The translations under genes were made by a program, and so were the position numbers. The notes under the pieces are model-generated. The model was not told the origin of the DNA and did not search any database. It was given only the letters and a program-made list of their open reading frames with translations. Of a DNA stretch of 29,343 nt, positions 1 to 29,343 are shown in pieces. The first letter of the stretch is position 1, and each line of letters begins with the position of its first letter. The stretch spans positions 1 to 29,343 of IMG/VR virus record IMGVR_UViG_3300042691_044235, one strand, 5' to 3'. Source of the stretch: a virus.

Positions 1-630
1 ATCCCACCCCCCCCCAATTTAGACTTCAGGGAAGTTAGTCTAAAGGAAATAAAAAACTTTGTAGAAGAGTATCATTACAGTAAAAACGTAAACGGGGTCA
101 AAGTTAGCCATTGTTTCGGTTTATTTGAGAACTCTGTAGAACTTGTAGGAGCAGTCATTTTTGGCCCACTCTCCACCACAGCTTGGAAAAGGTATGGGGA
201 AAAAGAATCAGATGTGGTAGAGCTTAGGAGGTTGGTATGCCTAGACCATCTTCCCAGAAACACTGAGTCGTGGCTCATAGCTAAGTGCATCAAAAAGCTA
301 AAAAAGTTTAGAAAATACAAAGTCTGTGTCAGTTATGCCGACCCTTATCATGGTCATCTAGGTTACATCTACCAAGCATCTAACTGGAAATACTTAGGGC
401 AAACTTCTCCAGACGTTATGCTTAAGACCCCAGACGGAAAGCTCTATCACTCAAGGTCTTTAAGGGTTAAATACAAAGGAGATTACAAACCATTTGTTAG
501 GAAGTTGAGAGAGATGCAGGAAACAGGTTTGCTCCAAGAGGTTAAGGTTCCTGGAAAGCACATCTATACATACTGCTTAGATGGGAAGCAAACTCCCACC
601 TTGATCCCCTACCCTAAACTACTTTCGTGA
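1..630 (+). CDS. Mom-like DNA modification protein (5' end outside window)
   Basis: The frame is open from base 1 to TGA at 628-630, so the gene starts before the window; the GTG at 214 is internal. The 209 visible codons resemble phage Mu Mom, an acyltransferase-fold (GNAT-like) enzyme that modifies adenine in phage DNA to resist restriction. Family-like stretches are EEYHYSKN (about residues 22-29 of the visible part), VELRRLV...LPRNTES (about 72-88), SYADPYHGHLGYIYQASNW (about 111-129) and YLGQT just after. The SYADP...G..YQASNW..LG block is the most diagnostic part of the family. The + strand orientation, opposite to the structural genes, and the neighbouring HD hydrolase place it in the accessory region. 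The family call is from recalled motifs; the chemistry of this particular protein is inferred. Confidence 0.8.
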   Translation: MPPPPNLDFREVSLKEIKNFVEEYHYSKNVNGVKVSHCFGLFENSVELVGAVIFGPLSTTAWKRYGEKESDVVELRRLVCLDHLPRNTESWLIAKCIKKLKKFRKYKVCVSYADPYHGHLGYIYQASNWKYLGQTSPDVMLKTPDGKLYHSRSLRVKYKGDYKPFVRKLREMQETGLLQEVKVPGKHIYTYCLDGKQTPTLIPYPKLLS

Positions 631-647
631 CCTTCGGGGGGGGCAGG

Positions 648-677
648 TTGACGGTTCCCTTTAAGGGGTGGTATAAT
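648..677 (+). promoter_or_regulatory. Sigma70-type promoter for the HD hydrolase
   Basis: TTGACG at 648-653 and TATAAT at 672-677 are separated by 18 nt. An extended -10 TG lies at 669-670. Transcription would start near 684, leaving a leader of about 20 nt before the ATG at 702. This is the best consensus promoter in the window. It lies just after the stop codon of the Mom-like gene, so the hydrolase can be expressed on its own. Confidence 0.8.
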
Positions 678-701
678 TTAAGGGTGCCGCCGGGAGTCCC
701 C

Positions 702-1151
702 ATGACGAAGAAAGGAGAACTGCTAAACAAGATGCTGGTGCTGGCGACCAACGCCCACGCCGGTCAGTTTGACAAGGGCGGGGTGCCCTACATTCTTCAC
801 CCGCTGAAGGTTATGCATTATCTAAAAAATGCAGATGAGGAAATGCAATGTATTGCGCTTGGCCACGACATTGTAGAGGATACGGATGTTACCTACCGGC
901 AGTTGGCTGAGGAGGGGTTCACCGAGCGGGTTATTGCAGGGATTAAAGCCCTGACGAAGGTGCCGGGGGAAACCTACGAAGAATACAAGGAAAAGGTTTT
1001 TGCCAATGAGGATGCAATGCGGGTGAAAATGGCGGATCTGCGCCACAACACCGACATTCGCCGCCTCAAAGGTGCTACCGACAAGGATCTTGCTCGGACC
1101 GAAAAATACTACCGGTTCTACCTTGAGATTCAAGCAAAGCTCCAAGGTTGA
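702..1151 (+). CDS. SpoT/MESH1-like HD-domain hydrolase (candidate small alarmone hydrolase)
   Basis: This 149-aa protein is a single HD domain of the RelA/SpoT hydrolase type. It shows HAGQ at 19-22, G-x-PYxLHP around 27-34, the HD pair at 55-56 followed by VEDTDVT, and K-x-ADLRHN at 109-116, which is the second metal and substrate motif. No synthetase, TGS or ACT domain is present, so it matches stand-alone MESH1/SAH enzymes that remove the 3'-pyrophosphate of (p)ppGpp. I chose ATG 702 rather than the upstream in-frame GTG at 627, because the GTG lies before the promoter. The gene has its own promoter and terminator. A role in dampening the host stringent response or changing nucleotide pools is inference; the substrate could also be another nucleotide. 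Confidence 0.85.
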   Translation: MTKKGELLNKMLVLATNAHAGQFDKGGVPYILHPLKVMHYLKNADEEMQCIALGHDIVEDTDVTYRQLAEEGFTERVIAGIKALTKVPGETYEEYKEKVFANEDAMRVKMADLRHNTDIRRLKGATDKDLARTEKYYRFYLEIQAKLQG

Positions 1152-1176
1152 CCCCAAGCATTAAGCTTTCTTAGAG

Positions 1177-1205
1177 GGCACAGGGTAACCCCTGTGCCTT
1201 TTTTT
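1177..1205 (+). terminator. Rho-independent terminator after the HD hydrolase
   Basis: A perfect 9-bp stem, GGCACAGGG (1177-1185) with CCCTGTGCC (1190-1198), closes a 4-nt loop and is followed by seven T. It lies 26 nt after the hydrolase stop. Confidence 0.9.
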
Positions 1206-1249
1206 GAGCAGATAGGGTAAGTTTCTCTAAGTGGTCATACCCAGGGGCA

Positions 1250-2395
1250 ATGAGATCTGATAAGCAAATTGATGCTGCTAAGAAGGCTCAAGCGGCACGT
1301 TTAGGGCAATCTGGTGCAGCAGGCAAGCGTAAGAGGTGTAAGAAAGGGAAGAGTTGCGGGGCAAGCTGCATCAGCGGGTCTAAGTTTTGCCTTGTGGATT
1401 TGCCGTGGGTTGGACAAGGCATGGGCAAAGTGCGGGATACTATTCAGAACCGACCGCAGAAATCCCAGAAACCTGTTAAAACCCAAAGTGCCCCCGTAGG
1501 GTCAGGCCCAGCAACCTTCATAAATGATGACGTTGAATCTATTATAAATGACGTAAAGCAAGCAGGGGGTAACGCTAAGAAGTATAACGGTGAATACAAA
1601 GTAGGAGAAGTTAACTGGAATGCCGGGATTGAGAAGGGGGCTTATACAAAGGGTAGTGGTTATTTTGGAGCATTCATGGACGTTCCCCCTGATAAATTAG
1701 TAAAGGGGGGTGAAGCTAAGTACCCGGATGGTGTTGGAGTTAAATACGGTAGAGTCACCGATAAAGAGATCGAAATGATTAAGTACCTTGGGGAGAATGG
1801 CCAAGGCCCAAGGCTCATAGCCGCAATTTCTGACGGAATACAGGTTAAAGCTATGGGGGGCAAATACCCTGTTTATAACGGGATGATTGCAATGTCAGTA
1901 GTACCGGGTAAGCAACTAAACGATGCTTTTTGGAATGGTAATTTAACCCCCAGCCAAAAAAATGATTTAAAAGATAGCTACATTAGAGCCTTTGCGGGAA
2001 TTCACAGGATGGGTGTTGCCCATAATGACGGTCATTCTGGCAACGTTATCTTAGGGCCTAACAGTAAAACAACCTTTGTAGATTTAGGGTTGGCCCAAAG
2101 GAAGTGGCAAGCTGCTTTATCAGAGGCTGTTGGTATAGTGACTGGAAGTAATTGGCAATCAGCATTTGCGGATAAAAATAGCAACAATTCTGCCAATTTG
2201 CTGATAAGGGAAAATTGGGAAACTAGGGTTATTCCTTACTTGAAGCAACAAGGGCTAAATGATAGGGATATCAAGGGCATAGGGTCTTTCGGGATTAGAA
2301 ACTCGGATGAGCTTTACGACACTTCCACCGTCTGGAGCAAAGTGCCGGACAACGTAGCTAAAAAAGCAATCGAGGAGCTGTATAGCGGTATTTGA
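1250..2395 (+). CDS. Kinase-fold protein with an N-terminal four-cysteine cluster
   Basis: This 381-aa protein starts with a basic region holding Cys30, Cys36, Cys40 and Cys47 (CKKGKSCGASCISGSKFC), a pattern that could bind a metal. A linker rich in Gln, Pro and Lys spans about 60-90. From about residue 130 the protein looks like an atypical protein-kinase fold. It has a glycine-rich GSGYFGAF stretch (135-142), an EAKYPDGVGVKYG segment (155-167), VVPGKQL (217-223) as a hinge, a catalytic-loop-like HNDGHSGN with Asp260 and Asn265, and VDLG (277-280) in place of DFG. RIO, Kdo-kinase and aminoglycoside-kinase-like families share this Asp...Asn...Asp layout. Substrate and role are unknown. The start is an ATG preceded by AGGGG. 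Confidence 0.65.
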   Translation: MRSDKQIDAAKKAQAARLGQSGAAGKRKRCKKGKSCGASCISGSKFCLVDLPWVGQGMGKVRDTIQNRPQKSQKPVKTQSAPVGSGPATFINDDVESIINDVKQAGGNAKKYNGEYKVGEVNWNAGIEKGAYTKGSGYFGAFMDVPPDKLVKGGEAKYPDGVGVKYGRVTDKEIEMIKYLGENGQGPRLIAAISDGIQVKAMGGKYPVYNGMIAMSVVPGKQLNDAFWNGNLTPSQKNDLKDSYIRAFAGIHRMGVAHNDGHSGNVILGPNSKTTFVDLGLAQRKWQAALSEAVGIVTGSNWQSAFADKNSNNSANLLIRENWETRVIPYLKQQGLNDRDIKGIGSFGIRNSDELYDTSTVWSKVPDNVAKKAIEELYSGI

Positions 2396-2435
2396 TCCTG
2401 TCTTGGGCTCAAGGGGGGTTGCCCCTTAGGGGGGG

Positions 2436-2490
2436 TTGCCAACCTCCCCCCACAGGGGTTACAATAATGGAGTCCGGGGGCAACGCCCCC
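2436..2490 (+). promoter_or_regulatory. Promoter and leader hairpin of small cassette A
   Basis: TTGCCA (2436-2441) and TACAAT (2460-2465) are 18 nt apart. Just downstream a GC hairpin, GGGGGC (2476-2481) with GCCCCC (2485-2490), would form the 5' end of the mRNA, with the ATG 15 nt later. A strong G/C hairpin also surrounds the -35 region (about 2430-2452). The same layout recurs before four other small genes. Confidence 0.6.
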
Positions 2491-2505
2491 ACCGCAATAA
2501 TCACC

Positions 2506-2754
2506 ATGCCCCCTCTCACCATCCGCAAGCCCGAAACCCTCGCCGCCCGCCTGGAGAAGATGGAAGCTGAGGCTGCCCAACAGGCTGCCCAGACTCTTCA
2601 GAAAGCTGCTGTTACCGTCAAAATCAACGGTTCCGATGTGCAGGCTGCCGTCACTCCGGCTGTGCGCCCCGGCCGCTTCTATCGCCTCTTCTACGTCAAC
2701 GGTAAGCGGGTCGCCAAAGGCCATCTGATCGAAAGCCGCCTCCTTCTGGCATGA
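2506..2754 (+). CDS. Small LTIRKP-family protein, paralogue 1
   Basis: This 82-aa protein belongs to a family with three copies in this window (also at 2962 and 4635). Shared features are an N-terminal LTIRKPETL, a helical RLEKME...AAQ region, a short KINGSDVQAAVTP strand segment, and a C-terminal FYRLFYVNGKRVAK. I do not recognise the family. A small helix-plus-strand protein with a basic C-terminal motif could bind nucleic acid or another protein, but nothing proves it. I chose ATG 2506 because the upstream in-frame ATG (2467) lies at or before the expected transcription start. No clear Shine-Dalgarno is visible, and the ACC-ATG context is shared with other cassettes. Confidence 0.75.
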   Translation: MPPLTIRKPETLAARLEKMEAEAAQQAAQTLQKAAVTVKINGSDVQAAVTPAVRPGRFYRLFYVNGKRVAKGHLIESRLLLA

Positions 2755-2801
2755 CAGCTCCCCAGGGGCCTCCGCCCTTGACGCCCAACACCATTAAATA
2801 G

Positions 2802-2827
2802 GGAGGGACCACCCCTCCTTTTTTTTT
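2802..2827 (+). terminator. Terminator of cassette A
   Basis: GGAGGG (2802-2807) pairs with CCCTCC (2813-2818), followed by nine T. The G-rich stem sequence is nearly the same as in the terminators of the next cassettes. Confidence 0.85.
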
Positions 2828-2906
2828 GTGCCCTTGGTCAAATGTTACGGATTGCAAACATGGGACCGGCGCACCCTCCCAATAAATCCCAACCCCTAGG
2901 GCAAGG

Positions 2907-2940
2907 TGCTACAATAATGGGGTCAGGCGGAAAGCCCGCC
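2907..2940 (+). promoter_or_regulatory. Extended -10 promoter and leader hairpin of cassette B
   Basis: TG (2907-2908) plus TACAAT (2910-2915) form an extended -10, with no clear -35. A hairpin, GGCGG (2926-2930) with CCGCC (2936-2940), follows at the expected mRNA start. The ATAATGG context matches cassette A. Confidence 0.6.
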
Positions 2941-2961
2941 ACCACTTATAGGAAAACCACC

Positions 2962-3222
2962 ATGGCCAACATGCCCCCCCTCACCATCCGCAAGCCCGAG
3001 ACCCTGCTCAACCGTCTCAACAACTTGGAAACCCAGGTCTTTGAGGAGGCCCAGTCCGCTGGGATCGGGGAGCGGATCCAGCGCACCCTGCGCATCAACG
3101 GAGCCGAAGTGTCCTTCACGGTCACCCCGTCTGTCCACCGTGGGCAGTTCTACCGCCTGTTCCGTATCAACGGCAAGCGCATTGCCAAAGAGGCAGTTGC
3201 GGGTCGTCTGATCCCCGCCTAA
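2962..3222 (+). CDS. Small LTIRKP-family protein, paralogue 2
   Basis: This 86-aa protein is the second member of the family: LTIRKPETL near the N-terminus, a helical RLNNLETQVFEEAQ segment, then LRINGAEVSFTVTP and FYRLFRINGKRIAK at the C-terminus. The start is ATG 2962, with AGGA eight bases upstream; ATG 2971 is a possible alternative. It differs from paralogue 1 mostly in the middle helix, while both end motifs are kept, so the ends are likely the functional parts. Function unknown. It stands alone between its own promoter and terminator. Confidence 0.78.
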   Translation: MANMPPLTIRKPETLLNRLNNLETQVFEEAQSAGIGERIQRTLRINGAEVSFTVTPSVHRGQFYRLFRINGKRIAKEAVAGRLIPA

Positions 3223-3247
3223 TGGCTCAAAACCGCTAACTTCTTTG

Positions 3248-3271
3248 GGAGGGGTCACCCCTCCTTTTTTT
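3248..3271 (+). terminator. Terminator of cassette B
   Basis: GGAGGGG (3248-3254) and CCCCTCC (3258-3264) form a perfect 7-bp stem with a TCA loop, followed by seven T. Confidence 0.9.
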
Positions 3272-3366
3272 GTGCCTGCCCAGGGCTATGCTTCCCAGGC
3301 CATCCACCCCCAGAAAAGGGTGCCAATTGGCGGAGTGTCCGCCCCTTCCTATAAACCCTTTAAGGG

Positions 3367-3400
3367 TGCGGTATCATTAAGGAGTCACGGGGGAAACCCC
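3367..3400 (+). promoter_or_regulatory. Promoter -10 and leader hairpin of the first cyAbrB cassette
   Basis: TATCAT (3372-3377) is in the same position relative to the gene as the other cassette -10 boxes; a TG at 3367-3368 is too far upstream for a standard extended -10. GGGG-GAAA-CCCC (3389-3400) follows, a GNRA-capped leader hairpin. I see no good -35. Confidence 0.5.
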
Positions 3401-3425
3401 ACACCTAACTACCAACCAACCAGCC

Positions 3426-3830
3426 ATGACCGCAACTACCACTGTCCAAACTGTCGAAACCACCGCCATCACGGGGAGCGAACTGCTCGCCCTGGTCAAG
3501 GAGATGGGCAATGCCCCTAAGTCCGAGCTTGTTCGGGCTGCTGGCTACGTGAGCACCCGGAAAGATGGGGGAGAGCGCCTGAACTTCACGGCGTTCTATG
3601 AAGCCCTGCTCAATGCCAAGGGTGTTGACTTTGGCCCTGCCCCTCGCACCGGCAAGGCTGGTCGTCTCCCCAGCTATCAGGCCCGTGTGCAATTCAACGG
3701 CAACCTCATGGTGGGAAGTGCCTACACTTCTCAAATGGGGCTCAAGCCGGGTGACACTTTTGAGATCCGTCTCAACAAAAAGCAGATTTCCTTGGTTCCT
3801 GTGGAAGCACAGGAAGCGGAGCTTGTCTGA
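3426..3830 (+). CDS. cyAbrB-type transcription regulator, copy 1
   Basis: This 134-aa protein matches cyanobacterial cyAbrB regulators. After a Thr-rich N-terminus it reads ELLALVKEMG, then KSELVRAAGYVSTRKDG, then LNFTAFYEALLNAKG, and ends in the AbrB-like half with VQFNGNLMVGSAY (about 91-103), LKPGDTFEI (about 109-117) and a final strand of Lys, Ile and Val residues. cyAbrB proteins bind DNA broadly and tune carbon and nitrogen genes in cyanobacteria. In a virus they could retune host transcription or coat viral DNA; that role is inference. A paralogue follows at 3993. No Shine-Dalgarno is visible before the ATG. Confidence 0.88.
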   Translation: MTATTTVQTVETTAITGSELLALVKEMGNAPKSELVRAAGYVSTRKDGGERLNFTAFYEALLNAKGVDFGPAPRTGKAGRLPSYQARVQFNGNLMVGSAYTSQMGLKPGDTFEIRLNKKQISLVPVEAQEAELV

Positions 3831-3860
3831 GTCTCCTAGAATCGAGGCCAAATGGCGAAG

Positions 3861-3886
3861 GGAGGGGGAAACCCCTCCTTTTTTTT
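3861..3886 (+). terminator. Terminator of the first cyAbrB cassette
   Basis: GGAGGGG (3861-3867), a GAAA loop and CCCCTCC (3872-3878) are followed by eight T. The stem is identical to that of the cassette B terminator. Confidence 0.9.
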
Positions 3887-3941
3887 GTGCTTGTCTGAGT
3901 CCAGTCTAAGTGGGTAGTTGTCTTCATGCCCCCCCACAATG

Positions 3942-3975
3942 TGTTATGATTGGGGGGTTCCAGAGGTTGAACCTC
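3942..3975 (+). promoter_or_regulatory. Extended -10 promoter and leader hairpin of the second cyAbrB cassette
   Basis: TG (3942-3943) plus TATGAT (3945-3950) give an extended -10. A hairpin with GAGG (3963-3966) and CCTC (3972-3975) follows, and then the ACC-rich leader common to these cassettes. Confidence 0.55.
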
Positions 3976-3992
3976 ACACCCTAACAACCACC

Positions 3993-4430
3993 ATGACTAC
4001 TACTGCTACGATCACTGCCCCCGTTGAAACCACTGGGGAAGCCACTGTTGAGACTGCTATGGAAGGCCCCCTCACCGGCCCGGATCTTATTGCAAAGGTC
4101 AAGGAGCTGGGGGAAGTTTCCAAAACTGAGCTGGTGCGTGGCTGCGGCTATGTGTCCACCAAAAAAGATGGAACGGAGCGCCTGAACTTCACAGCATTCT
4201 ATGAAGCTCTGCTTGACGCCAAGGGAGTGAGCCTTGGTGGGAAAGAATCCCGTAAGGGGGTCGGCGGGCGCCAGCTCTCCTACACCACTCATGTTCACTT
4301 TAACGGCAACCTCATGGTGGGCAAAGCCTACCTGGCTCTTGGGGATTTCAAGCCTGGTGACACGTTTGAAATCAAACTCTCTAAGGGCGGTATCAATCTC
4401 ATCCCTGTTGAGGCCGGGGAAGAAACCTGA
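3993..4430 (+). CDS. cyAbrB-type transcription regulator, copy 2
   Basis: This 145-aa paralogue of the gene at 3426 keeps the same blocks in order: LIAKVKELG, KTELVRGCGYVSTKKDG, LNFTAFYEALLDAKG, VHFNGNLMVGKAYL, FKPGDTFEIKL and a final INLIPVEAGE strand. It has a longer Thr/Glu-rich N-terminus than copy 1. I chose ATG 3993 because earlier in-frame starts lie within or before the promoter at 3942-3950. Two tandem, separately transcribed copies may allow heterodimers or different timing. The family assignment is firm; the function in the virus is inferred. Confidence 0.88.
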   Translation: MTTTATITAPVETTGEATVETAMEGPLTGPDLIAKVKELGEVSKTELVRGCGYVSTKKDGTERLNFTAFYEALLDAKGVSLGGKESRKGVGGRQLSYTTHVHFNGNLMVGKAYLALGDFKPGDTFEIKLSKGGINLIPVEAGEET

Positions 4431-4452
4431 TTGTTCCAGGGCTAATTTCACT

Positions 4453-4481
4453 GGGAGGGGTAACCCCCCTCCCTTTTTTTT
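4453..4481 (+). terminator. Terminator of the second cyAbrB cassette
   Basis: GGGAGGGG (4453-4460) pairs with CCCCTCCC (4466-4473), followed by eight T. Confidence 0.88.
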
Positions 4482-4573
4482 ATGCCCTACTTTGGCAAAG
4501 TCAACTCTAAGAAGGCCGGAATCAAAAGTGTCACAAGGTAGGGGAAGCCGGCTGCTGGGTAAAGGGGAGAAAG

Positions 4574-4603
4574 TGTTAAAGTGATGCTCAAGGGCGGACA
4601 CCC
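4574..4603 (+). promoter_or_regulatory. Extended -10 promoter and weak leader hairpin of the last cassette
   Basis: TG (4574-4575) plus TAAAGT (4577-4582) form an extended -10. A short GGG...CCC hairpin (4592-4603) lies at the expected mRNA 5' end. It is weaker than in the sister cassettes. Confidence 0.45.
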
Positions 4604-4634
4604 AAAATAAACCTTAGTCGCCCCCATACTGCAA

Positions 4635-4880
4635 ATGGCAACCCTGACGATCCGCAAGCCCATTACCCTGGCTGCCCGTCTAACATCCTTGGAAAAAACT
4701 GCCGCTATCAAGGCTGAGACCTCTGGGAAGAAGGTCGTGGAAACCCTGAGAATCAATGGCGTCAGCGTGCAAAGCGTAGTCACCCCTACATATAGGGAAG
4801 GTCGTTTCTACAAATTGTTCTATGTGAATGGGAAGAGGGTGGCGAAAAAGGCAATTGCTGACACGTTGCTCGCTGCCTAA
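4635..4880 (+). CDS. Small LTIRKP-family protein, paralogue 3
   Basis: This 81-aa protein is the third copy of the family at 2506 and 2962: LTIRKPITLAARLTSLE at the N-terminus, then ETLRINGVSVQSVVTP, then FYKLFYVNGKRVAKKAI near the C-terminus. Across the three copies the constant residues are L-T-I-R-K-P-x-T-L-x-x-R-L, I-N-G-x-x-V, V-T-P and F-Y-x-L-F-x-x-N-G-K-R-x-A-K. Function unknown. The spacing from promoter to ATG is longer than in the other cassettes, and no Shine-Dalgarno is visible. Confidence 0.78.
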   Translation: MATLTIRKPITLAARLTSLEKTAAIKAETSGKKVVETLRINGVSVQSVVTPTYREGRFYKLFYVNGKRVAKKAIADTLLAA

Positions 4881-4904
4881 TTGCCTTGGGCGGCGTAAAG
4901 AAAG

Positions 4905-4928
4905 GAGGGGCAATGCCCCTCTTTTTTT
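4905..4928. terminator. Terminator between the + strand cassettes and the - strand structural operon
   Basis: GAGGGGC (4905-4911) and GCCCCTC (4915-4921) form a 7-bp stem followed by seven T on the + strand. On the - strand the same stem is followed by a T/C-rich run. It may therefore stop both convergent transcripts; the + strand function is the surer one. Confidence 0.8.
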
Positions 4929-4966
4929 ACTTAAGTTTGTTCCTTTAGTGGTTGTTAAGTGGGCAA

Positions 4967-5152
4967 TCAGTGGAGGCGCTCGCAAAAGTCGTCAAAACCC
5001 TCCCTCCCTCCACACCATTTTTCATACCTCTCGGTTCCGTACCTGTTAGCCCTATCTAAGAATCTATCAGCTTCTCTATTTGTAATTAGGTATTTTGTCC
5101 CACATACTTCTTCCATAATGGAAGGGTTTGTATCGGTCGGTGAATTAGCCAT
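4967..5152 (-). CDS. Small unknown ORF at the end of the structural operon
   Basis: This 61-aa ORF has a good start region: GGAG seven bases before the ATG. It lies downstream of the large terminase and just before the shared terminator. Its ATG overlaps the stop of a tiny in-frame extension of terL (5145-5228), so translation may be coupled. The sequence is charged and ends with CGGREGFDDFCERLH. I recognise no family. It is the most plausible gene in this 300-nt gap, but it is short. Confidence 0.45.
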   Translation of the reverse strand: MANSPTDTNPSIMEEVCGTKYLITNREADRFLDRANRYGTERYEKWCGGREGFDDFCERLH

Positions 5153-5228
5153 TGTTGCTCCGTTTAGAAAAACGAAACTTTTTAGGAGGTTCCATCTCCT
5201 TGCCTTGAGTGTTGTTGGCTCCGGGCAT
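5145..5228 (-). CDS. Possible 27-codon ORF, in frame with terL
   Basis: ATG 5228 to TAA 5145 encodes 27 mostly polar and basic residues (MPGANNTQGKEM...). It is in the same frame as terL and is separated from it by the TAG at 5244-5246 plus five sense codons. It could be a separate micro-ORF, a readthrough tail of the terminase, or chance. The start lacks a clear ribosome site. Confidence 0.2.
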   Translation of the reverse strand: MPGANNTQGKEMEPPKKFRFSKRSNNG

Positions 5229-5243
5229 TAAGTCAAAGGGAGA

Positions 5244-6959
5244 CTAAAGGAAGGTGTCATAGCCTATGCCCCGTCTCCTAGACCCTCTGGAAATACTACC
5301 GTAGGAAGGCCCAACCGTCAACCCCCCGTAGTCCGGGTCGTTTATGTATGCGTCCGTGTTTACCAATCTCCCCTTGTATGAAGACGTAATGCCATCTAGG
5401 CTTCGGGCTTGCTTATTTTGCATAATACTGTCTCTTACCCCTCTATCAACAACGTCCAGCTTTAAGGCATAGTAGGTAAGGGCCCAGGCGAAGGAATCCG
5501 TAGAGTCGTCGTGAGTAGAAAACGGGAAGGAGGTAACTTCTTTGATGAAGTCGTCGGTCCATTCCCCCCTCACCAACTTAACTCTATTAGCCTCAAGCAA
5601 AGGGCAAACTGCCTCCAGTCTAACTGTTTTAGATTTGAGGGGTTTCATCTCCTCTACGGCTATTTTAGTTTCTCGGCGGAGCATCTGGATAAGGGATTGT
5701 CCTGATGCCGCCTTTTCAATACACATTACTCGGGGCTTGTAGTAAGAATTTAAGTGCCTCACTGTGGCAATCAAGTCAGGGAAACCCCACCTTCCCTTTA
5801 TAATCTCTTTGATGTAAACAGTGGTGGGATCCCTATGGGAAATGCCTGCTATGCAAATTGCAGATTCGTCTGCTCGTTCATTTTCTGAAAAAGCACAGTC
5901 TAGCCCGAACCAGATCACGTCAAGGCCCGGATATTGGCCCTCCTCAACCACGTTAATCCAGCTGGACTTTACAATTTGGCCTTTCTTAGAGGTGGGAACA
6001 CCCATGTACATCGCATAAAAGGCCGCCGATCCCATAGTGTTTCTCTGGGAGTTTACGATGTCTGGAGTGAAGGATTTGTTTTGAGGCCAGTGAGTTTCCC
6101 CAATCTTCCTTCCTAAAATGTCCCTTTCAGCCTGCTCTTCTGTGTCAATAATACCTTGAATGTTGATCCATCGCCATCCGTTGGGATTCTCTACTGGGTC
6201 ATAAATCCCATCAACCTCCATCAAAACCCCGTGCAAATCCCTTTCGTGGAACCGGGTTCCTACAACTAGCTGGGCATAATTGTTGGTTCGGCGGGTGCTA
6301 AGCTCCTCACCCCACCATCTTTCTAATTCGTCTAAGGCTGCTTTGGAGTTAGAACCCTTCAAGGGGTCATCAATCAGCGAAACGCCGATCCCCGGAGATT
6401 CCTCACTGGGAGTACCTCCGGTGAATCCCGTCAAAACACCCCCTACACTGGTATTAAGGATATAGCCACCACTTACCAAGTCGTATTTGCTATTTTGGAC
6501 AAATCCTTGCCACTCAGGGAAAACCTTCTTAAATAAAGGGTGCCTCAAATAACCTATGGCTTCTTTGAAAAGTTTTGAGGAAAGTTGTTGGCCGTAGGAG
6601 GCAATAATGTGTTGGCTTTGGCCATCTATGCCCAGTAACCAGGCTACGAATAGGGCCGAAAGCATTGATTTCCCTGATCGTGGCGGGCAGGAAATGATCA
6701 ACCTTCGGTAACGCATGTTGACTAAGTCCTCAAAAGCCGACCCAATAATTTCGTGAAACTCAGCCACCTTAAGTGACCCTTCCTTCATAATGTCTGCGAA
6801 AGCTAGGAAGGATGTTTGCGCAGCCTTATACCTAAAGTCCTGAATGACTGATCTAGGGGCTTCCCATAATTGAAGTTCCTTGATACCTTCCTGGTATCGT
6901 CTCCATGTTGACTTATCAGGTAACTCAGATACGTGATTTACTAAAGGTGGTTGGTTCAT
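5244..6959 (-). CDS. terL: Terminase large subunit
   Basis: This 571-aa protein is the DNA-packaging motor and headful/cos nuclease. The ATPase half has a Walker A motif CPPRSGKS (91-98) and a Walker B motif VSLIDD (193-198). The RNase H-like nuclease half has LDCAFSE with Asp354, CIEKAASG with Glu415, and HDDSTDSFAWAL (483-494) supplying the last acidic residues. The length is normal for a two-domain TerL. It ends in TAG, one of few amber stops in the window, and the frame continues 33 codons beyond it. It lies near the end of the - strand structural block, downstream of a 95-aa coiled-coil ORF that could be TerS and of an ATPase-only paralogue. The upstream gap is AT-rich and has no clear Shine-Dalgarno. 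Confidence 0.95.
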   Translation of the reverse strand: MNQPPLVNHVSELPDKSTWRRYQEGIKELQLWEAPRSVIQDFRYKAAQTSFLAFADIMKEGSLKVAEFHEIIGSAFEDLVNMRYRRLIISCPPRSGKSMLSALFVAWLLGIDGQSQHIIASYGQQLSSKLFKEAIGYLRHPLFKKVFPEWQGFVQNSKYDLVSGGYILNTSVGGVLTGFTGGTPSEESPGIGVSLIDDPLKGSNSKAALDELERWWGEELSTRRTNNYAQLVVGTRFHERDLHGVLMEVDGIYDPVENPNGWRWINIQGIIDTEEQAERDILGRKIGETHWPQNKSFTPDIVNSQRNTMGSAAFYAMYMGVPTSKKGQIVKSSWINVVEEGQYPGLDVIWFGLDCAFSENERADESAICIAGISHRDPTTVYIKEIIKGRWGFPDLIATVRHLNSYYKPRVMCIEKAASGQSLIQMLRRETKIAVEEMKPLKSKTVRLEAVCPLLEANRVKLVRGEWTDDFIKEVTSFPFSTHDDSTDSFAWALTYYALKLDVVDRGVRDSIMQNKQARSLDGITSSYKGRLVNTDAYINDPDYGGLTVGPSYGSISRGSRRRGIGYDTFL

Positions 6960-7003
6960 GCGTAAGGGTTAATACAACTTATTGGAAATTTTTTTTAAAA
7001 GTT

Positions 7004-7291
7004 TCAACCTTTATCCTGAGGTTTTACTTTGTTCAACAAGGATTGCACCTTAGACTCATAGTCTTTAGCCAACTGTTGCTCCTCTTTAGACTCAATTTCG
7101 TTCAAGGAGATAATGTCTGAAACAAGTTCTCTATGGGCTTTCACTGCCGAGTTGAAAACACTGACCAAATCCTTGGCATTGCATTCTTCTAGCTGGCCTT
7201 GAAGAAGTTCTAAAGAATCTTCCGCAACCTGTAGGGCTTGGGCTGCCAAAGCCTCCTTTTGCCTAATTATCTTCTCATTGATGTCTTTCAT
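7004..7291 (-). CDS. Small helical protein upstream of terL, candidate small terminase subunit
   Basis: This 95-aa protein is almost entirely charged and helical, with a heptad-like stretch over about residues 10-75 (ALAAQALQVAEDSLELLQG then LVSVFNSAVKAHRELV). The size, helical content and position directly before terL fit a TerS or TerS-like oligomerisation segment. I see no DNA-binding helix-turn-helix, and TerS proteins are too variable to identify by eye. A small structural or scaffold role is an alternative. Confidence 0.55.
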   Translation of the reverse strand: MKDINEKIIRQKEALAAQALQVAEDSLELLQGQLEECNAKDLVSVFNSAVKAHRELVSDIISLNEIESKEEQQLAKDYESKVQSLLNKVKPQDKG

Positions 7292-7319
7292 TTTGCTAAT
7301 GGGGTTAATTTACGGGAGA

Positions 7320-7469
7320 TCAGAACTTACGGCGACAAGAACCACAGCCACCACTATTACTTGGATAGTGTTTAAAGTTTTGAATTTTTTTCAAAATTTC
7401 TCTAGCAAGGTCATAGTTTTTATCTCTGACTGCTTGATGGTATTGGTTCCAAAGGATTTGTGGTGTCAT
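7320..7469 (-). CDS. 49-aa ORF with a C-terminal CGSCRRKF motif
   Basis: ATG 7469 to TGA 7320 encodes a small protein that begins MTPQILWNQYHQAV, continues as a charged helix, and ends with a Gly/Ser spacer and CGSCRRKF. It fits tightly between the ATPase-only terminase paralogue (stop at 7473) and the 95-aa ORF (start at 7291), with no room for another gene. The C-x-x-C plus basic tail suggests a metal or nucleic-acid contact. I cannot name a family. Confidence 0.6.
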   Translation of the reverse strand: MTPQILWNQYHQAVRDKNYDLAREILKKIQNFKHYPSNSGGCGSCRRKF

Positions 7470-7472
7470 AGG

Positions 7473-8195
7473 TTAAGGTAGAGAGAACTGGTAAAGAGAT
7501 TGAAAGGCCCTATCACCTATAGATGTTCTTATTTCCTCAAGGTCAGGGGAAGGGTAGTCTGAATGCCCACAAAGGTTGGAAATTTTTAAAACTTTCCACT
7601 CTTCTCCCTTCGTCAGTTTTCCCAGGAAGTCAATGGAAGGGTTAAAACAGTGAGAGTAAAAAATAATTTCCGCACAGTTACCTATGCCTCTGACAGATGT
7701 TACTTGTTTTCTCCATTCCAAAAACAGATTTATGTCTTTTTCTGTGTAGTTAGGTCTAAAGGGGTCATCGTAAAGAGCAATTCCTACCCCTTCTATCGGA
7801 GGGGAGGTTGTTCCGTAGCAAAAACCGCAGACCGAACCAAAGTTGCCAACAGGTAGCAAGGCTCCTTCTTCAGGGTTGAACTTGGGGAAAAATTCCTTAA
7901 ATTGAGGGGTTTTTGTATAAGCTTTCACTTCTTTGCCCGAATTAGATGCTACTTGTTGGCTGTAGGAAATTAGAAAGTGGTTGGACAGGCTGTCCGAGCC
8001 TTTTAGGTAGCTGAGCAACAGCTTGGAAAGTGTGGTTTTTCCGGATTTAGGGGGGCATTGGATTACCAGGCGCTTGCAATCACCTTTAATCACACTTTCG
8101 AAAGATTCTGCTACTTTTTCTTGGAAGGGGGATGTTTCAAACTTGCCGTCAAAAACAGATTTGCAGTATTCTAGATAAGAGATTTTGGTTTTCAT
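7473..8195 (-). CDS. Terminase-type ATPase domain without nuclease (TerL paralogue)
   Basis: This protein is 240 aa if ATG 8195 is used. An in-frame TTG at 8231, immediately after the previous stop codon, would give 252 aa. It parallels the N-terminal half of the full TerL: Walker A CPPKSGKT (47-54), then LISYSQQVASNSGKEV matching the IIASYGQQLSSKLFKEA segment of TerL, and Walker B GIALYDD (138-144). It then stops before the RNase H-like nuclease. It is not a fragment of the intact terL gene, because the two sequences have diverged widely and this frame is clean. It could assist packaging, regulate TerL, or be a decaying duplicate. Confidence 0.8.
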   Translation of the reverse strand: MKTKISYLEYCKSVFDGKFETSPFQEKVAESFESVIKGDCKRLVIQCPPKSGKTTLSKLLLSYLKGSDSLSNHFLISYSQQVASNSGKEVKAYTKTPQFKEFFPKFNPEEGALLPVGNFGSVCGFCYGTTSPPIEGVGIALYDDPFRPNYTEKDINLFLEWRKQVTSVRGIGNCAEIIFYSHCFNPSIDFLGKLTKGEEWKVLKISNLCGHSDYPSPDLEEIRTSIGDRAFQSLYQFSLP

Positions 8196-8231
8196 TTCGG
8201 TATAAATACTATGTTTTGGGTGGTAAAGCAA

Positions 8232-9455
8232 TTAGCACAGAGATAGGGGGTTAGGGCCTCCCTCGCACGGGGTACATCCAAGCCTAAACAGAGAATTGAT
8301 AGAGGCAATCTCAAAAGAATCCTTTATCAACCAACCCTTGCCCTGAGGGGATCGTGGCACAAAGTAAAACCTTCCCGCCGGGGTCTGAATGAATGTGTCC
8401 GGTTTGACTCCAATGAGGGTTCCCCCTGTAAGGGATTGCACTCCGGCCTCAGGGTTCATCGGATCCGAGTATAACTTTTGGAAAGCCCCACGAACAATAG
8501 CAAATTCCCCTATGGTGAACCCTGATGTATAAGTAGCGTCGAGAACACTATCGGGGGCTATGGTACCGGATGCAGCACCTTGCACCGTATTCCTCCACAG
8601 CTCCAGGGCGTATCTCGCCAATTTCTTCCCAGTATTTACATAAAAAACTTCCCTTATAGGCAAACTGGTATCTTTATCCCAAATTGTTACCACCAGCCTC
8701 CCATCTTCCGTAAAATTATTATTGCTCAGGAGGTAAATAGGCTGATTTAAAGGATCTTCTATGAAGATTTCATCGGGGGCACAAACATAAACCCAGTTCC
8801 CTGCTTGGCTCAGCTCATCACTCCATCTGACCCCCAATGCTGTGATAAATGCTTCCTCTATGGGGTTTGTGTTTGGGTACCACGGCACATAAATATCCCC
8901 TGTAGCCTCATCTACGATGCCAGCAAGGGGTAAAGAGGTGAGTACGTTTTGGGTTGGGAATATTTGCCTGCAATCCCCTCTTTGCACACATGGATCTAAG
9001 GCAATGTAAGGGAGAACCTCTTCGACGACAAGGGAGTATGTCTGAGTATAGGTGTATTGGGATTGGGGAGTGAGACCTGTGAATTGAGAGGAGGTGCAAT
9101 GGAAAGGTTCGATTGCCTGAATAAATGCCCCTGATGGAACAGACCCTGACAACGTGATCTTAGCCGCCATTAACAACTGCGTAGCAAAATCATGCCCCGA
9201 ACTTGATAGATAGTTCTGACAAGAAAAATTAAGCTCAAAATACATCGTTTCCTCGTATACCAAAGGCACACGGTTCTTAACAGTTGTCGAAGAACTGGTG
9301 TATCGGACAACGATGTTATTCGTTTGGCTTACGATGCCTTCATTCTGAGCCACATCTGCCAGCCTTAGCACATTGACCCCCAGAGGGATCAAAGGTGAGG
9401 CTATCAAGGAGTCGCATAGAAATTGCTCCATGCGAGTCACGCTACTTAACTCCAT
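8232..9455 (-). CDS. Unknown virion protein (407 aa)
   Basis: A strong ribosome site, GGAGAGGAAG, lies just before ATG 9455. The protein is rich in Ser, Thr and aromatic residues, consistent with a beta-rich structural protein. Segments such as NNIVVRYTSSST, MYFELNFSCQNYL, the central DIYVPWYPNTNPIEEAF and the C-terminal FYFVPRSP suggest a head-tail joining or tail-completion component. It directly follows a DUF1320/gp36-like gene, where tail-completion proteins are common. No named family is recognised. Confidence 0.75.
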   Translation of the reverse strand: MELSSVTRMEQFLCDSLIASPLIPLGVNVLRLADVAQNEGIVSQTNNIVVRYTSSSTTVKNRVPLVYEETMYFELNFSCQNYLSSSGHDFATQLLMAAKITLSGSVPSGAFIQAIEPFHCTSSQFTGLTPQSQYTYTQTYSLVVEEVLPYIALDPCVQRGDCRQIFPTQNVLTSLPLAGIVDEATGDIYVPWYPNTNPIEEAFITALGVRWSDELSQAGNWVYVCAPDEIFIEDPLNQPIYLLSNNNFTEDGRLVVTIWDKDTSLPIREVFYVNTGKKLARYALELWRNTVQGAASGTIAPDSVLDATYTSGFTIGEFAIVRGAFQKLYSDPMNPEAGVQSLTGGTLIGVKPDTFIQTPAGRFYFVPRSPQGKGWLIKDSFEIASINSLFRLGCTPCEGGPNPLSLC

Positions 9456-9491
9456 TTTGCTTCCTCTCCTGTTATTTGTTTATTGAGTAAA

Positions 9492-10559
9492 TTAGCCATA
9501 ACTATCTGTGCCGTTGACGTTAGTCCCCCCGGCCTCATTAGGCTCTGTAAGGTAGAGAGAACCCCCCAAGTCGTCAAAATTTCTTGGCTCTAACCAATTA
9601 GGGAATTGAGAGTTTTGTCCAGTGGCGCCAAAACCAATTCTGAAGTCAACACCCTGGTCCCCCGCCATGTCTGAGTTCCATCCTGAGAAACCTTTACCCG
9701 ACACACTGTTGTACCTTTGAGGTGTGCGCCAAGAGCGCATAATTCCTCTTTTTGTATCAATGGCAGAGTCTCCATGACCGGCCCTAATGGCAGTCATTTG
9801 TCTCTCGGCATCCAACTGCTTTAAGCTCTCAACATAATCCTTATAGACGTCATCTCTGCGGCGGATTGTGTCAAGGTAGTAGCGGGCTATGATTAGGGCG
9901 GTTCTCCTTCTGTTGCTTGTTATAAGAACTCTTCCGGATTTACCCGACTGTTCAATATACGAATCAATCAGAGCATTAGCATCTTGAATAGCCATCTGCA
10001 ATTTCGCAGTGTTAACTGAGGTGGCATTGGCATCATCAATGTTTGTTAATTGGATGGCTTCTTTCAGGCCGTAGGCCAAGACAAAATCGCCAACCGTCGC
10101 ATTCTTAGGGTCTGATGACCTGTTTAGATAGGGGAATCCATAGCCCCCAATAGTTTCCCCCAAGTTTGAATTCTTTCTGGTTCCATCAGTGTCTTCATCA
10201 GACGCCAACGTATTCCTTACGGGAAATCTGGAAAAAGATCGAATGGCATTACGCTTTTTTACAACCTCAGTGGCGTCAGCGGGGACAGGCCCCCTCATGC
10301 AAACCGAGATGTCTATGGGAGGATCGTAGGTAACGAAAACTTCGTCCCATGGCGACAAGTCGGAATCTATGCCTAAGGTGACGATAGTATCGGAAGAATA
10401 GACGACGGTTTGCACCCCGTATTGCCCGTAATTAACCGTAAAGCTTATTACAGGTACAGCTACACGGTTATCTAATGGGCTATCAAAGTAAAGGGAAATG
10501 GAGGTGGGGGAAGTTAAAAGGGCTTCTTTGATTTTAGGAATTGCCACAAAAACAACCAA
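9492..10559 (-). CDS. DUF1320/gp36-like head-tail connector with an N-terminal beta domain
   Basis: This ORF encodes 355 aa from TTG 10559; a GTG four codons later (10547) is an equally good start, as neither has a clear ribosome site. The middle segment (about 155-245), GDFVLAYGLKEAIQLTN...LQMAIQDANALIDSYIEQ...RRRTALIIARYYLD, is the signature of gp36-like (DUF1320) proteins: a helical adaptor in the head-tail joint. About 100 residues of likely beta sandwich (SISLYFDSPLDNRVAV) come before it, and a Gly/Asn-rich tail of about 90 residues follows. Typical family members are about 140 aa, so this one is enlarged at both ends. Confidence 0.75.
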   Translation of the reverse strand: MVVFVAIPKIKEALLTSPTSISLYFDSPLDNRVAVPVISFTVNYGQYGVQTVVYSSDTIVTLGIDSDLSPWDEVFVTYDPPIDISVCMRGPVPADATEVVKKRNAIRSFSRFPVRNTLASDEDTDGTRKNSNLGETIGGYGFPYLNRSSDPKNATVGDFVLAYGLKEAIQLTNIDDANATSVNTAKLQMAIQDANALIDSYIEQSGKSGRVLITSNRRRTALIIARYYLDTIRRRDDVYKDYVESLKQLDAERQMTAIRAGHGDSAIDTKRGIMRSWRTPQRYNSVSGKGFSGWNSDMAGDQGVDFRIGFGATGQNSQFPNWLEPRNFDDLGGSLYLTEPNEAGGTNVNGTDSYG

Positions 10560-10600
10560 TTACTAAGGTTGTTTTACCCCCAAAGTTTAAAACTCTTAGA

Positions 10601-11029
10601 TCAATCTCCCATTTCCCTCTTAACAAGGTAGTCGTTAGGGTCGTTGCTTAAAGGGATAAACCACTCAGATACCCAGAACGGGTATGCGTCTTTGTTGACC
10701 CTAACCGTATACCCTTGCCATTTAGAGTATAGGCAATTGACTAAAAATTGAGTGGCCAAGCGCAAGGGCCACTCGTCCCTCCAGTTTACTTCCCAATGGT
10801 CAATCGTGACTAATTTATCTAAAACTGTGTAATCTATGCGAGCTACTATGGAACCTCCCTTCAAATCAGGGAAGGTACGGTCGAACGTATCTCCCACAGT
10901 TTCGTAAATGTATCCATCATATTTAGCGACAATGTACCTAAGCTCTTCTTCTCCATCGCCATCAGCGTAGAAAAAATCCTGAAAGACGAACTGGTTATTT
11001 GAGTAGACGGAAGGTCTTCGGATTGCCAT
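10601..11029 (-). CDS. Unknown small structural protein (142 aa)
   Basis: The start codon overlaps the stop of the upstream gene (TAATG at 11027-11031), which suggests translational coupling. The protein is rich in Trp, Tyr and Asp (about 130 HWEVNWRDEW-type residues near the middle) and has no membrane segment. The position between small baseplate-linked genes and the gp36-like gene suggests a neck or tail-terminator component. No family is recognised. Confidence 0.7.
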   Translation of the reverse strand: MAIRRPSVYSNNQFVFQDFFYADGDGEEELRYIVAKYDGYIYETVGDTFDRTFPDLKGGSIVARIDYTVLDKLVTIDHWEVNWRDEWPLRLATQFLVNCLYSKWQGYTVRVNKDAYPFWVSEWFIPLSNDPNDYLVKREMGD

Positions 11030-11379
11030 TAGGGTCTTGCCAAAACTCTGAAGGTGCCGTTATCGGCTTTAATGGTCCTTTCTACATATTCCTTACCATT
11101 TACCACAAGTTTTTCTGTAGATGTTACACCCTTTACCCTAACATCTTTTTGAAATGATGAGGGGACTCCAATGTTCATACCCTCCACAGACAACGAGGAT
11201 TTTCCTACAATAAAAGAGACACCTGCATTTATAGTCTTGGCTGCATACATCGACTGATATACAGATAAGTCGTTAACGACTCCTAAAGAGTCGTAGAAAA
11301 CTGGGGACAGAGGGTTGGTGACGCTTTGACCGTATCCTGGAACGTTCAGGAACCCGGCATCATAATCATTATCAAACAT
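11029..11379 (-). CDS. Unknown small structural protein (116 aa)
   Basis: This compact protein has a Gly/Asn/Pro-rich first half and a C-terminal beta-like segment: VRVKGVTSTEKLVVNGKEYVE, split by turns. The TEKLVVNG type of motif often occurs in shaft or spike repeats of phage proteins. It directly follows the gp5-like gene and is coupled to the next ORF. A small spike- or tip-associated protein is possible but unproven. Confidence 0.65.
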   Translation of the reverse strand: MFDNDYDAGFLNVPGYGQSVTNPLSPVFYDSLGVVNDLSVYQSMYAAKTINAGVSFIVGKSSLSVEGMNIGVPSSFQKDVRVKGVTSTEKLVVNGKEYVERTIKADNGTFRVLARP

Positions 11380-11406
11380 TGCCTTATGTAAAAAAAATCT
11401 ATTTAA

Positions 11407-12630
11407 TCAACCAATGCCTAACGCTTTCTTAGCACTGGAGTAGACTGTAGAGAGTAAACCTTGAGGGTTTGTTTGATCCTCTAAAGCAGCCCTTGATGCT
11501 GCAGGAATGAAGCTCTGAGCAGAGGCCAAGGCCTCATCCGTTACAAATGCTGTTGGATTCTCTACAGCCTTCCTCAACCCTTCAGCAACTTTAAGAACTT
11601 CCTGCCCTTTATCTAACAACTTAGCTACTGCATTATACCCAGGCACAGATTCAACTGCTGAGGATATTTCAGGGCTGAAGCTGGAGGTAAACCCTCCGGT
11701 GATGTTATCAATGTAACCGCTGGTTTTTCTCGTAAAATCTAACGCCTTAGCCTGATCAAATAGGTCACCAGTGTAAAAAGGTTGGGCAGTGATCTGTTTG
11801 CCATCACTGTCTACAGCCATCGGCGGGGCGTGCCACCTTCCTTCAATTCCCCAAGGATTCCCCGCAGGTTCAGACGAAAATGCTGTCCTATTAGCCTTGT
11901 TCATTTCCTGATGGGAAGTGACAAAGACATGATCGTAGATGGAGGCGACCTGGCCGGGTCCCGGTTTATAGCCCCCCGAATTAACTTGAGAGGTTATGTC
12001 GTTGCCCCCTGCATGACCATGTGCCAGATCACTATGGCGCACCCAGATGTACTTCCCATCTCTTTTAAGGCAAACGCATGTCCAGTCAGAGTTCATAGGT
12101 CCCCCTTCCTCTATAACCATGCAACCTGCGTTCTCCTCACAAGGTAAAGGAAGTTGCCCTGCCGGGTAGATCGGCAGGCGCACCATGGGGCTATTGTTTG
12201 GAATTTTCAGAAGTTCTACTGAAGTATCCGTTAGAAGTTGAGGGTCGTATACAACATCTAACAGGATAGCATACTTATAGTCATTGCCAGACAGCACAAC
12301 ATTGACTCTTTTCCCTAACAAACCAATAGGCTGCTTCCCCTTAAATGCAGGAGATGTGTCAATCCAGTGGGAAGTATACTCTGAGTAGTCATAGGTGTTT
12401 CTTGACTGAGAGAAAACACCTGCCCCTTCAACCTGGGGAACATCTATAGCGTTGTGGGCATCAAAAACAACCCTCACCCTGCCCCTATCCTCTGGGTCAT
12501 TAACATCTACAATGGTAGCTCTCTGAGCCCCCTTAGGCATACCAGCAAATTTTGCCACAGACTCCATCGTCTGTAGCATTTTTGCCTGTTGCTTAATCCA
12601 AGGTATTGTTCTTAGGCTAGGGTATCCCAT
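11407..12630 (-). CDS. gp5/gpV-like baseplate spike protein with an OB-fold
   Basis: The 407-aa protein has, at about residues 36-60, RATIVDVNDPEDRGRVRVVF, which matches the OB-fold start of gp5/gpV/VgrG-type central spike proteins (usually V-x-D-P-x-x-x-G-R-V-K-V-x-F). Further OB strands follow to about residue 130 (KRVNVVLSGNDYKYAILLDVVYD). A middle part with several Cys and GHAG comes next, then a helical, Ala-rich C-terminus. No lysozyme catalytic motif is evident. It likely forms or plugs the central spike of the contractile tail. Confidence 0.75.
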   Translation of the reverse strand: MGYPSLRTIPWIKQQAKMLQTMESVAKFAGMPKGAQRATIVDVNDPEDRGRVRVVFDAHNAIDVPQVEGAGVFSQSRNTYDYSEYTSHWIDTSPAFKGKQPIGLLGKRVNVVLSGNDYKYAILLDVVYDPQLLTDTSVELLKIPNNSPMVRLPIYPAGQLPLPCEENAGCMVIEEGGPMNSDWTCVCLKRDGKYIWVRHSDLAHGHAGGNDITSQVNSGGYKPGPGQVASIYDHVFVTSHQEMNKANRTAFSSEPAGNPWGIEGRWHAPPMAVDSDGKQITAQPFYTGDLFDQAKALDFTRKTSGYIDNITGGFTSSFSPEISSAVESVPGYNAVAKLLDKGQEVLKVAEGLRKAVENPTAFVTDEALASAQSFIPAASRAALEDQTNPQGLLSTVYSSAKKALGIG

Positions 12631-12633
12631 AAA

Positions 12634-13086
12634 TTATCTAACGAATCGGAGTTGGTTTTTAGGGCGCCTCCCCTCATTTTTTGCTTTTAAGGGTGCGGGA
12701 CTTTTTGCAACAGGTCTGGAAGTTTTCAGCTCTTTGATAGGGGTTTTCTCCACAGAAGGTTCTTTTAGGTTGACACCTCTAACTACATTCTGTGTATCAT
12801 CCGAGGCATTATCAACGGGAGTTTCTCCGGTGGGGGCAACCTCAGCGATAACTACTTCTGGTGTATTGTCAATAGGGGCTTCTTCGACAGGAGCAACATC
12901 GGATGCATCACCAATGGGAGTTTCCTCAGATAGAGAAACCTCAGCAGGAGCAACCTCAGGAGTTTCTTCGACGGGAGTTTCCTCAGTGGGGGCAACCTCA
13001 GTAGAAGCAACCTCAGCTTGCTCAGCAACAGGGGCATCATCCCTGAGGGCAACCTCTTGTAAATCAACTTTTCTTTTTCTTGGCAT
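12634..13086 (-). CDS. Acidic Pro/Glu/Val-rich repeat protein
   Basis: This 150-aa protein starts and ends basic (MPRKRK and a Lys/Arg-rich final 35 residues). The centre (about 15-100) is made of imperfect repeats of the type EVAP-x-EETPV, very acidic and likely disordered. Its place between the fibre-like gene and the spike gene suggests a flexible linker or a tail-assembly scaffold. The overlapping + strand ORF is only a mirror of the repeat. Function unknown. Confidence 0.65.
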   Translation of the reverse strand: MPRKRKVDLQEVALRDDAPVAEQAEVASTEVAPTEETPVEETPEVAPAEVSLSEETPIGDASDVAPVEEAPIDNTPEVVIAEVAPTGETPVDNASDDTQNVVRGVNLKEPSVEKTPIKELKTSRPVAKSPAPLKAKNEGRRPKNQLRFVR

Positions 13087-13100
13087 TTTAGTAAATAAAT

Positions 13101-15254
13101 TCAGTTTGCAAAGTCAAAAACGGCTTCTTCAGCGGCTGATAAATCTGCTAAGAAGAAGGCATAACCGACATTAAAATGGTTGGCATCTACCTTACCAGAG
13201 TTTTCATCAATCACGCAAGTGTTGGGAAGTTTGTAAATACTTGCGTCCCAAACGGGTTGGGTGATACCCTCTACGCTACCTTGGCCTATGTCGTTAATAA
13301 GATGTCCATTTAACTCAGAGCAGTCACTAATTCTATAGTAGTCCCCTTCCCAGTCACCATACCCTTTACCCATTAAGGAATCAGTATCCACCCTTCTTTC
13401 ATGTAAAGGGTCGTACTTCACTATTTTACCCTCATGGTACCCGTCTTTCACACTGTCGGACACGGGTGCTATGAAAGAATTGTTGTAGTCTTCAGGGTAA
13501 CTAAAGTCAGAGGTGTACGTGGAGTAGAAGTAGGGTTCACTGTAAACATAGTTGGATGGCTTATACTTATTCAGCTTGGCAACAATTTCCTCATAAATAT
13601 CTGGTTTTTCACCTTTGGCAGGACACGTCATGTCTTCCGGCAATGTAGGAGACCCCCAATAACCAAAATTCTGACAAGTCAGATTAACCTTTTGCCACTC
13701 TGCTCCGTCTCTCTGGTAAGAGGGTGGCAAACGCACAAAGTACCTTTCCCAGTTAGAATCCCCAGGGCCATCATTCATGTCAGCTATCAGACCATTGGGG
13801 TAGCTGAGGGATGTTTGCTCCATTAAATCACCTACACAGAACAAAGGGTTGCTTTTCCAAAGCCGTAGCAACGTTTCACTGTCACTGACATTGGGCGAGG
13901 CATAATAGCTTAAACCACTAAAAATAAGATGTGAGATATCAAAATGGTAGGAAGATGTTAGAGAATCAGATAGTGTTATTGTCGGAAATTTTATAAAACT
14001 TTCATAACTATCAGGTGAATAGTCGAAGGTAAAGTTACCATTGAAAGGATTTATGCTGTAGGTAAATTGGAAACCCTGTCCTAGAAAGGTTTCCCCATCC
14101 ACCAGCAAATTACCGTTGCAATAGATAAGAACAGTGTCAAAGTTTGCTGGGGTGGGGGGCTCACCAGGACTTAAAGTCTGAACCTCTATGGAGAACCCTG
14201 AACCACCCCCTATCTCCCCGTCATCTGCGTACAAAACATCATTTATTCTGTAATCTCTTCCCGGTTCTACTATGGCAACATCGGTAACTGATCCAGATGT
14301 GACGGTTATGTCAGCAGAGGCACCTTCCCCCTCTCCACCTAACAAAGCAATGTTTGTATAAACTCCGTCCGCATACCCTGATCCACCAATGAGGGAGTCT
14401 AAGGCAACCAAATTCCCTCTTTCACCTGTGTTAACATTGTACCAATCCCCTCTCAATTGCCACTGCATCGCAAAAGGATCATACTCCCAGCGAGTGAAGA
14501 AGAAAATTGAGGCCACTCTGTTGTAAGGGTTAGGCTCTGTAAAATCCCATTGCATTTCCCCCTCGACATAGGGTGTATAGTCGAGGGGAATAATAGAAGT
14601 CTCAAATAACCTCGTATTTCCTATGTACTTTAAGGTCGTAGGGGGAGACAAATACCATGACCCATCCTTATCATACTTCATCAGCACTACTGGGTAAGGG
14701 TCGCTGATTGTAAATTTTAAGTTTGACACAGTATAGTTTACACCACTACTTGTCAAGCCCGTAGAATCATCAATGTTTACTGTAACTTGGGTAGGCAAAT
14801 AAGGGGAATCTGAATCGAACGACGCTACGTCAGGGTAGGTAAAGTTAACAATTTGCCATCCGACCTCACCTTTTAGCCTACACAACCTGATGCCAAAGGT
14901 CGAAGACAGAATCTGTGTTATTCCGAGAATGTGGTCGGAGGGAGCTAAACCAGATCCGTCAAAAATATCAACTACGGTTCCCTCCGAAACTTCATCAGGA
15001 TACGCCCTGAAAGATGCCACATCTAGGAATACTAAATCTGGGGTGATTACAGGGTCTAAGCCGCTGGGGTAACTGGACTGGACCCAGGGGCCACAGTTTA
15101 GGGGGTCGTTTTGGTAAACTAAAAACTTTTTGTCATCAGGGTTCCACCATACTTGGACGGGTTTTTCTATAGGCGGAGGTGTCTCATTGACAGTTGTAAC
15201 CTGTTGGTAGACAATTTTTAGTAGCTCATCAAACCTTAAAACTCTTTGAAAAGG
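13101..15254 (-). CDS. Fibre- or baseplate-like protein; N-terminal start unclear
   Basis: The first normal start codon is GTG 15020, giving 639 aa. However, the frame is open for 78 more codons up to the TAG at 15255-15257 that ends the upstream gene, and those codons look coding (FDELLKIVYQQV, VQVWWNPDDKKFLVYQND, CGPWVQSSYPSGLDP). They hold no ATG, GTG or TTG. So the true N-terminus may come from amber readthrough, from frameshifting near an out-of-frame ATG, or from an uncorrected sequence error. Residues about 211-281 (counted from GTG 15020) form a Gly-rich beta domain, GSGYADGVYTNIALLGG...GGGSGF, also found in the J-like protein. The rest is beta-rich with many Tyr/Asp/Ser, typical of tail fibres or baseplate attachments. 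Confidence 0.75.
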   Translation of the reverse strand, partial: PFQRVLRFDELLKIVYQQVTTVNETPPPIEKPVQVWWNPDDKKFLVYQNDPLNCGPWVQSSYPSGLDPVITPDLVFLDVASFRAYPDEVSEGTVVDIFDGSGLAPSDHILGITQILSSTFGIRLCRLKGEVGWQIVNFTYPDVASFDSDSPYLPTQVTVNIDDSTGLTSSGVNYTVSNLKFTISDPYPVVLMKYDKDGSWYLSPPTTLKYIGNTRLFETSIIPLDYTPYVEGEMQWDFTEPNPYNRVASIFFFTRWEYDPFAMQWQLRGDWYNVNTGERGNLVALDSLIGGSGYADGVYTNIALLGGEGEGASADITVTSGSVTDVAIVEPGRDYRINDVLYADDGEIGGGSGFSIEVQTLSPGEPPTPANFDTVLIYCNGNLLVDGETFLGQGFQFTYSINPFNGNFTFDYSPDSYESFIKFPTITLSDSLTSSYHFDISHLIFSGLSYYASPNVSDSETLLRLWKSNPLFCVGDLMEQTSLSYPNGLIADMNDGPGDSNWERYFVRLPPSYQRDGAEWQKVNLTCQNFGYWGSPTLPEDMTCPAKGEKPDIYEEIVAKLNKYKPSNYVYSEPYFYSTYTSDFSYPEDYNNSFIAPVSDSVKDGYHEGKIVKYDPLHERRVDTDSLMGKGYGDWEGDYYRISDCSELNGHLINDIGQGSVEGITQPVWDASIYKLPNTCVIDENSGKVDANHFNVGYAFFLADLSAAEEAVFDFAN

Positions 15255-16208
15255 CTATAAATAGAGAGACTTTCTTTCGTCAAAACCGTGTAAGGACAAC
15301 GAGTCAAACACGTGGTGGAAGGGAAGGTAGCCGCCCTTATTGCCCCATGCTCCCAGGAAGTATTGGATAATTTTGCTATCCAACCAATCCGAAGGATCTT
15401 GCCACTGTTTAATCGTAACAATTAGGAAAGATTCCTCATGTTCTAATCTTGCTGATAGCCCTGTGTTTATGACTTCAAAGTTGCAGGGGATGCTAATAAA
15501 CCACAGGGACTTGTCAAAGTCGTAGGTTGGGGTTAATAGAGTGTCTTCACTGATGAATAGAACAACAGGTAAATCAAAATAGTATCTTGACCCTGTATAA
15601 AAAACATTGTATTTATAAGGGATGTCTTTTTCAGTATTGTAAAGAGGGTACAAAATTATTGCCCCTCCTTCAATCTTACAAGTAAAGGACCTATCGGCCG
15701 ATGCACCAGGCAAAGGTCTTCTAAAAGGAGGAGGTATGGCCTCTGTGGCGACTGTCTTTAATTGATTGGTTGAGGCAATGTCAGTGTAAAATTGATCCGG
15801 CAAGATTCCAAAGTCAAGCTCCAGATTTTCACCTACAGGGGTTGCCCCTTTGAGCAAATACTCCTTTTCATTCAACAGAAAAATCTGCCCCTCTTTTATG
15901 TAGGAATTGTTTTTGATAACAACTTTATTATCCCAATTTCTAATTTCTACGATTTCCGGGTAGATGTATCCGTTATAAACTCCGTAAGAACCTGCCAATA
16001 GCTGCCTTTTTTGGTCTACAGTCGCTGAGTAGGAATCCCAATAGTTGGACCCACTCCAGCCTAACAACTGCCCTAACCAATCCAATTGAGCAGGTACTCT
16101 TACCTTTACATCCAACGCCGCCCCAAATTGGTCTTGATTTAAGTAATTATTTATTTCATTCCTTAACTCAAAATTACTTACATCAAAGTTAGGAGAGTAA
16201 ATTGTCAT
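15255..16208 (-). CDS. P2-I-like baseplate protein (ends in amber codon)
   Basis: The 317-aa protein starts at ATG 16208 after AGAAAG. The segment at about 40-75, QLDWLGQLLGW...YWDSYSATVDQKRQLLAGS, is like the P2 gpI tail-protein motif (L-x-x-L-A-W...W-D...K-R-x-L-I...S), though diverged. P2 I proteins link the J wedge protein to the fibre, and the gene order here (J, one extra gene, this, then fibre) fits. It stops at TAG with the frame staying open beyond. The call is moderate because the motif is short. Confidence 0.6.
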   Translation of the reverse strand: MTIYSPNFDVSNFELRNEINNYLNQDQFGAALDVKVRVPAQLDWLGQLLGWSGSNYWDSYSATVDQKRQLLAGSYGVYNGYIYPEIVEIRNWDNKVVIKNNSYIKEGQIFLLNEKEYLLKGATPVGENLELDFGILPDQFYTDIASTNQLKTVATEAIPPPFRRPLPGASADRSFTCKIEGGAIILYPLYNTEKDIPYKYNVFYTGSRYYFDLPVVLFISEDTLLTPTYDFDKSLWFISIPCNFEVINTGLSARLEHEESFLIVTIKQWQDPSDWLDSKIIQYFLGAWGNKGGYLPFHHVFDSLSLHGFDERKSLYL

Positions 16209-16247
16209 CTTTCTCTTTTCTTCAAGGGCATTAGGATCTGTAAGATT

Positions 16248-17564
16248 TTACCCGCCCAATACAATCTGTTGGTAAGGGTTATAGGGACACGCCCCATAAC
16301 TAATTTCCACCCCTTGCTTCTCCAAATTAGAATACTCTTTCGCCATAGCTGTCGCAGGGCTCATCCAATACTCTGGAAAATTTGAAAATTGATTGTACAA
16401 ATTCATTAGAGATTCGTCCCAAGGGCGGGTCAACCATTCTGCAATAGGTTCATAACTATTAAAAACAATTTCCCTAATGTCCTGTATGCTTGTTACCGTG
16501 AAAGCATTATTTATGTCTACGTAAGCTAACTTGCAAAGGATAAGGGGGATTTCCTCTCCTAAGGAATTTGTGAACTTGTCTGGGACGGCATTTAGTGGGT
16601 AGGCAACAAGTGCGTAATTAGTTGTCATTGTCGCTGGTTTTTTCTCCAAAGTTACCACGCCAGATACGCTCACATCCCTAATCGAAACTTTGGGATCAGA
16701 CCATTCTACTTTCCAGCCTTTGCAAGGGAAAGAATCATCTATGGAAAAATCATAGACTTGTACCCCATCCTGAGAGGAGACTTCTGTAGTTTGCCAGAAG
16801 TTCCATACAGGGGTGACACAAAAACCATCATCACCTTGCTCAGAACAAGACATGTAGTATAGGGTTGCTGTGCCAGTGTAGGTAGTTTTTGGGGGGCACT
16901 TAAGGAGAATTTTATTAAAAGTGCAAGGTAAGGGAAGTTGCCAGCTTAGCTCAGCGCTTCCAGCATAAGTAGGAAAGGCAGCGTCATAATTTGACCAGTA
17001 AAGTTGGTTGTCACCCATGAAGGCATACTGCGGGGTGTATCTCCACCCTATGACTGCATCCGTGCCACTCTGTATCTCCATCTTGAAGCCAGATAAGGAG
17101 AAATCTGATACTTCGTATTGGGCCTGAATGGGGGAATCGTCATAATAAAGCTGATAGGCAAGTAGGTACTTTGCACTACCCATTCCCACCAATTCTATGT
17201 CTATTAGAACAGGGTCAACGGGGATTGTACCATACTTCCATACAATTTGCCCACTTTGTATTGTCAAATACTTATTTTCTCCTGAGGTTTGCACCACCAT
17301 CGAGGTAGAACCTGTTATCCCCTGCCCCACGGGGATGTAGGGGTATGCCGTGTTGTTATCTAAACCAAAATCTATTTTGTATCTCTCCGAAGCAGCAGGG
17401 AGGCGGTCATAAATCGGTCTACCCCCGTTCTTCCATTCGGTTGGAATCGGATTTAATTTATTTACGTCTGTGTATTGTTTGGAAAAGAAAATTCCCTGTG
17501 TGGAGTTATTGTTGACAACAATGGTTTCTCTGCCGCCATCTATGGGATTTAATTGCTGAGACAT
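16248..17564 (-). CDS. Baseplate-associated protein of unknown family (438 aa)
   Basis: This gene sits four bases after the J-like gene and before the P2-I-like gene, so it likely belongs to the baseplate wedge. The N-terminus has GGRETIVVNNNSTQG. The middle is beta-rich with many Tyr, Trp and Gly and paired Cys. The C-terminus is helical (about 380-425: EWLTRPWDESLMNLYNQF...AMAKEYSNLEKQG). It may correspond in role to gp8- or gp7-like wedge proteins, but I see no motif that proves this. Confidence 0.7.
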   Translation of the reverse strand: MSQQLNPIDGGRETIVVNNNSTQGIFFSKQYTDVNKLNPIPTEWKNGGRPIYDRLPAASERYKIDFGLDNNTAYPYIPVGQGITGSTSMVVQTSGENKYLTIQSGQIVWKYGTIPVDPVLIDIELVGMGSAKYLLAYQLYYDDSPIQAQYEVSDFSLSGFKMEIQSGTDAVIGWRYTPQYAFMGDNQLYWSNYDAAFPTYAGSAELSWQLPLPCTFNKILLKCPPKTTYTGTATLYYMSCSEQGDDGFCVTPVWNFWQTTEVSSQDGVQVYDFSIDDSFPCKGWKVEWSDPKVSIRDVSVSGVVTLEKKPATMTTNYALVAYPLNAVPDKFTNSLGEEIPLILCKLAYVDINNAFTVTSIQDIREIVFNSYEPIAEWLTRPWDESLMNLYNQFSNFPEYWMSPATAMAKEYSNLEKQGVEISYGACPYNPYQQIVLGG

Positions 17565-17568
17565 TGTA

Positions 17569-20500
17569 TCAAAGGGCTAAGGTTCCCTGACCATAGACAG
17601 GAGGTGTTAGTACAGACTGGGTGCCTGAATACCAGGATAGTTCGGACTGTTCTAAAGAGGAATCGGTAGACTCCCATACATAGATCAACCTTTGATTAGC
17701 CCCATTGACAGTGGAAGAACTTTTTGGAATTATTGTGATTTGACAAGGGCCTAATTTTATGGAAGATGTTCCATCCCCAAATTGGGGCAAAATAGGTTCT
17801 TCACAGACATACCCGCACACAATCCTCAGAAGATTTCCCGTAAATTCCTCGTACCTTGGGCTATTTGTTTGATTCAGCCCGTTATACCCGGAAACAGTGG
17901 CAGCGGGTGTAAATGCTTTCATCACCCTGTAAAAACTACTATCGTTTTCATTTACGATAATGTCCTCAGCAAAGTTTGCATAGAGGGGGTTGTTGTAAGG
18001 GATAGAATATTCGTAGGAGGACTCAAGATCGTAAAAACTTGATGCCTCAACGAAAGTGCCATTGTTGTAATAAACCTCAAAGTCGAAGACAGGGGTGACA
18101 GAAGATGTTGCTACGTAAGATCTGATTTCACTACCATTTCTGAAGAAAGTGACATCGCCTTTAAAAAAGGTGAACATTCTTGCAGGTTTTGTTAAGGGCG
18201 TGTCATCAGGAGGGTTAATACTTGATACCTTTAAGGTAAGATCAGAGCCTGTTCCCCCTAAATAAGCGTTGTCTACTGTCAAAAAGTCCCCAACCCTGTA
18301 GTTTTGCCCTCTATTGGACGTAAATACATAGGAAGCATAGCCATTTAGTACAGTAATGTTTGCTGTGCCAGAGATTCCGTCACCACCTATTAAAGGCACA
18401 TTGCTGTAGGTGCCATCCACATAGCCTTCACCTCCATACACAATAGTCAATTTCCCAATCTGACCAGAAAAACCCTGAGCCAATTCCGATGAAAATTGCT
18501 CTTTAAGCTCAGGGGTTGGGGCAAGGTCTATGACATAGTCCCCTACCAAAAGATCCTGAATGTTGGTTGAATTAGGGGTGAAATACTGAGCAGCTATGAA
18601 GTAATTAGAAACAGACTTGCTATCTTCCTTATATTCTAAGTATTGGCCAGCCTTAAACCTTGGCTTATACTTATAGATTGGCAACCCTTTGTTCCCATCA
18701 AAGGTAACAACCTCTTGCAGAACCCCCTCTTCTACCAGTTGATCAAAGTAATCGCTTACCTTTTCGGAGTTGGGATTATAGGTGAATCCGCTTACTACAT
18801 AAGCATACTTAGTGACCACCCCTTTTGTAGTATCAACGTAGTAGTAATTAGGGTCAATTTCCTGGTTAGGGCCACTTCCAACCTGAGGGGTATAAACCCA
18901 TGTCCCTGCGATGTAAGATGTTTCTGAGGTTAATTCTTCTGGTACGATGGCAGGGCCTAACTTGAAAGCGGACTGAGCACCCGTTGTACTATTTGTTGAT
19001 GCCTCCAGTTGAAAATTCTTGCTAACTAACCAAGCTAAGGCCCCTGGCCTGCTGTTTAATGGGGCATTATCAGGGAACGCAGGTATGAAATCACCACTGC
19101 TATAGTCAAACTCTATGATTTCAGGGTCTATTGTCCCTAAATTAGAGTATTGGTAGGTGTTTCCAACGACCCAGGGACTGTAATTCTTTACTTCGGAGAT
19201 TTTACCTGCATAAATAAATTGCAAAAATTCAGAAGTTGAGGAAACGGTAATGTTCTCTAAAACAACATGGAGCCCTTGTTGACCTGATCCAACCGTATCT
19301 TCATAGTAAACTATGTCACCCAGCTCAAAAGAACCAGAAGCCGCTGATTTTATCTGAGTTAGCTTAAGGTTGCCGTAAACCGTTTGATCAAATTTATCAG
19401 TTGAGTAGGGGGTGAAGTTGGCAAGGACAGGGTAGAAAACAGGGTTTGGCGTATCTACTCTTACCAAATCCCTGATAGACAGTAAATTAGAAGTTGGTAA
19501 AAAATTATAAATTTTACTGTAGGTGGCGGAAGTTATTCCTAGGCCATTCGGGGTGTTGAAAGCGGAAGATGAGAAAATGTGAGGGTCTGAGAATCTTGTG
19601 TCAGCCGTGAAGTATGTGTAGAAAGCAGCATCTACGTCGCTGACTGTGGGGTTTATTGTGGCCGGGAAGGTATTACCGGGCGTCAAAACCTGGAATAGAA
19701 TGTTTCGGAAGTTAAGGGAACTTTGCCTAAAGTCACTACCAAAGGTGCCGTTAGGGTTTACCTCTAATGTCAAATTGTATTGGACTTGGCTAAGGGTTAT
19801 TGGGAATAGGTGGCCTTGATTTTCTACAGGGACGAGAAAATTTATGGCATTTTGTCCATTTTTTATCTCTGTCTCTGTGAGTTCTACGCCGCCGGGGCCA
19901 AGTACAAAGAAGGATACTTGCCCATTTGGCTTAGCATAATCGGAATTGTAATTATAGGCAAACTTGCTTGATCTGTTAGGTTGAACAGATGTCAGTGTGC
20001 CAATTCCGTATAAATCGGTGAAGAAATCTTGCCAATCCGTTTCACTGACAAGGTTTCTACGGCGGATTAAAGTGAAAAATCTTTCCCTAACCTGTTGATA
20101 AGTTTCTACGTCGCTTCCGCCAACGGCAGGTTTAGGATTGGAGATTGATACGGCAAATTGACCTAAGCTGGAGGAGCCTGTAATTGACTTTGCGGGGACG
20201 TTGTAAAGAGTTCCTACGAAGGTGGAATAAACGGGGACTTTGCCTAGGGTTTGTCCCGGCGGTATCGTTACATCTTCATAGGAAACAAACTCGTAGCTCT
20301 GCCCCCCAGAAAGCTGAGAGTTTGTTGTGAAGGATGTTCCTGCTGGGATGACAATAGATACATTCTGAGGATTTATTGCGACTTCGACTTGGGCTACGGC
20401 TGGGGTGCCCAGTCTGCGCATCGCCCCTAAGAATGGCCCAATCCATTCTAAAAGAATTTTATCTGGTAACTGATTGGCCCAAAATAGCAACTCACCCTGG

Positions 20501-20664
20501 GCAAATGCCTGGCCTTCTAATAAAACGGCTAAGGGGTTACCTGCGCTGAAATCATTTAAGGTGCGATTAGAAGCGTCATAGACAACCTGAGCGGCTTGCT
20601 GCACAAGCTCAGTTTCGTTTCTTGGGTCAATACTTACCGAAGGTAAGGGTGCGTATCTTGGCAT
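17569..20664 (-). CDS. Baseplate J/gp6-like wedge protein (1031 aa)
   Basis: The N-terminal 330 residues match baseplate J/gp6 proteins: helical VQQAAQVVYDASNRTLNDFS, then LLFWANQLPDKILLEWIG, a beta domain with IPAGTSFTT (about 107-115), then SNPKPAVGGSDVETYQQVRERFF (about 174-196; the PxxGGxDxE...R.R pattern is the family hallmark) and SETDWQDFF. Such proteins form the ring of the contractile-tail baseplate. The remaining 700 residues are a large beta-rich extension. They include a Gly-rich domain (about 737-816, GGEGYVDGTYSNVPLIGGDG) that is shared with the fibre-like protein at 13101. Typical J proteins are 300-500 aa, so this one resembles the larger gp6-like forms. Confidence 0.88.
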   Translation of the reverse strand: MPRYAPLPSVSIDPRNETELVQQAAQVVYDASNRTLNDFSAGNPLAVLLEGQAFAQGELLFWANQLPDKILLEWIGPFLGAMRRLGTPAVAQVEVAINPQNVSIVIPAGTSFTTNSQLSGGQSYEFVSYEDVTIPPGQTLGKVPVYSTFVGTLYNVPAKSITGSSSLGQFAVSISNPKPAVGGSDVETYQQVRERFFTLIRRRNLVSETDWQDFFTDLYGIGTLTSVQPNRSSKFAYNYNSDYAKPNGQVSFFVLGPGGVELTETEIKNGQNAINFLVPVENQGHLFPITLSQVQYNLTLEVNPNGTFGSDFRQSSLNFRNILFQVLTPGNTFPATINPTVSDVDAAFYTYFTADTRFSDPHIFSSSAFNTPNGLGITSATYSKIYNFLPTSNLLSIRDLVRVDTPNPVFYPVLANFTPYSTDKFDQTVYGNLKLTQIKSAASGSFELGDIVYYEDTVGSGQQGLHVVLENITVSSTSEFLQFIYAGKISEVKNYSPWVVGNTYQYSNLGTIDPEIIEFDYSSGDFIPAFPDNAPLNSRPGALAWLVSKNFQLEASTNSTTGAQSAFKLGPAIVPEELTSETSYIAGTWVYTPQVGSGPNQEIDPNYYYVDTTKGVVTKYAYVVSGFTYNPNSEKVSDYFDQLVEEGVLQEVVTFDGNKGLPIYKYKPRFKAGQYLEYKEDSKSVSNYFIAAQYFTPNSTNIQDLLVGDYVIDLAPTPELKEQFSSELAQGFSGQIGKLTIVYGGEGYVDGTYSNVPLIGGDGISGTANITVLNGYASYVFTSNRGQNYRVGDFLTVDNAYLGGTGSDLTLKVSSINPPDDTPLTKPARMFTFFKGDVTFFRNGSEIRSYVATSSVTPVFDFEVYYNNGTFVEASSFYDLESSYEYSIPYNNPLYANFAEDIIVNENDSSFYRVMKAFTPAATVSGYNGLNQTNSPRYEEFTGNLLRIVCGYVCEEPILPQFGDGTSSIKLGPCQITIIPKSSSTVNGANQRLIYVWESTDSSLEQSELSWYSGTQSVLTPPVYGQGTLAL

Positions 20665-20704
20665 TTTTATCTCAAGTTAAATATCCTTAGGCAAAGGATA
20701 GAGT

Positions 20705-21178
20705 TCAGTATGTGCCGTTGTCTATGACCAATGTATCAAACTGCTGCTCTAAAATCCTCTTCGTTATTAAATCTGTGGGGGCTAAGGAATCAAATTTCTG
20801 AGGAATAGATGGCAGGGGGATACCGTTAGCATAATCGTATTTTATGTTTGTCAGAAAGCTGGTAGGGGCAGCGTCGACACTTTGCTCAATGAAAGGGTTT
20901 AGGTCAGGGTCGTAGCCGAAGGCCCAAAGTCCTGTGGCAACTTTATTGCCTGAGATGGGGGAACCTGAAATGAATACCCCGCCACTGGTCATGTTGGGTT
21001 GGTCAGTACCCAAAGTAACATACCGTGAATCTAAGCCATTAGGCCCACGCAGAACCAGTGATTCTAAGCCCAGGGGGTTATAGTGGTGGTCAAGGTCTTG
21101 GCCATCAAAATAGATTTGTTTGAATCCGTTTAACCATTCGCTGGTTACAACTACCCCTTTGCTAAACGTTGTCTTCAT
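20705..21178 (-). CDS. Unknown structural protein (157 aa), first gene of the baseplate transcript
   Basis: The N-terminus, TTFSKGVVVTSEWLNGFKQIYFDG, resembles the start of many short phage tail or fibre-attachment proteins, but I cannot name a family. The rest is polar with Asp/Asn/Pro-rich loops and no Cys or membrane segment. It is the first gene after the MCP/tube terminator and a candidate promoter, so it may be the first gene of a new transcript that contains the baseplate genes. Confidence 0.7.
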   Translation of the reverse strand: MKTTFSKGVVVTSEWLNGFKQIYFDGQDLDHHYNPLGLESLVLRGPNGLDSRYVTLGTDQPNMTSGGVFISGSPISGNKVATGLWAFGYDPDLNPFIEQSVDAAPTSFLTNIKYDYANGIPLPSIPQKFDSLAPTDLITKRILEQQFDTLVIDNGTY

Positions 21179-21233
21179 TTAACTGCTTCTGTATGTCTTA
21201 AGGGTTTTACCCACCTTTAACATGTTGAACTTT

Positions 21234-21262
21234 TTTAAAAAATTTCCAAAGTTTTCAATCAA
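21234..21262 (-). promoter_or_regulatory. Candidate promoter for the baseplate operon
   Basis: On the - strand TTGATT (21262-21257) and TTTAAA (21239-21234) are 17 nt apart, upstream of the gene starting at 21178 and just downstream of the tube-gene terminator. The -10 is weak and the region is very AT-rich, so chance is possible. Confidence 0.35.
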
Positions 21263-21289
21263 GACGGCTGGGTAGTTATAGGTTGGCAA

Positions 21290-21314
21290 TAAAAAAGGGT
21301 CCTTTCGGACCCTT
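21290..21314 (-). terminator. Terminator after the capsid-tube transcript
   Basis: On the - strand AAGGGTCC (21314 end) and GGACCCTT form a perfect 8-bp stem with a GAAA loop, followed by a T run (about 21296-21290). It lies 20 nt after the tail-tube stop. Confidence 0.88.
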
Positions 21315-21334
21315 GGAAAAATTCACTTAAGGAA

Positions 21335-21778
21335 TCAAGTTCTATCCCAGCTATTGACTGTAAACTCCACCTCGATCTCCTGAACGTCGCCGCTTTCACG
21401 GTCAACGTCTGCAGTGTTGATTGAGAGGAATCTGCAACCGTAGCAAGTGTATTGGCCTCCCGCAGGGGCCGATCCATTTCCTACGCAGTCTTTAGGCGTA
21501 ACAGTGATAGTAATGTCTTCGCAATTATACTGAAGCCAGTAGATTTCCAATTGTTTGAAAATTGTGGGATCGTATGGGGCAGTCAAGGTGACGTTGTCAG
21601 CCGTTCTGGGTCCCGTAATTTTGAAGATTCTATTTCCTGTACCGTTGGCATAGGTGCTATCATCCGAGGAATCTTTGATTCCACTGAATTTTGTGAAAAC
21701 CGCTATCAGAGTTGGCCCGCCTGGGGCTACAAAGGATACCTCATATTGGGCCTTTGTAATTGGTCTTAGGATAGCCAT
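21335..21778 (-). CDS. Tail-tube-like protein
   Basis: This 147-aa protein has a strong ribosome site (AGGAGGTG) and follows the capsid gene by 33 nt. The layout fits tail-tube (gp19-like) proteins: a first strand YEVSFVAPGG, a FTKFSGIKDSSDD loop (the F-x-x-x-S-G motif), a middle TAPYDPTIFKQLEIYWLQ, and a C-terminal GDVQEIEVEFTVNSW, which matches the common ending of tube proteins. Cysteine positions (CEDI, CVGN, CYGC) are unusual for the family. The assignment rests on pattern and context; no sheath gene is visible in the window. Confidence 0.6.
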   Translation of the reverse strand: MAILRPITKAQYEVSFVAPGGPTLIAVFTKFSGIKDSSDDSTYANGTGNRIFKITGPRTADNVTLTAPYDPTIFKQLEIYWLQYNCEDITITVTPKDCVGNGSAPAGGQYTCYGCRFLSINTADVDRESGDVQEIEVEFTVNSWDRT

Positions 21779-21811
21779 GTGAGCACCTCCTTTTTTAGGT
21801 TATTCCGTCCG

Positions 21812-22511
21812 TCAGGACAGAATGTCGGTGATCATTGCGCCAGAACCGATAAGACCGGTGGCACCGAGGCCAACCAGATTTACAACACGTTCGACAGTGA
21901 TTTCAGCACGCACAACACGGCGTTCGCGCACGTAATACTCCGGACGCACAGAAGGCGTCCCGGTGAGTTGATACGTGTAGCTAAAGGCGGGGGTAGCCGC
22001 ATTAGCACCGCCAGCGGGCATGATTGAATCAGAGGGGCCGCTGGGGCTGTAGAACAGCAGGATTCCGTTTGAAGGGAATACAGGCTGCAGGCTGCCATTA
22101 GCAGCCAAATAACGACCTTCAGCAACACGCAGACCACGCTCAAGACCGAAGTAACGTGCAAGCACGTCAGTGTCGATGCTATCAGCGGAGGTATACTTGA
22201 TACGCTCAAGGATCGCCTGATTGGTCAGCAACTGGTCAAACACTGCGGTTCCAAGAACAGCAGAGTTTGGGCGAATACCAATCTGGTTTGCAACGGCACG
22301 CTTCAGGGTCAGAACGTCCTCAATGGGGTTGCCAGAGAGGGCGGACCATGCGGCGGGGCCGGAGGCGGTACCATACGCTGTATTGAAATCAGTCCAAGAT
22401 TCAAAACCGAGACCGGTTTGTGAACCAGCGACTGTATCCCAGGGTTCGTATGGGTTGTAGGATGCGGTGACTGTCACAGCCTGAGATACGGTGTACTCAT
22501 AGCTGTTCATC
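21812..22511 (-). CDS. Major capsid protein, exon 12 (C-terminal 232 residues)
   Basis: This is the only long exon. It begins G-ATG in the reading frame, so the ATG at 22510 is an internal Met (residue 129), not a start. It holds the shell domain, including RAVANQIGIRPNSAVLG (a common coat-protein motif), ILERIKYTS, YYVRERRVVRAEITVERVV and the C-terminal GLIGSGAMI. A separate start at 22510 would give a coat protein lacking its N-arm and E-loop, and no ribosome site is present. Confidence 0.92.
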
Positions 22512-25500
22512 CAATTTGTTATCGTAAAGGCTCTTTATCCTTTACCTCTCTACATTTCTGCAGAGTTCAGACTATATCATCTCCCTTGTTACTTTTCTTT
22601 AAAGCAATCGTCTGCTTTTGTTTTTCTATTGACTCTTTAGACCGTTTAATTGTACCGTTCTTCCTTTTGGTTTCGTTACATTTTTCTACAGTCTCCCTTT
22701 TCTTTTTGGCAAGCTCTTCTGGATCCATTTCGGATTCACGTTTTCTCCTTGTTTCCCAACCTTTTAATACAGGTGTAGATCCGTCAAAGTTAGGGTTAGC
22801 TAATTTTTTCTGGTTAGCCTTTTTGGCTGCCATACTTCTTTTTAGGATGGCCTCCGGGGAAAAATCGGTAGCTTTATCGTTACCTCTTCTCCTCCTTGTC
22901 TCCCAAGCTTTATAGAACCTTGAGTTGTAATCCTCAGCCGTCTCCTTCCAGGTCTCCCAACCTTTGTAAACAGCAGCTGAATTATCTAAGTCCTTTTTAG
23001 CTTCTGAGATCAAGCTACCAAGCATGACAGACATCTCTTCTGTCCAACTATACCTATTCCTCTTCATGAATTGATAAGCGCAAATCATGGGAGGACTAAT
23101 CATAGTTTTAGCTAGGAGTAAGTGAGCAAATAAATGCTCTCTAATCGTCAATTTTACCAGGTTATCTTCAGAGTCATCTCCACCCATACCTTTTGGGACT
23201 ATGTGATGGATGTGAAAGTTATCCTCTTTTTTAAGGCCTCTTTTTAGAGATTTAGCAAAAGAAATAAACTTCCAGTACCTCCTCTCATAACGAGAGGAAA
23301 AGTAACAAGAAAGTTGGGCGCTCGTGGATGATTTATTGTTGTCGATACTCATCATCTAGTCGTTGAACCTTTTTACTGTTTACTCCACAGCTATTATAGC
23401 AGGGGAGCCGACCCAGTAAACTTGGCTGCTGATTACCTTTTATTATCAAAGAAGTCAATTTTGATAACAGTCAGGCTTCCCAGCAATTCACCCAATTTTC
23501 TAAGTGAGCTATAGCTCACAGGGCCAATTTAATTAGCCTTGACATCGCATTTCTTGTCTCTATCGCCCTCAACAATTCGTTACAAAAGGCTTTTTAATAC
23601 CTTTTCTCTATGTCTCCATAGAGTTCAGACTATATCATCGTTTTGCTAAGCAAAACGTTGGGCGCTCGTGGGCGAGTTATTGTTGTCGATACTCATCGCC
23701 TAGTCGTTGAACCTTCCTAACAGAACCAACACCATAGCATGGTGGAGTTCGACCTGTTAGGCTTGGCTGCTGATTGTCCTTGCACCAACACATATAGCAT
23801 TAGTGCCTAGGAGATCCCAGCAATTCACCCAATTTATAGTGGACCTAAGTATGCCATCGAGACTGTACTTTTGTAATCCACTTGTGCAGGCATCTGCTGT
23901 TATCGCAAAGGCTCTTTATCCCTTGCTTCTTTACATTTCTGTAAAGTTCAGACTATCTCTTAGCATTACAGAACTCAACCCATTCAGGGTCTTCTTCTGG
24001 CACCCATTCAGAACGAAAATAGTTTACCATTCTTCTTATACTTTTAGATGGGGCTACTCCTGTGGCCTTTGCCAGATTCCTGTACCCGTTTCCGGAGTTA
24101 CCTGAACCAGGCTTTTTAGGTTTGGCTAATAAATTAGCCCACACGTAATGGAAATAATCAGCGTCTTTCCAAAGGGAAAGAAAACTAAGATCACTTCTAT
24201 AGGTGTGTTCCCAGGGCTTATCCGGTAAGCTATCTCCTTTGAATTGATAGCGATCCCAGAATCTTTTCAAGTTAGTAGCCTTTAAACCTTTTTGTCTTCC
24301 CCTGGAAAAACCCTTGAGAAACCGGTTTAAGGCAGAATGGCTGAATCCCAGTTTTGTTAAAAGCAAGTGAAGGATGAAATGCTCCCTGTACGATACTTTG
24401 ACCACCCAATTCCTATCAAACGAAACCCAGCTCTTTGACCAAATCTGTTTGGGTATAGGATGATGCTCTTCGTATAACTCGGGGGGATCTTCCCTCTCTT
24501 CAAACTTTTCAATAAGGTTCCAATACCATCTTTCGTATTTACTTATGTAGGCGCATTTAATGCTCCGGGCGCTCGTGGACAAATTATTGTAGGGGTTACT
24601 CATTGTCTAGTCGTTGGACCTTCTTGACGTGTCCTATGCTATTATAGCATTCCCCTCGTCAAGCTTGGCTGCTGATTGCCTTGTTTTTCAGGGAAGTCAA
24701 ACCCGAAATCTTAAGGTGTCCCAGCAATTCACCCGGTTCTTATGTGAAGTTTAAGCCGTCACTGAAAGGGCCTTGCAACCCTCTCCGGCGTTCTCGATTC
24801 AATGTTGTTATCGCAAGGGCTCTTTATCCCTTACTTCTCCCTGTTTCCAAGGAGTTCAGACTATATCTTCACCCTCACAGGGTGTTGGGCACTCGTGTCA
24901 GCCTCATCTCTGTTCTAGAGGTACGCTGTTAGTCGTTGAACGTTCCCCTTATCCCTAAGGGGCTTCGCTGCTGATTGCCTGTTTTTGCAAAGCAAAAACT
25001 CAGGCTTCCCAGCAATTCACCCAATTTTTCCTTCAACCTTGCAGTTGAGGGAGGCTATCGTTAACCTCTTCCAATGTGTTATCGTAAAGGCTCTTTATCC
25101 TTTACATCTCTCTGTTTCCAGGGAGTTCAGACTATATCATTACCTCCAAGTTGCCAATCGTCAGATTGTCAATTAGGTGGTATGGGGCACTCGTGTCAGC
25201 CTCATCACTGTTCTAGTGGTACGCTGTTAGTCGTTGAACCTTCGTTTTCTCCCGAAAACGCTTGGCTGCTTATTGTCCTTGTTTCACTTTAAGTGTAACC
25301 GAGGATGTTCAAGCAATTCACCCCATTTTCATTTCGCATAAGCAAAATGGCCCGAAAGTTCAGGCAGCTCCCATGCGACCACTTCCTGCTCTAGAGCATA
25401 AGGCTCAGAGTCGTAACGGCTTTGGACGAAGGGAATGTTTGTACCGTATGCACGGCGGTAATCGTTAATTGCAACATTATGTTATCGTAAGGGCTCTTTA

Positions 25501-28500
25501 TCCCCTACTTCTTTACATTTCTGTAAAGATCGGACTATCTCTTTGTTTTGCTAAGCAAAACACCGGGCACTCGTGTCGACTTCATCACTGTTCTAGTGGT
25601 ATGTCGTTAGTCTCTGAACGTTCCCCTTATCCCTAAGGGGCTTCGCTGCTGATTACCTTTGCACCATTACTCCGTAGAGTTTGATACCGAAGGCTTCCCA
25701 GCAATTCACCCAGTTTTACAACAGCAAGCATTTACTGTTCCTTCATTGTTGTTACCGTAAGGGCTCTTTATCCCTTACCTCTTTACATTTCTGCAAAGAT
25801 CAGACTATATCATTGCCCTCCAGTTGATAATCCTTGAACTTTCAACTAAGGGGCATGGGGCTCTCGTGTCAACCTCATCACTGTTCTAGTGGTACGTTGT
25901 TAGTCGTTGGACGTTCGTTTTCTCCCGAAAACGCTTCGCTGCTGATTGCCTTGTGTTTTGATTACTCAAAACCGTCAGGTTTTCCAGTCAATTCACCCCA
26001 TTTTTCATAGTCCCTCACAGGACTAAGCGGCATTTGGAATACCGAAACGCAAAATGCGTCCAGCACGGGTCGGAGTATCAACAACGGGTGCGATGAACAA
26101 TTAAGTTTTGTTACAAACTTACTTTTGTTACCGTAAGCGAGTTTACCACTTACTTCTCCCAGTTTCCTGGGAGTTCAGACTATATAATCATCTTCCTGAA
26201 ACTTCTTAATAACAATTCTTAAAGATTGCCAAGTATTCCCTATCCCCGTGATCCTGTGTAAGCGTCTAGCTCCACATTTTTCATTCTCCACCCAAGCCTT
26301 GTATAAGGCTTCGACATTAGACCAGACGTCTTTATCTGATCTGGAATTTTTAATTCCTGTCCTATCCCTGTCAGGTCGATTAGCAACCTTGAGAGCGTGT
26401 TCTATGGTAGGGTTATTTAAGGCACTTTCTCTTAATTTTTGTCTTGATTCGTCACTCCATTCTCTACTCCTGCACCTTTCAGCTCGTTCCCATCTCTCTT
26501 GATCAGACATTGGAACTTTTCTCTTTAAAGGCTTCCCTAATTTTGCGGCCCTAATTTTAGCCTTGGACTCTTCAGTGTGTCCATGGTAAACTAAAGTCTC
26601 ATAAACCCTGGATGTTCTAGCCTCTTCCCTGAAGAAGTTCAGGGCTTTACCAAGTTTCCTGTCAGAGAAAAATGCTAAAGCTAAAAGGCAATGGGCCAGG
26701 TAATGTTCCCTGTAAGTTAATTTTATAAGGTTACTTTTTTCATCTCCACCATCCATGCACCTTGGTACTATGTGGTGAACGTGAAAACCGGGACCTTTTC
26801 TTAAATCACGGGTAGGGCGGGAAAGAATGAAATCTTCGTATCTCTTGAAGTGTCGAGAAGAGTCGGGCGCTCTTGGAAAGGTTATTCTTGGGTCAGTCAC
26901 TTTCTAGTCGTTGAACCTTTTTACTCAATCCTATTGTTACCCAATAGGTACCCTGAGTAAACTTGGCTGCTGATTGCCTGTTTTTGCTTTGCAAAAACTA
27001 AGGTGTCCCAGCAATTCACCCGATTGTTCGATAGGGGTCACCCCCTAAAGGAACCTCATTGATTCGCGATGTTGGTACTCGGTAGCATAAAGCCTTGCGC
27101 CAGTGTGGTCAGACAATTTGTTACCGTGGGGGCTCTTTATCCCCCACCTCTGCAAGTTTCCCTGCAGATCAGACTATATCATACTCATTGAGCAGACAGT
27201 CTAATTTTTTCTGTAGCCACAGACTTGCCTAGGGTCCGCCACTACAGTGTTCCTCTTTCGAGGAAGTTTTGTGTGAAATTAGATTGTCAATGTTCGTAGG
27301 TGTTGTTCTCTCTAAAGTTAAAGCCTTAGGAGAATCACCTTTGTAGCAATGAGCCCCGGCGCTCGTGGAACTTTCTTCTGTTCTAGATTACTCGTTCTAG
27401 TCGTTGGACCTTGCTCCTATCCCTAGGAGCCTTGGCTGCTGATTGCCTTAGTCTCGGAATCTCTTCCGAAGCCGTAGGCTTCCCAGTCAATTCACCGGGT
27501 TTTCCTCTCCCTAAGAAGAGGCCACTCTTTGGCCCACTTCAATTCAACACAGGGTTGATTAAAGCAGCCATGCAAATGGGCACTTATGTTATCGCAAAGG
27601 CTCTTTATCCTTTGCTTCTCTCTGTTTCCAGAGAGGTCAGACTATCTCATTATCCTTAAGGTTTTAAGTTAAGGATACTGGGCGCTCGTGGGACTTTCTT
27701 CTGTTCTAGATTACTTGTCCTAGTCGTTGGACGTTCCCCTTATCCCTAAGAGGCTTCGCTGCTGATTGCCCTAGCTTTGGAATCTCTTCCGAAGCCGTAG
27801 GCTTCCCAGTCAATTCACCCAGTTTGCTGTATCCGTTACCGGGTACAGGGACCACTTGTTAATCCACACCTGCGTAGGTCTGTTGAAGCATTTTTGTTAC
27901 CGTAAGGGCTCTTTATCCCTTACTTCTCTACATTTCTGTAGAGTTCAGACTATATCATCTTCTCGGCCCTCGGCCCAGGTTCCACCCCTCTCCGGGATGT
28001 TCTGAAGACCTAGTGCTAATCACAACTCCGTCTTTTTCAGACCAGTACCACTTTTGATTTGATACGGCCCCCCTTATCTTTGCTTTTGTGCTTTCTGACT
28101 GTTTAGAGCCAGCCCTAGAACATAGGTCCTTCATGTTTGGGTTTTCACTCCAAACCTTTTTCATACCTTCGGATATTTTATCCTTATGCTCTTGAGATTT
28201 AACCTTGTCCCTCAGAGAACTGCTTATCTTATCTCCCCATGTAACATTCCTTTCTGAGTTCGATTGAGCTATCCTTGCGGATTTTTCCTCGCACTTTTGA
28301 AAGTAAGTAAGGGAAGAGTAGAACTTGGTCCCCTTAGAACCACACATTATAGAAGCACATTCACCTAATTTTCGATTGTCTGGAAAAGACTTGTGAAGGA
28401 GTAAATGTAAGATTGAATGCTCCCTCCTGGTAACCAGAATGACATTCCCCTCTTCGTATTCTCCCCCTAGGCATCCAGGCAAAATTCGGTGCTTCTCCAA

Positions 28501-28775
28501 CCAATCTCCCCTAGACTTTTTACGTCCCAGAGAAGCTAGTTGGCTGCAAAGTTTCAAGTATCGATTGAAGTAGTGATCATTACGAGAGTCGGGCGCTCGT
28601 GGGACTTTCTTCTGTTCTAGATTACTTGTCCTAGTCGTTGAACCTTCGTTTCCTCCCGAAAACGCTTGGCTGCTAATTGCCTTGTATTCCATCTCTGAAA
28701 CCGTCAGGTATCCTAGCAATTCACCCGATTTTCCTATCAGAGTCGCCTCTGAAGGGAACCTTCTTGATTCATCAT
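21812..28775 (-). CDS. Major capsid protein gene split by 11 group I introns (12 exons, 360 aa)
   Basis: Coding exons in transcription order are 28775-28767, 27888-27862, 27580-27549, 27113-27062, 26097-26041, 25743-25734, 25474-25362, 25071-25064, 24799-24778, 23890-23876, 23572-23535 and 22511-21812 (1083 nt). Joined, they give one frame that starts MMNLQQTYAGVD and includes NPVLTTLAQGF, TRAGRILRFGKEQFAI, NDYRRAYG and ALEQEVVAWELP. The long last exon carries the rest of the HK97-fold-like coat protein. The N-terminal motifs (NPVLT-LAQG, then R-GG-I--FGKE-F) resemble known phage coat proteins. Each 5' site ends in T and can pair as U-G with a guide sequence. Each intron ends in TG after an AAC-containing segment. 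The start is fixed by ATG ATG at 28775-28770 after an upstream in-frame TGA. Splicing is predicted, not observed. Confidence 0.93.
22512..23534 (-). ncRNA. Group I intron 11 of the capsid gene (1023 nt, with HNH ORF)
   Basis: The core elements run in order on the - strand: P/Q-type AATTGCTGGGA and AATCAGCAGCCAAG, then R (GTTCAACGACTAG) and S (GATATAGTCTGA). The 5' site is GGCT with guide GGCC; the 3' end is AACAAATTG. It interrupts codon 128 (phase 2). Its HNH ORF starts just after R and ends inside S. Confidence 0.9.
22567..23355 (-). CDS. HNH homing endonuclease in intron 11
   Basis: This 262-aa protein starts right after the R element of the ribozyme, and its first codons overlap the conserved ACGAGCGCCC core segment. 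The HNH motif is HIHHIVPKG (His50, His51) ... DNLVKL (Asn65) ... REHLFAH (His74, His78), typical of phage intron endonucleases of the HNH ββα-metal type. The C-terminal half has three repeats of the form YK-G/A-WET-R/W, followed by basic helices, and likely binds DNA in the NUMOD style. It ends at the TGA inside the S element. It would cut intron-less capsid genes and spread the intron; that activity is inferred. Confidence 0.9.
   Translation of the reverse strand: MMSIDNNKSSTSAQLSCYFSSRYERRYWKFISFAKSLKRGLKKEDNFHIHHIVPKGMGGDDSEDNLVKLTIREHLFAHLLLAKTMISPPMICAYQFMKRNRYSWTEEMSVMLGSLISEAKKDLDNSAAVYKGWETWKETAEDYNSRFYKAWETRRRRGNDKATDFSPEAILKRSMAAKKANQKKLANPNFDGSTPVLKGWETRRKRESEMDPEELAKKKRETVEKCNETKRKNGTIKRSKESIEKQKQTIALKKSNKGDDIV
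23573..23875 (-). ncRNA. Group I intron 10 (303 nt, relic of an HNH start)
   Basis: The 5' site is GTGGAT paired with GGTCCAC across an unusually long P1 loop; the 3' end is AACGAATTG. After the R element it keeps ATG and about 13 codons (MSIDNN-S-TSAQ) nearly identical to the intron 11 endonuclease start, then a TTTTGCT/AGCAAAA hairpin and S. It looks like an endonuclease intron that lost its ORF. Its 3' segment is more divergent than in its sisters. Confidence 0.85.
23891..24777 (-). ncRNA. Group I intron 9 (887 nt, with HNH ORF)
   Basis: The 5' site is AGGGT with guide GCCCT; the 3' end is AACAGCAGATG. P, Q, R and S elements are present. The ORF occupies the loop between the R-proximal core and S. 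The sequence after R (ATGAGTAACCCCTACAATAA) is closest to those in introns 10 and 11. Confidence 0.88.
23953..24603 (-). CDS. HNH homing endonuclease in intron 9
   Basis: This 216-aa protein begins MSNPYNNLSTSAR, overlapping the ribozyme core. HNH motif: EEHHPIPKQIW (His47, His48), RNWVVKV (Asn65) and REHFILHL (His75, His79). An N-terminal YISKYERWYWNLI segment matches the intron 11 protein (SRYERRYWKFI). The C-terminal GSGNSGNGYRNLAKATGV region looks like a small helix-turn-helix or NUMOD-type DNA-binding end. It stops at TAG inside the S region, one of the few amber stops in the window. Confidence 0.88.
   Translation of the reverse strand: MSNPYNNLSTSARSIKCAYISKYERWYWNLIEKFEEREDPPELYEEHHPIPKQIWSKSWVSFDRNWVVKVSYREHFILHLLLTKLGFSHSALNRFLKGFSRGRQKGLKATNLKRFWDRYQFKGDSLPDKPWEHTYRSDLSFLSLWKDADYFHYVWANLLAKPKKPGSGNSGNGYRNLAKATGVAPSKSIRRMVNYFRSEWVPEEDPEWVEFCNAKR
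24800..25063 (-). ncRNA. Group I intron 8 (264 nt, no ORF)
   Basis: The 5' site is GAGGT with guide GCCTC; the 3' end is AACAACATTG. Compact core: Q-type AATCAGCAGCGAAGC, R GTTCAACGACTAA, the class-specific AGAACAGAGATGAGGCTGAC stretch, and S GATATAGTCTGA. It is flanked by an 8-nt exon on its 5' side. Confidence 0.9.
25072..25361 (-). ncRNA. Group I intron 7 (290 nt, no ORF)
   Basis: The 5' site is GCCT with guide GGGC; the 3' end is AACACATTG. It shares the AGAACAGTGATGAGGCTGAC stretch with introns 5, 6 and 8. P2 is a clear hairpin (CATTTTGC/GCGAAATG). Confidence 0.9.
25475..25733 (-). ncRNA. Group I intron 6 (259 nt, shortest)
   Basis: The 5' site is AACAGT with guide GCTGTT; the 3' end is AACATAATG. 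R (GTTCAGAGACTAA) and S (GATAGTCCGATC) differ slightly from the sister introns but still pair. No separate P2 hairpin is visible. It contains the TTTTGCTTAGCAAAA hairpin. Confidence 0.88.
25744..26040 (-). ncRNA. Group I intron 5 (297 nt, no ORF)
   Basis: The 5' site is CGGT with guide GCCG; the 3' end is AACAACAATG. P2-like hairpin TAGTCC/GGACTA. R GTCCAACGACTAA, and the same AGAACAGTGATGAGG class stretch as introns 6-8. Confidence 0.9.
26098..27061 (-). ncRNA. Group I intron 4 (964 nt, with HNH ORF)
   Basis: The 5' site is GAAT with guide GGTTC; P2 is AGGGG/CCCCT with a GTGA tetraloop. After the usual GGTAACA near the 3' end there is an added hairpin (TAAGTTT/AAACTTA) before the terminal ATTG, so the 3' end is 26098 rather than at the usual distance. 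The exon frame supports this. Confidence 0.87.
26175..26900 (-). CDS. HNH homing endonuclease in intron 4
   Basis: This 241-aa protein starts at ATG 26900 after the R element, with MTDPRITFPRAPDS overlapping the core. HNH motif: FHVHHIVPRCMDGG (His42, His43), KSNLIKL (Asn57), REHYLAH (His66, His70). The C-terminal half is basic, with SKAKIRAAKLGKP (a NUMOD3-like segment) and further Arg/Lys-rich helices. It ends in TGA inside S. It is probably a DNA-nicking or cutting homing enzyme for the capsid gene; the target is inferred. Confidence 0.9.
   Translation of the reverse strand: MTDPRITFPRAPDSSRHFKRYEDFILSRPTRDLRKGPGFHVHHIVPRCMDGGDEKSNLIKLTYREHYLAHCLLALAFFSDRKLGKALNFFREEARTSRVYETLVYHGHTEESKAKIRAAKLGKPLKRKVPMSDQERWERAERCRSREWSDESRQKLRESALNNPTIEHALKVANRPDRDRTGIKNSRSDKDVWSNVEALYKAWVENEKCGARRLHRITGIGNTWQSLRIVIKKFQEDDYIV
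27114..27548 (-). ncRNA. Group I intron 3 (435 nt, no ORF, extra peripheral domain)
   Basis: The 5' site is CCTGT with guide GTGGG (wobble-rich P1); the 3' end is AACAAATTG. P2 is CCTCT/AGAGG. Between the core and S it has about 170 nt (27190-27360) not found in the other ORF-less introns. It contains no long ORF and may be a structured insert or an eroded ORF. The AGAACAGAAGAAAGT stretch is shared with introns 1 and 2. Confidence 0.85.
27581..27861 (-). ncRNA. Group I intron 2 (281 nt, no ORF)
   Basis: The 5' site is GGAT with guide GTCC; the 3' end is AACATAAGTG. P2 hairpin has a GTAA tetraloop. The core from R onward is nearly identical to introns 1 and 3. Confidence 0.9.
27889..28766 (-). 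ncRNA. Group I intron 1 (878 nt, with degenerate-looking HNH ORF)
   Basis: The 5' site is GAAT with guide GGTTC, nearly identical to intron 4; the 3' end is AACAAAAATG. P2 is CAGAG/CTCTG with a GCGA tetraloop. It lies only three codons into the coding region, so the ribosome meets it almost at once after starting. Confidence 0.9.
27955..28692 (-). CDS. HNH endonuclease-like ORF in intron 1, possibly inactive
   Basis: ATG 28692 lies in the Q region of the ribozyme and gives 245 aa. No start codon follows the R element as in the other three endonucleases. The open frame extends upstream to 28824, but that part is ribozyme P1-P6 and capsid leader in another frame. The motif reads EKHRILPGCLGG: the first His is kept, but the second, expected to be the catalytic base, is Arg. 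Asn (GNVILV) and REHSILHLLLH follow normally. The C-terminal part has SQEHKDKISEGMKKVW and STKAKIRGAVSNQ (NUMOD3-like). It ends in TGA next to S. Confidence 0.75.
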   Translation of the reverse strand: MEYKAISSQAFSGGNEGSTTRTSNLEQKKVPRAPDSRNDHYFNRYLKLCSQLASLGRKKSRGDWLEKHRILPGCLGGEYEEGNVILVTRREHSILHLLLHKSFPDNRKLGECASIMCGSKGTKFYSSLTYFQKCEEKSARIAQSNSERNVTWGDKISSSLRDKVKSQEHKDKISEGMKKVWSENPNMKDLCSRAGSKQSESTKAKIRGAVSNQKWYWSEKDGVVISTRSSEHPGEGWNLGRGPRR

Positions 28776-28877
28776 GATTGATGGTCTCTCTACGTAAGGT
28801 TGACTTCAAAGATTGCCTAAGCAATCTGCCCGCAAACCCTAAGGGTTGCAGACACTGGATTTATACCCAATTGCGTT
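28776..28877 (-). promoter_or_regulatory. Leader and candidate promoter of the capsid gene
   Basis: Between the methyltransferase stop and the capsid ATG lies a TATAAA (28865-28860) that could be a -10; no good -35 is visible. Two hairpins follow: GCAACCC/GGGTTTGC (28832-28849) and a perfect GATTGC/GCAATC (28811-28826). They could protect the mRNA end, or be remnants of a terminator, though they lack a T run. GAGAG precedes the ATG by about 10 nt. Confidence 0.4.
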
Positions 28878-29343
28878 TTAAGTGTTTCCTTCAGTCAATG
28901 AGCGCTCATGGGAAGCAATTCTTTCCTTTGCCAGTTCAAAATACTTGCAATCTTTCTCGATGCCGATGAAGTTGCGCCCTGTGTTCAGGCAAGCTATGCC
29001 AGTGGAGCCAGAACCCATGGAAAAGTCCAATACAGTTTCCCCAGAATCTGTGTAAGTCTTAATCAGATACTCCAAAAGAGCCACAGGTTTTTGGGTTGGA
29101 TGACATTTTGTCTTATCCCTATTCCCAACTACATTACACAAAAGCACAGAGTTGCAGTGGACGAACTCAGACCAATTGAAGTCCACCCCCCCTTCAACCC
29201 CGTACAAGGAGGAAGTTTTATTTTTATAACCATATCCTTTTTTGCTATGGTTCTGACTAATGAAACTACCCAAGACTTTAGTCTCGTTGAATGTGGTCTG
29301 CCCGTCTGAAAACACAAGTATGTTCTCATGCTTTTTCATAGGC
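28878..29343 (-). CDS. DNA methyltransferase, C-terminal part (5' end outside window)
   Basis: The visible 154 codons end in TAA at 28878-28880, and the frame is open to the right edge. They hold KKHENILVFS, HPTQKPVALLEYLI (a motif before the SAM site in beta-class N4/N6 enzymes) and VLDFSMGSGSTGIACLNTGRNFIG (split here at its SAM-binding Gly loop DFSMGSGSTG), then IEKDCKYFELAKERI. The catalytic DPPY/SPPY motif must lie upstream, outside the window. ATG 29339 is internal, since RP-MKKHEN continues upstream. A DNA-modifying enzyme next to a Mom-like gene at the other end of the window suggests strong anti-restriction. Confidence 0.88.
   Translation of the reverse strand, partial: PMKKHENILVFSDGQTTFNETKVLGSFISQNHSKKGYGYKNKTSSLYGVEGGVDFNWSEFVHCNSVLLCNVVGNRDKTKCHPTQKPVALLEYLIKTYTDSGETVLDFSMGSGSTGIACLNTGRNFIGIEKDCKYFELAKERIASHERSLTEGNT

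Follow-up and report, generated by a model that had tools for sequence, protein, structure and literature searches.

A putative virion gene of an IMG/VR virus, interrupted by one in-frame amber codon and unbroken in its relatives

The interrupted gene and its surroundings

The window analysed here, a 29,343-base IMG/VR virus record, carries its structural genes on the minus strand. There, a 317-aa ORF (16208-15255, minus strand) terminates at an amber codon, TAG, at 15255-15257. Past this codon, the same frame stays open for another 717 codons and closes at a TGA at 13101; the first in-frame ATG, GTG or TTG on the way is a GTG, at codon 79 (15018-15020). A first-pass annotation had described this arrangement, a TAG with a 78-codon open frame and no start codon behind it, and had remarked that these codons read like protein. 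Both observations were borne out: the 79 codons following the TAG have a codon-usage score of +0.283 per codon in frame (the mean for the window's genes is +0.25), whereas the five alternative frames score -0.25 to -0.72. Read through, the product would be 1,035 aa long. The features are listed in Table 1.

Table 1. Coordinates of the interrupted gene, its parts and the control stop codon in the window
Feature	Coordinates	Strand	Support
Single gene of 1,035 codons, broken by TAG at codon 318	13101..16208	-	Full-length alignment to 43 distinct unbroken relatives
N-terminal 317 codons, read as far as the TAG	15258..16208	-	
In-frame amber TAG, codon 318	15255..15257	-	Sense codon in relatives; 80 homologous ORFs read across it
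79 codons after the TAG (78 ahead of the GTG), open and coding	15018..15254	-	Conserved positions 324, 326, 329, 330, 333, 334
Downstream remainder of the interrupted gene, unbroken to its own TGA	13101..15017	-	
Terminal TAG of the terminase large-subunit gene (control: acts as stop)	5244..5246	-	Pfam Terminase_6C; relatives' ends coincide

The window also holds a feature far more striking than the amber codon, namely a major capsid protein gene split by introns. This gene is scattered in small exons across 21812-28800 (minus strand), with exon matches at 27888-27862, 27124-27062, 26097-26041, 25472-25359, 24798-24778, 23890-23867 (weak), 23572-23531 and 22510-21815. Ten matches to the Rfam group I intron (RF00028, 51-104 bits) lie between 23199 and 28776 on the minus strand, and the ORFs amid the introns (22567-23355, 23953-24603, 26175-26900 and 27955-28824) include regions resembling one ORF of Synechococcus phage S-CBWM1. 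The relatives' major capsid gene is intact, at about 355-365 codons, and is one ORF in L091, L094 and L098. The gene at 20705-21178 (minus strand) stops at a TGA ~22 residues earlier than 13 homologous ORFs do, and what follows the TGA is dissimilar to the homologues' tails; this gene appears to have lost its C-terminal tail. In S-CBWM1 itself, ARAGORN reported an asterisk-marked tmRNA (L100:3885-4202) with the tag ANKIVAFHRQAVSCA, adjoining a large tRNA array.

One open frame across the relatives, and its probable product

An alignment-based search of IMG/VR recovered 67 loci, and all relatives were then reduced to 43 distinct ones. All 43 carry the gene as a continuous open frame in which a sense codon stands opposite the TAG, and their 43,250 codons together include no internal stop. 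Searches with the N-terminal part or with the downstream part led to the same genes. Between residues 306 and 340, none of the 43 carries inserted residues that the window gene lacks, and none has a gap in the TAG column, which is occupied by Pro in 21 of them, by Gly, Ala and Glu in four each, by Gln, Ser, Asn and Asp in two each, and by Thr and Arg in one each; three relatives carry GAG there, one base from TAG. Since all 43 relatives carry one open frame through the place of the TAG, the alignment indicates that the locus is a single gene containing one internal amber codon rather than a pair of genes at an odd junction. The first-pass division into two structural genes therefore fell away, and its impression that the downstream codons continue the upstream gene was confirmed. 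It had also proposed a comparison of relatives at this codon, which returned a sense codon within one long gene in 43/43; the in-frame ATG that relatives might have carried at the junction was found in none.

The relatives are similar to the window gene over its whole length, at 36-43% identity in A1 and 31-50% in A2. This similarity to the S-CBWM1 gp84-like virion protein family is full-length and collinear, and the window gene departs from the family's single uninterrupted ORF by a TAG at codon 318 seen in the window only. Judged by its alignment, the window gene is a broken copy of this family and not a separate family. A search of IMG/VR with an exact pattern across the TAG, its codon left open, returned no second copy of the window genotype; near-identical DNA was not found among GenBank phages, nor a relative in GTDB genome contigs.

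The gene upstream of the interrupted gene encodes a Baseplate_J domain (Pfam) and has a PHROG baseplate wedge match, and from this gene order the interrupted gene's product is probably a tail or baseplate protein. Its position after a Baseplate_J-like gene is only suggestive of an identity with P2 tail protein I or the T4 gp7 baseplate wedge, a candidate for which we found no match to a curated family or a solved structure. The window protein had no Pfam match, and none of the 44 aligned members matched a tail protein I family in Pfam, so the first-pass label of a P2-I-like gene was not retained. Profile searches found no PDB relative, fold searches gave no PDB match below E 0.001, and BFVD yielded a strong match to S-CBWM1 gp84 plus one other protein below 0.001. 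The PHROG matches of the interrupted protein, to tail fibre and wedge families, are confined to a single glycine-rich domain (residues 597-728).

This glycine-rich domain (GGxGYxxGxYxN...) is common to 13101-16208 (residues about 597-728) and to the Baseplate_J gene at 17569-20664 (minus strand, residues about 732-813), and both copies match the same PHROGs, phrog_5342 and phrog_438. It is missing at the corresponding place in most relatives of the interrupted gene, and looks like a mobile domain.

Origin of the amber codon and alternative readings

A protein maximum-likelihood tree (LG+C20+F+G4) recovers the window gene as sister, with support 100/99, to that of L027 (IMGVR_UViG_3300014050_000004), an uncultured viral contig whose copy of the same gene has 935 codons. 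The window reads TTA TAG CCT where L027 reads CTT CAG GAC; L027 thus differs by a CAG (Gln) in place of the TAG, and the change from CAG to TAG is one C-to-T transition. CAG is a likely rather than a certain direct precursor, because the branch to L027 is long and L025, with GGC in the TAG column, has the higher raw identity to the window gene (50%, against 44% for L027).

We consider it highly probable that the TAG is a private, accidental one-base nonsense change in a single virion gene, whether introduced in the consensus or carried by a mutant allele. Originally a sense codon, most likely the CAG (Gln) seen in the sister lineage, codon 318 would have become TAG by one C-to-T transition, either through an error in the metagenomic consensus or in a mutant allele within the sampled population. 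Intact, the gene would yield a single polypeptide of some 1,035 residues, with no dedicated device. Were the TAG real, most ribosomes would halt after residue 317, and the 717 residues downstream would come from background readthrough only, unless the host suppresses amber codons. We infer that the base change is recent as well as accidental.

A scan of the relatives' ORFs against the window revealed that the TAG at 15255 is the only stop crossed inside a gene, in the coding sense, by many homologues (80 ORFs). Other stops were mostly crossed by antisense ORFs of the relatives, and the few coding-sense cases lay at gene ends or upstream of starts. The same scan showed no frame jumps, and no further break of this kind was found in the parts of the window that align to relatives. 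Weighing against the accidental reading, the rest of the window bears no general sign of poor sequence. If the consensus is taken to err at 1e-4 per base, about 0.08 nonsense errors would be expected in the window's 5,534 codons, an expectation so low that the accidental reading leans on the finding having been picked as an oddity. Across many scanned windows, such nonsense cases must turn up, and mutants in the population add more.

The use of TAG elsewhere bears on the alternatives. The TAG that ends the terminase large-subunit gene (terL) at 5244 falls exactly at the ends of three relatives' terminase ORFs; TAG also terminates the interrupted gene's homologues in L025, L026, L037 and others, and behind the window's other TAG-ended ORFs the frame closes 14-35 codons later. 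On these comparisons, TAG does function as a stop in this genome. A terL TAG in register, a single crossed TAG and no frame jumps together leave both reassignment and generally damaged sequence unsupported. The suppressor tRNA search that the first-pass annotation had proposed found no tRNA genes in the 29-kb window, and none of the tRNAs in S-CBWM1 or in the two tRNA-rich contigs behind L025 and L044 bears a CUA anticodon.

The foremost alternative, which we regard as improbable, is that the TAG is fixed in the lineage and that leaky translation yields a 317-aa short and some 1,035-aa long virion protein. It would account for a downstream frame of 717 codons that is intact and conserved in sequence, and the TAG column tolerates many residues, so an inserted Gln or other residue is probably harmless. 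However, programmed stop-codon readthrough is recognized by a stop conserved at the same place, and a stop stands there in 0/43 relatives; suppressor tRNAs were found neither in the window nor in the tRNA-rich relatives, and the RNA fold downstream of the TAG is ordinary (z -0.38). We know of no readthrough signal of the form TAG CCT. The region 13000-21800 contains no known RNA element, its sole match, below the gathering score, being due to chance. The first-pass proposal of an I-fibre fusion of ~1030 aa was close in the length of the single chain (1,035 aa); its premise of two genes failed, and no positive sign of readthrough emerged. A lineage-specific leaky amber, derived from a Gln codon and setting the ratio of short (317 aa) to long (1,035 aa) protein in one cyanophage, seems less probable again. 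A genuine amber, fixed in the lineage, would amount to a natural readthrough switch of an unusual kind for a structural gene of a tailed phage, but nothing in the data calls for one.

Gene fission, with the TAG a true stop and the downstream part a separate protein with its own start, is very unlikely. Position 318 varies within the family and sits in a short loop flanked by predicted strands (315-316 and 320-325), where a cut might be tolerated. However, conservation begins 6-12 codons past the TAG, with hydrophobic residues at 324, 329, 330 and 333 and F or Y at 326, and positions 324, 326, 329 and 330 precede any usable in-frame start, which speaks against an independent second gene. The earliest near-cognate start codon, an ATT at 15213-15215, corresponds to residue 332, past most of the conserved positions, and the first standard start, the GTG at 15018-15020, has no Shine-Dalgarno-like stretch just upstream. 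An AlphaFold model, built with the TAG read as Gln, is confident on either side of the cut (block means 84, 94 and 90) and places a strand (320-325) and a helix (326-333) directly after it. The cut would thus fall inside a region predicted to be ordered, part of which a separate second protein would miss.

We give hardly any credence to a reassignment of TAG to Gln (code 15 type), or to the suppression of TAG late in infection that the first-pass annotation had suggested. The sister's CAG does encode Gln. However, a TAG-recoded phage is recognized by many in-frame TAGs in its late genes and by leaving TAG unused as a terminator, whereas in the late genes that align, a single TAG is crossed, terL ends at a TAG in register with its relatives, TAG ends the interrupted gene in L025, L026 and others, and a suppressor tRNA was not found in the window or the tRNA-rich relatives. 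The terL TAG and the absence of other in-frame TAGs effectively rule out reassignment. The least probable account, with next to no weight, is a frameshift from an out-of-frame ATG or an indel error in the A-run: TAAGG does lie four bases ahead of this ATG, which is at 15227-15229 and not at about 15209 as first annotated, but its frame comprises three codons (MSY) and then a stop, and the main frame is continuous with the relatives on both flanks of the run, where an indel would break it, so that the alignment rules out both.

Comparison with known phages

The analysis removes a false lead, that of a recoded or slippery junction between two genes. The situation resembles that of classical phage amber mutants, in which one nonsense codon interrupts an otherwise intact gene; those mutants are plaque-derived, whereas the amber in the window is known from a metagenomic consensus alone.

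Phages using code 15 (TAG to Gln), such as crAss-like phages and phAss-1 (PMC9523058, PMC10607447), share with the window an in-frame TAG at a Gln codon of a relative. In phAss-1, TAG is reported to occur in 41 ORFs (PMC10607447), against one in the window, where TAG also stops terL.

The closest named counterpart is S-CBWM1 gp84 (ATW62768.1, MG450654), which matches both parts of the window gene in the same order: the N-terminal part is covered over 98% at 38% identity, and the downstream part over 88% at 32% identity. Within this one annotated protein, the N-terminal match stops one codon ahead of the downstream match. S-CBWM1 gp84 differs in being an unbroken 1,209-aa ORF, in its longer C-terminus and in the GAC (Asp) that it carries in the TAG column. 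The corrected gene model is one 1,035-codon virion gene, common to S-CBWM1 and dozens of uncultured phages.
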